Shown here: one piece after another, positions 1-64,000 of the stretch
Layout of the letters: every line of letters starts with the position of its first letter
Position numbering within the stretch: the first letter of the stretch is position 1
Assembly: GCA_012963885.1 (NCBI GenBank)
Contig: DTUY01000143.1
Coordinates: forward strand, 1 to 64,000
Direction: 5' to 3'
Source of the DNA: Candidatus Poribacteria bacterium
Lineage (GTDB): Bacteria; Poribacteria; WGA-4E; UBA9662
DNA length: 64,000 bases
The notes under the pieces: model-generated
The model's input: the letters and a program-made list of their open reading frames with translations, nothing else
Told to the model about the DNA's origin: nothing
The model's database searches: none
Translations under genes and position numbers: made by a program

Positions 1-506
1 GCGATTGGGGAAAGATGGATATCCGGGTTTTGACCGAAGTTGGTTACTTTAGCCTTCTTCTTAATGAAAGAAAAATTGGGTTTGCCCGACGGTGCAGCCA
101 CCTCGAGATTTTCCCAATCAATATAAAGAAAGATACAGTCTCCTTTCCAAGCGTTGGCGGTATCAGGGCCTGGCGTGAATTTATCATCACGTACCGCAGC
201 CGCGAAGTAGAAATTATCTTTATCCCAAGCTGTAGACCATGTGACACTTATGTCATCTTTCCCTTTCCAATCAGCGTGGCCTCGCAGAATATCCTTCTTG
301 GAATCAAAGGCAATCCAGACTGCATACTTCCAGTCATCCAAATTACCATCAATCTTAGGAGGACTTGGTAAAACACCGGCAATTGCTTCACCGTGTTCAA
401 GGTCAAATTCAGCGCCATTTGCCTCAGGCAGAAAATCAGACCAAGCAAGAGAAAATGACATGAAAATAGTGCTAAGTAGCGCTAAACTAAAAATTATGGG
501 TTTCAC
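1..506 (-). CDS. Secreted CBM9-like domain protein (C-terminus beyond left edge)
   Basis: Partial gene whose 3' end lies outside the window. The start chosen is GTG at 506-504, preceded by an AGGAT-type ribosome binding site about 7 bases upstream; an in-frame ATG at 461 is the alternative. Residues 1-21 form a signal peptide with a likely cleavage after SLA. Residues 44-60 read GVLPSPPKIDGNLDDW, the typical opening of carbohydrate-binding family 9-like (DOMON-related) domains. Further on, WSTAWDKDNFYFAAAVRDD and the CIFLYIDW strand also fit that fold. The visible 168 residues cover most of one CBM9-like domain. Such proteins are exported and bind sugars or sit at the surface; what follows the domain cannot be seen. 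Exact role unknown. Confidence 0.75.
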   Translation of the reverse strand, partial: MKPIIFSLALLSTIFMSFSLAWSDFLPEANGAEFDLEHGEAIAGVLPSPPKIDGNLDDWKYAVWIAFDSKKDILRGHADWKGKDDISVTWSTAWDKDNFYFAAAVRDDKFTPGPDTANAWKGDCIFLYIDWENLEVAAPSGKPNFSFIKKKAKVTNFGQNPDIHLSPI

Positions 507-749
507 GTAACCATCCTAAAACATAATTTCACTTTAAACATTAAACTTCCTACTATTTTATTATATATGATATGGTTGTGGAGTGCTGTTTTTTTGTATA
601 TTCCTGATTGAAAAAACATTCGGCTATATTACTATGATGAGATCGAATCATAGATGTTTTTTTAGTTGCAGAAAGCCAAGATACGATCTCTACGCTAGAA
701 AATGCATGTACAGCAAGAAAATGGGGTATAGATTAAAAGTCGCTAGAAA

Positions 750-2048
750 ATGAACAGAGAGATTCTTCGGCTAGCAATTCCAAACATCATTAGCAATGTC
801 TCGGTGCCAATGCTAAGTGCTGTTGATCTCATGTTGATGGGACATTTATCAAAAGAACAGCATTTGGGGGCTGTCGCTGTTGGTGGAGTTGCCTTTAATG
901 TGATCTATTGGGGATTTGGGTTCCTCAGGATGAGCACAACTGGCATGACGGCGCAAGCCTATGGAGCCGATGACTCAGAACGATGTCTCTCAATTCTGAA
1001 GGTCGCTTTGCTTTTTGCCTTCATAAGCAGCCTACTGCTCATCATTTCCTATCCAATTATTGTTGAGATCATTTTCTTGTTGATCGAAGCCAGCTCCGAA
1101 GTAGAGCAATTAGCCAAAGTATACTTTCGTATCTGTATCTTTGCAGTACCCGCAACCTTAGCACTTCACGCATTTCACGGCTGGTTTTTAGGCATGCAAA
1201 ATGCCCGGCACCCAATGATCTTGGCTATCACTGTAAATAGTGTGAACATCGTACTGAGTGTATTATTTGTTAAAGTCTTTCAAATGAGATCGGATGGTGT
1301 AGCACTTGGCACAGCATGTGCACAATATTTTGGTTTGTTTTTGGCTATTGTATTGTTTCTATATCGTTATCGCAAGCTCTTGGGAAATGCACTTTCGTTA
1401 GTGGCTTTAGATCTATCGATTTTGCGTCAGTTTTTGATAATCAGTCGTGATATTTTCATTCGAACACTGTGCTTAGTTTTGAGTCATGCTTTCTTTACCT
1501 CGAAATCGGCATTGATTAGTGACGCCGTTCTGGCTGTAAACGCCATCTTGCTCCAGTTCATTATATTTGTAGCTTATGCTGTTGATGGCTTCGCTTTTGC
1601 CACCGAAAGTTTAGTTGGAAAATACAAAGGCGCTCTTGATTATATCAATCTCAAATTAGCAGTAAAATATGCCTTTGCATGGGCATACATTTTTGGTTGC
1701 ATCTTTAGTTTAACATTTCTGGTCGTTGGTGAGAATATACTTCGTTTATTCACGAATCAAGAAGTAATAATTACTCAGGCAATACCGTATATGATATGGG
1801 TCGTGTTAGCTCCTATCATTAATATTGCGCCATATATCTGGGATGGCGTCTTTCTGGGAGCAACTGCCACTCCAATTATGAGAAATGCCATGATTTGTTC
1901 GACGCTATGCATATTTTTGCCATCCTATTATTTGTTTATTCCATATGGCAACCATGGTCTTTGGTTTTCATTGACCCTGTTGAACATTGCTCGTGGAATT
2001 TCATTGTCCTTATTAGCTCCTAAACATATTTTTAAATATTCCTCATAA
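750..2048 (+). CDS. MATE family efflux transporter (DinF-like)
   Basis: 432-residue polytopic inner-membrane protein of the usual MATE length, with about 12 hydrophobic segments arranged as two MatE halves. The opening (MNREILRLAIPNIISNVSVP followed by a segment with VDLMLMGHL) and the GMTAQAYGA motif near residue 70 are typical of the DinF branch. MATE proteins export cationic drugs or metabolites in exchange for Na+ or H+. The substrate cannot be inferred here. The ribosome binding site is weak. A methyltransferase gene starts 7 bases after the stop, so the two are probably cotranscribed. Confidence 0.9.
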   Translation: MNREILRLAIPNIISNVSVPMLSAVDLMLMGHLSKEQHLGAVAVGGVAFNVIYWGFGFLRMSTTGMTAQAYGADDSERCLSILKVALLFAFISSLLLIISYPIIVEIIFLLIEASSEVEQLAKVYFRICIFAVPATLALHAFHGWFLGMQNARHPMILAITVNSVNIVLSVLFVKVFQMRSDGVALGTACAQYFGLFLAIVLFLYRYRKLLGNALSLVALDLSILRQFLIISRDIFIRTLCLVLSHAFFTSKSALISDAVLAVNAILLQFIIFVAYAVDGFAFATESLVGKYKGALDYINLKLAVKYAFAWAYIFGCIFSLTFLVVGENILRLFTNQEVIITQAIPYMIWVVLAPIINIAPYIWDGVFLGATATPIMRNAMICSTLCIFLPSYYLFIPYGNHGLWFSLTLLNIARGISLSLLAPKHIFKYSS

Positions 2049-2055
2049 TTTCAGT

Positions 2056-2679
2056 ATGAAAGAACTAAAACCGGAATTTTTCTCTCGCATTGATGAGAGC
2101 AACGATGAACTGTTTTATCAAGTGCCGCGTATGGTGAAACATATTGATGAAAATGCTTGTTTAGCAATTGAAAATTTCTATGATGATGTTTTGCCCTCGG
2201 GAAGAACCATTTTAGACCTAATGAGTAGCACATTTTCCCATTTCCCTATTCGCATGTCAAAGGAATGTGTTATCGGTTTGGGGATGAATAATGTTGAAAT
2301 GGATGCTAATCCGATATTGACTTCATGTGTTGTACACAATCTAAACTGTGAGCCAGTATTGCCGTTTGGAGCTAACAGATTTGGAGCAGTTGTTGTCACC
2401 GTATCAATTCAATATCTTACTCAGCCAGTAGAGGTTTTTCGGCAGGTTCATCGCGTTCTCGATACCTCAGGATTTTTGATCGTCGCCTTTTCAAACCGAA
2501 CGTTTCCGACTAAAGCGGTAGCAATATGGCGTGCTGTACCTGCTAGCCAGCATCAACAACTTGTTGAATACTATTTCGATCTGGCTGGCGGTTATGAAAA
2601 CGTACAATTTCTTAATATTACACCGAAATATATAGGCTATACCGACCCTGTATATGTGGTCATGGGTCAAAAAAGTTAA
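2056..2679 (+). CDS. Class I SAM-dependent methyltransferase-like protein
   Basis: 207 residues with a Methyltransf_11-like Rossmann core: strand 1 TILDLMSS (about 51-58), a second strand VIGLGMNN (72-79), the substrate-side strand and helix AVVVTVSIQYLTQP (111-124), and VLDTSGFLIVAFSNR (134-148). The usual GxGxG loop after strand 1 is replaced by MSSTFSHFP, so SAM binding is likely but the motif is atypical. It lies 7 bases downstream of the MATE exporter, which suggests one transcript. Substrate unknown. Confidence 0.7.
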   Translation: MKELKPEFFSRIDESNDELFYQVPRMVKHIDENACLAIENFYDDVLPSGRTILDLMSSTFSHFPIRMSKECVIGLGMNNVEMDANPILTSCVVHNLNCEPVLPFGANRFGAVVVTVSIQYLTQPVEVFRQVHRVLDTSGFLIVAFSNRTFPTKAVAIWRAVPASQHQQLVEYYFDLAGGYENVQFLNITPKYIGYTDPVYVVMGQKS

Positions 2680-2778
2680 GAGAGTCTACTTTATAATATA
2701 CTTAAAGGTGGGCTCTGTGATAAAATCAGTTTAAGTAATTTTAAATAAAATTCTGAATGAGTTTAGGTCATAGAATAA

Positions 2779-3795
2779 ATGGATCGGATTCGAATTGCCT
2801 TCATCGGTTGCGGTGGAATGTCATCGCAATTGCAAAGATGCATTCCAATGATACCTGAGTTCAACTTTATAGCCACCTGCGATTTAGTAGAGGAACGAGC
2901 ACAATCAAACGCAAGGAAATTTGGCGCTTTGCGACACTACACCAACTATGATCAGATGCTCGGCGACGAAGAGTTGGATGCTGTTGCTGTGGTCGGTCGA
3001 CCTGAGGATAAATTACATCGTGATATTGGGATCGAATGTTTGGAACGCGGCTATCACATTTACGTTGAGAAACCACCTGCAACAACTGTAGAAGGCGCAA
3101 AAAGTTTGGTGGATGCATCAGTTCGAACTGGGAAAACGGGGATGGTTGGAACCATGTGGAGGCACGCTCCTGCTCACCAAATGGCAAAAAGGCTGATTGA
3201 GGAGGATGATTTCGGACGTGTTTGCCAATACCATACACGCTACTTGGCGCCATCTCCACGTATACATTCGTCTGATGCACCCTTTGCTTGGCCTTTTATG
3301 TTAGATCAAGCAATTCATCCGACGGACTGTATGCGATTTTTTATGGGACCGGTTAACGATGTATTTTCATTTGATGGTACGGATACAGATACAGGAACTG
3401 TTTCAATCAGTGTCAATTTGCGTTATGCCAACGGAGCGGTTGGTACCATGACGTTGGGCATTGGTCCGGTTCTGGAAGCAATGGTGTATGTTAAAGGCTC
3501 AAATAATCAGGCAATCCAAGTACTTGAAACCCGCAAACTTCGTCGATATCGAGTTCCAACATGGTCAGGACAAGGTGGTGGTTACGCGGACACACCGACG
3601 GAGGAATGGGACCTCAACACGGCATTCCACAGCATTGGCCGCCCTGGTTATCTCGAGGAGATGCAACATTGGGCGAAATCCTTGCTCCAAGGAGTCCAGC
3701 CTGAAGCTAGTTTGGAAGATGCCTGCCAAAGTATGAAAGTATTAAAGGCAATTAGTGATAGCATTGAAACTGGAACGGTGATAAGTTTATCTTGA
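2779..3795 (+). CDS. Gfo/Idh/MocA family NAD(P)-dependent oxidoreductase
   Basis: 338 residues. The N-terminal Rossmann domain begins IRIAFIGCGGMS (residues 4-15, dinucleotide-binding GxGxxx) and carries the family hallmark EKPP at 97-100, the Lys-Pro pair that contacts nicotinamide and substrate. The C-terminal half (from about 125) is the alpha/beta GFO_IDH_MocA_C domain, with AIHPTD near 178-183 as a probable catalytic His/Asp region. Family members oxidise or reduce sugars, inositols or related polyols. It heads a run of same-strand genes (PhyH oxygenase, amidohydrolase) that looks like a degradation cassette. Specific substrate unknown. Confidence 0.88.
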   Translation: MDRIRIAFIGCGGMSSQLQRCIPMIPEFNFIATCDLVEERAQSNARKFGALRHYTNYDQMLGDEELDAVAVVGRPEDKLHRDIGIECLERGYHIYVEKPPATTVEGAKSLVDASVRTGKTGMVGTMWRHAPAHQMAKRLIEEDDFGRVCQYHTRYLAPSPRIHSSDAPFAWPFMLDQAIHPTDCMRFFMGPVNDVFSFDGTDTDTGTVSISVNLRYANGAVGTMTLGIGPVLEAMVYVKGSNNQAIQVLETRKLRRYRVPTWSGQGGGYADTPTEEWDLNTAFHSIGRPGYLEEMQHWAKSLLQGVQPEASLEDACQSMKVLKAISDSIETGTVISLS

Positions 3796-3833
3796 AATCA
3801 AATGCTGAGGATAAACTGATATGAGGTTGAATA

Positions 3834-4559
3834 ATGGTTAGACCGACTGCTGAGCAACAAAAACAATGGAATGATGAAGGATACTTAGTTTTCGAAAAAG
3901 CTATTCAAGATGATAATCTTAAACGATTACAAGATGCATTTGATCACTGGTCAGTTGTTTGCAAGGAAGACTGGCTCAACCGGGTTGAGGCAGGTGAAAA
4001 TCCCGCCACTTTTTATGATATACCTGATCCTTTTGCCAAAGATGAAATATTCATTGATCTTGTCGATTATCCTAGTTACTATGGGACATTAATGACTTTT
4101 ACTGATGATCAACTGATACTGCTTGGACCGCAAGTACGAACCCTTCCACCGTGGCCGGTAAGCTATACCAGTTGGCATTCAGATGTGCCCTTTAGCAATC
4201 CATTGCATATTAAAGTTCAGATCTACGTCCATGATGTCCTACCGGGATCTGGCGAATTCGCTTTTGTCCCAGGAAGCCACAAACCAGACAGCGGTCCATA
4301 TCCGAAAGTCAAGTGGTCAAGGAGCATGCCGGGACACAAAGCTTTTCCAGGTCAAGCAGGTACAGCCATCGTTTTCAATTCCTACGGTTGGCATACCAGT
4401 ATGGATAGCCAAACCGATGCCATCCGAAAGTCGATCATTCTCATCTACGAGAAATCAACGCCGAATCGAATTGGTCCTGGCACATTTGCCTCTATCTCCA
4501 GTTGCTGTGTGACACCGCAACGGCGCAGACTTTTTAGTTTGGAGGCATATGACACCTAA
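3834..4559 (+). CDS. Phytanoyl-CoA dioxygenase (PhyH) family oxygenase
   Basis: 241 residues. Fe(II)/2-oxoglutarate-dependent oxygenase with the facial triad H115-x-D117 (in TSWHSDVPF) and H187 (in YGWHTSM), plus the 2-oxoglutarate-binding Arg198. The VPGSHKPD loop (146-152) is typical of PhyH proteins. The family hydroxylates or demethylates small molecules; here the target is presumably a small carbon or nitrogen compound handled with the neighbouring oxidoreductase and amidohydrolase. Its last 11 bases overlap the next gene, which supports translational coupling. Confidence 0.88.
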   Translation: MVRPTAEQQKQWNDEGYLVFEKAIQDDNLKRLQDAFDHWSVVCKEDWLNRVEAGENPATFYDIPDPFAKDEIFIDLVDYPSYYGTLMTFTDDQLILLGPQVRTLPPWPVSYTSWHSDVPFSNPLHIKVQIYVHDVLPGSGEFAFVPGSHKPDSGPYPKVKWSRSMPGHKAFPGQAGTAIVFNSYGWHTSMDSQTDAIRKSIILIYEKSTPNRIGPGTFASISSCCVTPQRRRLFSLEAYDT

Positions 4560-5451
4560 AATTGATTCACACGGCCATGTATTTGCTGCGGCTTCAACGG
4601 AATTCCCAAGAGAGGTCAGCCAGTTAATTCCTGCAGACCGCGAAGAACCTGTCGAGAAGTTATTGGCAGAGATGGAGAGTAATCGGGTTGATCAGGCGGT
4701 ATTGGTGCAAACTGGTGGCAACGACATAGCATCTCATGCCTATCTGTTACACTGTTTAAAATCTTACCCTCAGCATTTCTTAGGCATTGGACTTATTCCT
4801 CAGGATGTCACCGACGTGGCGCCACACATGGATAAATTGGCGGGTAATTCGGCAATTGTTGGATTTCGACTTTCTTCATTGGGAGGACCAAGGGACCCGT
4901 TTGTACCAATTGATATCAGGGAATTCAAGGCATTTCCTATCTGGGAGCATGCAGCCGAAAGAGATTACGTCCTTTGGCTGTATCTTCACGCCATCGATGC
5001 ACAACTGATTCCATATTTACTGGAAGAGTTTCCACAGGTTCGAGTTGTAATAAATCATCTTGGTATCTGCCCCGGACAAGGGAAGTTCTCCATTGATCAA
5101 GATGGTCGTCCACAAGTCGAAACGCCTGCGTACAATCCCGCTTTCCACACCACACATCGGCTAGCCCGATATGAGAATGTTATGATACATCTGTCAGGCC
5201 AATACGCTTTTAGTAAAGAAGATTATCCGTACCGAGATCTGGCTGGCTGGCACCGAAGCCTGCTAGGAACATATGGTGCAGAAAGACTCATGTGGGCAAC
5301 TGATTTTCCTTGGATTTTTAATAATCCTGGTTATGGAAAAATGTCGCAAATTATTGGCGAATTGTTGCCTGATCTATCTGAGTACGAATACAATCAAATC
5401 GGGGGCGGAAATACCCGGAAATTTCTTAGGTTTCCTGATTATCTTGATTAA
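4549..5451 (+). CDS. Amidohydrolase family protein (Amidohydro_2 type)
   Basis: 300 residues. The start at 4549 follows a clear GGAGG ribosome binding site that lies inside the upstream PhyH gene. Metal-ligand positions of the TIM-barrel amidohydrolase family are visible: HxH in KIDSHGHVF (H8, H10), H147 in LYLHA, H170 in VINHLG, and D252 in WATDFPW. Relatives in the 2-pyrone-4,6-dicarboxylate lactonase/decarboxylase branch hydrolyse lactones or decarboxylate small acids. With the oxidoreductase and PhyH gene it plausibly completes one degradation pathway; the substrate is unknown. Confidence 0.87.
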   Translation: MTPKIDSHGHVFAAASTEFPREVSQLIPADREEPVEKLLAEMESNRVDQAVLVQTGGNDIASHAYLLHCLKSYPQHFLGIGLIPQDVTDVAPHMDKLAGNSAIVGFRLSSLGGPRDPFVPIDIREFKAFPIWEHAAERDYVLWLYLHAIDAQLIPYLLEEFPQVRVVINHLGICPGQGKFSIDQDGRPQVETPAYNPAFHTTHRLARYENVMIHLSGQYAFSKEDYPYRDLAGWHRSLLGTYGAERLMWATDFPWIFNNPGYGKMSQIIGELLPDLSEYEYNQIGGGNTRKFLRFPDYLD

Positions 5452-5476
5452 ACACTGTTCTCTCTATTTGTATCTG

Positions 5477-6457
5477 ATGCCGAAAAGCACGACACTTTTC
5501 ATGTCTTTGGTTTTTGTCGCACTGATTGGTTTTATAGGGTGCAGCCAAGATAATGAGGAAATGCGAGCCATTCATTGGGAAGAAGTTACTTGGAAGGATG
5601 GATCCAAAATGTTGCGAATTCCTTTCGGGTCTTTTGAAATGGGAGATCAATTTAATGATGGGCCGATTTATGAAAAACCGGTTCATACCGTTGAGCTTTC
5701 ATCTTTTTACATTGATGTTTATGAGATAACCAATGCCCAATATAGTAAATTCATCAATGAGGCAGGATATAAAGAACCGACTTTTTGGGAAGATCCTGAC
5801 TTCAATGCGCCCGATCAACCGGTGGTGGGCGTGACCTGGTATGATGCCATGAGTTATGCCATTTGGGCTGGAAAAAGACTGCCGACTGAAGCGGAATGGG
5901 CGTACGCAGCCCGTGGGGGACAAATTGATAAGAAGTTTCCTTGGGGTAGCGGCAAACCAGATATACCAGACGTAGATGGGAATTATATAACCAGCCAGTA
6001 TGTTGGAATTAATGGATCAGCAGACGGTTATCGTTATACGGCACCAGTGGGTAGCTTTCCTCCTAATGGCTATGGTTTGTATGACATGGCAGGTAATGCC
6101 CGAGAGTGGTGTATGGATGAATACGATGATTTCTACTTCCTTGAAATTAGTCAAAAAGCCAGTTTGTTAAAGAACCCTTTGTCTGGATATGATCACCTGA
6201 TTGAATTAATTACTGGAGAGATTGGTGTTGATGGTTTCATCGTTCAAAGTCAAGAACGGAAAAAGCAAGAGAATAAAAATATGTTGCAACCCCATGTCTT
6301 ACGTGGTGGGTGCTGGTACTTTAAATGGTATGGGTTACGTGTTGCGCTTCGCAACAAGCAATCCCCGGACAAGGCTGACAACAAAATTGGGTTTCGATGC
6401 GTTCGATCATATGATCCGGTTGAGGAGATTAAATGGAACGTTGAACCGGAAGATTAA
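5477..6457 (+). CDS. SUMF1/FGE-like domain lipoprotein, probably not a formylglycine-generating enzyme
   Basis: The reading frame is open from 5273, but the ATG at 5477 is chosen because it begins a lipoprotein-type signal (MPKSTTLF, hydrophobic core, FIGC lipobox) and avoids a long overlap with the amidohydrolase gene. The mature part is an FGE-sulfatase (SUMF1) domain: IPFGSFEMGD, the PVVGVTWYDAMSYAIWAGK segment, LPTEAEWAYAARGG, GLYDMAGNAREWC and the end NKIGFRCVRS. Genuine formylglycine-generating enzymes have two active-site cysteines just after the RGG near the C-terminus; here the segment is RGGCWYFKWYGLRVALR, which is shorter and lacks that pair. It is more likely a binding or structural SUMF1-like protein tethered to a membrane. 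Confidence 0.82.
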   Translation: MPKSTTLFMSLVFVALIGFIGCSQDNEEMRAIHWEEVTWKDGSKMLRIPFGSFEMGDQFNDGPIYEKPVHTVELSSFYIDVYEITNAQYSKFINEAGYKEPTFWEDPDFNAPDQPVVGVTWYDAMSYAIWAGKRLPTEAEWAYAARGGQIDKKFPWGSGKPDIPDVDGNYITSQYVGINGSADGYRYTAPVGSFPPNGYGLYDMAGNAREWCMDEYDDFYFLEISQKASLLKNPLSGYDHLIELITGEIGVDGFIVQSQERKKQENKNMLQPHVLRGGCWYFKWYGLRVALRNKQSPDKADNKIGFRCVRSYDPVEEIKWNVEPED

Positions 6458-6566
6458 AAAAACATCGAGTGATAGTATAATCGTGTTGAAGCCTTTTGTA
6501 TGATCAATCTCTATCATATTAACTGTTGTATGCTATAATCCCTGCCAAGATAAGGAGAAATAAAGG

Positions 6567-7745
6567 ATGTATTTTATAGGCGAGGAAGAACAACAAGCCG
6601 TCCTAGAAGTTGTAAAATCAGGTGGCCTTTGCCGATATGGACCGGCAGAATCCAAAGTTACTGCGTTTGAAAATGGCATCACAGAAAAATTTAACGTCGA
6701 ATATGCGTTGGCTACCAACGGTGGAACTTCTTCTTTAATTGTTGCACTTTATGCGGCAGGTATTGGTCTTGGAGATGAGGTCATCGTTTCCGCTTACACT
6801 TGGATTGCAACTCCTGCGTCAGTAGTGATTGCCAATTCGGTTCCTGTCATAGCTGAGATTGACAATTCACTGACAATCGATCCGAACGATATCGAAGCTA
6901 AAATAACCCCACGAACAAAAGCTATCATACCTGTTCACATGATTGGAGTTCCATCTAATATGGAAGCGATCAAAACCATTGCCGAAAAACACAACCTGAT
7001 GGTAATCGAGGATTGCGCACAGGCAATTGGGGCAGGTTTCAAAGGAGCTCGACTCGGTACGCACGGTGATATAGGGTGCTTCAGCCTACAGCAGAGCAAG
7101 ATCATCACCACTGGAGAAGGAGGTATTGTCATTACCAACAATGAGGAATTGCATGATAGAGCACGGATGATTCACGACGGTGGCAATTTGTGGGGAATTT
7201 CCAAGCATACTAGTGCTTTTTTTCCCGGGATGAATTTTCGGATGGACGAAGTGCGAGGCGCAATCGCATCAGTACAATTGACCCGTCTTGATGGATTCAT
7301 CGAGAATATGAGAATCCGAAAGCACAAGCTACGTGAAGCTATTGCTGACGTTGACGGTATTGAGTTGCGAAAGATCCACGATGAAAGTGGTGATGCCTCG
7401 ACAACCATGGTGTTTTTTCTTCCTACTCCTGATTTGGCACGCAAGTTTGGTGAAGTAATGGGGAAATATGGTGTTCCCGCTGGAGCAATGTACACGCACG
7501 GTAATGGTGACAAGCATGTTTATCCTGGCTGGGATTATATCCTGCAAAAGAAAACCTATCACCCAAACGGCTTGCCGTACACATACCCTGCCTATGGGGA
7601 CATTCAATACTCAGATCGCATGTGTCCAAAGACATTAGACTATCTTGGTCGAGCAATCTGCATTGGCATTGGCCATGAAATGAGTGATGAAACTATCGAC
7701 AAAGTAGCAAATGCCATTAGATCCGCGGCCAAAGACACGCTTTAG
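6567..7745 (+). CDS. DegT/DnrJ/EryC1/StrS family PLP-dependent aminotransferase
   Basis: 392 residues, normal for the family. The PLP-binding lysine is K178 in CFSLQQSKIITTGEGG, and D149 in VIEDCAQAIGA contacts the pyridine nitrogen. The N-terminal NGGTSSLIVAL phosphate-binding region is also present. These fold-type I enzymes transaminate keto-sugars or related cyclitols using glutamate or glutamine. A purine-rich ribosome binding site (AAGGAG-like) precedes the ATG. It follows the SUMF1-like gene by about 110 bases and may belong to the same cassette. The long C-terminal region with tyrosine-rich insertions (about 310-350) resembles inosamine-type aminotransferases, but the substrate is not certain. 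Confidence 0.88.
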   Translation: MYFIGEEEQQAVLEVVKSGGLCRYGPAESKVTAFENGITEKFNVEYALATNGGTSSLIVALYAAGIGLGDEVIVSAYTWIATPASVVIANSVPVIAEIDNSLTIDPNDIEAKITPRTKAIIPVHMIGVPSNMEAIKTIAEKHNLMVIEDCAQAIGAGFKGARLGTHGDIGCFSLQQSKIITTGEGGIVITNNEELHDRARMIHDGGNLWGISKHTSAFFPGMNFRMDEVRGAIASVQLTRLDGFIENMRIRKHKLREAIADVDGIELRKIHDESGDASTTMVFFLPTPDLARKFGEVMGKYGVPAGAMYTHGNGDKHVYPGWDYILQKKTYHPNGLPYTYPAYGDIQYSDRMCPKTLDYLGRAICIGIGHEMSDETIDKVANAIRSAAKDTL

Positions 7746-8088
7746 TTTAACTATAATTAACCTTGGATAAGTGCCTATTCAAACTCTTTTTTTATGTTAC
7801 ATATTATTGAACGTGTGTCATAGGAGGGAGAAGGCTCTGCAACTTACTTCGATTGATCTGTGCATTTCGTATCGGAAGGTAAAGAGTTAATTGCTGATGC
7901 AGTTCATGGTTCAGTGCCTCAATACTGTTAGACATTGGATGAGAAAGCTGGAAATCTAACACCACGCAACAAAAGATAAATTTCAGTTTGTTGTGGCTAT
8001 ACATATGAGTTCAGGCGTTCATGTGTCTAGATTAGCCTTGAGTTTTTTCCTGTGGTTGTGTTACTTTCATTCATCAGCTCACATTTTT
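7746..8088. other. Intergenic stretch without recognisable gene
   Basis: About 340 bases between the end of the aminotransferase gene and the 3' end of a broken reductase gene on the other strand. A 66-codon open frame on the minus strand (7804-8004) resembles no family and has no clear ribosome binding site. No tRNA-like structure or strong hairpin was seen. Confidence 0.4.
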
Positions 8089-8642
8089 TCACAATAAATC
8101 CACCGATTCTATGGCACCAGCAAGTCGGGTGGTTATCTCAGCTAGTTCGTGTAAACGCTCCTTCACTTCAGCAGAGGAAAGATACATCTCTTCTGTCCGG
8201 TCATTGGCGAAAGCTTCACCTGTAGCATAAACAAACCGTGGAACAATAAAACAACGGAAATCAAGCATCAAACTATTGGCAAGACTCATTATTGACATAT
8301 AACTTGATCTGCCACCTGCTCTGCACAAATGAAACCGACAACCTTTTTATTCTAGGCATCACCAGTCAATTCAATCAGATTTTTGGCTGCGGCATTCGCG
8401 TAGAAATTGTAAATTGGTACAGCTAGAATTACAGCAGAAGCTGTTTGAATAACCCCCGCCAGTTCTTGGGCTTGATTATTTCAGCGACCGGAGTTAACAT
8501 CGCGAAGTTCGATATTGTAATGACGTAAGTCATGAAGTTGAACTGTACTTCCCAACGATTCAATCTCTTTGATAATGTGGCGAGCCATAACATAAGATCT
8601 ACTAAGCGGGTGAAGTGAACAACTAATAACGGCAATGTTCAT
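8089..8642 (-). pseudogene. Broken NAD(P)H-dependent FMN reductase
   Basis: Read from the ATG at 8642, the sequence gives a clear flavodoxin-like reductase: MNIAVISCSLHPLSRSYV at the start, then AVPIYNFYANAAAKNLIELT in the middle and [17 protein letters not shown] near the C-terminus. The frame is interrupted by TGA (8481-8483), TAG (8352-8354, where relatives usually have Trp), and a frameshift around 8315-8325 where GCAGAGCA looks like a short duplication. The final 79 codons stay open in the new frame to a stop at 8089. The total length, about 184 codons, matches the intact family. Either a pseudogene or an error-rich stretch of sequence. It lies just downstream of a broken sulfatase gene on the same strand. 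Confidence 0.8.
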
Positions 8643-8694
8643 TTGGGGCCCTTTCAAACCTTTATCTGTTCCATCTGCCTTCAAGCCATCGTTC

Positions 8695-10017
8695 CTATAT
8701 TCGATGGTCCATCTCCTGCAAGGTACCTTTTTGCTGTTGAGCAAGATTATCTAATTCTTGAGGATCTATTTCCATGTTGTATAATTCAATGATATCATTT
8801 ACGTTCTCAATCATTTTCCGCTGGGGTGTTCGTACACAACGGAAATGTCTTAAACAACTGAATACTTCTTCCCGGTGGATTTCATTCTCACTACGTAATA
8901 ACGAAGCGTCAATACCTTCCTGCTTCTCCAGTCCCGCTAAATCGCAAATTGTAGCGTTAATGTCGATTAATTCAATCATGGCCGTGGAAATTCGTCCGCA
9001 ACCAATACCCGGGCCACTTACAATTAGCGGTACACGTATTGATGGGTCATAGGCAACACCTTTGGTGAATAGACTGTGATCACCTAACATCTCTCCATGG
9101 TCACTAGAGAAGATCACGTATGTATTGTCCATCACACCTCTGTTTTTAAGTGCAGTAAGAATTTTTCCTATTTGATAGTCAATTAATTCAATTGCTGCAC
9201 AATACTGTCTTCGACATACGGCAATCTGTTCCGAACTGGCATCGGTTTGGCGATGGTGAATATGCTGAGGTTTTTCTTTCAGGTCATCAACTATGGCTTC
9301 TGGCATCTCCGCATTTCGATGCTGTTCAGCATACTTTTTCGGTGGATCAAACGGATCATGCGGGCCTACAAAACTAACAAACAGATGCCATGGATAATGA
9401 TCAGATACTTGATTAATCCACGCAGCAGACTGACGGCCAATATACACATCTTCGAAATCTTCGCTTGGTAAAACCGAATCCCAAGCTGACAATGCGTAAC
9501 CATTCTGTCGGCGTTTTGTATAATCTACACTAAAATCTTCCAAAAGCCCTTTTTGTTGCAAATAGCGGGTATAAGGACCAAAAGGCTTTCCGTTTCCTTG
9601 CCCCGCATGCATTTTTCCCTCGCATTCCAAAGGATGGGTAAATCCCCATGAGAAGCACGCAGGTCTAGCACCGTCACCATTGTTCCCTAATGGCTTAGCT
9701 AAATCCAACTTTCCTACGCATCCTATCCGGTATCCTGTGTCACGCAAACGCTGATAGTAGGTTTGCCTACTTAGTGGCAGCAAGATGGCGTTACTTTGTC
9801 CTCCAAACCGATGTGCTTGCAAACCTGTTGCCAGTGCTTATACGTGCCGGGGCACATACTGGAGCATTGAGCAATTCTCGAATCGAATGCCATGTTTCGC
9901 CAATCGATCTAAGTTTGGGGTTTTAATAAATTCCGCTCCAGCGCAGTTAAGGTAATCAAAACGATACTGATCGGCCATAATAAACAGGATATTTGGATGT
10001 GCTTGATTATTAGGCAT
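8695..10017 (-). pseudogene. Sulfatase with disrupted reading frame at the active site
   Basis: From the ATG at 10017 the protein begins MPNNQAHPNILFIMADQYRF, a typical sulfatase N-terminus with metal-binding ADQ, followed by TPNLDRLAKHGIRFENCS. The frame then meets TAA at 9838-9840 (codon 60). The neighbouring frame over about 9830-9870 encodes APVCAPARIS, the CxPxR signature whose Cys becomes formylglycine. After that the original frame resumes with ALATGLQAHRFG and remains open to 8695, including VGPHDPFDPP and the metal-binding FSSDHGEMLGDH. Two compensating one-base shifts therefore flank the catalytic motif. As written, the main frame cannot make an active enzyme. The rest is well preserved, which suggests recent damage or sequence error. 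Confidence 0.8.
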
Positions 10018-10339
10018 AATTGTTTCCTGAGTGTTAAAGGGGATTTTAAATTCAGGGCAATTTGCCTATTACCGTTAGCACAGTGTCTAAACTGATAAAC
10101 GATCACCGTAGTTAATAAATCCCCGTTAAACTTGTCATCTCGTTAGTTTTTATTTGCTACGAAACATGCTATAGTTATTTGTAGAGATAAGCTCTTCCAA
10201 ATTCGTTTCCAAGGCTAATGAAAGCGAGGCTGCGTTAGTATTTAGCTATTTACTCCAAACTCTACCTCAGCTCTTTACAATTTATCTGTCATAATAGAAT
10301 ATACAAAGATTTTCTCTATTTATCAACGACTAACTATCA
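10018..10339. other. Intergenic region between divergent genes
   Basis: About 320 bases between the start of the sulfatase gene (leftward) and the start of a membrane protein gene (rightward). It should contain promoters for both directions, but no convincing -35/-10 pair, operator or hairpin stood out. A 65-codon leftward frame (9909-10106) is out of frame with the sulfatase and judged spurious. Confidence 0.4.
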
Positions 10340-10969
10340 TTGTTGACAGCTAAAGATTACCGTGATATAATCACCACGCTTTCGCAATCAAGATTTTCTA
10401 TGTCACGAAAAGATACCTTCCTAAACATCACTGGACAGATTGTATGTGGTAGTACCATTGGTTTTATTGCTTCACTGGTTTGTTATCTCGTTACCTATGA
10501 ATGGGTTGTTAAAATCTTAGTGGGAAACCGAATTGAACACGGCTTCTTAGTTGGGTTGCTGACATTTATTTCTTTTGCGATTACCTATGGATGTGGTATT
10601 GCTGGTGTGACTGAAGGCGTCCGGTTCATTGGTAAGCGATTTGGCGAAGAGATTGACTGGCGGGACACCTTTAATGGTGCTTTTCTCGGTGCACCGGCGG
10701 TAGTTGTCTTGATTTTGCTGCTAAATATTTCTTGGGACTCACTCACCGATTCGTTAGGGCAAAACATAGTATCTTACCTCCTGCATATGTTTAGGCCATT
10801 TGCTTTTATCATTACACTTCCTCTAAAAGTCTTCCTTAAAATCAGGTTTCCAGTAGAATTATTGTTGATTCTTTCGGCGGCGATAGGGGCGATTCTTGGT
10901 GATAAGTTTAGCCAAAGTACAGAAACGAAATTGCAACATTCGATCACAGATGGCAACTCAGTTGAGTAA
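10340..10969 (+). CDS. Hypothetical membrane protein
   Basis: 209 residues from a TTG at 10340, or 189 from an in-frame ATG at 10400 that begins MSRKDTFLNITGQI; neither has a clear ribosome binding site, so the start is uncertain. Four to five hydrophobic segments are visible: about 32-52, 65-90, 118-132 and two near the C-terminus (150-165 and 172-188), separated by a charged loop with GVRFIGKRFGEEIDWRD. The C-terminal tail is hydrophilic. I recognise no family. It ends 74 bases before purF and may share its transcript. Confidence 0.6.
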   Translation: MLTAKDYRDIITTLSQSRFSMSRKDTFLNITGQIVCGSTIGFIASLVCYLVTYEWVVKILVGNRIEHGFLVGLLTFISFAITYGCGIAGVTEGVRFIGKRFGEEIDWRDTFNGAFLGAPAVVVLILLLNISWDSLTDSLGQNIVSYLLHMFRPFAFIITLPLKVFLKIRFPVELLLILSAAIGAILGDKFSQSTETKLQHSITDGNSVE

Positions 10970-11043
10970 ACCACCTAGAAAACGTCATATATCAAGTTCT
11001 GGACATGCAATTATTGATCAAAAGAGCGGGAAATCAGGATAAT

Positions 11044-12486
11044 ATGCAGCTTTTTGATGATTGGGATGATGATGATAAGCCAAAAGATGAATGTGGTGTC
11101 TTTAGCGTTTTTGGGCACCCTCAAGCAGCCGAACTCACCTACTTAGGGTTACGGGCACTTCAGCACCGCGGTCAGGAAAGTGCTGGAATTGTCGTTTCAG
11201 ACTCTGAATCTTTTTCTTATCATCATGCGATGGGCCTTGTCGCAGACATTTTTAACACTGACATTTTAGCCAAGTTGTCAGGAGAAATGGCCATCGGCCA
11301 TAATCGCTACTCAACCGCGGGAAGCAGTAAGATCGAAAATGCACAACCTCTGGTCCGACAATACAAGCGAGGACCTTTGGCAATAGCGCATAATGGCAAC
11401 TTGATCAATGCATTTCGGATTCGAAGTGATTTAGAGGAGAGCGGGTCAATATTCAGTTCTACCTCTGATACGGAAGTTATCGCTCACCTCATTGCTCAGT
11501 CTCGGCATGTCCTTCTGGAGGATCGGATTATGGATGCGCTCCGCGAAGTACGAGGTGCCTACTCACTGATATTTATGGGTAAATCAATTATGGTAGGTGT
11601 TCGTGACCCACACGCGTTTCGTCCACTTTGGCTGGGACGTTTGGATCAAGCCTATGTGTTGGCATCTGAAACATGTGCCTTTGATGTGATTGAAGCGGAG
11701 CCGATTCGTGAAGTCGCACCGGGAGAAATGGTTGTAATTACTTCCATAGATGAGGAACCAAAATCTTTTTTTATCGGTTCAGCTGAATTGGAGTTGTCAC
11801 AATGCATTTTTGAATATATATATCTCGCTCGTCCAGACAGCATTGTGTTTGACCAGTTAGTTAATCGTCCGAGACGCGAGTTTGGCAGACAACTGGCACG
11901 AGAATGCCCGGTCGATGCTGATATCGTTATTCCTGTTCCTGACTCCGCTACCATTGCCGCTATCGGGTATTCTGAGGAACTGGGTATACCTTTTGAGTTT
12001 GGATTGCACCGGAATCCGTACGTTGGTCGAACTTTTATGAATCCTTCGCAGGAGATTCGGGATCTAATGGTGCGGGTGAAATTGAACCCGGTAAGAAATG
12101 TGTTGGAAGGGAAGCGGGTTATTGTTGTCGATGACTCTATTATGCGCGGTACGAATTCACGGAAGATTGTCAAGCTAATTCGTGAGGAGGGAGGAGCCAA
12201 GGAAGTCCATTTCCGAGTATCTTCACCGCCAAATAAATATCCTTGCTTTTATGGTATAGATACTCCAACAAGGAAAGAATTAATTGCCAATTCATGGTCA
12301 GTGGAAGAGATCCAGAAATATATTGAGGCCGACAGTCTAGGTTACCTAAGTATTGAAGGGATGTTGAAGTGTGTTAAATCTCCACAAAATTTCTGTACAG
12401 CCTGTTTTGATGGTGACTATCCGATTGAGTTCAGTGGGCAGCCCGGCAAACAATTGGCAATTGAATTTGAAGTTAGGAGTTTGTAA
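11044..12486 (+). CDS. purF: Amidophosphoribosyltransferase
   Basis: First committed enzyme of purine synthesis: glutamine plus PRPP gives 5-phosphoribosylamine. The frame is open from 11005, but the ATG at 11044 (with CAGGAT just upstream) is preferred, giving 480 residues. It makes a short acidic propeptide (MQLFDDWDDDDKPKDE) that is removed to expose the N-terminal nucleophile C17 in ECGVFSVFGH, the class II (Ntn) glutaminase. The PRPP-binding motif VIVVDDSIMRGTNS lies near 359-372. Cysteines at about 254, 401, 451 and 454 (QCIFEY, YPCFYG, FCTACF) match the [4Fe-4S] ligands of the Bacillus-type enzyme. purM lies about 3 kb away on the opposite strand. Confidence 0.96.
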   Translation: MQLFDDWDDDDKPKDECGVFSVFGHPQAAELTYLGLRALQHRGQESAGIVVSDSESFSYHHAMGLVADIFNTDILAKLSGEMAIGHNRYSTAGSSKIENAQPLVRQYKRGPLAIAHNGNLINAFRIRSDLEESGSIFSSTSDTEVIAHLIAQSRHVLLEDRIMDALREVRGAYSLIFMGKSIMVGVRDPHAFRPLWLGRLDQAYVLASETCAFDVIEAEPIREVAPGEMVVITSIDEEPKSFFIGSAELELSQCIFEYIYLARPDSIVFDQLVNRPRREFGRQLARECPVDADIVIPVPDSATIAAIGYSEELGIPFEFGLHRNPYVGRTFMNPSQEIRDLMVRVKLNPVRNVLEGKRVIVVDDSIMRGTNSRKIVKLIREEGGAKEVHFRVSSPPNKYPCFYGIDTPTRKELIANSWSVEEIQKYIEADSLGYLSIEGMLKCVKSPQNFCTACFDGDYPIEFSGQPGKQLAIEFEVRSL

Positions 12487-12487
12487 T

Positions 12488-13003
12488 TTACCTAAGAGCA
12501 GTCTGATACTTGTACTCCTTGCTGGAATACATTAAGTTGTAAGCATCGTCATATCCCCAGATTGCAATGTAGTAAATTGAATTGGGTTCTAAAGAGGTTG
12601 CGGTTGCAGGATTTGAAATTTCACTTTTTTCCACATCAGCTCCGTCACTGAAGCTAACATTTCCTTCACGACCTTTTCCAACGCCTGAATGCCAAGTCCA
12701 AACGACGTCTTGCGGATTGGCGACTGTCTTCCCTCGTAGATCTATTTTATCTTCAAAAATAGTTAAAACCATGAATTTCGATCCGGTTGTTCTCCAAGCA
12801 AACGATGGTGTGTTTGATTTTGGTGTAATTTCCAACTCAATTGGGACGGTTCCATAAAAGATCTGATTTTGCAGTTGGGTATAATTGCTCCTGGGGACAA
12901 TCATACCCTCTGCATCCATAGCTGTTGCATCCTCATAGCTCTCTTCAGAACCTCCGCAACTTAATAAAACAAACAGACTGATAAATAAATAGATCTCTCT
13001 CAT
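12488..13003 (-). CDS. Small hypothetical lipoprotein
   Basis: 171 residues starting with a lipoprotein signal (MREIYLFISLFVLLSCGGSEE; lipobox LLSC, Cys16). The mature part is beta-rich (PIELEITPKSNTPSFAWRTT, KFMVLTIFEDKID, NSIYYIAIWGYDD), suggesting an immunoglobulin- or fibronectin-III-like domain, but no family was identified. It ends one base from the convergent purF stop. A PEGA-domain protein gene lies 13 bases upstream on the same strand, so the two are probably cotranscribed and both act in the envelope. Confidence 0.75.
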   Translation of the reverse strand: MREIYLFISLFVLLSCGGSEESYEDATAMDAEGMIVPRSNYTQLQNQIFYGTVPIELEITPKSNTPSFAWRTTGSKFMVLTIFEDKIDLRGKTVANPQDVVWTWHSGVGKGREGNVSFSDGADVEKSEISNPATATSLEPNSIYYIAIWGYDDAYNLMYSSKEYKYQTALR

Positions 13004-13016
13004 TTTCTTACTTCCA

Positions 13017-14351
13017 TTATTTTCTCACAGACCAGTAACTATAAGTTAAGGTTCCTCCGAAGTAAACATGATCTGAGCCAAGTGATTTGGTTTTGTAGGT
13101 CGCCTCTCCCCAGTAGTTTGCCGTTTTTCGATTGTAGCTCATTTTTCCAGCGGAATTGCCGCCAATGAAGGTAGAAAGTTTCAAGGCTGATCCGAGATAG
13201 AACCGCATCCCTATTTCACCACCAATTACCGGATTAACGTGTCGGTTTTCAATATTATTGCCACTTGGATAATACCAGCCAAGGTTATATTGTGAAGAGT
13301 GGGTTGATGCATAACCCAGCTGTGACCCCACATAGAGATCAAACTGATTTAGTTTTTCCACGAGATTGAATTGACTAACCAAGCAAAATCGTGAAAAGGT
13401 AATTTCGAACTCATTAGTGGATGAATCTTTGCCGAGGAAAGTTTCAAATTTCTGATTTGCATGCCAGGAAGATGCCGTTGCTGTACTCACTTCCAAGCCA
13501 AGTTCCCACCGGCCAAACTTGGATGTGTAGCGAAAATTTGCCACTCTGCCTGCTTCAGCGTTGATCTCACTCCAGTTTTGCCACTGCATACTGGTGCCAA
13601 TACTAAAATTCATGGAGTCGAGTTTCCACCGGCTTTTTTTGTTCAGCAGATGTTCTGTAATTTGGTCATACATGTGGCCATGCACATATGTACGCTGACC
13701 TCGGAACACCTCTACTTCTTTTTGGTATGGAGTATAGCCGTCTTTGCTAACTCTAATTTCGAGGATGCCATCTGCCACGTCCAGCGATTTGATTGGTGTT
13801 TTACCAATCTGTTTACCGTTTACGTTTACATCAGCATTAGTTGGTTCGGAGGTGATCGTGATAGTGGAGTCGTAATAATGAATTAACGTATTAGCAAAGG
13901 CTTTAACTTGCTTTTCAATACTTTCGAGTAGATCTGATCCGAATTTCCCTTCAAATTGGTCGTTTAAATAGATCCTGCCAGATGAAAAATCAACAAGATG
14001 CAGCTTGATAGAGATTTTTTGATCAGTTAGTTCCAGACCGCCGGCAACGAGGCCATCAAAGCCTGTCTGACGCCGAATCTGTAGGAGTTGAACTTTATCC
14101 AACTGCAGGATCTGATTAAGATCCTGAAAGGTGTTTTCAATTTTGCTGTCAGAATCGTAAACTTTAATCTCTGGAAATGACAAAAGCTGATTATTGATGG
14201 CAGAGATTAGGGCCTCAGAAAGGTATGTCAATTGTTTTGAAGAAACAGTGAATTGAGCGTTATAAACGCTAACACCTTGGTTTTCATTAGCCGGACTAAC
14301 ATGAGCTAAAACTATCAGAAGAACTGTGACGGCAAGTCTCTTGGAACTCAT
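13017..14351 (-). CDS. PEGA domain protein with beta-rich C-terminal region
   Basis: 444 residues with an N-terminal signal peptide (about 1-22, ending SPANEN). Residues 25-160 resemble an FlgO/CsgG-like region that binds or senses something in the periplasm (QLTYLSEALISAINNQL; FDGLVAGGLELTDQKISIKLHLVD). A PEGA domain follows at about 165-232 (TITITSEPTNADVNVNGKQI, TPIKSLDVADGILEIRVSKDGY, PYQKEVEV). The last 200 residues alternate in pattern with many aromatic residues and end YSYWSVRK, like an outer-membrane beta-barrel. It is probably an envelope protein cotranscribed with the lipoprotein 13 bases downstream. Exact function unknown. Confidence 0.75.
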   Translation of the reverse strand: MSSKRLAVTVLLIVLAHVSPANENQGVSVYNAQFTVSSKQLTYLSEALISAINNQLLSFPEIKVYDSDSKIENTFQDLNQILQLDKVQLLQIRRQTGFDGLVAGGLELTDQKISIKLHLVDFSSGRIYLNDQFEGKFGSDLLESIEKQVKAFANTLIHYYDSTITITSEPTNADVNVNGKQIGKTPIKSLDVADGILEIRVSKDGYTPYQKEVEVFRGQRTYVHGHMYDQITEHLLNKKSRWKLDSMNFSIGTSMQWQNWSEINAEAGRVANFRYTSKFGRWELGLEVSTATASSWHANQKFETFLGKDSSTNEFEITFSRFCLVSQFNLVEKLNQFDLYVGSQLGYASTHSSQYNLGWYYPSGNNIENRHVNPVIGGEIGMRFYLGSALKLSTFIGGNSAGKMSYNRKTANYWGEATYKTKSLGSDHVYFGGTLTYSYWSVRK

Positions 14352-14508
14352 TTCAAATATGAAGGTAAATCTATCGTACCCATTCTTTTTGAAGGGAAAA
14401 ACTTTTTTTGAATCGCTTGATATGATTAACCATGGACGAGAATGAAATACTGCTTAAGCTAATTGTCCGGTGTATTGTAAAGTAATGCCAAAAAACACGA
14501 TTTATATG

Positions 14509-15243
14509 TTAAGAATTAATCTTGATGAATCCTTTGGCGGCGAGTCTTTGGACTAGATCAACGATCGATTTCTGTGCGGTGGTGGCAGTTTGTTTCTCGG
14601 TGAAACTTAGTTCACTAAATCTTGATTTAACAGCTTCTGCCGCTTCTTGATCCATGGCATCGAAAAATTTATTCTGGACTTCCGGAGGGACATTGTGAAG
14701 AGCCACAGAAAGCGTAGGAGATCCAAGGTAATTTATAATTGTTCCGATTGCATCATCGTCAAGCTTTGTCAAGTCATCAAATGGAAAAAGGGTTTGATTA
14801 ATTTCTGTTACGAGATCCTCATTTTTTACTTCTAGTGACTCAAGCAAACTCCCCCGATCTTCTTGTGACATGTCCGATAACATATTTATAAGATTCGTTT
14901 TTCCATCTCCAAAGGCAATTGTTTTTTCTGCCGCTTCCGTGATTTGTTCAATGATTCGATGTGTTATTGCCTTTACCTTATCAATGTCGGCCATTTCAGT
15001 TTTTACTACATTTTCTGCTACAGTAGCTTGTTTCTCTGGTGGAAGCGCAAGCAAAATTTCAGATGCATGCTTAGCAAGTTCGTCCGAAGTATGATGGAGA
15101 GTCAGCAAGAAAACGGCAAGATCAGCTTCATCCTCTTCTGCAATTGACTGAAATGCAACTTGCGAATTGGTTGTCGCTAGGACATCGCAAATTTCTTTTA
15201 TGGCTGCTTGGTCTAAAATTGGTCTAGATAATTTCGATTCCAT
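14509..15243 (-). CDS. FliG-like protein without flagellar neighbours
   Basis: 244 residues from the ATG at 15243, which has CAGG just upstream; a TTG at 15267 in the same frame is less likely. The gene overlaps the end of purM by 20 bases. Repeated helical units fit the FliG/MgtE-N superhelix: DLAVFLLTLHHTSDELAKHA, EILLALPPEKQATVAENVV, LTKLDDDAIGTIINYLGSP, TLSVALHNVPPEVQNKFFDA and the end IVDLVQRLAAKGFIKI. In FliG the last two units contact the stator. No other flagellar gene is present in this window, so a motor role is not supported by context; the protein may do something else. Confidence 0.7.
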   Translation of the reverse strand: MESKLSRPILDQAAIKEICDVLATTNSQVAFQSIAEEDEADLAVFLLTLHHTSDELAKHASEILLALPPEKQATVAENVVKTEMADIDKVKAITHRIIEQITEAAEKTIAFGDGKTNLINMLSDMSQEDRGSLLESLEVKNEDLVTEINQTLFPFDDLTKLDDDAIGTIINYLGSPTLSVALHNVPPEVQNKFFDAMDQEAAEAVKSRFSELSFTEKQTATTAQKSIVDLVQRLAAKGFIKINS

Positions 15244-16255
15244 GTTTACCTGAAACAATTTCTCCAATTAAAAATGGTGTTTCTCCAACATCTTCCAGAA
15301 ATGCCATCGCAGTATCTGCGTCATCTCTAGACATCACAATCACCAAACCAATGCCCATATTAAATACATGAAACATCTCTTTCTGACATACATCTCCTTT
15401 TACCTGTAAGAAAGGGAAAATAGGAGGTATACGCCAACTATCCTTCCTGATTATTGCTTGGCAATTTTTTGGAAGGATACGAATCAGATTATCCGGCAAA
15501 CCGCCACCTGTGATATGTGCGATACCTTTAATCTTACACTGATTTTGCAAATCTAATACGGTCTTGACATAACTCTTATGATTTTTGAGTAACTCATCGC
15601 CAATTGTTGTGCCGAGTTCAGGAATGTGTTGATCAATTTCATAACCACAATGCTCAAAGACGATTTTCCGGGCTAGTGAAAACCCATTCGTATGTAACCC
15701 CATTGAGGAAAGACCAATTAGTAGGTCCCCTGTCTCAATCTGGTTACCAGTAATCACTTGGTCTCTTTCAACAACACCAACAATGGTTCCGACGAGATCG
15801 TACTCTTCATCGTTGTAAAATCCAGGCAATTCAGCCGTTTCACCACCAATTAAGGTACACCCAATTTCCAGACATCCTTTCGCTAGACCATTTACGATTT
15901 CGGAAGTAACTTCAGGAGCGAGCTTACTTGTACCAATATAGTCTAGAAAAAAAAGTGGTTCTGCTCCCTGCACCACAATATCATTGCCACAATGCGAGAC
16001 CAGATCAAATCCTGTAGTGTCATAACGCCTAGTCATGAAAGCTAACTTAAGTTTGGTTCCAACGCTATCAGTGCTAGAAACTAGAACAGGTTGATTGTAA
16101 TTACCGAGTTGAAAAAGACCACCAAAGCTGCCAACATGACTTAGTACTTCCGGTCGATAGGTCGATTCAATTGTTGATTTGATGCTGGTCATAGCAGCTT
16201 CATTAGCATCGAATGAAACACCAGCACTAGCGTAAGTCAGCTCTGCTTTAGGCAT
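15224..16255 (-). CDS. purM: Phosphoribosylformylglycinamidine cyclo-ligase
   Basis: 343 residues, normal for PurM (AIR synthetase), which closes FGAM to AIR using ATP in purine synthesis. Characteristic segments are YASAGVSFDANEAA near the start, VSSTDSVGTKLKLAF, the GNDIVVQGAEPLFFLDYI motif, LIGGETAELPGFY and ITGGGLPDNLIRILP. Its 5' end overlaps an upstream small membrane protein gene by 8 bases, and its 3' end overlaps the FliG-like gene by 20 bases, so the three form one operon. Confidence 0.96.
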   Translation of the reverse strand: MPKAELTYASAGVSFDANEAAMTSIKSTIESTYRPEVLSHVGSFGGLFQLGNYNQPVLVSSTDSVGTKLKLAFMTRRYDTTGFDLVSHCGNDIVVQGAEPLFFLDYIGTSKLAPEVTSEIVNGLAKGCLEIGCTLIGGETAELPGFYNDEEYDLVGTIVGVVERDQVITGNQIETGDLLIGLSSMGLHTNGFSLARKIVFEHCGYEIDQHIPELGTTIGDELLKNHKSYVKTVLDLQNQCKIKGIAHITGGGLPDNLIRILPKNCQAIIRKDSWRIPPIFPFLQVKGDVCQKEMFHVFNMGIGLVIVMSRDDADTAMAFLEDVGETPFLIGEIVSGKHGIEII

Positions 16256-16577
16256 CTGAATGGTTAGTTTCTTTCTTATTCTTCAGACGTTGGTTAAGTT
16301 TGTCCAGTTGGTGTTGATTAATAACCTCTGAAATTTTATCCATTTTAAAAGCAACACAAAATAAGCCTATAACCATAATCCCTAATGTAATATAGAGAGC
16401 TATATTATCACTAGCAACTAGACCAATCATTTTCTGCAGTATGGGTGCCACAATTGACATAGTCAGGATAGCATAGATTACATACCGACCCTTTGGGGTG
16501 TGGATATCCTTGATAGCATTTTTGAACGAAAGTGGAGACTTGGTATTGTTTACAGACCTTAAATTCTGGCGTTGCAT
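16248..16577 (-). CDS. Small hypothetical membrane protein
   Basis: 109 residues with two hydrophobic segments (about 33-53 and 60-78) and a basic, hydrophilic C-terminal tail rich in Lys, Asn and Gln (DKISEVINQHQLDKLNQRLK). No family recognised. It overlaps purM by 8 bases and follows rpmG by 15 bases, so it is probably in the same transcript. The compact position in a housekeeping operon supports it as a real gene. Confidence 0.65.
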   Translation of the reverse strand: MQRQNLRSVNNTKSPLSFKNAIKDIHTPKGRYVIYAILTMSIVAPILQKMIGLVASDNIALYITLGIMVIGLFCVAFKMDKISEVINQHQLDKLNQRLKNKKETNHSDA

Positions 16578-16592
16578 AGAATCAAAAATTAA

Positions 16593-16757
16593 TTAGCTTA
16601 GCCGTTTTTCAACAAAGAGAACATGTTTGCGAATTTTAGGATCGTACTTTTTCCGTTCAATTTTATCCTGTGACCTGGTTGGCTTTGTCGTAATGTAGAA
16701 ATAACCAGTTCCGGCAGTACTTTCGAGTTTAATCTTTACACGCCCTGCTCTTGCCAT
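16593..16757 (-). CDS. rpmG: 50S ribosomal protein L33
   Basis: A 54-residue protein, easily missed because it is short. It reads [20 protein letters not shown], then [20 protein letters not shown] and [14 protein letters not shown], matching bacterial L33 of the cysteine-free type (no zinc-binding CxxC). An AAGGAA ribosome binding site lies 7 bases before the ATG. L33 is a small basic protein of the large ribosomal subunit near the E site. It begins a run of minus-strand genes that continues through a small membrane protein and purM. Confidence 0.95.
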
Positions 16758-16843
16758 TTTCGAGTTCCTTGTATAAATGTGAAATTATTTTTATTGTTTC
16801 CAAAAAAATCGTTGAGATAGCTTTAAAGAAAATAAAAACAACA

Positions 16844-16873
16844 ATTATACCATATAAATATATGCTGAAACAA
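16844..16873 (-). promoter_or_regulatory. Possible sigma-70-type promoter for rpmG operon
   Basis: On the minus strand a perfect -10 TATAAT (16849-16844) is preceded by TGG, giving an extended -10. A weak -35 TTGTTT (16873-16868) lies 18 bases upstream. The element is about 85 bases before the rpmG start in an AT-rich gap. The -35 matches only partly, so this is a tentative call. Confidence 0.35.
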
Positions 16874-16925
16874 TATCGTTAAGTTTATCGTGGATCTCTT
16901 GTTTTAAAGTATCCAGATAGCCAAT

Positions 16926-17258
16926 TCAATGCAACCTTCCCATTTTTTTAAGTCGACGTATCAAAGCTTTAGTGTTGATACGATGAGTAAAAAGACGTAT
17001 ACCATCTAACTCACCAACCGGAATTAGGTACTTATATTTCTCAAAGAATTTAGTATCTGATGTAATATCTATTTCCTCAATTTCTATTATTAAGTTTAGA
17101 TGCAATTTTTTTAAATCTGCTTTGGCAACTTCGCATAGTGAACAACCTGATTTGGTGTAGAACTGCAACCTAATTTTTTCAAATCCCAAAAAAATCACTT
17201 CTCCTTGAAACTGTTTTTTCAATTGTATCGTATGTTTAGTTGTAATCTCAATATTCAC
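16926..17258 (-). CDS. Glutaredoxin-like protein (DUF836 type)
   Basis: Thioredoxin-fold protein with the redox motif CSLC (C39, C42) in QFYTKSGCSLCEVAK and the cis-proline region YLIPVGELDG. This is the small glutaredoxin-like DUF836 family. The longest frame starts at GTG 17258 and gives 110 residues, but the family usually starts just before LQFYTKSGC. A better ribosome binding site (AAGGAGA) precedes GTG 17198 and TTG 17189, so the true protein is probably 87-90 residues. Likely a cytoplasmic thiol-disulfide exchange protein. It is divergent from the gene at 17290. Confidence 0.8.
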   Translation of the reverse strand: MNIEITTKHTIQLKKQFQGEVIFLGFEKIRLQFYTKSGCSLCEVAKADLKKLHLNLIIEIEEIDITSDTKFFEKYKYLIPVGELDGIRLFTHRINTKALIRRLKKMGRLH

Positions 17259-17289
17259 ATTATATTTTAAATCATGGGAGAAGCAGGAA

Positions 17290-17568
17290 ATGACAGGTTC
17301 TCCACCGAATGATCATCTATATTATATCCAAAATGGATCTTACTTCCAATTCCAAGTGCTTGCAACCTATGATCAGATACAAGAGCAGTTAGGCAACCCA
17401 AACATTGCTGATGATACGTCAAAAGTACGAGTAAGTTGGGCCGTGCGGCACCAAGATGGCAGAAAACTCGCCATTTGGGATTATAACCAGTTTAAAATCC
17501 CTTTAGAAAACATAATGTCATGGAATGCGTGGGGAGATATAACCCTGGCTGACGATTTATTTATATAA
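17290..17568 (+). CDS. Small hypothetical protein
   Basis: 92 residues starting MTGSPPNDHLYYIQNGSYFQ. The sequence is soluble and rich in aromatic residues (VRVSWAVRHQDGRKLAIWDY; LENIMSWNAWGDI). It has a good ribosome binding site (GGGAGAAGCAGGAA) directly before the ATG and is divergently arranged with the glutaredoxin-like gene. The WAVRHQDGRKLAIWDY part looks like a paired beta-strand unit seen in small proteins of unknown function. No function can be assigned. Confidence 0.6.
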   Translation: MTGSPPNDHLYYIQNGSYFQFQVLATYDQIQEQLGNPNIADDTSKVRVSWAVRHQDGRKLAIWDYNQFKIPLENIMSWNAWGDITLADDLFI

Positions 17569-18222
17569 AGGCTAACATGGTACCTATTCATCAATATCCT
17601 GTTAGTTTATGAATGGAAGGAAGATTTCTTCTTTACCCCACGCTGGTATTGTCCCCTCTAATATGTTCCTGTTGAAGGGCTTCTGGTAGGCTTAGGAATT
17701 ACGCTTATTGATCTATGGTGAGCTCTTCCTCTTCCTACCACAGTCATCCAGCCCTTATAGATCCAGCAGAGCCAATCGCCTTGCCTCTTTCTCATACCCG
17801 ATTTGGCCTATTGTCTCTCGAGAGGAAGTAACAGACCGATTTGGTCGTCTTGCTAAGGAGTCGATTGATCTTAGTTGCTGGCAACCACCAACCAGTAGTA
17901 GGTGCTGTTGAGAATTGTCATGGCCCACATTCGGATCTTTGACAGTTCCTTGTCATTGTAAAAACGGTCTAGTCTGCAGAAAGATGAAGCGCTAAGTCCT
18001 TTTCACTGGGTTAGGCAGTTAATCAACTTGCACACTGTTTATCATTCATATTTTGGCTTGTGAATCAAGCATCCACTGTTGCAAAGAAAAGATTAGGCCC
18101 TTGTGATAATTAATGCCGGCAGGTGGATATACTGGCAAAAGTATCTACCAATTTTTTTGAGTTGTTTGATGGAATTAAATTAGGGATGGTGTAACAGGGT
18201 AGTATCCCAAAATGTGGTTATC
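17569..18222. other. Gene-poor stretch, possibly degraded coding DNA
   Basis: About 650 bases with no convincing gene. Short patches in the plus-strand frames read like protein (for example LIDPAEPIALPLSHTRFGL and VAGNHQPVVGAVENCHGPHS) but are cut by stops and shifts, so this may be a decayed gene. A 67-codon frame at 17708-17911 has no recognisable family. No tRNA, repeat or strong terminator was seen. Confidence 0.35.
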
Positions 18223-19101
18223 TTAATCTGTCCGATGTACTGCATGACCTCTCGGATTTTCAAACGCATCAACCCAAAGGTGACACCATTCATTGTAATC
18301 GGTCAATACACTATCCGGATTACTTTGACTGCGGACGATGAAGTCAGGGTTTGATGTTCGTCCTGTATGCTGATCTGTTGGTTGATAGCGCAAGTCAAGT
18401 GACCAACGGCAGTAATCGGACTGGTTTGGAACAGAACAGTGTGGTGTGAACCGGCTAATAAATACGACGTCGCCACGATCACACTCCAAAAAGACTGGAT
18501 CAAACTCAGGCATTAAGTCGGGCGCGATCATAGTACCACCTTCTTTCTGGTGCCGTAAGTAACCCATCTTAGAAACCTTAGGCAAGACTTGCAGGCAACC
18601 TCGTTCAATTGTGCTTTTGCTGAGTGGTAGCCAGCAGGTAATCACATTTGATCCTTCCGCTTCCTTCATCATTACAGCTGCGTCTTGATGCCAAGGAACC
18701 CCATGTGACCAGCTACTATGACCATAATCTGATGGTGGTTTAGCTCGCACGTGCTGGATTGGATTACAGGTAATCTCCGGGCCAACCAGTGATTCAACTG
18801 CATCCAAAAAAATAGCATTACCTAAAAATGCAAACATGGCAGGAGCACGCATATGCATAATGTCCATGCCGTTACCAATTTCTGCACATTGTTTGAGTAA
18901 CAAACCATAACGCATATCAAAAGGTGCGTTCTTATGTAGGTCGGTAATTTTATCCTGATCATATAATTCCTGAGCTTGACCATCAATAAAAGCTTCCAAC
19001 TCATCAATTACAGGTTTTGTATCGCTTGGATTCAGCACATCTTTGACCAGAACAAATCCTTGCGTGTTATATGTGCCAATTTCTTCAATTGTTAGTGCCA
19101 T
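18223..19101 (-). CDS. Phytanoyl-CoA dioxygenase (PhyH) family oxygenase
   Basis: 292 residues. Intact Fe(II)/2-oxoglutarate site: H138-x-D140 in VPWHQDAAV, distal H221 in TPHCSVPN, and R232 in the RWSLDLRYQ strand that binds 2-oxoglutarate. A RGCLQVLP strand (167-174) replaces the usual PGSH loop. It is the most 3' of a run of leftward PhyH genes and is separated by about 80 bases from the next one. The repeated PhyH genes differ strongly in sequence, so each probably has its own substrate. Confidence 0.88.
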   Translation of the reverse strand: MALTIEEIGTYNTQGFVLVKDVLNPSDTKPVIDELEAFIDGQAQELYDQDKITDLHKNAPFDMRYGLLLKQCAEIGNGMDIMHMRAPAMFAFLGNAIFLDAVESLVGPEITCNPIQHVRAKPPSDYGHSSWSHGVPWHQDAAVMMKEAEGSNVITCWLPLSKSTIERGCLQVLPKVSKMGYLRHQKEGGTMIAPDLMPEFDPVFLECDRGDVVFISRFTPHCSVPNQSDYCRWSLDLRYQPTDQHTGRTSNPDFIVRSQSNPDSVLTDYNEWCHLWVDAFENPRGHAVHRTD

Positions 19102-19179
19102 ATTACCACCTCTTTTGCTGATTCATTGATAATTTGCAAACTAATAGTCCATACTCATGTCAGGAGAGAAGCTTCCTCC

Positions 19180-20028
19180 CTACGCATTTTGTGCCAGCGA
19201 CCGCTTTCGTCGATTTTTATAATCAATTTCATACAAGATCTCTGCTGATCCTTTTAAGGAATGCTTTTTAGCTCCTGCTATTTCCAGATATTTGCGCGTC
19301 TTATCGTTTAGGACCCCGTAGAAGGCGCGGACTTCTACATCTGGGTGATCTCGCCAGAAATCAACCGGTATTAGAGAATCGTTGGCCATATGCGGTCGAT
19401 TCCGATGTCCGTAATAAATCTGAGCAGTTTTTCGTTCTTTCTGAGTTACGCGTACGGTTGCAGTATGTAGGACGGAAAAATTAAACAAAACAGCTGTTCC
19501 TGCTTGACCGTGTAGATTATGGATTCCTCCTTTTTTCAACTGCTCCCCTTTTTGCAAGACCGGTTGATCAACTGATTCCGGTGAAATAGAGAAACAGTGG
19601 GTTGTTTCATCAACATCCGACAAATAAACCATCAGTTGAACATTCCTTATCCTCAGTGGGTGTCCCATTAGATGCCTTCCTCCGTGAACATCACCGTCTC
19701 GATGCCAAACACAATGTCTTGGTTCTCCAGTATAGGCAGCCATGTGTCTTATACCAATCTCCGAAAAGCAAATATCGTTCTCCATTAAATTGTTTAGAGG
19801 TCTCATGACTTTGGGATGTCGAACCAAACTATCAAATTCAGGCGTACTAACAAGAACATCGTAGTTTGCTGTCTGGTGATGATGTCCATAATCAAACCAA
19901 AAATCCTGTTTCTCAGCACGATCCTGGTCATAGAGGTGTAGGTAAAAGCCTAACTCTTCGTCGGTTAGGATTCTTCCCAAGGAAAGGTATCCGTTTTGCT
20001 GAAAGAATTGATAGTCTTCTGCTTTCAT
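19180..20028 (-). CDS. Phytanoyl-CoA dioxygenase (PhyH) family oxygenase
   Basis: The frame is open from 20178, but the first 50 residues overlap the next gene and look non-homologous. ATG 20028 (MKAEDYQFFQQNGYLSLGR) aligns with the start of the decayed copy at 28.8 kb and gives 282 residues. Facial triad: H109-x-D111 in CVWHRDGD and H188 in SVLHTATV, with basic residues following for 2-oxoglutarate. The C-terminus is basic (NRRKRSLAQNA). A degraded paralogue with the same SPESV, HTATVRVT and IYYGHR segments lies at 28787-29530 on the opposite strand. Confidence 0.85.
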   Translation of the reverse strand: MKAEDYQFFQQNGYLSLGRILTDEELGFYLHLYDQDRAEKQDFWFDYGHHHQTANYDVLVSTPEFDSLVRHPKVMRPLNNLMENDICFSEIGIRHMAAYTGEPRHCVWHRDGDVHGGRHLMGHPLRIRNVQLMVYLSDVDETTHCFSISPESVDQPVLQKGEQLKKGGIHNLHGQAGTAVLFNFSVLHTATVRVTQKERKTAQIYYGHRNRPHMANDSLIPVDFWRDHPDVEVRAFYGVLNDKTRKYLEIAGAKKHSLKGSAEILYEIDYKNRRKRSLAQNA

Positions 20029-20134
20029 TTCCTGCCAAATTTCCATGTCATTTTGCATCCGGTTGTAGCGAAGAACTCTCATTAGCAGATACAGACCCTT
20101 GGGTAACTCATCCAAATACCTGCCTGATTCCGAG

Positions 20135-20878
20135 CTACCCCTTATTATCATCAAGTGTAATACTAGATCTTCCACCAATAGAGGGTGGAGCTAACATTAG
20201 CTTTTGCCTTTCCGTCAATTCTTCGTAATCATTGAGGTTATAGTAGTTTCCGGACCAAGCGGAATGTCCTGGACTGTATTTGTAGAGTAAAGAACGTCGT
20301 TCGTTTTCGGCTGTCCATGGCATCGTACCGTGTATTAGCGCTTCGGTAAAGAACACAACATCTCCAACTTCAACTTCTGGCTGAACCACATAATGGGTCT
20401 GCCGCTGAAAATGACGAACTTCATCAGGCAAATTGCGCAAAAAATAGCTTTTGTGGCTGCCAGGGATGCAGGCGAAACCACCATCACCAGGCTTTGCAGG
20501 AGCAAGATTGTAGGTTATCACACACAAACCATTGCGGATTACGCCGTCTCGGCACTTGTACCAATGATCTCCTTCATTACCTCCTGGTCTACCACCATCC
20601 TCCCCTCCATGAAGTCCACCTCCCGAACTGCCGTTTTGCATAAAAATAGCGTAGTCATGATCTAGCCGGACGCTTGGACCAATTAACTCAATCAAATAAG
20701 GCAGAATCTTGGGATGATCAATCAATTTTTTAAAAGGTTCTCCCCAGCGACTTGGTGGGCCGTTTCTGTCCCCATTGTCGATGATCTGGTTCATTTCCAC
20801 AATTTCGTCTTTTGTCAGGACGTTTTTAATCACCAAGTATCCCTCCAGATCAACAATAAATTTTTCCTCGTTTGTCAA
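20135..20878 (-). CDS. PhyH family oxygenase with HxG in place of HxD
   Basis: 247 residues from a TTG start at 20878 preceded by GAGGTG. PhyH fold is evident from the CIPGSHKSYF loop (138-146), the distal H183 in EALIHGTMPW and R195 in ENERRSLLYKYSPGH. The first ligand motif is unusual: H90-G91-G92-E93 in GGGLHGGEDGG, so the position of the usual Asp is Gly. In radical halogenases of this superfamily the same Asp to Gly/Ala change opens a halide site, but E93 or another residue may still serve as a ligand here. The gene ends about 107 bases upstream of the next PhyH gene and starts 2 bases after the preceding one, suggesting one transcript. Confidence 0.82.
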   Translation of the reverse strand: MTNEEKFIVDLEGYLVIKNVLTKDEIVEMNQIIDNGDRNGPPSRWGEPFKKLIDHPKILPYLIELIGPSVRLDHDYAIFMQNGSSGGGLHGGEDGGRPGGNEGDHWYKCRDGVIRNGLCVITYNLAPAKPGDGGFACIPGSHKSYFLRNLPDEVRHFQRQTHYVVQPEVEVGDVVFFTEALIHGTMPWTAENERRSLLYKYSPGHSAWSGNYYNLNDYEELTERQKLMLAPPSIGGRSSITLDDNKG

Positions 20879-20879
20879 T

Positions 20880-21689
20880 TTACACCTCGCTATCTTTCTG
20901 CCACACTAGAGGAAACACATCTCCAACGAGTTTCTCACCGTGAGCAACAGTTACAAACGGCTTCATAAGGTGTCCACCAGTTTCATCGTAGACAGTATTT
21001 TCAGTCATGTAGTGATTAGCAATAGCACGCCGTCTACGGCCACTGGTATTTTGATGGGATCCATGCCAAGCTAAAGCATGGTGATAATGAACATAACCTT
21101 TTTTTACAGGCCGCAAAACAACGTGAAGTTCCTGGTTTTCGAACAATGTGGGCACGTCTTGAAAAGACTTCATCTGGTGTAAGAAATGTCCGCAAACGCC
21201 CCATTTATGTGACCCTTGAATCATGCTCATACAACCGTTCGATTCATCAACATCATCTAACGCGACCCACGACGAAATTTGTGTTGTTTTCGGTGCAATA
21301 TTGGGCCAGGCAGGAGAATCCTGATGCCACCCGGTGATACCACCGATCCCCGACGGCTTATACTGAACTTGGTCATGCCAGACACGTAGTTCCTCGGCAT
21401 TCAGTAATTGCGCAACTTCTTCGACAATTATCGGGTGAAAGGTTAAGGCACGAAAAGCTTCGCTAGCTTGCCACATATTGACAATTTGCCAAACTGGCGT
21501 ATCTGGGTTACCACCCAGATTGGCAATGCGCGTCGCTTTTGACTGGCTGAGATCTGGTTTCTCCGGTCTCTCAGCAATAACACGATCCAGTTCCTCTCGA
21601 AGTTCTTCCACCTGATCGTCATCCAAAATGCGATCTCCGAGCAAAAAGCCGTCCTGCTGGAAATCTTTAATCTGGTCGGCATTCAACAT
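20880..21689 (-). CDS. Phytanoyl-CoA dioxygenase (PhyH) family oxygenase
   Basis: 269 residues. Facial triad H122-x-D124 in ITGWHQDSPAW and H209 in ALAWHGSHQN, followed by an Arg-rich stretch (GRRRRAIANHY, about 217-227) containing the 2-oxoglutarate arginine. The NGCMSMIQGSHKWG loop is typical of PhyH. It resembles the ectoine-hydroxylase-like branch in general layout, but there is no ectoine gene nearby. Its stop is 2 bases before the TTG of the next PhyH gene, so both are very likely cotranscribed. Confidence 0.88.
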   Translation of the reverse strand: MLNADQIKDFQQDGFLLGDRILDDDQVEELREELDRVIAERPEKPDLSQSKATRIANLGGNPDTPVWQIVNMWQASEAFRALTFHPIIVEEVAQLLNAEELRVWHDQVQYKPSGIGGITGWHQDSPAWPNIAPKTTQISSWVALDDVDESNGCMSMIQGSHKWGVCGHFLHQMKSFQDVPTLFENQELHVVLRPVKKGYVHYHHALAWHGSHQNTSGRRRRAIANHYMTENTVYDETGGHLMKPFVTVAHGEKLVGDVFPLVWQKDSEV

Positions 21690-22460
21690 TGATCTATCCT
21701 CATCACTATTATTTGCTTGATATTTTCTTCCATGAGATTGATTACTCTAAGCTGGAGGCTATTTTACTGTGTCAACCTAATCATTTCAAGCTCTGTAACC
21801 CTGACGTTTGAGATTAGACTTCTGTCAATATAATCTACTTTTCTGTAAATGTTTATAGAAAACATTTGGTTGTTTTATATTAGTAGAGCATAGCCTGTGG
21901 TAGTAACAATATTCATACCAATTATTTCTCCATTTATATATCTTGAACTTTGTGCAATCGAGGGCAAAGCAACTCTAAAAGAATAGGAGCACTCGTCAAT
22001 CAATTCATTACTTTCAAGATGGAGGGGGTGAGAGGCGAACTTTGTTTCGGACCGAATGCCTAAATACTGGATTGGATGGGCATTGTAAGTCCCATTGATC
22101 AAGAGTTCTTGAAAATTTTCCAATTTTAATAAGAACAACGACATCGAAGCCTAAAAAAACCTTCATCCGTCAATCTATTTGTTACCATAGCGATTGACTA
22201 CCTGTATAGAGTCGAGTAGATCTCCTGCGCAAGCAGTGAAACTCACCAGAGTCCTAGCTGAGAGACAGCTAAATCCTTATGCAATGTGTGGCTCAAAAGT
22301 CTCCGAACTTCTGTTTCTTTGACTTAAGCGAGAGGTCGAATTTGGCTACTGTAGACCTGTTCTATTCTCCAAGATTAATAAGAGAACGGGCTCTTTGCAC
22401 GTGCAAGCAACTTGCCAATGTGGACAAAGGCCATTCTAACTGCAAACGGCAAGCAACCTT
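21690..22460. other. Long intergenic region with a possible gene remnant
   Basis: About 770 bases between two leftward PhyH genes. The only protein-like stretch is a minus-strand frame at 21875-22144, listed separately. The rest has scattered stops in all frames. No tRNA, terminator or repeat was recognised. Confidence 0.4.
21875..22144 (-). pseudogene. Possible remnant of a CBM9-like domain gene
   Basis: An 89-codon frame whose second half, ECSYSFRVALPSI followed by NGEIIGMNIVTT, resembles the end of a CBM9-like domain (aromatic-x-x-x-A-L/I-P, then G-x-x-I-G-x-N). There is no signal peptide, no IDG-type opening and no good ribosome binding site. It may be the leftover 3' part of a larger gene related to the protein at the left window edge. 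Weak evidence. Confidence 0.3.
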
Positions 22461-23375
22461 TTAGCTCGCGTAATCGTCCGAATTATTCTTTCGCCAGTTC
22501 GGAAGATAGCCTTCAGTTTTAGCAAAGCCATAGGACGGACCAATTTGGTTTACACTTGACCAAGGCCATCCTTGTCCACCGATGATCCGATATTCTTCGC
22601 CTTTTCCACATAACCAATAAAACATATGAGCAATGTATCTGGCGGTGCCGTGATGGCCATAATGAGCCTTCTGAAAGTCGAAGTTTGGCTCAACGATCCA
22701 ATCTCTTTGAGGAGGAACCGTACGCCAATAATCGTATTTTATCATGTGGCGTGTTCCCGTAGCGGTCGATTCACCTTTGCGATGCAAGATGCTTTGAGAG
22801 TGGATGGAAAGCGTTCCCGCCGGACCAGCAGCAGAGACACCTTTATCTTCCGCTTCACGGTGTGTGCGAGTAATATGGGACCCGGGAACAACTTCAGTTG
22901 GCCCCATTTTTTCTGGAGTATCTTGAGGATAGTAAAACACCTCTAGGAAATTGAGTTCAGGCCCGAATATGTGATCTGCGTCGTGATGCCATCCTTGTGT
23001 AGGAGATGGACATTCAGTAGTATGCCTGCTCACCAAGACGGGTAACCCTACGTTTTTACCAAGTAATGAGCGTAGTGCACCTGCCAATTGTGAATTAAGA
23101 AGAACATTTTTGATGAACCACCTTTCAAGAAGCAGCGTACTTGGTTCATGTGAATTGCGAATCCGATCTAGGTCCTCGTTTGTCAAACTTTTAGGAATGA
23201 AACTTGGATTGGAAGGTATCTCTCCATTTAGATAGGCACAGGTGAGTTGATTAGTTTCATCATCAACCACACCTTTCAAAACCAGAAAACCATTATGGCA
23301 AAATTCCAATACCTGCGAATCGGTTAAAGTTGGTTTACAATCAAACGACCTATCTACTTCGTTATGTTTTATCAT
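22461..23375 (-). CDS. Phytanoyl-CoA dioxygenase (PhyH) family oxygenase
   Basis: 304 residues from ATG 23375 (MIKHNEVDRSFDCKPTLTD); a TTG four codons upstream is the alternative. Facial triad H130-x-D132 in GWHHDADH and H198 in SILHRKGES, with R209 in TRHMIKYDYW for 2-oxoglutarate. The VVPGSHITRTH loop is present. The 80-residue C-terminal extension contains an aromatic-rich region (HMFYWLCGKGEEYR; GWPWSSVNQIGPSYG) not seen in the neighbouring PhyH proteins. Confidence 0.87.
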   Translation of the reverse strand: MIKHNEVDRSFDCKPTLTDSQVLEFCHNGFLVLKGVVDDETNQLTCAYLNGEIPSNPSFIPKSLTNEDLDRIRNSHEPSTLLLERWFIKNVLLNSQLAGALRSLLGKNVGLPVLVSRHTTECPSPTQGWHHDADHIFGPELNFLEVFYYPQDTPEKMGPTEVVPGSHITRTHREAEDKGVSAAGPAGTLSIHSQSILHRKGESTATGTRHMIKYDYWRTVPPQRDWIVEPNFDFQKAHYGHHGTARYIAHMFYWLCGKGEEYRIIGGQGWPWSSVNQIGPSYGFAKTEGYLPNWRKNNSDDYAS

Positions 23376-23763
23376 CGGGTACCCCAATCATATTTATCTT
23401 TAAACCTGAAAAAAATAACGCTGATAATATATCACACCATAAAAAAACGGGACACAAGTTTAATGTGTTTCCAAGCTGTCACGGTATATATGCCGTCATT
23501 TATCTGTATATTCTCATTAGTTATCCTTCGGTTAGTGGATGGTAGTTACTTTTTTCGTTGGTGGGATGTGCCATCGCTGGTAATTGGTTTAGCTGCCTAT
23601 GACTTCTAAAGGTATCAACTCGTTTGAGCGGAGCTGTCTCGTTAATATCGCAGACAGTAACAGGGTCTCCTTAACTCAAATTAGCATATTCTAATAGGTA
23701 ACTCCCACTACTTTCGCCACAATCGACAATGCTTATTCTCATAAGATATTTCCTTTAGAATTA
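23376..23763. other. Intergenic region with a short interrupted coding remnant
   Basis: About 390 bases between a PhyH gene and a Gfo/Idh/MocA gene on the same strand. The minus strand at 23742-23540 contains a protein-like stretch listed separately. The remainder is AT-rich without recognisable features. Confidence 0.4.
23540..23742 (-). pseudogene. Short broken gene fragment, Rossmann-like start
   Basis: An ATG at 23742 with a good AAGGAAA ribosome binding site starts MRISIVDCGESSGSYLLEYA, is stopped by TAA after 23 codons, and continues in the same frame as GDPVTVCDINETAPLKR. The strand-loop-helix pattern and the later VCDIN look like the start of a nucleotide-binding domain, perhaps a truncated oxidoreductase. 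Too short to assign; probably a relic. Confidence 0.3.
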
Positions 23764-24849
23764 TTAATGACTCAGTGGGTGTTGACGATTTTTCATCGGG
23801 AAACTGACACGGGCTTTGGTCAGTTGTGCTTGGTATGCACCGACAATCATCTCGAGGGCAGCTACTGCATCGCTAGCACTAGAAAGTGGTTTCCGATTTT
23901 GTTCAATTGCCTCGATCAAGTCCATGATCGCCAAACGATTGCCATAATCGAGTGAGTTTTCACTTGTAGGTGGTGAATCGCAAATTTCGATTATTTCCCA
24001 CTGTTGGGACAGATCACCAATTCTCCAACACGGATATGGACAGATTGCGACTTGGTGAGATCGCCCTATGTTCAGGGCAATGATGCCTTGTCTACCGTAG
24101 ATCTCCATCCCACCTCGTCCAAACCGATCCTTCCGTGAATCATAAAAGCCAGTGACTCCACTTTTGAAAGCGAAGTAACTTTCAATACAATCGCCCGCTA
24201 CAGGCCCAACGGGTTCAGTCGGTGGGCGAACATGGTCAAGTCCAACCTCTTTTCCAGCCTCAGTAACATGAGCGGTCATCCAGTCAACATCACCCACTAG
24301 AAAGCGCATCATGTTGAAGGTATGCGTTCCAAGAGTTATCATATCTTCGCCCCCACCACGCCCATCTTGTTTCCCGTGCGCACGGATCGATTCAACTTGC
24401 CCGATTTTTCCATCCCGCAATAACTGCTTCAGTGCATGAGTGGATGGGAAGTAGACTCCCTGATGAGAGACGGCAACTTTCAGCCCTTTCTGTGCTGTCG
24501 TTTCAACAATCAGGTCTCCATCTGCTAAAGTTGCTGTCATCGGCTTTTCGCAATATACATGACAATCTGCTTCCAGACAAGCTAACACCATCTCCACATG
24601 ATTTGTTACCCATCGAGGGCAAACACTGACGATGTCTAGATCTTCTCGCTCCAACATCTCTCTGTAGTCAGCATAGCTTCGCAAGGCATTGGTTTCTGCC
24701 ACCGCTTTTTCTCGGCCCATATGATCGGGATCTGAAACTGCAATAAACTCGACATTTTCTAGGTAACGGTAAGAAAGGTGGAGGCCATGACCGTAGTTGC
24801 CAGCGCCAGTGTGGCCAATGGCTCCTGCTCGATAGTGTTTCTGACTCAT
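23764..24849 (-). CDS. Gfo/Idh/MocA family NAD(P)-dependent oxidoreductase
   Basis: 361 residues from ATG 24849, which lies 8 bases after AGGA; an ATG two codons upstream is too close to that site. The nucleotide-binding start is GAIGHTGAGNYG (9-20), and the family EKP motif is at 101-103 in VYCEKPMTA. The C-terminal domain includes EDMITLGTHTFNMMRFLVGD, placing His where the catalytic residue usually lies. It is in the oxygenase island, downstream of the helicase on the same strand but separated from it by a strong terminator. Substrate likely a sugar-like or cyclitol compound; not determined. Confidence 0.87.
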   Translation of the reverse strand: MSQKHYRAGAIGHTGAGNYGHGLHLSYRYLENVEFIAVSDPDHMGREKAVAETNALRSYADYREMLEREDLDIVSVCPRWVTNHVEMVLACLEADCHVYCEKPMTATLADGDLIVETTAQKGLKVAVSHQGVYFPSTHALKQLLRDGKIGQVESIRAHGKQDGRGGGEDMITLGTHTFNMMRFLVGDVDWMTAHVTEAGKEVGLDHVRPPTEPVGPVAGDCIESYFAFKSGVTGFYDSRKDRFGRGGMEIYGRQGIIALNIGRSHQVAICPYPCWRIGDLSQQWEIIEICDSPPTSENSLDYGNRLAIMDLIEAIEQNRKPLSSASDAVAALEMIVGAYQAQLTKARVSFPMKNRQHPLSH

Positions 24850-24970
24850 AATCATATTCCTGTTTTCAGAAGAACAAACCCCTCAACCCACCCATTCTAC
24901 AAGAAGTTGATGAACAGCACAATTTTATTATCTGATCTGGACATACAATCAGCACATTAAAGTCAAAAAC

Positions 24971-25005
24971 AAAAAAAGGCCGACCGGGAATCCCGGTCGG
25001 CCTTT
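24971..25005 (-). terminator. Rho-independent terminator of the DEAD-box helicase gene
   Basis: A perfect inverted repeat (AAAGGCCGACCGGGA at 24975-24989 and its complement at 24991-25005) separated by one base gives a long GC-rich stem. On the minus strand it is followed by a run of seven Ts (24977-24971). It sits about 20 bases after the helicase stop, so it ends that leftward transcript. Confidence 0.9.
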
Positions 25006-25026
25006 CTGATTTAGATTTGGATCAGT

Positions 25027-26355
25027 TTAGGAACTAGCAGCCGCAAATCGTAATTGCGATTTAGACTTACTCGTTGATGTCTTCTTACGCCGAAACTGGG
25101 TTGACTTTCGGTTTACTTGGTTATTTCGTTTGGGTTTAGGCTCCTGTTTTTCCAGTGAGACAGGTTTTTGCCCAACTCGCTTTTCAGGCATTGCTTTACC
25201 TTCTGTTGTAGTGGGTTGACTATCCCAACCTTGATCCACCTTCGAATCTGGGATTTGAATACCCATCAACTTCTCAATGTCCTTTAAATAATTGTATTCC
25301 TCGGGGGCGCAGAAGGCAATTGCAATTCCAGATCTGCCTGCTCGACCCGTACGACCAATTCGATGAATGTAGCTCTCCGCTTCGTTTGGTAAATCGAAAT
25401 TAAACACGTGGCTCACACCATCAATATCTAGCCCTCTGGCGGCGATGTCAGTAGCGACCAGAATGCGAGTTTCGCCCTTCCGAAAACTTCTGAGTGCGCG
25501 TTCACGTGCCGCCTGCGACTTATTACCGTGAATTGCTTCGGCATTAATTTTAGTTCTGTTCAGTTGCTGAGCCAAACGGCTAGCACGATGTTTGGTTCTC
25601 ATGAACACAATCGCCTGCGCAACTTGGTTTTCTCGAATGATCCGGATCAACAAATGACGCTTGTCTGACTGTTTGACAAACATTACCTCTTGCTGGATTT
25701 CCTGAATCACCGATTTTTTGGGCGAAATTTGGAAGCGAAACGGTTGATCTAAGACTGAGTCAGCCAACTTGGAAATACTCTGTGGCATGGTCGCCGCAAA
25801 GAGTAGGTTTTGACGACGCTCTGGTAAGAGCTTAATAATCGATCGAATGTCATTGATGAAACCCATATCGAGCATTCTGTCAGCTTCATCCAAAACGAAA
25901 AACTCAACCTGGTTCAGATCGACAAATCCCTGTTCTTGCAAATCCAGCAATCGACCAGGTGTTGCGACCAGAATATCGGTGCCACGCTTTAGTGCTTGGA
26001 TCTGTGTACTAGGTCGGACACCACCATAAATCACCGTCTGGCGGGTCTTCAGGAACTGACTATACGCCTCAAAGGAGGTGCAAATCTGTGCTGCCAGTTC
26101 ACGGGTTGGGGCCAAGACCAAGGCTCGAATATACGGGCGTTTGCTAAGGCTGGGTCGCTCTGCAATGTGTTGCAGAATAGGCAAGGCAAAAGCAGCTGTT
26201 TTTCCTGTGCCAGTTTGGGCGCAACCGAGAACGTCTCGCCCAGCGAGAAGTGGCGGAATTGTTTCCGCTTGGATTGGGGTTGTCGTGTCGTAGTTCCGAG
26301 CCGACACGGCTCGTAAAAGTGGCTCAATTAGATTGAGCTGCGAAAAGGTTTTCAA
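25027..26355 (-). CDS. DEAD-box ATP-dependent RNA helicase (RhlE-like)
   Basis: 442 residues from a TTG start with GGAG eight bases upstream. All helicase motifs are visible: Q motif (TTPIQAETIP, 25-34), motif I AQTGTGKT (46-53), Ia PTRELA (83-88), TPGR, DEAD (about 155-158), motif III as AAT in LLFAATMPQ, and motif VI HRIGRTGRAG. The C-terminal 80 residues are basic and low in complexity (KPKRNNQVNRKSTQFRRKKT), an RNA-binding tail as in RhlE/CsdA-type proteins. It probably remodels RNA or ribosomal precursors, often important in cold conditions. Single gene with its own terminator. Confidence 0.93.
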   Translation of the reverse strand: MKTFSQLNLIEPLLRAVSARNYDTTTPIQAETIPPLLAGRDVLGCAQTGTGKTAAFALPILQHIAERPSLSKRPYIRALVLAPTRELAAQICTSFEAYSQFLKTRQTVIYGGVRPSTQIQALKRGTDILVATPGRLLDLQEQGFVDLNQVEFFVLDEADRMLDMGFINDIRSIIKLLPERRQNLLFAATMPQSISKLADSVLDQPFRFQISPKKSVIQEIQQEVMFVKQSDKRHLLIRIIRENQVAQAIVFMRTKHRASRLAQQLNRTKINAEAIHGNKSQAARERALRSFRKGETRILVATDIAARGLDIDGVSHVFNFDLPNEAESYIHRIGRTGRAGRSGIAIAFCAPEEYNYLKDIEKLMGIQIPDSKVDQGWDSQPTTTEGKAMPEKRVGQKPVSLEKQEPKPKRNNQVNRKSTQFRRKKTSTSKSKSQLRFAAASS

Positions 26356-26968
26356 ATGTGTTTTCTCCTACATCCAGAGAGAAAACGTCAATCTAAATAT
26401 ATCTGACAAGAAAAAACTACTATCAAAATCGGTATCCACATTCCCTCTAGGCTATAACGTAACATAATATTGTGCTTAATTTATCAAGACCTTAAGTCCG
26501 AGAAGCCCACGAAATAATGGCTTAACTAGGCCCAATTGTGTTTAGACGCAGAAATATTAATTTGGATTAGTTTTTTTTCAAATACCACCTGTTTTATGTT
26601 GAAAATGCCCCTTAAAGCCGAAATGAAGTGGATAGGTCTAATCAGATTTTCCGTTGCCTTTAGTCGAAACAAAGTTAATAATTTGTTCCATTGATGCAGT
26701 AACGTAATCCTGTTAGGCGAGGATTACCCTCAAAACGTGTTCTAAATGCCAGTCACATTGGGCTCAAGGTACCTCAATCTAGCACATGAAAACGAATTAT
26801 CGGCCACTGTTGGATATTGACTGCATCGCAAAGCCTGATTCCGGAGTAACCACAGCCTAAATTGAACTTGGTTTCAGAGTTGAAGAGCGGATTTTCACAT
26901 TATTGCTCTAACGCCAGTCTAGACGAATTAGTGTAGCTTATGAGTCTGGGATACTTTTTACAAAAGAC
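26356..26968. other. Intergenic region upstream of the helicase gene
   Basis: About 610 bases between the helicase start and the end of the potassium channel gene, both leftward. It should contain the helicase promoter and leader. Long leaders are common for cold-regulated helicases, but I could not identify a defined RNA structure, tRNA or riboswitch. No gene seen. Confidence 0.4.
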
Positions 26969-27865
26969 TCAGTTCTCAATTTTTTCAATTAATTCGTTTA
27001 ATTTTTCATCAATAGCTTCGATTTTGTCACTTATGTCTTGTCTCAAAGAGTCCAATTCTAGATTTTTATCCCCCTCGGCCAACATGTTTTCATCATGCCT
27101 TGTTCTATGTAATTTCTCGATCATACCAGCACTTAAAATCGCAGTGGGCAACGCTACCAAACCGACACATAGCACTGAAATTAATCCTCCAACAATTTTG
27201 CCCAAACCCGTTTTCGGAGTAACTTCTCCATATCCAATAGTTGTCAGTGTGATTACTGCCCACCAACATGTTTCAATAATATTTGGGAATTTATCAGGTT
27301 GGGCCTCGTGTTCGACACTATACATTAAGGACGCAGCAATGACAGTTAACACGAAAGTAAACATGAACGCTGCCAGTAAATCGCTCTTTTTTTCCATGAT
27401 GATCTCGCCTAATAAGCCCAGCGACTTCGAATATTTATTTAACTTAAGAATTCGTAATAATCGCAGACTACGGAGAAGTCTACCAGTCCGAAGGAACCGA
27501 AAATCACCAATTGCTGTTCCAGCTGCCGATACATAAAAGGGAAGAGTTGCCAGTAAATCGATCAGCCCAGACAATGAAAAGAAATACTTGATGGAAGAAC
27601 GCACTTTATTTCGAGAATCCGAATACAATAGATCACTGGTCCAGAATCTTAAAACATATTCAATGGTAAAGATGGCCACTGCAAACATTTCAAAATAATG
27701 GAATTGGCTTTTATATCTTTCAGTAAGATGATCAAATGATTCTAGGACTATTGCCAAGACACTCAATAGTATTAATAGAGAAATAAATATATCGAAGATT
27801 TGAGACTTTATATTTCGTCCGTCATCCACACTAATTATTCTGAAAATCGATTGCTTTATATTCAT
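26969..27865 (-). CDS. Voltage-gated-type potassium channel (six-transmembrane)
   Basis: 298 residues with the Ion_trans layout: S1-S3 (about 24-110), an arginine-rich S4 (RFLRTGRLLRSLRLLRILK, 123-141), S5, pore helix and the K+ selectivity filter TTIGYG (208-213) followed by EVTP, then S6 (about 222-250). The last 40 residues (ENMLAEGDKNLELD to the end IEN) form a probable coiled coil for tetramer assembly. It likely carries K+ across the inner membrane in response to voltage. It stands alone, with gaps of over 150 bases on both sides. Confidence 0.92.
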   Translation of the reverse strand: MNIKQSIFRIISVDDGRNIKSQIFDIFISLLILLSVLAIVLESFDHLTERYKSQFHYFEMFAVAIFTIEYVLRFWTSDLLYSDSRNKVRSSIKYFFSLSGLIDLLATLPFYVSAAGTAIGDFRFLRTGRLLRSLRLLRILKLNKYSKSLGLLGEIIMEKKSDLLAAFMFTFVLTVIAASLMYSVEHEAQPDKFPNIIETCWWAVITLTTIGYGEVTPKTGLGKIVGGLISVLCVGLVALPTAILSAGMIEKLHRTRHDENMLAEGDKNLELDSLRQDISDKIEAIDEKLNELIEKIEN

Positions 27866-28029
27866 TTTTCAGTCTAAACGGTACCTTCATAATTGAGAAG
27901 GCGATCTAGGCTTTATACTGTAAATATTTTCTTTTATATGTCACTGGTGATATATAAAAACTGAGATAATGATGAAATATGGGTTTGTTCAATTGCTTCA
28001 TCCTGCTTAATCTACAATGTTTGGTATAG

Positions 28030-28563
28030 TTAATGGCTGATATGATCAATTACTGATCTATAGTAAGTACTATGTATTACCATCTTAGCAACGTCAGAAT
28101 CCTTCATAATATCTTCACCATTATAAAACCTTTCTAGGTAACGATAGGATTTTTCAATTAGTTTTTTGGCAGACTCTTTTTCTTGCGAGCTTGATTTTTC
28201 ATTTGTGTTTTCTTGACCAAGTTGACACCATTCACTGACAATATCTTCCGTAACGTACTTGTCCTCTAATACTCTTTCTGATTGCCTTATAAATCTCATA
28301 ATAGCAGTGATATGAGTTTGGTTCGTTGATATATTGTCGGGAACAACTATGTCTTCAAAAGCACCACGTCCTCGCGGCTGTGATTGCCCTAGTCTCCCTG
28401 GGTATGACCACCAGCATTCACGTGCTTGTTTGTCGTACATATTTTCCCATGAAAAGCATCCAACCTCAACAAATAATTTGTCAAATTCTTTTTGCCATTC
28501 TATTTGAGAAGTGGGTTTGATAATTCTTATTTTTGCCATATTAAAGCAGGACGTTGCATACAA
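28030..28563 (-). CDS. Hypothetical protein
   Basis: 177 residues; ATG 28563 and ATG 28539 (MAKIRIIKPTSQIEWQKEFD) are both possible starts, and neither has a clear ribosome binding site. The protein is soluble, with a tryptophan-rich N-terminal part (FSWENMYDKQARECWWSYP) and a helical, charged second half (KSSSQEKESAKKLIEKSYRY). No family recognised. It lies isolated between the channel gene and the oxygenase pseudogene. Confidence 0.55.
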   Translation of the reverse strand: MYATSCFNMAKIRIIKPTSQIEWQKEFDKLFVEVGCFSWENMYDKQARECWWSYPGRLGQSQPRGRGAFEDIVVPDNISTNQTHITAIMRFIRQSERVLEDKYVTEDIVSEWCQLGQENTNEKSSSQEKESAKKLIEKSYRYLERFYNGEDIMKDSDVAKMVIHSTYYRSVIDHISH

Positions 28564-28786
28564 GGTCCATATTCCATTAACATTATAACACTATTTATGC
28601 CTGATAATTTAGAAGTTTGGCTTTTGCTATGGATAATTGGGATGGAACGTACATACCATATATTTTTGTGGTATTCGCCTGATATGTAGATTTTTAGAGG
28701 CTATTTCTAATGTACAAAATGTGCTACGATCTAATGAAATAGCAAAAACTAGTACATGCATAATAGCTTCGTGAAAAGAATTTTAA

Positions 28787-29530
28787 TTGGATAAAGGCAC
28801 AAAGTTGAAGCAAGAGGATTATCAATTCTTTCAGCGAAACGGATACCTTTCCTTGGGAAGAATCCTAACCGACGAAGAGCTAGATTTTATCTTTATCTCT
28901 ATGATCAGGATCGCGCTGAGAAACAAGATTTTTGGTTTGATTGCTCTAATCACCAAACAGTTAATTACGATGTTCTGGTCAGCACGCCCGAGTTCGATAG
29001 CTTGATTCGGCATCCCAAAGTCATGGAACCTCTAAACAGTTTGATGAAGAACGATATCTGCTTTTCAGAGATTGGTCTTCAGCACATGGCTGCTTATATT
29101 GGAGATCCTAAACATTGGGGGTGGTACCGAGATGGCGGGCATCTAATAGAACACCCTCTTCGAATGAAGAATATTCAACTGATAGTTTACTTGTCTAATG
29201 TCGATGAAACAACCCACTGTTTTTCTGTTTCACCGGAATCGGTTAAGCAACCGATCCTTGACGATAGAGAAGCTCAGTTGAAACAAGGGGGAATCTGCAA
29301 TTTGTATGGAGATGCAGGAACAGCTGTTTTTGTGTAATTTTTCCGTCCTACATACTGCAACCGTACGTGTAACTCGGAAAGAACGAAAAACTGCTCAGAT
29401 TTATTATGGGCATCGAGATCGACCCTTTATGGTCAATGACTCTCTAATACCGGTTGATTTCTGGCGAGATCACTCGGATGGAGAAGTCCGCGCCTTCTAT
29501 GGAATTTTGTTCTCGCGAGCCAGCAGTTAG
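28787..29530 (+). pseudogene. Decayed PhyH oxygenase, paralogue of the gene at 19180
   Basis: Starts as LKQEDYQFFQRNGYLSLGR and follows the protein encoded at 19180-20028 closely, but is broken. A one-base loss near 28886 shifts the frame. The shifted frame then continues in register through NDICFSEIGLQHMAAYIGDP to about 29330, where a second shift is needed to read FSVLHTATVRVT and IYYGHRDRP. The catalytic WHRDG is changed to WYRDG, losing the iron-binding His, and about five residues after it are missing. The C-terminal 40 residues of the paralogue are also absent. Non-functional. Confidence 0.85.
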
Positions 29531-29571
29531 ATTAATGAATGATGTTTAATTAATTGAAGGAAGGAGTTTTA

Positions 29572-30315
29572 ATGGGGGCGTTCCAGCTTACGGAGAATCA
29601 GATTGACTCTTTCAAACAGGAGGGCTACTTGGTTCTTCGAGATTTTCTTGATACCTCTCTTGTTGAAGCGTGGCGGGAACAGTTCTGGGTGCAAGCTGGT
29701 GGGAGTTTGGAGGATAAAGATAGTTGGCCTGTAGGCAAAAATATTGGCAATCTAAAACTAACGCCGGAGTTAGGTGGTTTACTGGACGTAAAATCCATTG
29801 TTGAACAATTGGGTGGAGAGCAATTTAACGGTGGTGGTTGCGGTGTATTGATACGATGGCCGCAAGAAGGACATGGATGGCAAATGCCTGAAACAGGGCA
29901 TCTTGATGGTTATCCTGGAGAAGGGTGCCAAGCGGTACTGATGATTGGCGCAACGACCTACCTTTATGACGTTGACTCCGGTGGTGGTGCTTTTGTATAT
30001 TGGCCCTGCAGTCACCGGGACGCGCACCGCTACTTCCTCGATTTCCCTGACCAGATTGAGGGTACATTTCGAGAAATACCGGAATGGGATGAACATAACT
30101 GGGGTATATTTCAGGGTGACTCAACTAAACCTCCACAAGAGTTTATCGCCAAGGCGGGAGACGTAATCCTTTGGCACGGCTGGCTGAGTCACAGCGGTTC
30201 AGCCAATATTCAAGAGTCACCACGAATTGGACTGTTTTCACGCTGGACACACAAAAATGATGCGGATATTCGTAAAAATCTGCCTCAAGAATTATGGGAC
30301 TATTGGATAGTCTAG
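29572..30315 (+). CDS. Phytanoyl-CoA dioxygenase (PhyH) family oxygenase
   Basis: 247 residues from ATG 29572, preceded by a strong GGAAGGAG ribosome binding site; the open frame begins 6 codons earlier at a TTG. Facial triad H110-x-D112 in ETGHLDGYPG, with H207 in WLSHSGSANIQ as the distal ligand and R218 in SPRIGLFSRW for 2-oxoglutarate. It is a divergent PhyH member. Its start lies about 40 bases after the decayed PhyH copy on the same strand, and it converges on the next PhyH gene. Confidence 0.85.
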   Translation: MGAFQLTENQIDSFKQEGYLVLRDFLDTSLVEAWREQFWVQAGGSLEDKDSWPVGKNIGNLKLTPELGGLLDVKSIVEQLGGEQFNGGGCGVLIRWPQEGHGWQMPETGHLDGYPGEGCQAVLMIGATTYLYDVDSGGGAFVYWPCSHRDAHRYFLDFPDQIEGTFREIPEWDEHNWGIFQGDSTKPPQEFIAKAGDVILWHGWLSHSGSANIQESPRIGLFSRWTHKNDADIRKNLPQELWDYWIV

Positions 30316-30447
30316 AGATAAAAATTGAGGGTCAAGTACAATAGGGTATCAGGATTGGAGTACTAGGGATTGGAGGTTGTGTTGAATGCGATTCATCTCT
30401 AATTTGCTAGAAGCATGATTAAATCTGATTGGCTGTTCTGATATTTT

Positions 30448-31278
30448 TTATCTAAATTTCTTTTGCAAAAACAGGTAATCAACAGGTTCATCCGTGAAAA
30501 CAGCGTTGTGATCCAAATCACAGGCCAAAAAAGCCGATTCACTCCCGCGATTGAAAGTAAGCGCATGGCCCCTGCTCCACCAACCAATATGATGTATCAT
30601 AGCAATCATATGCCGCATTTGGCTGGATTGGTTTGGGACACCACGATGCCAGAGACGAACATCTCGGATTAAAACGCTTCCTTTTCGGGCATTGCCTCGT
30701 ATGGGCGGTATGATCTGTCGACGTGCTTCTTCAATCTCTGTTGTCATGGGTCTAGGGGTGCCTCCGATCAAGTGTGTACTAGGCCAGAGTTCAACGCTTC
30801 CATTTTCTTCATTAGTGTCTATTGGAGAAATATTGATAACAACAGATACAGGAGGATGTGAAACTTCTAAACAGGGCCATAGATGTTTACCATCCATATG
30901 TAATGGTTGCTTCAGACTCCCGGGACAATTTGTATTGCCATTGTAAAAACTGTTGAATATACCTTCTCCAAATAGAGCCTTGGAAACTTGAATTATAAAC
31001 GGATTGGCAACGATTTCGGAAAAGACATAGGGAGCGAAAGGGGGAGGCCCTTGCTGGAGATGCCCATGCAGGTGACCAGCACCACCCCATTTTTCCGATT
31101 TGATTAATATTTCTGAATCTTGGCCCATTTTTTCTTTCAATATGTCCAAGGGTTCATGGGGTATGACATCTTTTATAATGACATATCCATCCTCATTAAT
31201 TGCCTTAATTGTTTCTTCTAAGTGGATAGGGGATAGTTTCTTAGTCCTTAGTTCATCAGTTGTAATGCTTATATACAT
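30448..31278 (-). CDS. Phytanoyl-CoA dioxygenase (PhyH) family oxygenase
   Basis: 276 residues, ATG with GGAG six bases upstream. Facial triad H127-x-D129 in KQPLHMDGKH and H211 in RLWHRGVPN, with R222 in QMRHMIAMIHH as the 2-oxoglutarate residue. The NGSVELWPSTH stretch takes the place of the usual PGSH loop. From here to the right edge of the window all genes lie on the minus strand. It is about 50 bases from the end of the large permease gene and may be read from the same transcript. Confidence 0.88.
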   Translation of the reverse strand: MYISITTDELRTKKLSPIHLEETIKAINEDGYVIIKDVIPHEPLDILKEKMGQDSEILIKSEKWGGAGHLHGHLQQGPPPFAPYVFSEIVANPFIIQVSKALFGEGIFNSFYNGNTNCPGSLKQPLHMDGKHLWPCLEVSHPPVSVVINISPIDTNEENGSVELWPSTHLIGGTPRPMTTEIEEARRQIIPPIRGNARKGSVLIRDVRLWHRGVPNQSSQMRHMIAMIHHIGWWSRGHALTFNRGSESAFLACDLDHNAVFTDEPVDYLFLQKKFR

Positions 31279-31325
31279 GTCATTCTCCTAGTTGGATTTA
31301 TTCCTCCTGGGTTTTAACCATGAAG

Positions 31326-34300
31326 TTACTTTTCCTTTAAGGCCACAAGAAGTGGGGTTTTGAACCCTACCCAGACACCGACCGCACTAGCTGCAATCCC
31401 AACACTAAATACCAAAATTAAAGTAACAACTAAAGAAATCCAAGGTATATTTGTACCTGACTTTATCAAGTGTGGTGCGACTGCGGTGAGGGCGGAACTG
31501 GTGCCAATCAAGATCCCAACCGCCAGCAGAAATGCATTTTCGGCCAAAATCATTGTCGATAAAGTCGATTGCCGAAACCCCACGGCACATAGCATCGCTA
31601 ATTCACCGCGTCTTTCAATTGTATTTCTTAGCAACAGTATGCCTAATCCAAACGTACCAAGAAGCAGCCCAAGCCCTCCAAGTGTCTGAAAAGTAGAAAG
31701 ATATGTGTTTTCAACGGCTCTGTAATTTGCTAGTTTCTCGATTGTGTTGGTTACATCAAGCCCATAGTCACCTAATTTTTCCTCCAAAATGTGGGCAACT
31801 TTTTTGACATTCCTATTTAAATTAGGTGTTTGAATCAGAAAATATCCATATCCGCTTTGACTCGGAAAATGTTTGGTGAAATTGGTTTCTGACATTAATA
31901 ATTCACTTTGAAAAATACTGCTTTGGAGGAGCCCAACAAACCTGAGCCTTAGTTCCTGCCCTGATTCGTTCTGTATAATCAAATCTTTGCCTAGTCCAAG
32001 GTGAAGTATCCATAGCACGGAATTATAATCACCAATAACTGGGACAACTCCCTCTTCTATATTCTGATTAAGTAGTTCCCAAGGATTTTTCCGTTTTTCG
32101 ATCTGTTGATGGAATTGAAATCCACCCTTTTGGATGAAATCGTTGGAGACTCCCAAGATACGCGGCTTTTGCGGTTGATATAGGTTCAGACAACTTGTAT
32201 CTTCACCTGGTAGTAGACGACATGAATAAATGTGGTGGCCACGGAAAGATTTCGACTCAGAATCGGAAAACCCTAACTCAAATCTGTCAGTTTCAGAATT
32301 TAGATCCTGATGCAAGGGTATGGCAGATTCCGCAACCCAAGCGAATCCACCGTTTCCGGATGCTTTTTGCAAATGCGAAATGCGTGGAGTCTCCGAATGG
32401 CGGTTGGCGCCAACTGCCACAATAATAAAACAGGCACATCCAATCAAGGTCGTACAGATCATACTCCGTTCGGGATGGCGTGCGCTATTTCTAGCTCCCA
32501 TCTTAATTGTGGTATTGTGATCCAGAGATGTTGATCTCCTACTTGACAACCATATTGAAAAGAAAGTCAGAGCTGACAACAGCAGCAGTATTCCACTACC
32601 AAAGAACAAACTGGCTGATAGTGAAGTTGTTGCCAGAATTGAAAACATAATCAAAGCAAGTGCTGCAACAAGAAAAATGAAAGCAAAAATCCTTTTTGGT
32701 CGGACTGTTTGGTTCTTTGATTTCAGGCTCTCATCTGTTGTTCCAGTTACCAGTGATTTGGCAGAGGCGTTACTGAGTTTCTGCACTGTCCAAGCAATCG
32801 AGGATAAAACAACCATAAGACTTATAACATACCCGATTGCTAAATTTGGCAGGCTGGTATGTAGAAGAAGAAAAGATGTTCCTACCGCTTCCAACCACCA
32901 AGTTTGAAGACCAATTAACATTAACCGAGCATACGCGACGGCACCAACCAGACCTAGCAAACCTCCAATCCCAGCAAGAATGAGCCCTTCCTTGAGCAAA
33001 CGCCAGCGAATGGATCTGGTTGTGTATCCCATAGAGAGCAGAATACCAATCTCCTTTGTTCTCCGTTCAATGTTCAATCTGAATAGGAGGCCAACCAAAA
33101 GTACAGCAGACACAATCAGGAACAAACTGAATCCGATGAATAGCATGCTGAAATCTGTTGTACCTGAAGATGCTTCCAATCCTTTGGCTTTCACAGGTTG
33201 AAATACTAACCCGACTTGTTCAGGTCTGATACGCGTTAAAAGCTGATTTTGGAATGTTGTGCTTATTTCATTAACTTTTGTTCTGTCTGAACTTGCAATT
33301 CGGATAGCAGTTAGTTCTCCGAACCGGTTTCCCCACAACTGTCGCCCCGTCTGTTCTGAAACGAATGCTTTCGGTGCAGCCCCAAATTTGTCCCAATATG
33401 CTTCATCCCGAGATCGAACCTGCCGAAAATTAATGGGAAATGGCACATTCCACTCAGATATATCATCCGCATCATGGATGCCAGGTAAATCCGGCGTAAG
33501 TTGCTGATCTGTTGCCAGACCACTCATCGAAACAATTCCTTTTAAATGGAATTTGGTGTTTCGTGTGACCAGTTTTTCCTGTGGTTCAACGATGTAATAG
33601 CTAACATCAATCGTTGCTGAGGAAGTCTCCAGCAAATTCAGATCCTCAGCTGCCCATTGGTTAAGAAGAATCTCATCATTCGCTAGGGAGGTAGGATATT
33701 CTCCTTCGACCAGTTTCAGCTCTCCGAATGGTGTCCTATCCAAACCGTTTTTATCTTTATGTCTTAGTTGATTAACATTAAGTGCTGAGATGGTAGAGTA
33801 CGAAATTATTTGGTCATTGATTGTCATTTGGTTAGCTAAGTATGTCATCACCGGCAATGAAAGTAGGTTTTGCTCGGTTGCCAGTTCTTCGACGATTGTT
33901 GCAATGTTTGGAGGTAGAATGAACTGGGAACTTTCTATGGCAAAGTAGTTTTCCTGTTGATCAACAATTAAACCCAAATCAGATAGTTTCCAGGCTTGAC
34001 TTAATACTCCCTGCAAATCAACAGAAACATTCTGATCAAAGTTGCGATTACCAACGAGAAGCGCGTTGACTTTATGTGGTATACCGAGAACCTTTTGCAA
34101 AGCGGGCATTGCTATAAAAGCGTTCATCGGTAAATGCTGGTGTGGATGTAACCCGAACCTTCCAATACCATTATCAGGAACAATTTTTGTGATGGTGAGC
34201 CTAAATTGTTGAACAACATCTGAATAGTCACGGCGACCTAGCAAAGATTCGCGGTGAATATCATTTTGCTGTTCAAAAGCGACCAGAAGAGAATCACCAA

Positions 34301-34790
34301 TCTCGGCATTCACTTCTTTTCGTAACGATTCGTTGATGACAATGGAAGGAAAAATTTGACCTGGATTCTTTGTCAGGAAAACCGCTAAGTTCTCTGGACT
34401 AACATCATTTTGTGGCGGATCCATGGACACACCATGTTGCCACAATTTGACGAACTGATGATCGATTCCGTAAATATTAACTTTTGATGCTCTGGATTTT
34501 GTGTTTTTAGCGATGGCGGTTCCTCGTAAAAAAATGGCTGGAGCAATTCCGTGAAACCGTTGTTTGAATGTTGGTTCGTTTGACAGGTCAACTGCCAATC
34601 CCTGACGAAAAAATCGGTTAGATGTAAGAGCATAATCAATTCCACCCAGGCGATGTAGAACCAAATGCCTTAAACTTCCACGAACAGAATCGCCAACTAT
34701 CAAAGCTCCGGTTAGTACAGCAGTTGCGATAGCCACACCGAGTAATACTGCCAGATTGATTTGCCAGAAATAGGCTAAACTTCGATGCAA
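31326..34790 (-). CDS. Large FtsX-type ABC transporter permease
   Basis: 1154 residues starting at TTG 34790 with AAGGAG five bases upstream. One N-terminal membrane segment (about 10-32) is followed by a long extracytoplasmic region (about 35-540). FtsX-type membrane blocks follow at about 545-680 (SMLFIGFSLFLIVSAVLLVG; TKEIGILLSMGYTTRSIRWR) and at the C-terminus (about 1035-1145, with RRGELAMLCAVGFRQSTLST), with extra segments near 710-760. This duplicated-FtsX layout is that of permeases that extract or export lipids or lipoproteins rather than importing solutes. The start overlaps the upstream ATPase gene by 16 bases. Confidence 0.9.
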   Translation of the reverse strand: MHRSLAYFWQINLAVLLGVAIATAVLTGALIVGDSVRGSLRHLVLHRLGGIDYALTSNRFFRQGLAVDLSNEPTFKQRFHGIAPAIFLRGTAIAKNTKSRASKVNIYGIDHQFVKLWQHGVSMDPPQNDVSPENLAVFLTKNPGQIFPSIVINESLRKEVNAEIGDSLLVAFEQQNDIHRESLLGRRDYSDVVQQFRLTITKIVPDNGIGRFGLHPHQHLPMNAFIAMPALQKVLGIPHKVNALLVGNRNFDQNVSVDLQGVLSQAWKLSDLGLIVDQQENYFAIESSQFILPPNIATIVEELATEQNLLSLPVMTYLANQMTINDQIISYSTISALNVNQLRHKDKNGLDRTPFGELKLVEGEYPTSLANDEILLNQWAAEDLNLLETSSATIDVSYYIVEPQEKLVTRNTKFHLKGIVSMSGLATDQQLTPDLPGIHDADDISEWNVPFPINFRQVRSRDEAYWDKFGAAPKAFVSEQTGRQLWGNRFGELTAIRIASSDRTKVNEISTTFQNQLLTRIRPEQVGLVFQPVKAKGLEASSGTTDFSMLFIGFSLFLIVSAVLLVGLLFRLNIERRTKEIGILLSMGYTTRSIRWRLLKEGLILAGIGGLLGLVGAVAYARLMLIGLQTWWLEAVGTSFLLLHTSLPNLAIGYVISLMVVLSSIAWTVQKLSNASAKSLVTGTTDESLKSKNQTVRPKRIFAFIFLVAALALIMFSILATTSLSASLFFGSGILLLLSALTFFSIWLSSRRSTSLDHNTTIKMGARNSARHPERSMICTTLIGCACFIIVAVGANRHSETPRISHLQKASGNGGFAWVAESAIPLHQDLNSETDRFELGFSDSESKSFRGHHIYSCRLLPGEDTSCLNLYQPQKPRILGVSNDFIQKGGFQFHQQIEKRKNPWELLNQNIEEGVVPVIGDYNSVLWILHLGLGKDLIIQNESGQELRLRFVGLLQSSIFQSELLMSETNFTKHFPSQSGYGYFLIQTPNLNRNVKKVAHILEEKLGDYGLDVTNTIEKLANYRAVENTYLSTFQTLGGLGLLLGTFGLGILLLRNTIERRGELAMLCAVGFRQSTLSTMILAENAFLLAVGILIGTSSALTAVAPHLIKSGTNIPWISLVVTLILVFSVGIAASAVGVWVGFKTPLLVALKEK

Positions 34791-35458
34791 GAGTTCTCCT
34801 TAAAGACAAACCGCCGATCAAATCGATGCTCTAAATCCTGATTATGCGTAACAACAACCAAGATATTTTGTTCGGTTTGGTGTAAATCAAATAACAATGA
34901 TATAACTGTGTTTGCCGTATCATGGTCTAGGTTGCCAGTAGGTTCATCACAGAGAATTATACTGGGCTGGTTAATTAGTGCCCGAGCAATTGCGACGCGT
35001 TGCCGTTCACCGCCAGACAGTTCAGCAGGTCGATGAGAAATGCGATCCGCCAGACCAATTTTTTCCAGTAAATCTATGGCACGCTTTTGGGGATTCGGGC
35101 TCATGTTTTTAAAAGCCATGGTGGGAATGAGAACGTTCTCCAGTACCGAATACTGAGGCAAGAGATGATGATCTTGAAAAACAAAACCTATCATTTGATT
35201 CCGAAATTTTGCCAATTCCAACTCGCTCAAATTTAGAAGAGAGGTTCCGTTGATTGCAATTTCACCGGATGAAGGTTTGTCAAGCGCACCAATCAGATGA
35301 AGCAATGTACTTTTTCCTGATCCTGATGGTCCTGTCATCACCAGCGATTGGCATTGAACTGTTTCAAACGAAACGTCTTGAAGAACACTTACAGTATGAT
35401 GAATGTGTTCGAAACTTTTGTAGACTTTTGAAATTCTAAGTGAAACTGGATCATTCAT
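34775..35458 (-). CDS. ABC transporter ATP-binding protein (LolD/MacB type)
   Basis: 227 residues from ATG 35458, or 230 from ATG 35467. Walker A is GPSGSGKST (43-51), the signature is LSGGERQR (about 146-153), and Walker B is IILCDEPTG (about 168-176), with the switch His in VVVTHNQD. It is the energising subunit for the permease encoded directly downstream, which overlaps by 16 bases. The preferred start overlaps the stop of the thioesterase gene, so the three genes are translationally coupled. Confidence 0.93.
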
Positions 35459-35879
35459 GAGCAGCATCTACTTCTTCAATTTGATCAGCAATGAAGTTTG
35501 GAATCGGGATGGCTTTCATTTGTTCGTTGGGATTACAGATGCAGCATACTGTAGACAATTTTCCCTGCGCAAGGAGCAGTCCATTCCGTATAAAACCAAA
35601 CTGATACGTCAGTGATTTGTTGCCTTTTCTGGAAATTGTCAAATGAATGTCTAGCTCATCCTCAAACTTGGCTGGATGAAAATACTCGCAGGAGGCCACT
35701 AGGCGGGGCCATCCGATTTTATCCCCCTTATACTCAGTTGAAACACTGGTTCCTAGTGACTGGAGAAATTGGTGTTCAGCTGTTTCCATGAAGATAAAGA
35801 AACGGCTGAAGTGCACGATGCCAGCTAAATCAGTATCTGAAAACTCTATTTTCCTTTTGGTGTGGTATTCATCAGGCAT
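35451..35879 (-). CDS. Hotdog-fold acyl-CoA thioesterase (YbgC/4HBT type)
   Basis: 142 residues. The N-terminal EFSDTDLAGIVHFSRFF (12-28) is the YbgC/4-hydroxybenzoyl-CoA thioesterase signature with the catalytic Asp (D17), and FMETAEHQFL follows as the helix. Such enzymes hydrolyse short- or medium-chain acyl-CoA or acyl-ACP in the cytoplasm. Its stop overlaps the start of the ABC ATPase gene, and a small membrane protein gene ends 21 bases before... upstream on the same strand. The physiological substrate is not evident. Confidence 0.88.
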   Translation of the reverse strand: MPDEYHTKRKIEFSDTDLAGIVHFSRFFIFMETAEHQFLQSLGTSVSTEYKGDKIGWPRLVASCEYFHPAKFEDELDIHLTISRKGNKSLTYQFGFIRNGLLLAQGKLSTVCCICNPNEQMKAIPIPNFIADQIEEVDAAHE

Positions 35880-35899
35880 TATAGGTCCTTTGCCGGTAT

Positions 35900-36364
35900 C
35901 TAGGGTTTATAAAGTGAAACTAAAAAACCTCCAACAGCGGCCAGTATAATGCCCAGCATGAATGGCCAACGTAAAGCACTTAAACCACCTACTGGAGGAT
36001 GCAGTGCTATCGCGACAATAGCATTCATAATTGGAGCTCCTGCAAATACAATAGACATTACAACTGCAGGAGTACCCTGAGCCCCAAATGCCAATAGCAC
36101 ACAAAATGCACCAATAGCACCGACAAGTCCCGCTAAAACAGACCAAAACATTCCGCTGGCAGGAAAGGTCCATTCGGCACCACTAACCATCAGCATAATT
36201 CCGGATCCAATGACCGCTGTTAATAAATAAGCGATACCCACGAAGAAAAAGGCTTTATAACGTCCAAGTGCTGGGTCTGCCATTAATCCCTGACCTTTAT
36301 GTAAAAACACTCCATATAGCCCCCATGACACTACGGTCATAAGTGCAAAGATTAACCATCGCAT
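35900..36364 (-). CDS. Small EamA/DMT-like membrane protein
   Basis: 154 residues with about five hydrophobic segments (3-18, 38-60, 71-90, 98-118 and 131-151). The MRWLIFALMTVVSWGLYGVF start and the AFCVLLAFGAQGTPAVV repeat look like one half of a drug/metabolite transporter (EamA) fold. Half-size DMT proteins act as dimers or have lost transport activity. It lies 24 bases downstream of the glycosyltransferase gene, so it is probably in the same transcript. Confidence 0.7.
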   Translation of the reverse strand: MRWLIFALMTVVSWGLYGVFLHKGQGLMADPALGRYKAFFFVGIAYLLTAVIGSGIMLMVSGAEWTFPASGMFWSVLAGLVGAIGAFCVLLAFGAQGTPAVVMSIVFAGAPIMNAIVAIALHPPVGGLSALRWPFMLGIILAAVGGFLVSLYKP

Positions 36365-36387
36365 TTTAATATTCCTTTTTAGTTTTT

Positions 36388-37674
36388 TTAAATATATTTT
36401 TGATAAACAGCCAACGTTGCTTCAGCCATCACTTCATCACTGAACTGGTTGTGAACAATTTCTTGGCCTTGCTGACCAAGTTGCTTGCGATACTCCGGTT
36501 CGTCAATCAAACGCAATATGGCTGATGCGATTGCATCAGGAGATTCCGGGTCAGTCAGTATGCCACCGCTAGTTGCCTCTATGAATTCAGGAAATGAGCC
36601 ATGTCGTGGCTGGACAACTGGTATGCCGTTAGCCAAGGCTTCCAAAACAAAAAGTCCTTTCGATTCTTTGTAAATTGTTGGAACAGACAAAACATGAATA
36701 CTGTTTAGGAACCTAATTTTCTGTTCTCTGTTGACTTCTCCCCAATGCTCAAAGGAAGCCGATAGCCCCCAAACATTGATTTGTCGTTCGATCTCTTCGA
36801 AATATGATTTATCTCTTCCTCCCAGATAACCGGCGACCTTCAATCTGATTTTATCCACCCCAAGTCGCTGAGTCAATTGGTGAAATGCATCGACAAGGAT
36901 GTGTAACCCTTTTTCAGGACAAATCCTTGCCAAATATCCAATAACAAACGGTTCATCATCTACATTTTGTTGATGAATCCCATGTCCGGATAGGTTTATC
37001 CCTAGTGGCACAACGGAGATCTTCTCCCTTGTAACGTTTAAGTATCCTGCCATCATGCTAGCATAATATTGGCAAGGAGCAATAAAACCATCGACGTCTA
37101 ACGAACGTTTACGTAAAATTTCCATAGCTCGAGTTCTATAAGGTTCAACCAGATCATCCAAAAATATGTCCTCTCCTTGTAAAGCACATAAAACTGGTAC
37201 CCCAAGCGCTTTTTTAATTTCACGTGCTAATCCCACGAACATGGAGTTGGTCAATTGAACAATATCGGGTTTATATTCATCTTTCAACCACTTAATAAGT
37301 TTTCGGAGCTCTTTCTTTTGATGTCCTTCCTCCCCTTCCAACATTGAAATAGTTAGCGTTCCTAGATCTTTAGCATTAGTAGACGAACTGAATCGAGATA
37401 AGCTATTTAACAGAGCTGTGCTATCCAAAAATCTATCCAGAAACCATGGTGTATAACGAAAAAGTGCTAATTTTTGTTGCAAGTAGACGTTAACCCCTCC
37501 ATAAAATACGCGGTTGAGACTAACATTCTCTTCGTCGGTCCGGAGAGGTGTATAAGTTGGAATTAAAGCGATGTCATGTCCCTTTTTTTGTATAATTGCC
37601 ACCAGTGTATTGTCGTGTATACAAGTACCACAGTACATACCTGCCGCCCCAGCCGCAATATAAGCGATTTTCAT
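36388..37674 (-). CDS. GT4 family glycosyltransferase
   Basis: 428 residues in two Rossmann-like lobes. The N-terminal lobe starts MKIAYIAAGAAGMYCGTCIH with an accepting-substrate pocket. The C-terminal lobe has the nucleotide-sugar-binding stretch FVIGYLARICPEKGLHILVD (about 243-262), and the conserved ESKGLFVLEALANGIPVVQP (about 337-356) with the catalytic Glu pair. It transfers a sugar from a nucleotide donor onto a lipid or polysaccharide. Its start lies 3 bases after the SSS transporter stop, so the two are tightly linked, perhaps only in transcription. Confidence 0.9.
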   Translation of the reverse strand: MKIAYIAAGAAGMYCGTCIHDNTLVAIIQKKGHDIALIPTYTPLRTDEENVSLNRVFYGGVNVYLQQKLALFRYTPWFLDRFLDSTALLNSLSRFSSSTNAKDLGTLTISMLEGEEGHQKKELRKLIKWLKDEYKPDIVQLTNSMFVGLAREIKKALGVPVLCALQGEDIFLDDLVEPYRTRAMEILRKRSLDVDGFIAPCQYYASMMAGYLNVTREKISVVPLGINLSGHGIHQQNVDDEPFVIGYLARICPEKGLHILVDAFHQLTQRLGVDKIRLKVAGYLGGRDKSYFEEIERQINVWGLSASFEHWGEVNREQKIRFLNSIHVLSVPTIYKESKGLFVLEALANGIPVVQPRHGSFPEFIEATSGGILTDPESPDAIASAILRLIDEPEYRKQLGQQGQEIVHNQFSDEVMAEATLAVYQKYI

Positions 37675-37677
37675 AAT

Positions 37678-39159
37678 TTAAGTTTTTATACTATATGGAT
37701 CTCTAGTGTCAGGTGGGAAGAATTTATTGATTAGGTCTGGGTCGGGAGGTCTAGTCATGAGTGATCCTCCGATCATCGCAATCGTTGAGACAGCCAGAAT
37801 GAAAACAACTGGCATTATTCCAGTATTAGCCACCGTATAATTCGGCACTTGCCAACCACGGAAGAAAAAGTAGGTCCATAGCACAATAACACTTAGCGCA
37901 GAAGAAAATGCCCCAAATTTGTTACTTCGTTTCCAGAAGACAGCCGCTATAACGACAGGAAAAAGTGAAGCGAATCCAGTGAAAGACCAAACCCCAAGTT
38001 TGAAGATGCTTGATGTTGAAACGAGCGATAAAATATAGGTTAAGCTGAGAACTATGAATACAAATAACCGCCCGATTAAAACTCGTTGTTTTTCGCTTAT
38101 CTGGTCGAAAAACCGATAATGAATCACGATGTCGTGGGTAAACATGTTTCCAATAGAAAGAGACTGAGAATCCAGAGACGACATGATTGCCGCAAAGATA
38201 CCTGCTGCCAATAGTCCTACTAGGAAATCAGGGGAGTAACGTTTTATCATTTGGATTAAGACTGAGTTAGCTTCGGCACCCTGAAGTCCTGGGATTGCCA
38301 CCGACCCAAACACACCAAGAATGACACTCGGAACCCATACAATGGCAATGCAAACTGGGTAAAATATTATGGGAAAGCGAAAAGTGTCGATATGTTTCGC
38401 CGTGAGCCAGTGCATGAACATGTGAGGAAACATTGCAGTTGATAATGGGATACAGGTGTACGAAATGAATTGAATTGGATTGAGACGATGAGCGGGAATT
38501 AGTAGATCTATATTTATTTTCTCAATAATAGAAGGAACCCCGCCCATCTTTCTTGTAATAAGAATAAATGTAACACCACCCAGAATCATGAAGACCAGTG
38601 CCTGAAAGGTATTAGCCCATGCCGTACTTCGCATGCCCCCATAACAGACATAGATTACAACCACAGCACAAATCAGTAGACTTCCCAGCCATTTCGGAAT
38701 TTGATCATTGGTTATCTTGGCAAGAGTATCGCCACCACCCATGACTCCAATCAATAGATATGGAATTATTAGCAGGACAAGGATGATGAAAATGAGTAAG
38801 CCTAAGCTATCGGAATTCCATCTTTCACGAAAGTATTGGACTTGTGTCAAGTAACCATATTGTTTTCCTATCGACCATAACCGTGTGCCAACAAAAAAAA
38901 AGATGACGGGTACGACAAGGGCGGAAGAGGAAGCCATCAATCCAAAAACGCTAACACCTTGATGATAGGCTTGACCGGAAGCCCCTAGAATTGAAAAGGC
39001 GGTCATATGCGTACTGAAAAGCGACATCAAAAGAACAAAGGAGCCGATACTTCGACTGGCAATAAAGTAGTCTTCGCCAGTGCCGCGAAAAAATTTATGC
39101 CCTAGAACACCGATGGACAGAACCAGTATCAGGTAAGTAAAAACAATAGTAATTGTCAT
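37678..39159 (-). CDS. Sodium:solute symporter (SSS family)
   Basis: 493 residues from ATG 39159, which overlaps the stop of the upstream small gene as ATGA; a start 14 codons earlier would give a large overlap. About 13 hydrophobic segments fit the LeuT-type SSS fold, with RGTGEDYFIASRSIGSFV and TAFSILGASGQAYHQGV near the start and LAAGIFAAIMSSLDSQSLSI in the middle, the Na+-binding region. It imports a small solute such as a carboxylate, amino acid or sugar with sodium. The paired DUF3311-like protein suggests the carboxylate/monocarboxylate branch. Confidence 0.9.
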   Translation of the reverse strand: MTITIVFTYLILVLSIGVLGHKFFRGTGEDYFIASRSIGSFVLLMSLFSTHMTAFSILGASGQAYHQGVSVFGLMASSSALVVPVIFFFVGTRLWSIGKQYGYLTQVQYFRERWNSDSLGLLIFIILVLLIIPYLLIGVMGGGDTLAKITNDQIPKWLGSLLICAVVVIYVCYGGMRSTAWANTFQALVFMILGGVTFILITRKMGGVPSIIEKINIDLLIPAHRLNPIQFISYTCIPLSTAMFPHMFMHWLTAKHIDTFRFPIIFYPVCIAIVWVPSVILGVFGSVAIPGLQGAEANSVLIQMIKRYSPDFLVGLLAAGIFAAIMSSLDSQSLSIGNMFTHDIVIHYRFFDQISEKQRVLIGRLFVFIVLSLTYILSLVSTSSIFKLGVWSFTGFASLFPVVIAAVFWKRSNKFGAFSSALSVIVLWTYFFFRGWQVPNYTVANTGIMPVVFILAVSTIAMIGGSLMTRPPDPDLINKFFPPDTRDPYSIKT

Positions 39160-39389
39160 TTGTTTTGTCGGTTTTCTTTTACCTGAGAATGATTTGGCCA
39201 AGCAAATTTAACAAGTAGGATCATTAGCAGGGAAGACATGAGACAGTATCCAATATGGTACACCAAGCTAATTGGTAATCCTATGATTAATCTCGGATTA
39301 GACCATAACCAGAAGTCGTTATGCAACAAGTAGAATATTGAAATCATAAGGAGAAACAGCCATTGCCAGCGATTTCTGTTCATATACAT
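39156..39389 (-). CDS. DUF3311-like small membrane protein
   Basis: 77 residues with two hydrophobic segments (about 8-24 and 42-62), including NPRLIIGLPISLVYHIGYCL, and a charged C-terminus (NHSQVKENRQNK). DUF3311-type proteins of this size commonly occur directly before SSS symporters and are thought to be accessory subunits. Here the stop codon overlaps the symporter start in an ATGA arrangement, which supports joint production. Confidence 0.75.
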   Translation of the reverse strand: MYMNRNRWQWLFLLMISIFYLLHNDFWLWSNPRLIIGLPISLVYHIGYCLMSSLLMILLVKFAWPNHSQVKENRQNK

Positions 39390-39410
39390 GTGTCCATAAA
39401 AAATTAATAG

Positions 39411-41342
39411 TTAGTAACTGGGAGAGGAAAACTTCGATCTCCAGTTGTAGAATCCAATAATTGAGATGATTACAAATGAAACTGATCTTAACCAATATTG
39501 AATACCATCAAATTGGGTCAATAGTATAATTAGGGCTAGTATGAGAAGCACCAATCGTTGCCAAAATTTTAATGTGGTGAACCAATAGCCAGATATTGCT
39601 GCAGCTAGCGGGACAATAGCGAATATGGTTACCAATACTTTGAAGATAACGAGCAACAAACTTACCTTACCTTGGTTAGGAGACATAAGCAACAGTTCTG
39701 GATGGATAGTGAAAGTGTAAGGTAATGCGAACCCAATTAGGGCAAATCGAAAGGCAATAAAGCTTGTCTCCATGATACTGGTTCGGGCTATGGCTGCGGC
39801 TGTATAAGCTGCGAGGGCAACTGGCGGTGTGACCATCGACATCATGCCAAAGTAAAAGATGAAGAGGTGTACCGACAAGGGCACCAAGTTCAAATCGCTT
39901 AGCACGGGACCAATAAGACTTGCCATGAGTAAATAACAGACTGAAGATGGCAGCCCCATTCCCAGGATAATTGTTGATATCATTAGTAGAAAAAGAGCTA
40001 GAATCACGTTATGATGAGCCAATGATAGAAGAATGCTTGGCAGTTTTGTGCCGATTCCCGTCAAGGTAACAACACCTAAGATCAATCCAACACACGAAGC
40101 CGCAGCAATTAGTGATACACCACTTTCTGCTGCCTTTTCCATAACATTCAAAATACCGCTGAAACTGATGCGAGTTTGATGGCTAAAAGCGCTAAAAATC
40201 AGAATTAATAGCAAGCTTAAACTGACCGCTCGAAAAGGTGTGTAACCAATCAACAGGAAAAGGATTAGTGAGAGAAAAGCGGTTAAAAACAGCCCCACCT
40301 GCACTTTCGACAAGTTTTCAAGGCTAGACTGATTGGGATCCTGTACCAGTGTCTTGAAACGTTTGGCATGTAAATGAACAACAAGCAACAACGATGTGTA
40401 GTATAAAATAGCTGGGATTAGAGCTGCTTTAATAATTTGCAGATAAGTAACTGCTGGTTGGACAATTTCAAGCATCATGTAGGCACCAGCTCCCATGATT
40501 GGTGGGACAAGAGCACCGCCTGAACTTGCTGCGGCTTCAATGCCAGCCGCGGTGCTGGGTTTAAAACCACTGCTTTGCATCATCGGAATGGTAAACGTAC
40601 CAGTTGTTGCTGTATTGGCAACCGCGCTACCAGAAAGAGACCCCATCATTCCGCTACTGATAACAGCCACTTTTGCAGGACCTCCGATGCTTGAACGAAA
40701 CAGGTTTTTCGTGAAACTGATGATATATTTAGTCGTACCCGTTTTTTCTAGTAGAGTTCCGAACAAAACGAAGAGGAATACGTAAGTAAACATTACCTTT
40801 AAAGCGATACCGAAAACGCCTTGACTATGCAGAAATACTTGGCTGGCAATTCGTTCAAAAGAGTAGCCTTTATGAGGAAATAGCCAATCGGGTAAAGCAA
40901 AACCGAAGGCAGCATAAACCAAAAAGATGACAGAAAGAATTGGCAGTGCCAAACCAATTGTACGTCTGGTAGCTTCCAGAACAAGTAGCACACCAATTAA
41001 GGCAATTTTGTAATCGATCGGTTGTTCTGCACCCGCACGATTACCAAGAGACTGGTTATCAATCCAGAGAACTTGGAATATCGGTTCGGTTTGTATCAGG
41101 ACATAACCAAAAGATATAATGACGAAAAAAGCAAAAACGAGATCGAGGATTTGGGCAAAGATATTGTCCGCAAATTTTCTATGAACAGGGTACTTGAGAA
41201 ATACCAAAATTAATCCCAGCATGGAAAAAATTGACAGCTGGGATTGGGGGGAGAGCTGAGGGTAATTAACTTCTATCAGGATAAACAGGCTTAAGGCAAA
41301 GGCCAACCACTGGAAAAGAAAGCGCCGAATCTGTTGAACCAT
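39411..41342 (-). CDS. TRAP transporter fused permease subunit (TAXI type)
   Basis: 643 residues with about 15-16 hydrophobic segments, the fused small and large membrane subunits (DctQ-DctM) of TAXI-TRAP systems. The sequence SGMMGSLSGSAVANTATTGT and the GIEAAASSGGALVPPIMGAGAYMM region (about 235-290) are the family's conserved core. It imports an organic acid or amino acid using an ion gradient. The binding protein gene is 11 bases upstream on the same strand, so they form one transporter. Confidence 0.93.
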   Translation of the reverse strand: MVQQIRRFLFQWLAFALSLFILIEVNYPQLSPQSQLSIFSMLGLILVFLKYPVHRKFADNIFAQILDLVFAFFVIISFGYVLIQTEPIFQVLWIDNQSLGNRAGAEQPIDYKIALIGVLLVLEATRRTIGLALPILSVIFLVYAAFGFALPDWLFPHKGYSFERIASQVFLHSQGVFGIALKVMFTYVFLFVLFGTLLEKTGTTKYIISFTKNLFRSSIGGPAKVAVISSGMMGSLSGSAVANTATTGTFTIPMMQSSGFKPSTAAGIEAAASSGGALVPPIMGAGAYMMLEIVQPAVTYLQIIKAALIPAILYYTSLLLVVHLHAKRFKTLVQDPNQSSLENLSKVQVGLFLTAFLSLILFLLIGYTPFRAVSLSLLLILIFSAFSHQTRISFSGILNVMEKAAESGVSLIAAASCVGLILGVVTLTGIGTKLPSILLSLAHHNVILALFLLMISTIILGMGLPSSVCYLLMASLIGPVLSDLNLVPLSVHLFIFYFGMMSMVTPPVALAAYTAAAIARTSIMETSFIAFRFALIGFALPYTFTIHPELLLMSPNQGKVSLLLVIFKVLVTIFAIVPLAAAISGYWFTTLKFWQRLVLLILALIILLTQFDGIQYWLRSVSFVIISIIGFYNWRSKFSSPSY

Positions 41343-41353
41343 ATTATTTACAT

Positions 41354-42343
41354 TTATTGGTCTTTAGGCCAGATACCAATATCCATGTAATAACGAATGG
41401 CACCAGGATGGAATGGTGTTCCCGTGTTTCTGACAATATTTTTGGGGTTAATAGCTTTACCGGCAGGATGCTTCTTGGCGACCTGGTGACGATGTTCATA
41501 AAGGATCCTAGTGAAATGATGAACTTTCTTTTCGTCGACATCAGCAGAAGTGACCAAGTGCATTGAGCCTACGTTCATTCCATCAAACGGTTGAAGTTGG
41601 TTACGATAGGTATTAGCAGGTATCGTAGCTGGAGAAAAAAAGGGATAGTTCTCAAATAGTTGCTTTTTCGCTTCTTCATCAAAGGGGATAAAGAAAATAT
41701 CTTGAGAAGCGGAAGCTTGCACAATGGATGCTGTCGGAACAGCACCACCTAGAAAAGCAGCCTTAGCTGAACCATCAGCTAACATATCAACTGATCCGAG
41801 TTGCGTATTATGTAGCGGTGTGAAATCTTGGTAGCTGACACCATGAGCCTGCAAAATCGGTTTCAGGAAATACTCAAATCCCGCTCCGGCAGGCCCTACC
41901 ACAGCACGTTTTCCTTTTAGATCAATGATTTTCTTTATGTTAGAAGATTTCCGTGTAATAAAGAATGCTACATTTGGAGCCAAAGTCATAATTACTCTAA
42001 CCGGATATTTTTCCTTCCACGCCCCTTGCCCCCGTACAGCAAAATAGGAGATCGCCGCATTGGCAAGTGCAAAATCCAACTCACTATTTCTAAGCCGACG
42101 TATGTTTTCTTGCGTTCCTTTGGTTGCTTCAGCGGACACCTGCCAAGACAAATCGCCTAAATTGTCATTAACAACTTGAGCGATGGCACTACCAACTACG
42201 AAAAACGCACCTCCTGGCGGTGCTGTGCCGACACTCAAGAACTGTCGTCTACTATAGCCAATATCAGCCATAATCAACAAAAGGACAAGAATGATTCCTA
42301 GATATTTTAAATTAAGCCTTTTTGCTTCTCGAAATAAATTCAT
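41354..42343 (-). CDS. TRAP transporter solute-binding protein (TAXI family)
   Basis: 329 residues from ATG 42343, chosen for the strong AGGAAGG ribosome binding site and the signal-like N-terminus (RLNLKYLGIILVLLLIMADI); a longer frame to 42490 would overlap the flavoprotein gene. The mature part begins SVGTAPPGGAFFVVGSAIAQ and continues WQVSAEATKGTQENIRRLRN, hallmarks of TAXI proteins that bind glutamate/2-oxoglutarate-like or other acids in the periplasm. It passes the ligand to the fused permease encoded 11 bases downstream. Confidence 0.93.
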   Translation of the reverse strand: MNLFREAKRLNLKYLGIILVLLLIMADIGYSRRQFLSVGTAPPGGAFFVVGSAIAQVVNDNLGDLSWQVSAEATKGTQENIRRLRNSELDFALANAAISYFAVRGQGAWKEKYPVRVIMTLAPNVAFFITRKSSNIKKIIDLKGKRAVVGPAGAGFEYFLKPILQAHGVSYQDFTPLHNTQLGSVDMLADGSAKAAFLGGAVPTASIVQASASQDIFFIPFDEEAKKQLFENYPFFSPATIPANTYRNQLQPFDGMNVGSMHLVTSADVDEKKVHHFTRILYEHRHQVAKKHPAGKAINPKNIVRNTGTPFHPGAIRYYMDIGIWPKDQ

Positions 42344-42392
42344 TGGTACCTTCCTATTAAAACAACGTAGAAAAACGGCAATCTTATTCACG

Positions 42393-43658
42393 TCATGCTG
42401 ACAGATCTTTAAGAGTTGGATACATCGTTTGCATCGGCTTAAAGATCTCCTGTACTTCTTGGTTGAACACATTACCACTAAGAATGTCAATAACCCCTTG
42501 TTTACATTTAGGGAAACGTTTTAGGAACTTAGCAAAACTAAACTCCTTAGAGTAGAAAGCATATACTAACTTGCGAAAAGCATCCATACCTGAGATAAAT
42601 TCAGCTTCAAATGCGCCTAATTGTTCGGCTGAGAAGTCCTTTCTTTCAAACGCTAGATCGATACAGTCTGCAGCCATTTCTCCAGATTTAAAAGCCAGCA
42701 GGATACCTGAGGAGTAAACTGGATCTAAGAATCCGAGAGCGTCTCCAACCAAGACCCAATGATCACCCGCGATCTGTTTAGATCTATACGAAAAGTCCTT
42801 AGTCACTTTAACGGAAAAGACCTGCTTAGCATTCTCAAGCTTTTCTTGTAGCGGCTTGCATTTTTTAATCTGATTATCAAAGATGGTCTGTGCACCTTTT
42901 TCTTTAGCTTGCATCAAATAATCTATAGAGCCAACGACACCGACGCTAACACGATCATGCGGCAGAGGAATATACCAAAACCATGAATCCTTATTTTCAG
43001 TATGGAGTATTAAGGTTGCGCCTTCGTCAATACCTTCATCTCGAAACGCGCCTTCAAAGTGAGTAAAAATTGATGCGTTCTTAAGTTTGGGGTCGGCTAC
43101 GTTGATCTTCATTTTTCGGGAAATCAGGGCACTTTGACCTGTTGAATCAACGATTACTTTTGCTCTAAAATCCCGAGTGTTTTTATCGGATTTTAGTTTT
43201 GCTCGTACGCCAACCGCTTTTTTGTCATCGAAAAGGACTTGGTGTACATGGGTCCCTCTACGAATTTCAACTCCATGCTTCTCCGCGTTTTTAACCAGCA
43301 TTTGATCAAATTCACTGCGTAGCACCTGCCACGTCATCGAACTTTCATGTGGATCATTTTCAAAAAAATAAAATGGTGCTGATGGCTTCCCTGTTTGAGA
43401 GTAAAACTGAACACTGTATTTCTCGGGGAAATGACTCTCTTTCATTTGATCAATCATTCCTAGCCGCTTTAAGGTCCAGTATGTACCTGGTATTAGCGAT
43501 TCACCAACCTTAAAACTTGGTAACTCATCTCTTTCAAGTAACAGCACCTGATACCCTTTTTGCGCAACTAAGGTTGCTGTGGTACAACCAGCAGGGCCAC
43601 AGCCAACAACAATAACATCATATTCCTGGTTATCCATACAGTTTTCAGTTTCTTTCAT
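42393..43658 (-). CDS. FAD-dependent halogenase/monooxygenase-like enzyme
   Basis: 421 residues of the single-component-flavin halogenase/geranylgeranyl-reductase-like superfamily. The FAD-binding GxGxxG is G19-C-G-P-A-G24 in VIVVGCGPAGCTTA, and the second FAD motif is WVLVGDALGFLDPVYSSG (301-318). Residues 226-231 read WFWYIP, an exact match to the WxWxIP motif of flavin-dependent halogenases, and FKVGESLIPG (49-58) resembles the non-tryptophan (CmlS-like) branch. It could chlorinate or brominate a small molecule, or be a reductase that keeps the motif. Upstream is a phenylacetate-CoA-ligase-like gene, downstream a TAXI-TRAP transporter. Confidence 0.78.
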   Translation of the reverse strand: MKETENCMDNQEYDVIVVGCGPAGCTTATLVAQKGYQVLLLERDELPSFKVGESLIPGTYWTLKRLGMIDQMKESHFPEKYSVQFYSQTGKPSAPFYFFENDPHESSMTWQVLRSEFDQMLVKNAEKHGVEIRRGTHVHQVLFDDKKAVGVRAKLKSDKNTRDFRAKVIVDSTGQSALISRKMKINVADPKLKNASIFTHFEGAFRDEGIDEGATLILHTENKDSWFWYIPLPHDRVSVGVVGSIDYLMQAKEKGAQTIFDNQIKKCKPLQEKLENAKQVFSVKVTKDFSYRSKQIAGDHWVLVGDALGFLDPVYSSGILLAFKSGEMAADCIDLAFERKDFSAEQLGAFEAEFISGMDAFRKLVYAFYSKEFSFAKFLKRFPKCKQGVIDILSGNVFNQEVQEIFKPMQTMYPTLKDLSA

Positions 43659-43666
43659 TTGAGAAT

Positions 43667-45010
43667 TTAATTGGTTCGGCGATCTGTAAATCGTCTGGAT
43701 TTCAGCTCGAAGCGGGGAAGTTGTCCTAACTCGACCACTTTTACATCAGCACGTACGCCGAAATTTTGTCGAAAAGCGTTTTTGACTGCCTCAACAATCT
43801 GGTTTGCACTATCCTGTGAGCGATTGACCTCTACCCGGATTTCAATTTCGTCCAGCGCCCCTGGTCGATAAACATCTACGGCAAATTCTATAATCTCTGG
43901 AAAACCGCGCAACACGTTTTCAATCGCACTAGGATAAATATTGACTCCGCGAACAATTAGGATATCATCAATCCTCCCAACAATACCGGAATCCAACCGA
44001 CGAAACTGGCGACCACAAGAGCACGCACCGGTCTTAAATTTTACCTGATCGCCACTGCGATAACGGATAATCGGCATACCAATCCGACCAAGGTTTGTAA
44101 TAACTAACTCTCCCTCTTCAGCTGGATTCCCTGTTTCCGGATCAATAATTTCACAAATAAATTCCCCTTCGTTCAAATGTACGCCAGATTGGGCCTCACA
44201 TTCAAATCCCCAAGCTCCTACCTCAGTAGCCCCTGTATGATCATAACATTGAGCCCCCCAGATAGTTTCAATTTGTTTTTTTGTTGCCGGTAGACTGGCC
44301 CCAGGTTCGCCAGCATGAATTGTGACTCGGACATCAGAATCAACGATACTGATACCTTCTGATTGAGCAACTTCTCCCAGGTGCAATGCATAAGTTGGTG
44401 TGCAAACGAGGACAGTAATTTTATTTGAACAAATGGCTTGGACTCGTTGTAGCGAACTCATGCCACCACCGGGAATAGAGAGGGCTTCAATCTGTCTTGC
44501 GCCTTCATGCGCACTCCAGAAACCGATAAACGGACCAAATGAAAAAGCAAAAAAAATCTGGTCTTCAGATGTCACGCCCGCCGCATGGTAGACAGAAGTC
44601 CAACAACGTCCCCACCAATTCCAACTTTCTGTGTCATCTAACCATCGCAATGGAGTACCAGTTGTACCAGAAGTTTGATGTACACGGATGTATTCACTCG
44701 GTGAAAATGTCAAATTGGTGCCATATGGTGGATGCGCGGACTGATCGGCAGATAATTGATCTTTTGTGGTGAAAGGTATTTGTTGGTAATCTGTCAGTGT
44801 TTGAATCTCTGCTGGATGCCTCAAGCCAACTTTGTTAAGTTTTTGCCTGTAAAAAAGATTAGTTGCTAGAACAGAGCTTAGCATGTTCCGAAATTTGATA
44901 AGCTGATATTGCTCCAGTTTATCCCGATTCAATGATTCAGTCTCAGATACGGACACGTTGTCAGAACAACGTGTATTGTGCCAAGACTCGACCGTTATGC
45001 TGTTGTACAT
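43667..45010 (-). CDS. Phenylacetate-CoA ligase-like adenylate-forming enzyme
   Basis: 447 residues. The ATP/AMP-binding motif is VHQTSGTTGTP (110-120), with YDHTGATEVGAWGFEC and YRSGDQVKFKTGACSCGRQ further on, then GRIDDILIVRGVNIYPSAIE near 345-365, typical of the PaaK/coenzyme F390 synthetase family. The Cys-rich ACSCGR site is also seen in PaaK relatives. It activates a carboxylic acid, usually aromatic, to the acyl-CoA. Its stop is 8 bases before the flavoenzyme start, so the two enzymes probably act on the same substrate. Confidence 0.9.
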   Translation of the reverse strand: MYNSITVESWHNTRCSDNVSVSETESLNRDKLEQYQLIKFRNMLSSVLATNLFYRQKLNKVGLRHPAEIQTLTDYQQIPFTTKDQLSADQSAHPPYGTNLTFSPSEYIRVHQTSGTTGTPLRWLDDTESWNWWGRCWTSVYHAAGVTSEDQIFFAFSFGPFIGFWSAHEGARQIEALSIPGGGMSSLQRVQAICSNKITVLVCTPTYALHLGEVAQSEGISIVDSDVRVTIHAGEPGASLPATKKQIETIWGAQCYDHTGATEVGAWGFECEAQSGVHLNEGEFICEIIDPETGNPAEEGELVITNLGRIGMPIIRYRSGDQVKFKTGACSCGRQFRRLDSGIVGRIDDILIVRGVNIYPSAIENVLRGFPEIIEFAVDVYRPGALDEIEIRVEVNRSQDSANQIVEAVKNAFRQNFGVRADVKVVELGQLPRFELKSRRFTDRRTN

Positions 45011-45035
45011 ATCTTAAATTTTGAGATGATTGGGC

Positions 45036-46286
45036 TCAAATCCGTTGTAGAACATCCAAACACACCATTTCATTTTGATCTCGAAGGTACAGTTTACCAG
45101 CAGCCAGCGTTGGGCTTGTCCAACATCTTCCTCGCAGAATTTGCGTGCCAGCCTTTTCTATATATTCAGTAGAATTTGCCTCGACTAACACTAATCTCCC
45201 TTCTTCACCCAAGACAATTAAATGTCCATCAACATAAATCAAGGAGCCTTTGCCCAATCCACGATGTTTCCATTTCTCCTCTCCAGTGTCGGCTTCAATG
45301 CATTTTAAAATAGCGTTATCAAAGCCATAAAGATGCCCGTTATTAAGTACAGAGGAGTTGAAATGATTCTTCATTACACGACTTTTCCAAACCTCCTTAA
45401 TTAAAAATTGATCTCCTTCAGGTATCATCTGAAGCAATACGGATCCCTTGTCATAAGATGTGGAGATAAAGATCTTGTCTTCTGGAATAAAGATCGGCGT
45501 TGCAATGTTAATACCGCCTTCCCAAGAATACTTCCAGAAAATTTGACCGTCTAATGGAGAAACAGAAACAAGGGTTTTAGCTGTGAGAAAAATAATCTGC
45601 CGCACACTACGGAAAGTAATTGAAATTGGCGATGAATAAGAAGGTTGATCTGTGTGAGACGACCAGGCTACATCACCGGTTTCCTTTTCAAAGGCGACAA
45701 TTGAATTGGTATCATTACCGCCAACTTCGACTAGAAGCAGATTGTCTTCAATCAGAGGTGAAGTGGAAAATCCCCAGCCTGGTATGTTGCTACCAAATTC
45801 CGGAACCAAATCATGCTCCCATAGTTTCTCACCGCTATCTGCCCTCAAAGCTTGAAGTTTACCTCGGGCAGAAAGGGAAAAGACCTGATCACCATCAACA
45901 GTCGGCGTTGAACGTGGACCATTGCCTTCACCATTTTTATACTTTTCATCGGTTCGGGCACGCCAGATCTCCTCTCCATCAGAGGCATCCATACAAACCA
46001 CGAACTCATCATCCTGGCGAGAATCCATAGTATAAATTCTCCCCTGAGCCCCAGAAATCCCTGAATAACCTTCTCCAATTTGAGTTCGCCACAGAACTTC
46101 GGGACCCTCTTTTGGCCAACTTTTGATCAATCCAGTTTCCAGCGAAATCCCATCTCGATTTGGTCCCAACCACTGAGGCCAATCCAGACTAATATTTCCG
46201 TCATCGGCTATTAAGGCACTAACAAAGAAAAAATAAGAAAAAATAAGAAGTTGGATTAAAAATAATAATTGATTTATTTTTCGCAC
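45036..46286 (-). CDS. PQQ-type beta-propeller repeat protein
   Basis: From GTG 46286 the protein (416 residues) opens with a clear signal peptide (LLFLIQLLIFSYFFFVSAL); an open frame extends to TTG 46370 but overlaps the previous gene. It begins WPQWLGPNRDGISLETGLI, followed by about seven propeller blades, each containing segments like DGEEIWRARTDE and SGEKLWEHDLVP. The start motif and blade pattern identify the outer-membrane-assembly-type PQQ-like proteins that are abundant in Planctomycetes and Poribacteria. It likely acts in the periplasm, with no catalytic dehydrogenase domain. Paralogue of the next upstream gene. Confidence 0.85.
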   Translation of the reverse strand: MRKINQLLFLIQLLIFSYFFFVSALIADDGNISLDWPQWLGPNRDGISLETGLIKSWPKEGPEVLWRTQIGEGYSGISGAQGRIYTMDSRQDDEFVVCMDASDGEEIWRARTDEKYKNGEGNGPRSTPTVDGDQVFSLSARGKLQALRADSGEKLWEHDLVPEFGSNIPGWGFSTSPLIEDNLLLVEVGGNDTNSIVAFEKETGDVAWSSHTDQPSYSSPISITFRSVRQIIFLTAKTLVSVSPLDGQIFWKYSWEGGINIATPIFIPEDKIFISTSYDKGSVLLQMIPEGDQFLIKEVWKSRVMKNHFNSSVLNNGHLYGFDNAILKCIEADTGEEKWKHRGLGKGSLIYVDGHLIVLGEEGRLVLVEANSTEYIEKAGTQILRGRCWTSPTLAAGKLYLRDQNEMVCLDVLQRI

Positions 46287-46345
46287 TAGAATTCGTGTCC
46301 TTATTAATTTTCTGGTATTTAATAGATCAGCGTTAATTGATTTCG

Positions 46346-47596
46346 CTATCCGTTGGTTATCTTGAGACAAACTATCTCACTCATACTGCGGAGATAAAGT
46401 TTTCCACCCGACAGCGTTGGAACGGTCCAACATGTGCCATCAAGCACTTGCATGCTTGCCTTCTCTTTAAAACCTGAAGAGGAGGCTTCAACCAATGCCA
46501 ATTTGCCTTTGTCACTAAGCATAATTAAATGGTTATCAGCCAGTATTAGTGTTCCCTGACCATATCCTCGCTGTCTCCACATCTCTTTCCCAGTATTGGC
46601 GTTGATACAAACTAAAATACGGGCATCAAAACCGAAAAGGTAATCACCATTCAGAACGGCAGTACCAAATTGATTTTTCATCACCTTGCTTCGCCAGACT
46701 TCTTCAACGTCAATACTTTCATTATTGAGTTTCATCTGTAATGTTGTGGCACCAACACCATATCCTGAGGAAATAAAGAGTTTATCACCCGGAATTAAAA
46801 CAGGTGTGCTCGCATTAACATCATAACTCGTTTCCCAAGGATGCTTCCAATATATCTTTCCACTTGTTGGGGCGACAGAAACTAAATAATTTCCAGTGAA
46901 AAAGATTGCTTGACGAATATCATAACTTGTGATGGCAATTGGCGATGAGTATCCACCAATTTTGTTTTTGCCAGACTTCCAAATTATGTTTCCGCTGTTC
47001 TTATCGAAAGCAACAAGGGAAGCATTAGATCTACCACCAACTTCAACCAAAACTAAATCCTCTTCAATGAGTGGAGATGTAGAGAATCCCCATCTTGGCG
47101 TTTTTCCTCCAAATTGTCGCTTTAAATTATGTGACCATATTTTATTTCCATTTTGGGCGTTCAAGGCATAGATTTTACCGTGAGCACTTATGGCAAAAAG
47201 CATATTCTTTTCTATGGTTGGAGTGGAACGTGGTCCATGCCCTCCCATTGAGTCGAGATAGACTTCATCGGATTGAAAACGCCAGATCTCTTTCCCTTTC
47301 GATATATCAAAGCAGTAGATGAATTCCTTTCCATCCATAGTATCCATGGTATATCCACGTCCCTTCGCAATCGAAATGCCAGAGAATCCATCGCCAATCG
47401 GAACTCTCCACAGAATTTGTGGACGATTCACTGACCATTCCGTCAAAAGGTTAGTTTCATGGGAGACACCATCCCGATTTGGACCAAGCCACTGGGACCA
47501 TTCTAACGCTGAAGTCTGGTGATTTTCAGCGTGGGTGTGTATCAAAACACTGAGAAAAATAAATACAAATATTTGTGCGAAAAAGGGTTGTTTCAT
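46346..47596 (-). CDS. PQQ-type beta-propeller repeat protein
   Basis: 416 residues. Signal peptide 1-22 (MKQPFFAQIFVFIFLSVLIH), then WSQWLGPNRDGVSHETNLL and a beta-propeller of about seven blades with repeated GKEIWRFQSDEV and GNKIWSHNLKRQ type units. It shares a large fraction of positions with the neighbouring propeller (same WLGPNRDG start, CWTVPTLSGGKLYLRS end), so the pair arose by tandem duplication. Function unknown; likely periplasmic. Confidence 0.87.
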   Translation of the reverse strand: MKQPFFAQIFVFIFLSVLIHTHAENHQTSALEWSQWLGPNRDGVSHETNLLTEWSVNRPQILWRVPIGDGFSGISIAKGRGYTMDTMDGKEFIYCFDISKGKEIWRFQSDEVYLDSMGGHGPRSTPTIEKNMLFAISAHGKIYALNAQNGNKIWSHNLKRQFGGKTPRWGFSTSPLIEEDLVLVEVGGRSNASLVAFDKNSGNIIWKSGKNKIGGYSSPIAITSYDIRQAIFFTGNYLVSVAPTSGKIYWKHPWETSYDVNASTPVLIPGDKLFISSGYGVGATTLQMKLNNESIDVEEVWRSKVMKNQFGTAVLNGDYLFGFDARILVCINANTGKEMWRQRGYGQGTLILADNHLIMLSDKGKLALVEASSSGFKEKASMQVLDGTCWTVPTLSGGKLYLRSMSEIVCLKITNG

Positions 47597-47625
47597 TACT
47601 TATATCTTTCTTTTTTCCTGCTGGT

Positions 47626-48978
47626 CTAGGTATAGCGTGAATTGCGATATTTCATATCATAGAATTCGGGTAATAGTTGGTCGACTTGAAGCAATCCTTT
47701 TCGGGTTAATATGACTTGATCTTCAGTGAACGTCAGCATACCTTCACCCTGAAGTTTGCTATAACCTGCTGCAAATTCCTCTAAAATGTTGACGCCAAAT
47801 TTTTCTAGAAAATATGTTGTTTTAATTCGACCAAGTTTAAGCTGTAGAATCATCTCACGGATTAGTTTTTCTGATTTGCTGGTTGGTAGCGCGCGTCCTA
47901 GGGGAAGATGGTTTGCATCCAGAGAGTTGATGTATGATTTCCAGTCGGTAAGGTTTTGAAAGTGAACACCATTGATATGTGAAAAGGATGCAACTCCAGT
48001 ACCAAGCAGATCGCTGCTGTGCCAAACAGCATTTCGATACACAAAATGAGACGGCTTGGTTTTCTTAACCATAGTGTAAGCGCTTGAAATCTGATAGTCT
48101 GCTGCTTCAAACTGTTCAAAAGCGAAATTATGCCATTCCCTTTTCGTTTTCCAATCGGCAACTCGCGTTCCTGCATTGTCATTACCGAGAATTTCTTTAG
48201 AGTAAACGGTGTTGAATGGTAACTCCATTTGGTAAACTGTGATACTATCAGGGTTTAGATCAATAGTCCGTTTGACTGTGTCCTTCCAGCTTTCCCATGT
48301 TTCACCAACCATTCCGGCAATCAAATCGATGTTTAACTGGTTAAACTCCAAATCGTGGATCCACGGGATTACTCGATAGACCTCCTTTGTTGAATGGGCC
48401 CTGCCATTTTCTATCAAAATGGTATCATTTAGGTTTTCAACGCCAAGGCTCAACCGAGTAACTCCGATCTCACGAATAGTTTGTAATTTGCTTTGTGTCA
48501 ACGTTCCAGGTTCGCATTCGAAAGCAACCTCTTGGGCGCTTTCCCAAGACATCACTGATTTGAGTCGTTTTGCAAGCTGATCTAAATGCTTGCTGCTAAT
48601 ATAAGATGGTGTTCCACCACCGAAATAGACGAACTTTAATGACCGTCCTTTTACGGCTTCAACCTGACTGTAAAGTTCAACCTCTCTTACCAGTAGATCA
48701 AGGTAAGTTTCAATCTCAGAACTATTTTTATCCACGTATACCCGAAAATAACAGAATTTGCACCGCTTTCGGCAGAAAGGGATGTGAAGATAAAGTCCGA
48801 GATCTGTGTCTATATTGGGAGGAGACTTCAGGACATTTTCAACTTTTGGCAGATTCTTTTCCGACCAGAATGAGTAAGGTGGATAATTTGAAACAAAAAC
48901 GCTTCCAATCTCTGTCTCCCGTGATTCATTTCTTGTTGTTGCCGGTTCGGGTTTAGTCGCTTCGACATTTCTATCCAT
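47626..48978 (-). CDS. HemN/HemW-like radical SAM protein
   Basis: 450 residues from ATG 48978, with GGGGAG upstream; a frame open to 49023 overlaps the next gene. The radical SAM [4Fe-4S] motif is C69-x3-C73-x2-C76 in HIPFCRKRCKFCYF. It has VYFGGGTPSYIS, GVTRLSLGVENLND and NIDLIAGMVGETWESW, all typical of the coproporphyrinogen III oxidase-like family (HemN, HemW, HutW). A C-terminal helical wing follows (LIREMILQLKLGRIKTTYF). It could handle haem or a related tetrapyrrole. It lies between propeller genes, which is an unusual setting. Confidence 0.85.
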   Translation of the reverse strand: MDRNVEATKPEPATTRNESRETEIGSVFVSNYPPYSFWSEKNLPKVENVLKSPPNIDTDLGLYLHIPFCRKRCKFCYFRVYVDKNSSEIETYLDLLVREVELYSQVEAVKGRSLKFVYFGGGTPSYISSKHLDQLAKRLKSVMSWESAQEVAFECEPGTLTQSKLQTIREIGVTRLSLGVENLNDTILIENGRAHSTKEVYRVIPWIHDLEFNQLNIDLIAGMVGETWESWKDTVKRTIDLNPDSITVYQMELPFNTVYSKEILGNDNAGTRVADWKTKREWHNFAFEQFEAADYQISSAYTMVKKTKPSHFVYRNAVWHSSDLLGTGVASFSHINGVHFQNLTDWKSYINSLDANHLPLGRALPTSKSEKLIREMILQLKLGRIKTTYFLEKFGVNILEEFAAGYSKLQGEGMLTFTEDQVILTRKGLLQVDQLLPEFYDMKYRNSRYT

Positions 48979-48982
48979 AGTA

Positions 48983-50125
48983 TTATTTCTCCCCAAAACA
49001 GTATAGTACACCATTAGTGGCACCTATAACGAGTTTACCTGATGCCACGCTTGGAGATGCGGTAATAGGCGATCCGATTGTGAATTTCCAAACAGGTTCG
49101 CCTGAATCGATTGCTAACGCGTAAAGATTTCCCGCCGATGTACCAAAGATGACGCGGTCATCCACAATAACTGGCGAGGACTCAATCTGAGATTTGGTTG
49201 CGTAAGTCCAAATCAGGTTTCCCGATTTTGGTTGCAGTGCATGAACTATCTTGTCGCGACCTCCAACAATAACGACATTTTCTGTCACGGCTGCTGAAGC
49301 ATAGAACGGAAATTGCCTTACTGGATGCTCATACCTCCAGAGAATTTTACCTGCCTTCAAATCAACTGCAATCACTTGATTGCCATATGTTCCCATATAA
49401 GCATTGTGGCTGTATATAGCAGGACTGGCTATAACGTAATCGCCTAAAAGAATCCGACAATTTTCAACACCATCTTGGGTGTTGATTATACGCAGATAAC
49501 CATCGCAACCTGAAACGGCCACAAGATTATCCACAATCGCAGGTGTTCCGTGAACATAACCTTCAGTTTCGAACTTCCAGATCAAAGAACCAGTCTTTGC
49601 CTCAAGACAATACAGGTATTGGTCGTATGAGCCAAATAGTACCCGGTCATCGATAAAATTGGCTGATGAAATAATGCTAGCATCTGCCTGGAAAATCCAT
49701 TTTTGTTGGTTAGTTTGAATGTCAACCGCATGAAAAATGCCCTGCTCATCACCAAAATAAATAGTATTTTCGGATACAGACGGCGACGATTTTATTTCAT
49801 CTGTAGCCTGATATTTCCATTTGACTTGACCTGTGTCCAGGTTGACAGCATAAAGATAACCATCTAACGATCCAACGTAAACGATACCGGCATATATGGC
49901 TGCGGTCGACTCAATTGCGTCCTCTGTTTCAAATGTCCACAACAACTCTATATCAGCAGGAAGTTTACTCTTAGCAACTCCTGTTAACTGTTGGTTTCCG
50001 CGAAAGCTTGGCCAATTAAAACCATTAGAAATTGGTTCACTATACCCAACGAGTAAAGCACAAAAACTTTCCACTATGATTGTACAAAAAACGATCTTAA
50101 AAAGTAAATTTTTAAGTTTTTCCAT
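48983..50125 (-). CDS. PQQ-type beta-propeller repeat protein (BamB-like)
   Basis: 380 residues from ATG 50125 (an ATG seven codons upstream is possible). Signal peptide about 1-25 (LLFKIVFCTIIVESFCALLV), then NWPSFRGNQQLTGVAKSKLP and seven or eight blades of the form YLYAVNLDTGQVKWKYQATD and IIYFGDEQGIFHAVD. This is the BamB-like PQQ repeat family. Its 3' end is 4 bases before the HemN-like start, so the two are cotranscribed. It is diverged from the tandem propeller pair further on. Confidence 0.85.
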   Translation of the reverse strand: MEKLKNLLFKIVFCTIIVESFCALLVGYSEPISNGFNWPSFRGNQQLTGVAKSKLPADIELLWTFETEDAIESTAAIYAGIVYVGSLDGYLYAVNLDTGQVKWKYQATDEIKSSPSVSENTIYFGDEQGIFHAVDIQTNQQKWIFQADASIISSANFIDDRVLFGSYDQYLYCLEAKTGSLIWKFETEGYVHGTPAIVDNLVAVSGCDGYLRIINTQDGVENCRILLGDYVIASPAIYSHNAYMGTYGNQVIAVDLKAGKILWRYEHPVRQFPFYASAAVTENVVIVGGRDKIVHALQPKSGNLIWTYATKSQIESSPVIVDDRVIFGTSAGNLYALAIDSGEPVWKFTIGSPITASPSVASGKLVIGATNGVLYCFGEK

Positions 50126-50211
50126 TAAGTCAGATCTCAACTGCATCCTTATACTGTTTACTGTGAAGCTGGTAAATTTCCACTCAATATAGATCTATCC
50201 AGCATCAAGGG

Positions 50212-51546
50212 TCAGTACAGACCAAGATAGTTATCAGATTCCCATTTGCTAACTGTATTGTGATATTGACGCCACTCTTCGTTTTTGACCTGTATGTAAT
50301 AATCAGCATATTCAGATCCCAACGCTTGTTTAATGACTTCATCAGCTTCTAAACAGTCTACAGCTTCTTTTAGCGATCTGGGTAAAACACCAATCTCACG
50401 CCGCCGAAGTTCATCTTCTAAAACTTCATAGAGGTTATCGTCATTCCGCTCCCCCGGGTCGATCTTGTTTTCAATGCCGTCCAAGCCTGCGGCAAGCATG
50501 GCTGCCATTACCAAATAGGGGTTAGCTGCGCCATCTGCCGATCTGTTTTCAATTCGGCCCGGTGCAGGAATACGTACCATCTGTGTACGATTACTGCCGC
50601 CATAAGTGATATAAACCGGAGCCCAGGTTGCCCCCGATCGGGGTGCCCCACTAATCAGACGCTTATAACTGTTAACAAGGGGATTGGCTACCGCGGCCAG
50701 AGCTTTAGCGTGTTTAAGAATACCTCCCATAAACCAATAAGCAAGCTGTGATAATCCATTTCTGTCCTCTTGGTCAAGGAACAGATTTTCTTGATTTTCC
50801 TCGTCCCATAGACTCATATGCAGATGTGCTCCGTTGCCAGTCAAGTTAGCAAATGGTTTAGGCATGAAAGTTGCCAGTAGACCCTGTTCCTCAGCAATTG
50901 TTTTTACCATCCATTTATAGAAGGTATGCCGGTCGGCGGTGGTTAGGGCATCGGAATAGACCCAGTTAATTTCGAACTGGCAGTTAGCATCTTCGTGATC
51001 ATTAGCATAAGGGGACCAGCCCAATTCTTGCATGTATTTGATCAGAGTCATCATTACGTCAAGGTTTCGGTGTAATGACTGCAAGTCATAGCAAGGTTTT
51101 TCCAAAGTATCAAGAGAATCCCACGGCGCGTAACGACCATTTTCATCACCTTTTAGTAGCATAAATTCTGCCTCAACGCCCACGTTGAAAATATAACCTT
51201 TCTGTTTAGAATTTTCCAACTGGCGTTGCAGAATAGTTCGGGGACAATAGGGCCATGGTTGATCATTCACCTGCACGTTCCCTGTCACCCAGGCCACATT
51301 TTTGCGCCAGGGAACAATCGTTAGAGAGTCAAAATCCGGGATACTTGCCATGTCAGGATCGTGCGGGCCTTGCCCCATTTCTCCGGCAGCAAAGCCAGCA
51401 AAACCTGCTCCTTCAGTTGCCATGTCGTCCAAGTGGGTTGCTGGAACCACTTTTGCTTTTGGAGCTCCACTCATTTCTACAAAAGAACAGAGAAAAAACT
51501 CGATACCGTTTTCGTTGACGAGTGATTTAACTTGATCTAGGGTCAT
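50212..51546 (-). CDS. gmaS: Gamma-glutamylmethylamide synthetase / glutamine synthetase family
   Basis: 444 residues with the glutamine synthetase fold: an N-terminal beta-grasp part (IEFFLCSFVEMSGAPKAKVV) and a catalytic part with FNVGVEAEFMLLKG (Glu metal ligands), NGAHLHMSLWDEENQEN, NSYKRLISGAPRSGATWAPV, and GRIENRSADGAANPYLVMAA. It is the last gene of the mgs-mgd cluster. In the N-methylglutamate pathway GmaS joins methylamine to glutamate at the expense of ATP, giving gamma-glutamylmethylamide. Alone it could be a glutamine synthetase of the GlnT type; linkage to mgs and mgd genes makes GmaS more likely. Confidence 0.85.
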   Translation of the reverse strand: MTLDQVKSLVNENGIEFFLCSFVEMSGAPKAKVVPATHLDDMATEGAGFAGFAAGEMGQGPHDPDMASIPDFDSLTIVPWRKNVAWVTGNVQVNDQPWPYCPRTILQRQLENSKQKGYIFNVGVEAEFMLLKGDENGRYAPWDSLDTLEKPCYDLQSLHRNLDVMMTLIKYMQELGWSPYANDHEDANCQFEINWVYSDALTTADRHTFYKWMVKTIAEEQGLLATFMPKPFANLTGNGAHLHMSLWDEENQENLFLDQEDRNGLSQLAYWFMGGILKHAKALAAVANPLVNSYKRLISGAPRSGATWAPVYITYGGSNRTQMVRIPAPGRIENRSADGAANPYLVMAAMLAAGLDGIENKIDPGERNDDNLYEVLEDELRRREIGVLPRSLKEAVDCLEADEVIKQALGSEYADYYIQVKNEEWRQYHNTVSKWESDNYLGLY

Positions 51547-51557
51547 GTTAGTCTCCT

Positions 51558-52259
51558 TTATTTAGACGATTGTTCTTGCAAGGTGTTTAAAGCCAATTGG
51601 CCTATCAGTGTTATGTCCCATTCATATCCAGCCTCAATAATAGTATGCCAAAGGTACTCGCCCAAGGATCTTGCTCCAATAACAGAAAACGCAGTTAAGC
51701 CAAGGATGTCTCGGCGGATAATCAACTGGATTGTTTTGGCGAAACTGCTTTGTTTAGCTGTCATATCGGGGAATACCAAAGGATGAAAGTCTAACCCACA
51801 CAATTTACTCAGTAGTTCTTGACTATCAGGTCCAACTATCATAATCTCCGATCGTCCGTGAGTAACATCTGTGATTGTGATAAATTGATTTGATTCTTGA
51901 GTTGCAGCCATCAAGTTTTCTATAATGATTTCTTCTTTACCAGGTAAAGTGCTGATGAAAAAGATATCGTTTCGTAGGCGATAGATTTTTACATCCATGA
52001 CCGAAGTCCCGGCGTTGATGGTAATCGTAGGCAGATCTAAAGTAGCTGTCAGAAAAGCGTGCGCTTGGTTGCCCTGAACCATTATTTTGCCGTTTGGTGA
52101 TACATCAGCAATTGCAACTCTTTGCCGAGCAGCCTCCAGTTCCTCTTCTAGTGTGGTATAAACTTGGGAAATTTTCCAACCTTGATGTTCAATTAACTGT
52201 GCATTACATTGCTGGGAAACCGAATGCAATGGTGTTAATTTAATCGGTAAATTTGACAT
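51558..52259 (-). CDS. mgdD: N-methylglutamate dehydrogenase subunit D (sarcosine oxidase gamma-like)
   Basis: 233 residues from ATG 52259 (MSNLPIKLTPLHSVSQQCNA); a longer frame would overlap the stop of mgdC. The SARGAMMA-type fold is recognisable by VAIADVSPNGKIMVQG, the middle IYRLRNDIFFISTLPG, DVTHGRSEIMIVGPDS and the C-terminal GARSLGEYLWHTIIEAGYEW. It is the small subunit of the four-part sarcosine-oxidase-like enzyme. Start three bases after the mgdC stop and end 11 bases before gmaS, so one transcript. Confidence 0.88.
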   Translation of the reverse strand: MSNLPIKLTPLHSVSQQCNAQLIEHQGWKISQVYTTLEEELEAARQRVAIADVSPNGKIMVQGNQAHAFLTATLDLPTITINAGTSVMDVKIYRLRNDIFFISTLPGKEEIIIENLMAATQESNQFITITDVTHGRSEIMIVGPDSQELLSKLCGLDFHPLVFPDMTAKQSSFAKTIQLIIRRDILGLTAFSVIGARSLGEYLWHTIIEAGYEWDITLIGQLALNTLQEQSSK

Positions 52260-52261
52260 TT

Positions 52262-55156
52262 TCAGACATCCTGCCGTGCGCCTACTGGATCGTAAAAAGC
52301 CCCATGATGAACACAAGCCCTTTCTAATTTTTCATTCAGGTAGATTGTAAACGAAGTTCCATTCTGGTTACCCAAATCTGTTGGCAACCAACAGAGCCCA
52401 ATTGCCTGGTTCAAAGTAGGACTAAAACGGCTAGAGGTAACCCAACCAATGATTTTTATCTTTTTGCCCGGTTTTTTGCTTACGATCTGGCTGCCTTCTT
52501 CAGGGACAATATCAGGACAGTCCATCTTAAATCCAACTAACAATTGTTTGGTGCCTTCAGCAGTGATCCGTGTAAAGGCTCGTTTGCCCAGAAAGTCGGG
52601 TTTGTTCATCTTAACTATCCATTCCATATTAGCTGAAAGCGGATCAGATAAAGCGTCTGTATCCTGTCCCACAATAATGTGTGCTTTTTCTAATCTAAGT
52701 ATTCGTTGCGCTTCGACTCCGAAAGGCAGGATACCGAATTCCTCTCCAGCTTGCATCAAAGATTCCCAGACGTGCATGGCATAGCCAGATGGACAATGGA
52801 TTTCATAGGAGAGTTCGCCAGTGAACCCAATCCTCATTAATCGGCACGGAACCCCCGCGACTTCAGCAATGCGAACGGACATGTAGGGGAATTCATCGCT
52901 ATCGAGGTTACAGATGGTTAGCTTGCTCAGCATTTCTCGGGATTGTGGTCCAGTAACGTTGAAAGCAGAGAAGACCTCAGTTAAATTTGTCAGATGGATA
53001 CCATTCCCCCAACCTGACTGTAACCACCATTGTATCCACTCAAAGATGCCCGTTACTCCAGAGGAAGTAGTACTCATGTACCACGTTTCATTACTCAGAC
53101 GAGCGCAAACACCGTCATCAAGTATTATTCCTTCATCATTACACATCACACCGTAGCGAACCCTCCCTAAACGAAGTTTACGCCATTGATTAACGTAAAT
53201 GCGTTCAAGCAAATCGGGTACTCCTAATCCAGTCAGCTGTAACTTGCCTAACGTGCTGACATCAATCAGACCGACCCGTTCGCGTACAGCCAAAACTTCA
53301 TCTTTAGGATTGCTATAATGTTCGGGGCGTAGCCACAGCCCTGTTACCATCATTTGGGCGCCGTGGTTTAAGTGCCAATTATGAATTGGCGACAATTGTA
53401 CCGGGTCCATGTTTTGTCCAGCTAAGGTCCCTAGAGCTATCGGCTCTAGGGGAGGCCTGGCGGTTGTCTTACCGGTTTCCTGTACGGTCCAATTGTTGGC
53501 ATGAGCACAACGGTGAATAGTATTCATTGAACACATCTTCCCTTGGCAGGGGCCCATTGAAACGGTGCTATACCTTTTGAGCAGTTCAATACTTTGATAA
53601 CCTTCCTCAACTGCCATTTCTATATCCTGATCAGTAACATCTTCGCAGAAACAGACAAATTGTTTCTTCCTACTTGGGATGTTTAGGTGCGCAGACGTAC
53701 GGATCGTTTCATCGGTAATAGTGGGTATCTTACATAAAAGGCCATCTGTTTCAGAATCTATGGAATTAAACGCCTGCAAGCCCACTTGTTCACCCTGAGC
53801 GATTTGTTGATCCAATGCATGTGTACCTGTTGCCCGCCCAGTTACATAGAGATGGGGAGGGCTGGTTATCGGCAGTATTTCTGACCTTTCTTTATTGTAT
53901 TCTGTTTTTCCGCCTGCCATGTAAAATAGTTCAAGCGCGGGGATCCAGCCGACACTAATGGCGATTAAATCGCATGCTAACCACCGTTTAGTTGATAGAT
54001 CGATCTTGCCGTTGGAATCAAGCTGTCCGATTTTCGCACCCTTTACTGATTTTGTACCAGTTGCGTCTAGTATCGTATGTTTGTAAAAGGTAGGTATATG
54101 ATCAGTAACTGATTCGTTCAAATGCAAGCCACTACAATCTTTCTGAGATCGTTGATCGACAATGGCAACCACTTCGAGGCCAGCAGTTCGGAGATTCGCT
54201 GCCACCCGCCATCCATCTTCATTAGCTGTTACAATCAGAATCTTTTTCCCCGGACAAACGCCGAAAAGGTGGAGAAGACGTTGTACGGCACTACCTAGCA
54301 TCACACCTGGCAGATCATTATTTCCAAAGACAAGAGGCATTTCATAAGCACCGGTAGCTATGACCAAAGATTTGGATCTGACTTTGAGCAGACGAGTTCC
54401 CCGAGTAGCCGACAGCCAGTTGTCTTTATACCATCCTAGAATGGTAGTGTCAGTAAAGACAGTAACATTTTCGTGTTGAGCCAGGGATTCTAAGAGGCTG
54501 GGTAAGTATGAATTTGGATTGTACCTTAGGTGACCACCTAGGGCTGATTCACCATCGAAAAGCATTACCCTTGCTCCCTGTTTGGCAGCTGAGAGCGCTG
54601 CACTTATACCAGATAGACCACCGCCGATTACCGCAACATCAGTATGTAGATACTGTTTATCAAATTTGCCTGGTGGTGTGTTGGGATCAACCTTACCTAA
54701 CCCGGCTGCCTGGCGTAACATTCGTTCGTAAAGGGGCCACAATGATGGTGGATGTATAAAGGTTTTGTAGTAGAAGCCTACAGGCATTAGCCGTGATCCT
54801 GCTTGAGTCAGGGAAAGGAGATCATAGTCGAGTGATGGCCAAGCATTTTGAGATCGAATGTTCATTCCAGGAGTTATCTCCCTTCTGCAGGCTCGAACAT
54901 TCGGTTCATCACTAACTTGCACCAAACAATTTGGGCAATGACCAGAACAACAGAGAAGTCCGCGTGGTCGATGGTACTTAAAGGAACGACTTAGGATCTT
55001 GACATCTGCGGCCGTTAAAGCTGAAGCAATTGTATCGCCTGAATAGGCAGTATATTCTTGACCATCAAAGTTAAAAGTAATGGTGGCCGAGCGGTCAACA
55101 GTTTCCCCTTGCTGTTTGGGAATACGATTGGATTTTGGTGATGGAATTGCCTGCAA
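52262..55156 (-). CDS. mgdC: N-methylglutamate dehydrogenase subunit C (sarcosine oxidase alpha-like)
   Basis: 964 residues from TTG 55156. The N-terminal Fer2-type domain has cysteines C69, C74, C77 and C90 in a C-x4-C-x2-C-x12-C pattern. An FAD/NAD domain follows (VAVIGGGLSGISAALSAAKQ, about 172-191), then FVCFCEDVTDQDIEMAVEEG with a later GPCQGKMC, matching a BFD-type Fe-S region. From about 590 lies a GcvT-like folate-binding domain (VGLIDVSTLGKLQLTG; RIGFTGELSYEIH), consistent with passing a methylene group to tetrahydrofolate. It is the catalytic backbone of the enzyme. Stop 3 bases before mgdD. Confidence 0.93.
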   Translation of the reverse strand: MQAIPSPKSNRIPKQQGETVDRSATITFNFDGQEYTAYSGDTIASALTAADVKILSRSFKYHRPRGLLCCSGHCPNCLVQVSDEPNVRACRREITPGMNIRSQNAWPSLDYDLLSLTQAGSRLMPVGFYYKTFIHPPSLWPLYERMLRQAAGLGKVDPNTPPGKFDKQYLHTDVAVIGGGLSGISAALSAAKQGARVMLFDGESALGGHLRYNPNSYLPSLLESLAQHENVTVFTDTTILGWYKDNWLSATRGTRLLKVRSKSLVIATGAYEMPLVFGNNDLPGVMLGSAVQRLLHLFGVCPGKKILIVTANEDGWRVAANLRTAGLEVVAIVDQRSQKDCSGLHLNESVTDHIPTFYKHTILDATGTKSVKGAKIGQLDSNGKIDLSTKRWLACDLIAISVGWIPALELFYMAGGKTEYNKERSEILPITSPPHLYVTGRATGTHALDQQIAQGEQVGLQAFNSIDSETDGLLCKIPTITDETIRTSAHLNIPSRKKQFVCFCEDVTDQDIEMAVEEGYQSIELLKRYSTVSMGPCQGKMCSMNTIHRCAHANNWTVQETGKTTARPPLEPIALGTLAGQNMDPVQLSPIHNWHLNHGAQMMVTGLWLRPEHYSNPKDEVLAVRERVGLIDVSTLGKLQLTGLGVPDLLERIYVNQWRKLRLGRVRYGVMCNDEGIILDDGVCARLSNETWYMSTTSSGVTGIFEWIQWWLQSGWGNGIHLTNLTEVFSAFNVTGPQSREMLSKLTICNLDSDEFPYMSVRIAEVAGVPCRLMRIGFTGELSYEIHCPSGYAMHVWESLMQAGEEFGILPFGVEAQRILRLEKAHIIVGQDTDALSDPLSANMEWIVKMNKPDFLGKRAFTRITAEGTKQLLVGFKMDCPDIVPEEGSQIVSKKPGKKIKIIGWVTSSRFSPTLNQAIGLCWLPTDLGNQNGTSFTIYLNEKLERACVHHGAFYDPVGARQDV

Positions 55157-55435
55157 TTATGATTTTCCAACAATGGAATTTGGCTGCCAAAGATATGTCT
55201 TGGTGACTTGATTAGTTTGCGTTTTTCGTTCAGCAAGAAACCAAATCCCACAACCAGCGTTATGATACCACCACTCCGTTTGCATGTCCATTCTGTTATT
55301 ACGAAGATAGAGGTAATCAGTCCATTCTGCATCGTTGCAAGCAGAAGGGTCTTGAGGACGTGGATTATATTCTCCACCAAAACGGAATTCACTGGCGTTC
55401 CGATTCCCACAGTTAGGACAAGTCAAGACTAACAT
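55157..55435 (-). CDS. mgdB: N-methylglutamate dehydrogenase subunit B (sarcosine oxidase delta-like)
   Basis: 92 residues from ATG 55435, overlapping the sulfotransferase stop as TGATG. The SoxD fold is marked by LTCPNCGNRNASEFRFGGEY, WTDYLYLRNNRMDMQTEWWY, then HNAGCGIWFLAERKTQTN. The CPNCG cysteines and the later His/Cys are the likely zinc ligands; relatives usually have CGPR where this has CGNR. It is the zinc-binding subunit of the tetrameric enzyme. Its stop is directly followed by the mgdC start. Confidence 0.88.
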   Translation of the reverse strand: MLVLTCPNCGNRNASEFRFGGEYNPRPQDPSACNDAEWTDYLYLRNNRMDMQTEWWYHNAGCGIWFLAERKTQTNQVTKTYLWQPNSIVGKS

Positions 55436-56043
55436 CAATTATTCCTTTTGAATGGGGTTAACCGCTGGTGATAGAGATTATAGTCAACAACATCTTTTAT
55501 GGCTTGTTGATCCAAGTTCTTTCCAAGAAAAGCTTGAAGCTTGGCAGAGATCTTAACAGGATTTTCCAATACGTCCCTGTAACTTACAAAGAGTGTAGAT
55601 ATTTGACGATCATCCAACATTTTTTTGACCTGATACAGCTGTTTGGCAAAGATTTGGCTCAGACGTTTGTCTGAAGGATCTCCTTCACTCCGACCTTGAT
55701 TTTCAAGCATCTTGCGTTGAGAAGCAAGGACCTCATCGAGATTACGTTCCATGAAGACAACTTTGTAATCCAATTCAGGTGGGAGACAAGATAATAGATG
55801 GGAAATGATTTTTATGGCTTTTCCTTTGGCTTCAGAAAGCCATGAGTTGTCGATGCGTAACCCCTTGACTTTCTCAAATTCAAAATAACCTTTTGGATTA
55901 CTGATGTCGGCTTCACGTAGTTCGTCTGTTATACAGGGTAATCCTCCTGTTTGCAGCATCTGCATCATCATTGAGGTGCCAGAACGCGGTAATCCGGAAA
56001 CAATGGTGATGATTTCATCATTTTTAGGTTCTAATTGATTCAT
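55435..56043 (-). CDS. Sulfotransferase family protein inserted in the mgd cluster
   Basis: 202 residues with a PAPS-binding 5'-phosphosulfate loop (SGLPRSGTSMMMQMLQTGG, 16-34), the DISNPKGYFEFEKVKGLR segment, and VVFMERNLDEVLASQRKM (about 94-111) with the 3'-phosphate-binding Arg. It would transfer sulfate from PAPS to an alcohol or amine. It lies between mgdA and mgdB and overlaps mgdB by a TGATG junction, so it is embedded in the operon. I am not aware of a sulfotransferase in well-described mgd operons, so its role is unclear. Confidence 0.87.
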   Translation of the reverse strand: MNQLEPKNDEIITIVSGLPRSGTSMMMQMLQTGGLPCITDELREADISNPKGYFEFEKVKGLRIDNSWLSEAKGKAIKIISHLLSCLPPELDYKVVFMERNLDEVLASQRKMLENQGRSEGDPSDKRLSQIFAKQLYQVKKMLDDRQISTLFVSYRDVLENPVKISAKLQAFLGKNLDQQAIKDVVDYNLYHQRLTPFKRNN

Positions 56044-56186
56044 TTGTCCTTAAATTCTGTTTTTGCTGGTTTTCGATATGTTTATGTTGATCAATGTTTT
56101 GACAATGGGTGGATTTCAGAATTTCGGTAAATTTGCTAAATTGAAGTGCGCCTGCTCCGGCTTAATACTTGATGGATGAGTGTTAT

Positions 56187-57425
56187 TTAGTGTCCCACTG
56201 AGGCCGCTCCCTTTTCTCCTACTAGTTGGTTCTCAGCGAATCGCGATAGCCTAAAAGGCAAAATCAGTTCTGGGATCTTGCCCGTAGCGATTGATTCTGC
56301 TAACATTTTGCCGGCGATGGGAGACGCTTTGAATCCATAAGTTCCCCATCCTACGTCCAGGAGGAATCCATCCACCGGAGTTGTTCCCATGATCGGACTG
56401 TAGTCAGGAGGCATTTCGCAAATCCCCGCCCATTGACGTAAAACACAAACCTTGTTTAAGAATGGAAAAAGTTCTAGTACGTGGCCGGCTATGCTTTCAA
56501 GAGATGAAAGTGAGCCTGCCATTGAATAGGAAGGGAACGGATCCACGCTGGCTCCCATCACTAGTTCCCCACGATTTGATTGGCTGATATAAACATGTAA
56601 GCTACCGGAAACCACTACCACATCAAGAAAAGGTTTTAACGGTTCAGTTACGCAAGCTTGTAAGGGAATAGTCACCAAAGGGAGCTTGATCCCAACCATT
56701 GCCGCCACTGTTGAGGCCCAACCGGCAGTAGCGTTGAGAACAATTCCAGTTTTAATCTTACCTTGATTTGTTTGTACGCTTGTTACCTTCCCGTTTTGTG
56801 TGTTGATACCAGTGACTTTAGTTTGTTGATGTATATGGATTCCATGCAGGTCCGCATGATGGGCAAATCCCCAGACAACTGCATCGTGCCGAATAATCCC
56901 ACCAGGTGGATGATAAAGCGCCGCTAAAATAGGATAGCGGGGGGTTTGGCTGACATCCAAGCAAGGACACAGACGAGAAATTTCGTTTGGCCAGATAAGT
57001 TGCGAATCCACACCTTGGATTTGGTTGACTTCGGCGCGACGGCGCATGGTACGTACAGCACCGTCGGTATGAGCAAGAGTTAGGTGCCCCCGTTGACTGA
57101 ACATCACGTTGAAGTCTAGCTCATCGGACATCTGCTCATAGAGCTTTACACTCTGATTATAAAAACTAACTCCTTCAGGTGTAAGGTAGTTACTTCGAAC
57201 GATAGCGGTATTACGTCCGCTGCCACCAGAACCGATGTAGTTTTGTTCTAGGACAGCCACATTATTGATCTGGTGTTTTGTGGCTAGATAATAAGCGCAT
57301 GCAAGCCCATGTGCGCCTCCGCCAACAATCACGATATCATAGCTATCCCGCAGTGAGTGGGAATGCCACATCTTTGGCAATAATTTTTTGCTGGTGAAGG
57401 CTTGACGGATGAGTTTCAGTGACAT
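56187..57425 (-). CDS. mgdA: N-methylglutamate dehydrogenase subunit A (sarcosine oxidase beta-like)
   Basis: 412 residues of the DAO/GlyDH family. FAD-binding VIVGGGAHGLACAYYLA at about 32-48, followed by GSGRNTAIVRSNYLTPEG, the segment typical of SoxB beta subunits that carry covalent FMN. The C-terminal WAGICEMPPDYSPIMGTTP and GFLLDVGWGTYGFKASP regions complete the substrate/FAD site. It oxidises the N-methyl group of N-methylglutamate (or sarcosine in the oxidase). It begins about 55 bases after mgsC and ends about 140 bases before the sulfotransferase gene. Confidence 0.9.
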   Translation of the reverse strand: MSLKLIRQAFTSKKLLPKMWHSHSLRDSYDIVIVGGGAHGLACAYYLATKHQINNVAVLEQNYIGSGGSGRNTAIVRSNYLTPEGVSFYNQSVKLYEQMSDELDFNVMFSQRGHLTLAHTDGAVRTMRRRAEVNQIQGVDSQLIWPNEISRLCPCLDVSQTPRYPILAALYHPPGGIIRHDAVVWGFAHHADLHGIHIHQQTKVTGINTQNGKVTSVQTNQGKIKTGIVLNATAGWASTVAAMVGIKLPLVTIPLQACVTEPLKPFLDVVVVSGSLHVYISQSNRGELVMGASVDPFPSYSMAGSLSSLESIAGHVLELFPFLNKVCVLRQWAGICEMPPDYSPIMGTTPVDGFLLDVGWGTYGFKASPIAGKMLAESIATGKIPELILPFRLSRFAENQLVGEKGAASVGH

Positions 57426-57479
57426 TTGTTGATTACTTTAATTGTAGTTAACAAAAATGGGCTCAATTTCTTTTGGCGG

Positions 57480-58835
57480 TTATTCTCGCCTTTGCCAGCC
57501 TGGACCATCCCCAAAGACACGATTAGTTCCCACCAACGGAATGCCACAAATCATTGATGCTTCCAGGTTCAAGGCACGAAGATCCTCAGGATCAAGGTTG
57601 TGTATATTGGCTTTCCCACAAGCTCGAGCCAGAATCTGGATTTCTGATGTCATGGCCTGTAAAAGATTAGCTACCCGTTCTGCACCTTGGTCAATCTCAA
57701 GACGTTCTGTCAGTTGAGGATCCTGCGTTGTTATGCCAACAGGACAACGTCCAGTATGACAATGATGACAGTGATACGGTTCGGTGCCAAGTTGGTGGTA
57801 ATCCTCGATATGCAGGGGTTTATTGCAATTAAGCGCTATTAACGCTGCTGTGCCGATATAAACTGCATCCGCTCCAAGTGCCATGGCTTTTGCTGCATCT
57901 ACCCCGTGCCGAATTCCGCCAGCGATAACGATTTGAACTTCACCATATAACCCAATGTCTTCCAGCGCTGCTCGCGCTTCACAGACGGCAGCCAATGTGG
58001 GAATTCCGGTATGTTCTTGGCAAATTTCAGCTGAAGCCCCAGTTCCACCTTCCATTCCATCCACTACGATCACATCAGCCCCAGCCTTAGCTGCCAGCTT
58101 AACATCATCAAACACACGGGTTGCTCCCATTTTCACAAAAATTGGTACTTCCCAGTTAGTAGCTTCTCGTAGTTCTTCGATCTTTATGATCATATCATCA
58201 GGTCCCAGAAAGTCAGGATGCCTAGCAGGACTACGTTGATCCACTCCCAAAGGCAGGTCCCGTTGTTCTGCAATTGTATCCAGCACCTTTGAATCCAGCA
58301 ATAATCCTCCTGTGCCAGGCTTGGCACCTTGTCCAATTGTTAATTCAATTGCATCCGCTGCTTTCAAATCGTGAATATCAAAACCGTACCTTGATGGAAG
58401 AACTTCGTATATTAGGGTTTTACTATGTTCTCTTTCTGCCTTTAACATTCCGCCATCGCCGGTTGTATTAGAAGAACCAACTATATTTGCTCCTTTAGCA
58501 AGGGCAACTTTAGCATTGTAAGAGAGTGCTCCCCAACTCATGCCTGTAATCATAATAGGAATATCAAGTTGAATTGGTGTATTGGCAAATCGAGTGCCAA
58601 GTATGGTTGTTGGTGAGCAACGCTCGCGATAACCTTCCAATGGAATCCGTGTTAAGGTACAGGGAATAAAGGTCAAGTCGTCAAATGTCGACCATCGCCT
58701 TTCACGGAGTGTTCCAAAGCCGCGGATGCGGTATCGTCCTAATTCCGCTTTGACTTGGATATCTTCAATGACCTCAGGGGTGAATATGTCACTCTGTCGT
58801 AGCGGTTGATAGTTTGAGCTAACTTGTTTAGACAA
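57480..58835 (-). CDS. mgsC: N-methylglutamate synthase subunit C (glutamate-synthase-like FMN subunit)
   Basis: 451 residues from a TTG start with AAGGAG upstream. It corresponds to the FMN-binding glutamate synthase domain: MITGMSWGALSYNAKVALAK, the VGSSNTTGDGGMLKAEREHS flavin-site loop, ELTIGQGAKPGTGGLLL, and VIVVDGMEGGTGASAEIC. CHHCHTGRCPVGITTQDP near residue 353-370 carries the three cysteines of a [3Fe-4S] cluster. MgsC makes N-methylglutamate from gamma-glutamylmethylamide together with MgsA and MgsB. The stop is about 54 bases before mgdA. Confidence 0.92.
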   Translation of the reverse strand: MSKQVSSNYQPLRQSDIFTPEVIEDIQVKAELGRYRIRGFGTLRERRWSTFDDLTFIPCTLTRIPLEGYRERCSPTTILGTRFANTPIQLDIPIMITGMSWGALSYNAKVALAKGANIVGSSNTTGDGGMLKAEREHSKTLIYEVLPSRYGFDIHDLKAADAIELTIGQGAKPGTGGLLLDSKVLDTIAEQRDLPLGVDQRSPARHPDFLGPDDMIIKIEELREATNWEVPIFVKMGATRVFDDVKLAAKAGADVIVVDGMEGGTGASAEICQEHTGIPTLAAVCEARAALEDIGLYGEVQIVIAGGIRHGVDAAKAMALGADAVYIGTAALIALNCNKPLHIEDYHQLGTEPYHCHHCHTGRCPVGITTQDPQLTERLEIDQGAERVANLLQAMTSEIQILARACGKANIHNLDPEDLRALNLEASMICGIPLVGTNRVFGDGPGWQRRE

Positions 58836-58942
58836 AGTTGATATCTCCTTAGTACTGAATATAAATTGATTTAAGCAGGCAGTCGCCGGACAAAATTCAG
58901 AAAAGATTGATACTACTTTATATTTTTATGGCTTATTGTTAA

Positions 58943-59653
58943 CTATAATGCTTCTCTCCATATTTCTCGCTCTTTTTTATTAAAGTTCCATAGTTTGCGT
59001 CCAGAGACAATTTTTTTATACTTATGAATATCATTTGAAAGATACTGGTTTTCCTGTGGTAGATGATTGGACAAAGTGAGGGTGAGAAAGCGAAGGTCCT
59101 CTTCAGTTGGTTCTTCAATGACGGCATCATTTCCAAGTTCGGCGATTTCCCCACCCACAAAACAGACTGATTCATACATTGAATCTGCAAAAGCTTCACC
59201 AGTGTTACCGCAAACGATTATGGTTCCTTTCTGTGCCATGAAACCCGCCATGTACCCACAATTACCGGCAACTAGAATGAGTCCTCCCTTCATCGAAACA
59301 CCTAAACGGGCTGCTGCATCATTATGAATAACCACTGTTCCTCCACGAATTGACGCAGCGGCGCCATTGCCGACACAACCTTCGACAATAACCGTGCCAT
59401 TCATCATGGACTCGGCTAATCCCCAACCCGCGCTTCCTTTGACCTTTACAGTTGGCCCATCGATCATGCCAGCACAATAATAACCAACACTACCGTCAAA
59501 GACGATATCAACGGGTTGCAAAATTGCTACTCCCAAATTGTGTTGTGCCTTAGATTCCTTGACAAGGAACTCAGTTTCTCCCTGATTGATGAGTTGCTTA
59601 ATCTGAAGATTTATATGGCGGGTGCTTTGACCTTCACAAATTATTTCTGCCAC
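58943..59653 (-). CDS. mgsB: N-methylglutamate synthase subunit B (GXGXG-motif protein)
   Basis: 236 residues from GTG 59653, which overlaps the mgsA stop by 13 bases and has AAAGGAG upstream. The protein is a right-handed beta-helix with repeating Gly motifs (KVKGSAGWGLAESMMNGTVI, IVEGCVGNGAAASIRGGTVV, LVAGNCGYMAGFMAQKGTI), the GXGXG domain of glutamate synthases. It is a scaffold linking the glutaminase and the FMN subunit. A basic C-terminal tail (YKKIVSGRKLWNFNKKERE) extends beyond the domain. Confidence 0.92.
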   Translation of the reverse strand: MAEIICEGQSTRHINLQIKQLINQGETEFLVKESKAQHNLGVAILQPVDIVFDGSVGYYCAGMIDGPTVKVKGSAGWGLAESMMNGTVIVEGCVGNGAAASIRGGTVVIHNDAAARLGVSMKGGLILVAGNCGYMAGFMAQKGTIIVCGNTGEAFADSMYESVCFVGGEIAELGNDAVIEEPTEEDLRFLTLTLSNHLPQENQYLSNDIHKYKKIVSGRKLWNFNKKEREIWREAL

Positions 59654-60534
59654 AAGCGTATCTCCTTTGATTGTGATTCACGAACAGTGTAGTTTCCAGG
59701 AAAGACAGAACGAATTGCAATTTCTTCAGTTGCAATAGCAACAAAATCATCGGTTTCCGTGAATAGAAGCGGTTTAAAGGCAAAAGGATCTTTAGCAAAG
59801 CCGATACTATCCGGTGTTGAAACAAGGTAGCTGAACGAACCATCAAAGTCAGTAATCGAAGCTTCTAACACTTCTTGTAGCACCATTCCTTTTGACAATT
59901 GATCAGCGAAATAGATGCCGATGATTTCGGAGTCGTTTTTGGTGTGAAACTTAGTACCACGTTGTTCGTAAAGCCGACGCATAGTATGGTAATTCGTAAT
60001 ATGTCCGTTATGAACAATAGCAAGATCTGCATAACCATATGCCCAAAAGGGCTGTGAATGGCTTAAATCAACGCGACTTTCTGTTGAAAGACGAGTGTGT
60101 CCTAAACCGTGTGTACCAGTAAAACCAGAGATATTGTAAGTAGATTCCAGATTTTGTGGTGTGCCGACCTGTTTAACCACTTCAAGTTGAGTTCCAAGAC
60201 TAACAACTTCGATGCCTTGATTTAAAGATTCAACAAATTTTAAAAATGACATAGTATCTACCTCAAGATTTATTACAAGGCGAAGATACTCAGCTACGAT
60301 TTTAACCTCATCTATCGAACCAAATTCTTCCAACTGTTCTACTATGAAAGTGGCTTCTTTTTGTCTGCCAAGTTTAATCCGCACCACCATCCCTTTATTC
60401 CTCTTCTGCCCGTACAATGCCACCCCAGCAGAATCGGGACCTCGTGCACCTAAAGCATTCAGCATTTGGAGGATAGTCTCTCCAACAGAGGTCCTGTTTT
60501 TGGTCTTATCTAAAAAGCCAACAATTCCACACAT
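59641..60534 (-). CDS. mgsA: N-methylglutamate synthase subunit A (class II glutamine amidotransferase-like)
   Basis: 297 residues starting MCGIVGFLDK: Cys2 becomes the N-terminal nucleophile of the class II (Ntn) amidotransferase. Further motifs are LGARGPDSAGVALYG, GLGHTRLSTESRVDLSHSQP, IVHNGHITNYHTM, and FHTKNDSEIIG. It liberates the methylamine (or ammonia) group from gamma-glutamylmethylamide for transfer by MgsB and MgsC. It starts about 28 bases after the iron alcohol dehydrogenase gene and overlaps mgsB, so it lies in one transcript with both. Confidence 0.93.
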   Translation of the reverse strand: MCGIVGFLDKTKNRTSVGETILQMLNALGARGPDSAGVALYGQKRNKGMVVRIKLGRQKEATFIVEQLEEFGSIDEVKIVAEYLRLVINLEVDTMSFLKFVESLNQGIEVVSLGTQLEVVKQVGTPQNLESTYNISGFTGTHGLGHTRLSTESRVDLSHSQPFWAYGYADLAIVHNGHITNYHTMRRLYEQRGTKFHTKNDSEIIGIYFADQLSKGMVLQEVLEASITDFDGSFSYLVSTPDSIGFAKDPFAFKPLLFTETDDFVAIATEEIAIRSVFPGNYTVRESQSKEIRLWQK

Positions 60535-60561
60535 GCTTTTTTTACTCTCATCTATTTATAT

Positions 60562-61710
60562 TTAGTAAGCCTGTTCATACAATTTCAACAATTCGGTTTC
60601 GCTAATCGGGCGCGGGTTAAACTTCCCTGTCCACTGGCTAGACGCTTCCTTTGCCAATTGGGGCAAATCCTGCCTATCAATTTGGCAATCTCTGAGTTTA
60701 TCTGGAAGATTCGCTGCCGTTTTTAATTTTTTTATCTGTATAACAAGGTTTCCTCCAGCCTCGTCTTGTTTTAATATATGCGAACCTGAGGCAATTAGCA
60801 ACTCGCGATAAAGTCTTTCCACCACGTGACTGTTAAAAGCAATCACGTGAGGAAGCATCAATCCAACGGCCACCCCATGGGTAATACCATACCTACTGGT
60901 TAAAGGGTTTGCACAGGCGTGTGCAGCACCAAGCATGGAAGACTCAATCGCCATTCCAGCAAAATGTGCACCCAACAACATTTCACCACGTGATTTTGTT
61001 GTGGAGCCTTCACGCAATGAGAATTCGAAATTTTTCGACAACAAATACCACGCTTTCTTAGCCAACATCTGGGAGACATAGTTCCGCTTGGTAGTGACAT
61101 AACTTTCCACCGCATGCGAAATGGCATCAATTCCTGTGGCAGCCCCAACTTTTTCAGGCACGGTCTCAGTCAGATTCGGATCAAGAATCACGGTTCGAAA
61201 CCGGGCTTTTTCATCACCACAAGCCATTTTAAGATGCGTTCCATTCTGAGCAATCAGTGCGTAAGATTGCGCTTCACTTCCTGTACCAGCTGTGGTTGGA
61301 ATTCCAATCGATGGTAGCATTGGTTTGGTTGCTTTACCAAATCCCCAGTAGTCTTGCATCACACCGCCATTAGTGAGCAAAAAGTTGATACCTTTAGCAC
61401 AATCCAGGGTACTACCGCCTCCCAAACCAACAATAAGGTTAAGATCTTTATATTGTTTGGCAAAAACCGTACCATGTTGAACATGTTCAACTGTCGGGTT
61501 AGGAAACACATCATCGAAAATAACAACATCGAGCTTAGCTTTTTTTAAAGAGTCAATAGCTTTGTCTGCTATCCCTGCCCTTCTAACCTCTGGGTCAGAT
61601 ACCAATAAAGCAGAGCTTCCATTCAAATCTTTGGCTAAATCCCCCAGTAATTCTATCTTGCCTTCTCCAAAAACAACACGTATACTGGGCTTGAAATCGA
61701 AAGATTGCAT
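60562..61710 (-). CDS. Iron-containing alcohol dehydrogenase
   Basis: 382 residues of the group III (Fe-ADH) family. NAD-binding LIVGLGGGSTLDCAKGINF (about 92-110) and IGIPTTAGTGSEA (about 136-148), and metal-site region GIDAISHAVESYVT, plus SSMLGAAHACANPLTSRYGI and ITHGVAVGLMLPHV with the His ligands. It interconverts an alcohol and aldehyde with NAD(P). It sits between the NMG cluster and an aldehyde-dehydrogenase-like gene on the same strand. It could process formaldehyde or another aldehyde formed by that module; this is not settled by sequence. Confidence 0.92.
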   Translation of the reverse strand: MQSFDFKPSIRVVFGEGKIELLGDLAKDLNGSSALLVSDPEVRRAGIADKAIDSLKKAKLDVVIFDDVFPNPTVEHVQHGTVFAKQYKDLNLIVGLGGGSTLDCAKGINFLLTNGGVMQDYWGFGKATKPMLPSIGIPTTAGTGSEAQSYALIAQNGTHLKMACGDEKARFRTVILDPNLTETVPEKVGAATGIDAISHAVESYVTTKRNYVSQMLAKKAWYLLSKNFEFSLREGSTTKSRGEMLLGAHFAGMAIESSMLGAAHACANPLTSRYGITHGVAVGLMLPHVIAFNSHVVERLYRELLIASGSHILKQDEAGGNLVIQIKKLKTAANLPDKLRDCQIDRQDLPQLAKEASSQWTGKFNPRPISETELLKLYEQAY

Positions 61711-61741
61711 TATATTAACAAGGTAGTCCCGCCACCTTACC

Positions 61742-63202
61742 TTAAACTGACGCGACGACGGGTTGCTGAAACTCTAGTGGAGATGTTGAACGCTGGAATG
61801 CACGTTGTCGGTACAGGAGTTCGAACAAATTCCCTTCATGCGGCTGATCCCAAGAAATTTTGTTGGTTGGGATTTGTCCTATATTAAGGCGCTCGATGTC
61901 GGTACAATGAAGAAGATCGGCGATAAAAGCTTTGTCATTGGTAATAGCTGTAGCCACCAGTGTGGATTCGATCTGATCCAGAATCTGTGACTGCGGTGTT
62001 TCAACCACACTCACAAACGGGAACAAGAATTCGGTGTTGGCTAGTGGGTGCTTTGGATCGGTGCAGTAAACCACCATTGGTAACATAAAAGTGTATCCGT
62101 CGACTTCAACTATACGATCTATGCCGAATATTTCAGCGGTAAGATCAATCGCACCTTCTATTTTAAGTTGGTTGTCGATCATCTCGGAAAGTTGGTGAGC
62201 CATCACCGGATTAGTAAAGGCGGCCAGTTTAGCTTGGGGATGATCCAGTGGCAATGCATCGATCTGGCTGAACCTCTCTGCCAGTGCCTCTGCTACTCTT
62301 CGTCCATTGGACGACAACCATATACCAGAGGCATTGATACAGGACCTACCGCTGTTTTCGGTGGTAGAGGCCACCAATAAATCAAGATGATTTTCCCAGT
62401 TGTCGATAGCGTCTTCTCCAATTAAGATCTTGCTCCAGCCGGGACCGTGAATTTGAATGCGGGGATCGGATTCCCACGGCGCGACGGTCGATTGTCCACC
62501 GTACAGCATGGCTTTACCCGACCGGAGCAAAAGCTCGGTGGCACCAGAATGGTTGGTTGGATAAAAACTGAAGGCTTCAGGTGGACAACCCGCTTTGATC
62601 AAAGCTTGTGCCACCCGATATGGTGTCCATGGTTCCGCGCTACCTGGTTTTAGCACCACTGGCACTTTCAAAGGTATTGATGGCAGCCAAAGCGAATGGA
62701 CTCCCGCCGAATTACTGGGCAAGACCGCTCCGAGACTATGAGTGGTGCAAATATAGCCAAGTGTTCGACCATGTTGCTGCCCTGATCCTCGGTCAAGAAT
62801 GTCAAGATCAAGTCCCCGTGTCAGTCCCCCTAGTACATCCTCCATCTGATCCAAAACTGTGAATATTTTGTCCATGTTTCTTCCACAAAGGGTTTTAGGC
62901 ACACCGGTTGAAGCAGAAAGTTGGTCGATATAGTCTGAGGGCGATTGGGATTGATCACCGATGGGTAAATTGTCATAAATGAAGTGTTGGCCTGCATGCT
63001 GACAGATTTTGATTAAATCTTGGACAGAAAAGGGATCCAATTTCCGTTGGTTTTCCATCATGGACATGAAATCACGAGCAATCAACCCCGGATTGGCCTG
63101 ACTAACGACTGCCATTGGTTCTTGTGTTTGGCTGTGCGGCAGTTCAACCTTCGATAGACTCTGGTAAATCTGTCCGGCTCGCAGAAGCGGAATGTGCAGC
63201 AT
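61742..63202 (-). CDS. Aldehyde dehydrogenase family / LuxC-like reductase
   Basis: 486 residues from ATG 63202, which has AGGA seven bases upstream. The nucleotide-binding core VVLKPGSAEPWTPYRVAQAL (about 182-201) and the catalytic cysteine C288 in ENSGRSCINASGIW identify the ALDH fold. The remaining sequence is divergent from ordinary ALDHs and close in layout to LuxC-type acyl reductases that pair with an adenylate-forming partner. That partner lies directly upstream (cut by the right edge), and an iron alcohol dehydrogenase follows 31 bases downstream. It may convert an activated acid to an aldehyde, or the reverse. Confidence 0.82.
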   Translation of the reverse strand: MLHIPLLRAGQIYQSLSKVELPHSQTQEPMAVVSQANPGLIARDFMSMMENQRKLDPFSVQDLIKICQHAGQHFIYDNLPIGDQSQSPSDYIDQLSASTGVPKTLCGRNMDKIFTVLDQMEDVLGGLTRGLDLDILDRGSGQQHGRTLGYICTTHSLGAVLPSNSAGVHSLWLPSIPLKVPVVLKPGSAEPWTPYRVAQALIKAGCPPEAFSFYPTNHSGATELLLRSGKAMLYGGQSTVAPWESDPRIQIHGPGWSKILIGEDAIDNWENHLDLLVASTTENSGRSCINASGIWLSSNGRRVAEALAERFSQIDALPLDHPQAKLAAFTNPVMAHQLSEMIDNQLKIEGAIDLTAEIFGIDRIVEVDGYTFMLPMVVYCTDPKHPLANTEFLFPFVSVVETPQSQILDQIESTLVATAITNDKAFIADLLHCTDIERLNIGQIPTNKISWDQPHEGNLFELLYRQRAFQRSTSPLEFQQPVVASV

Positions 63203-63211
63203 CAAGTTTTC

Positions 63212-64000
63212 CTAATAAACACCGACTGAAACGGTTTCTTTTAGTTCAGAGAAAAGGCGGAGATCCTGTACACCATCCCATGGGAACTGTTCAGTCGGTT
63301 CAGCTCGTTCAGCTTCGTCACGCTCCAAAAAGCGAGGCATAAAGAATTCTTCCGTCAGCGTGGTCAGCATGACACGACCTGTTTTACCGTAACCAACAGT
63401 TTTGTGTGGATTATTAGGGGTAACCAGTTCAATGACAGCACGAGGATTGGGGGGATAGTAGACGATTGAATAATTATCCGCTGGATCGAACGGTTTAGAG
63501 TAAGCTAAACCCATCAATGTATTACCGTAAGTTGGAACGAAGTCAATACCTGGGACTAACTCTTCACGTGCAAATCGATGAAACTGGGCGCTCATCTCTG
63601 TCCCGCCACAGAAGATTCCTTTGATACCAGCTTTGTTGAGCGAAATCTTCTCGCATAATGCTTCAAGAAGTTTAGGGGTGGTGAAGAGACACTCAATATT
63701 GTCATGAGCTCTCAGCAGTTGCAGGGCTTGGTGAACGATATGATCCCGATAGGCTTCGAACTGATGATGTTTGCCTTGCTTGATCAATTTACCCACCCAA
63801 CGAGGATCAAGATCAACTAGGAAGCAAATCCCACCCCGAACCTGTGCTAGATGTTCAACCGCCAAGCGCAGTCGGCGTGGCCCACTGGGACCCAACATCA
63901 GCCAATCACTACCGTGCGGGAATGTTTCGAAAGACAACCTTTGGCTAAACTGTTCGTAGTCAATCTGGAAGTCCCGAATGCTGATCCTTGATTTGGGTAG
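63212..64000 (-). CDS. LuxE/PaaK-like adenylate-forming enzyme (start beyond right edge)
   Basis: The frame is open to the window edge; the visible part is the last 262 residues. The GPSGPRRLRLAVEH segment near the start is a phosphate-loop-like stretch. KAGIKGIFCGGTEMSAQFHR, FVPTYGNTLMGLAYSKPFD and VGYGKTGRVMLTTLTEEFF resemble adenylate-forming ligases of the LuxE/PaaK group. It probably activates a carboxylic acid as an acyl adenylate for the reductase encoded 9 bases downstream. The N-terminal portion and any carrier domain are outside the window. Confidence 0.72.
   Translation of the reverse strand, partial: LPKSRISIRDFQIDYEQFSQRLSFETFPHGSDWLMLGPSGPRRLRLAVEHLAQVRGGICFLVDLDPRWVGKLIKQGKHHQFEAYRDHIVHQALQLLRAHDNIECLFTTPKLLEALCEKISLNKAGIKGIFCGGTEMSAQFHRFAREELVPGIDFVPTYGNTLMGLAYSKPFDPADNYSIVYYPPNPRAVIELVTPNNPHKTVGYGKTGRVMLTTLTEEFFMPRFLERDEAERAEPTEQFPWDGVQDLRLFSELKETVSVGVY

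Follow-up and report, generated by a model that had tools for sequence, protein, structure and literature searches.

Most of what is known about methylamine turnover by the N-methylglutamate (NMG) route comes from Proteobacteria, and gmaS serves as a marker of methylamine users. In Methyloversatilis universalis FAM5, the genes are arranged in the order gmaS-mgsABC-mgdABCD, and mgsC and mgdD deletions in Methyloversatilis abolished growth on methylamine (PMC5023235). Rhizobial and roseobacter clusters (Phyllobacterium, Rhodobacteraceae SC52 and R. johnstonii pRL11) likewise combine four sarcosine-oxidase-like genes with mgsABC and gmaS. The locus described here places these pathway genes in a sponge-associated candidate phylum, within a separate and widely spread non-proteobacterial form. 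No earlier description of the NMG pathway in Poribacteria was found in the literature searched.

The cluster lies at positions 50212-60534 of the window, i.e., the whole 64,000-nucleotide stretch of Candidatus Poribacteria DNA that was analysed. All of its genes are open and located on the minus strand, in the order mgsABC, mgdA, a sulfotransferase-like gene, mgdBCD and gmaS, so that gmaS, mgsABC and mgdABCD are all there. We read it as a complete N-methylglutamate pathway for monomethylamine, with a probability of roughly 0.85. Gene content, family membership, functional residues and cysteine motifs are directly observed. The open frames, the order, and the family and structure-sequence matches rule out chance or mis-annotation, and the open reading frames and family matches bear out the gene set, the single strand and the order given in the initial annotation. 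The overlapping ends that it described hold for mgsA/mgsB (13 nt) and for the sulfotransferase-like gene and mgdB (4 nt), but the other genes abut or lie 2-143 nt apart. Shine-Dalgarno-like sequences are found upstream of mgsB, mgsC and gmaS. With a G+C content of 44.4%, compared to 42.6% for the window, the cluster does not stand out as foreign. The Poribacteria origin is confirmed by the nearest named GmaS relatives (81-85%), which are Candidatus Poribacteria MAGs; the estimated contamination of the MAG is 5.45%.

By its published description, the FAM5 cluster encodes the same eight gene functions, with MgdD again the most divergent subunit. However, gmaS comes first in FAM5 and last in the window, where the sulfotransferase-like gene also parts mgdA from mgdBCD. 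The rhizobial and roseobacter clusters differ in forming two divergent blocks, mgdABCD against mgsABC-gmaS. In Binatia, Planctomycetota and Acidobacteria, genes for all three steps are clustered, with a GmaS of the same clade; in Latescibacterota they share a single contig. These loci resemble the window in gmaS being last, in the alanine at position 175 of GmaS and in the eight MgdC cysteines discussed below. The two Binatia loci and those of Planctomycetota and Acidobacteria differ in their mgdBCDA order, while the Latescibacterota locus shares mgsABC-mgdABCD with the window, with a second GS/Mgs-like set interposed between this run and gmaS. The gmaS-last runs in these four groups rule out a gene order unique to the window. 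The order had initially been considered unusual; its gmaS-last arrangement is typical of the non-proteobacterial form, but the sulfotransferase-like gene and, within Poribacteria, the presence of all parts together do set it apart.

What the enzymes act on, in which direction, with which cofactors and electron acceptor, and how the cell uses the pathway are predictions from sequence. The pathway would proceed as follows. GmaS would combine methylamine and glutamate, with ATP, into gamma-glutamylmethylamide, which MgsABC, a complex of a glutamine-amidotransferase and an FMN/Fe-S glutamate-synthase-like enzyme, would convert to N-methylglutamate. MgdABCD would then oxidise N-methylglutamate at a covalent FMN, forming methylene-H4F from tetrahydrofolate and the methyl carbon and regenerating glutamate, with ammonium as the net nitrogen product. 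Electrons would leave via two predicted [2Fe-2S] clusters of MgdC, so that the enzyme would act as a genuine dehydrogenase instead of reducing O2 as an oxidase does. The genome encodes FolD and a PurU-like gene, candidates to carry methylene-H4F onward. Because a genome search did not find FTHFS and the PurU-like match has two stop codons, it is uncertain how methylene-H4F would be taken on to formate.

The final gene of the cluster, gmaS (50212..51546), matches Gln-synt_C and TIGR03105 (621 bits). Against solved structures, its product scores 448 bits to RhGmaS (7cql) and 429 bits to 9qur, deposited under the name glutamate-methylamine ligase, versus 300 for the best glutamine synthetase. The initial annotation had proposed a phylogeny of GmaS against GlnA/GlnT. 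In our tree, the protein falls within the GmaS clade together with the two solved GmaS, split from the glutamine synthetases with 100/100 support, and grouping it with the latter is disfavoured (AU p 0.039). Using the functional sites of RhGmaS (PMC7948447), 22 of 23 residues are kept, the sole change being Gln175 to Ala. At sites that distinguish RhGmaS from glutamine synthetase, the protein follows RhGmaS (Ala48 for Asp50', Trp300 at the Glu-flap position, Asp177 and Lys30); catalytic Asp177, Glu186 and Arg312 are present, while the Asp50' and Glu-flap Glu of glutamine synthetase are absent. Tree and functional residues thus rule out an ordinary glutamine synthetase.

The amine pocket is complete except for position 175, which is Ala in the window and throughout its GmaS form. 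In RhGmaS, Gln175 lines the amine pocket and takes part in ATP-phosphate binding (PMC7948447). Since the same study limits strict conservation in GmaS to Arg312, Asp177 and Glu186, Ala175 is a variant that does not exclude the protein from GmaS. Because of this substitution, which could widen or shift the pocket, the substrate might be another small primary amine, such as ethylamine, processed by the cluster via an N-alkylglutamate. RhGmaS itself takes ethylamine, with a Km of 58 uM versus 27 uM for methylamine (PMC7948447). Yet the other six pocket residues (Lys30, Tyr147, Asp177, Glu179, Glu186 and Asn188) are all kept, and the GcvT-type folate domain of MgdC suits one-carbon transfer, and an ethyl group would supply no such unit. 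We therefore regard the use of another amine as unlikely and methylamine as the probable substrate.

It could also be argued that GmaS has a separate role, in glutamyl-amide storage, amine detoxification or nitrogen salvage, and that its adjacency to mgs and mgd is secondary. The full run is found together in the window only, among 85 Poribacteria genomes; 8 of the 85 have sampled genes for all three steps, and about 50 have gmaS alone, which is no proof of the full pathway. In one Poribacteria family, 52 of 59 genomes carry a full-length gmaS with MgdC and MgsB undetected, the 14 lone GmaS examined there keep all catalytic residues, and many lone Poribacteria gmaS adjoin thiamine genes. Moreover, one study notes that methylamine oxidation in M. 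universalis was not regarded as requiring GMAS (PMC3160333). In the window, however, 11 nt separate the end of mgdD from the start of gmaS, and in four other MAGs gmaS is the gene that immediately follows and ends an mgs-mgd run, which makes a separate role for this copy rather improbable. The neighbours of the lone gmaS are thiamine and unrelated genes, ruling out a new methylamine module. A creatininase-family gene lies near the lone gmaS in part of the same family.

The putative NMG synthase is encoded by the first three genes. MgsA (59641..60534) is a class II glutamine-amidotransferase subunit (GATase_6/7) whose catalytic Cys2 is kept in all 58 aligned homologues. MgsB (58943..59653) is the GXGXG (FwdC-like) subunit (PF01493, E 4.7e-13), and its gene accompanies mgsA/C and gmaS in five phyla, Poribacteria among them. 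MgsC (57480..58835) is the FMN glutamate-synthase-like subunit (PF01645, the Glu_synthase FMN domain, E 2.9e-96). Its Fe-S motif, C356-x2-C359-x4-C364, is intact in the window but lost in rhizobial and roseobacter MgsC.

The four sarcosine-oxidase-like subunits of the putative NMG dehydrogenase are encoded together with mgs and gmaS. They share with heterotetrameric sarcosine oxidase (PDB 2gag, 1vrq) the subunit architecture, the covalent-FMN histidine, a zinc-type delta subunit and a GcvT folate domain. The DAO-type, SoxB-like MgdA (56187..57425; DAO/soxB) scores 478 bits against NCBIfam soxB, under the cut-off of 529, and the histidine matching His173 of the sarcosine oxidase beta subunit, the site of covalent FMN, is kept in 41/41 aligned sequences. 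MgdB (55157..55438) is a SoxD-like zinc subunit (E 5.1e-30) in which Cys7, Cys10, His59 and Cys63 are present. MgdD (51558..52259) is a divergent SoxG-like gamma subunit (GCV_T 83.8 bits, SoxG 33.9 bits), for which the ATG at 52259 is a more likely start than the TTG at 52316 that opens the frame. None of the cluster proteins reaches the NCBIfam soxA or soxB cut-offs, and the libraries searched returned no NMG-specific model among the family matches.

The major difference from sarcosine oxidase concerns MgdC (52262..55156), the SoxA-like alpha subunit, which combines Fer2_4 (E 1.2e-31), FAD, SO_alpha_A3 and Fer2_BFD domains with a C-terminal GcvT-type folate domain (GCV_T). Four cluster cysteines are present in each of two predicted [2Fe-2S] sites, C69/C70, C74, C77 and C90 in the Fer2_4 domain and C502, C504, C537 and C542 in the BFD-like domain. 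In the non-proteobacterial form, MgdC would thus hold two additional iron-sulfur clusters. An AlphaFold model has a mean pLDDT of 73.9, with values below 50 for the greater part of the [2Fe-2S] regions. In the first sequence set, all eight cysteines occur in 14/14 MgdC of the window's form and in 0/26 others, and they occur in none of the 30 best proteobacterial matches drawn from 399 genomes. Neither motif was present in any of the proteobacterial MgdC and sarcosine-oxidase alpha subunits examined. These include the 2gag alpha subunit and gmaS-adjacent MgdC such as those of the rhizobial and roseobacter clusters, which lack all eight cysteines.

The comparison of MgdC with SoxA, also proposed in the initial annotation, points the same way, as grouping the window MgdC with the clade holding true sarcosine oxidase, including the solved enzymes, is weakly rejected (AU p 0.033); because some rhizobial, gmaS-adjacent MgdC group with sarcosine oxidase, this phylogeny alone cannot separate N-methylglutamate from sarcosine as substrate. 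That MgdABCD is an oxidase of sarcosine or another N-methyl amino acid, neighbouring the other genes by chance, would fit the subunit set, the 367-bit match of MgdA to 2gag_B and the rhizobial grouping, but is hardly credible: window-type MgdC takes a separate position, and the subunits are repeatedly encoded beside mgsABC and gmaS, neither of which sarcosine oxidase needs, in Binatia, Planctomycetota and Acidobacteria.

The iron-sulfur form of MgdC appears to be new: the literature searched held no earlier description of it, and nothing on an Fe-S heterotetrameric sarcosine oxidase or an Fe-S NMG dehydrogenase. The full NMG pathway has already been reported in some Binatota genomes, in a paper whose available part does not mention the iron-sulfur trait (PMC8262859). 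When the MgdC tree is rooted on iron-sulfur-bearing acidobacterial relatives, the [2Fe-2S] motifs look ancestral and seem to have disappeared along the lineage leading to sarcosine oxidase. We see an even chance that the operon retains an ancestral Fe-S NMG dehydrogenase, and that the loss of both alpha-subunit clusters gave rise to heterotetrameric sarcosine oxidase and the proteobacterial NMG dehydrogenases. If so, the window enzyme would represent a surviving link between amino-acid dehydrogenases with Fe-S clusters and the sarcosine oxidase that uses O2. The differing predicted electron path in this key enzyme of the non-proteobacterial form opens the origin of sarcosine oxidase to testing.

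The sulfotransferase-like gene between mgdA and mgdB (55435..56043; Sulfotransfer_1/3, E 1.6e-8) is present in one copy in the genome. In one other Poribacteria genome, a homologue with 58% identity immediately precedes mgdB.

The nine genes of the N-methylglutamate (NMG) pathway cluster (window 50212-60534, minus strand) are all present in the order given by the initial annotation: mgsABC, mgdA, a sulfotransferase-like gene, mgdBCD and gmaS. Each falls in its expected family (Pfam and NCBIfam); matches to the NCBIfam soxA and soxB models are good yet below the curated cut-offs (884 of 1164 and 478 of 529), as expected for relatives other than sarcosine oxidase itself. The overlapping ends described earlier occur at two junctions, but the remaining gaps are 0-143 nt. 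The spacing is of the operon type, and Shine-Dalgarno-like sequences lie 5′ of mgsB, mgsC and gmaS. The sulfotransferase-like gene has one copy in this 6.8 Mb Candidatus Poribacteria MAG and also precedes mgdB in one other genome. In the flanking DNA (window 60562-64000), an iron-containing alcohol dehydrogenase gene ends 27 nt before mgsA, preceded on the same strand by ALDH-like and AMP-ligase-like genes; the SAR11 C1 gene list includes an iron-containing alcohol dehydrogenase and an aldehyde dehydrogenase (PMC3160333). Several PQQ_2 beta-propeller proteins are encoded on both sides of the cluster (window 43000-50146; locus L059:6693-11598).

Among solved structures, GmaS is closest to Rhodovulum GmaS (RhGmaS, 7cql), at 448 bits, followed at 429 bits by 9qur, which bears the name glutamate-methylamine ligase; the best glutamine synthetase reaches 300 bits. 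A careful tree upheld the proposed assignment, placing GmaS with both enzymes and splitting off the glutamine synthetases at 100/100. PMC7948447 describes 23 RhGmaS sites, and the window protein matches 22 of them, among these the catalytic residues Asp177, Glu186 and Arg312 and both positions that set RhGmaS apart from glutamine synthetase. The sole mismatch, Gln175 to Ala in the amine pocket, is common to every examined GmaS of a non-proteobacterial form whose members come from Poribacteria and from MAGs labelled Binatia, Planctomycetota, Chloroflexi, Acidobacteria, Latescibacterota and Gemmatimonadetes. A third glutamine-synthetase-like protein of the window genome (L003:1486-2844, contig C142), near an amidohydrolase and distant from known GmaS, has Cys at the Asp50' position.

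A further trait of this form lies in MgdC, which carries a GcvT folate domain and has all four cysteines of both an N-terminal Fer2_4 [2Fe-2S] site and a BFD-like site. Forty alpha subunits were compared first: the full eight cysteines occur in 14/14 of the non-proteobacterial form and in 0/26 others, even those beside gmaS and mgs. A homologue was found in 88 of 399 evenly sampled Pseudomonadota genomes, and the [2Fe-2S] motifs are absent from all of the best 30 loci. Alpha subunits with and without motifs both occur in Acidobacteria and in the phylum of the Latescibacterota MAG; in the latter, copies ~52-65% identical to the window protein have them, several adjoining gmaS, and a ~40% identical kind does not. 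The eight cysteines are complete, too, in a more remote family from Acidobacteria (33-36%). In a tree rooted on this family, with the cysteine columns left out, the whole set needs three state changes, and 23 of 24 motif-free rows form one clade including sarcosine oxidase (support 93, not starred). On the simplest reading, with key branches moderately supported, motif-free alpha subunits would have arisen by loss from an iron-sulfur ancestor.

MgdA, like all 41 aligned homologues, keeps the His matching sarcosine oxidase beta His173, the residue carrying FMN in that enzyme, and MgdB has Cys7, Cys10, His59 and Cys63, counterparts of the zinc ligands in sarcosine oxidase delta. MgsA keeps Cys2. 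The C-x2-C-x4-C Fe-S-type motif of MgsC (residues 356-364; gene 57480-58835) is intact, as in Acidithiobacillus and the non-proteobacterial form, whereas rhizobial and roseobacter MgsC have lost it.

The gene order, initially called unusual, does differ from known proteobacterial orders: divergent blocks in the Phyllobacterium cluster, mgd-gmaS-mgs in Acidithiobacillus, and gmaS-mgs-mgd in Methyloversatilis universalis FAM5 (PMC5023235), against gmaS last in the window. However, MAGs of Binatia, Planctomycetota and Acidobacteria show mgsABC-mgdBCDA-gmaS, and in Latescibacterota gmaS closes the run, on the same strand, after mgsABC-mgdABCD and a second GS/Mgs-like set; gmaS-last is thus the habit of the non-proteobacterial form. 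The second set (L208:8494-13134; GS-like 31%, MgsA-like 37%, MgsB-like 39%, MgsC-like 56%) occurs repeatedly across Latescibacterota and Proteobacteria (also L105, L112, L133, L144).

Within Poribacteria, counting the window, MgsB occurs in 9/85 genomes and MgdC, full-length or split, in 8/85. In genus g7, mgs-gmaS lies apart from mgd; in G023, whose genome is a single contig, 1.67 Mb separates them. Family f4 has full-length gmaS in 52 of 59 genomes, and neither MgdC nor MgsB was detected in the 59 searched; gmaS stands alone in about 50 (e.g., L049:9303-10637, L052:9737-11068). The 14 f4 GmaS examined keep all catalytic residues, with Gly replacing Ala48. In many f4 genomes gmaS adjoins thiamine genes, and many neighbourhoods are conserved (thiG, a thiO-like oxidase, an NMT1/THI5-like gene). 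One f4 gmaS (G069:C123:28606-29292) is in two pieces with the middle missing, through decay or an assembly gap.

The NMG pathway itself is known: PMC8262859 already describes it in Binatota, and PMC9999580 discusses methylamine in sponges. In the open-licence literature, we found no paper linking Poribacteria to N-methylglutamate and none that ascribes iron-sulfur sites to heterotetrameric sarcosine oxidase or to NMG dehydrogenase; we consider the window's variant new. Its genes, residues and motifs are read directly from sequence, from which we infer the substrates, the electron acceptor and the use that the cell makes of the pathway. FolD offers a plausible onward route for C1 units; FTHFS was sought in the window genome and not found, and a PurU-like match (contig C189:66133-66915) is above cut-off yet has two in-frame stops, reflecting decay or assembly error. 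The same genome encodes an 821-aa DAO plus GcvT protein resembling dimethylglycine/sarcosine dehydrogenase (L207:4819-7284).
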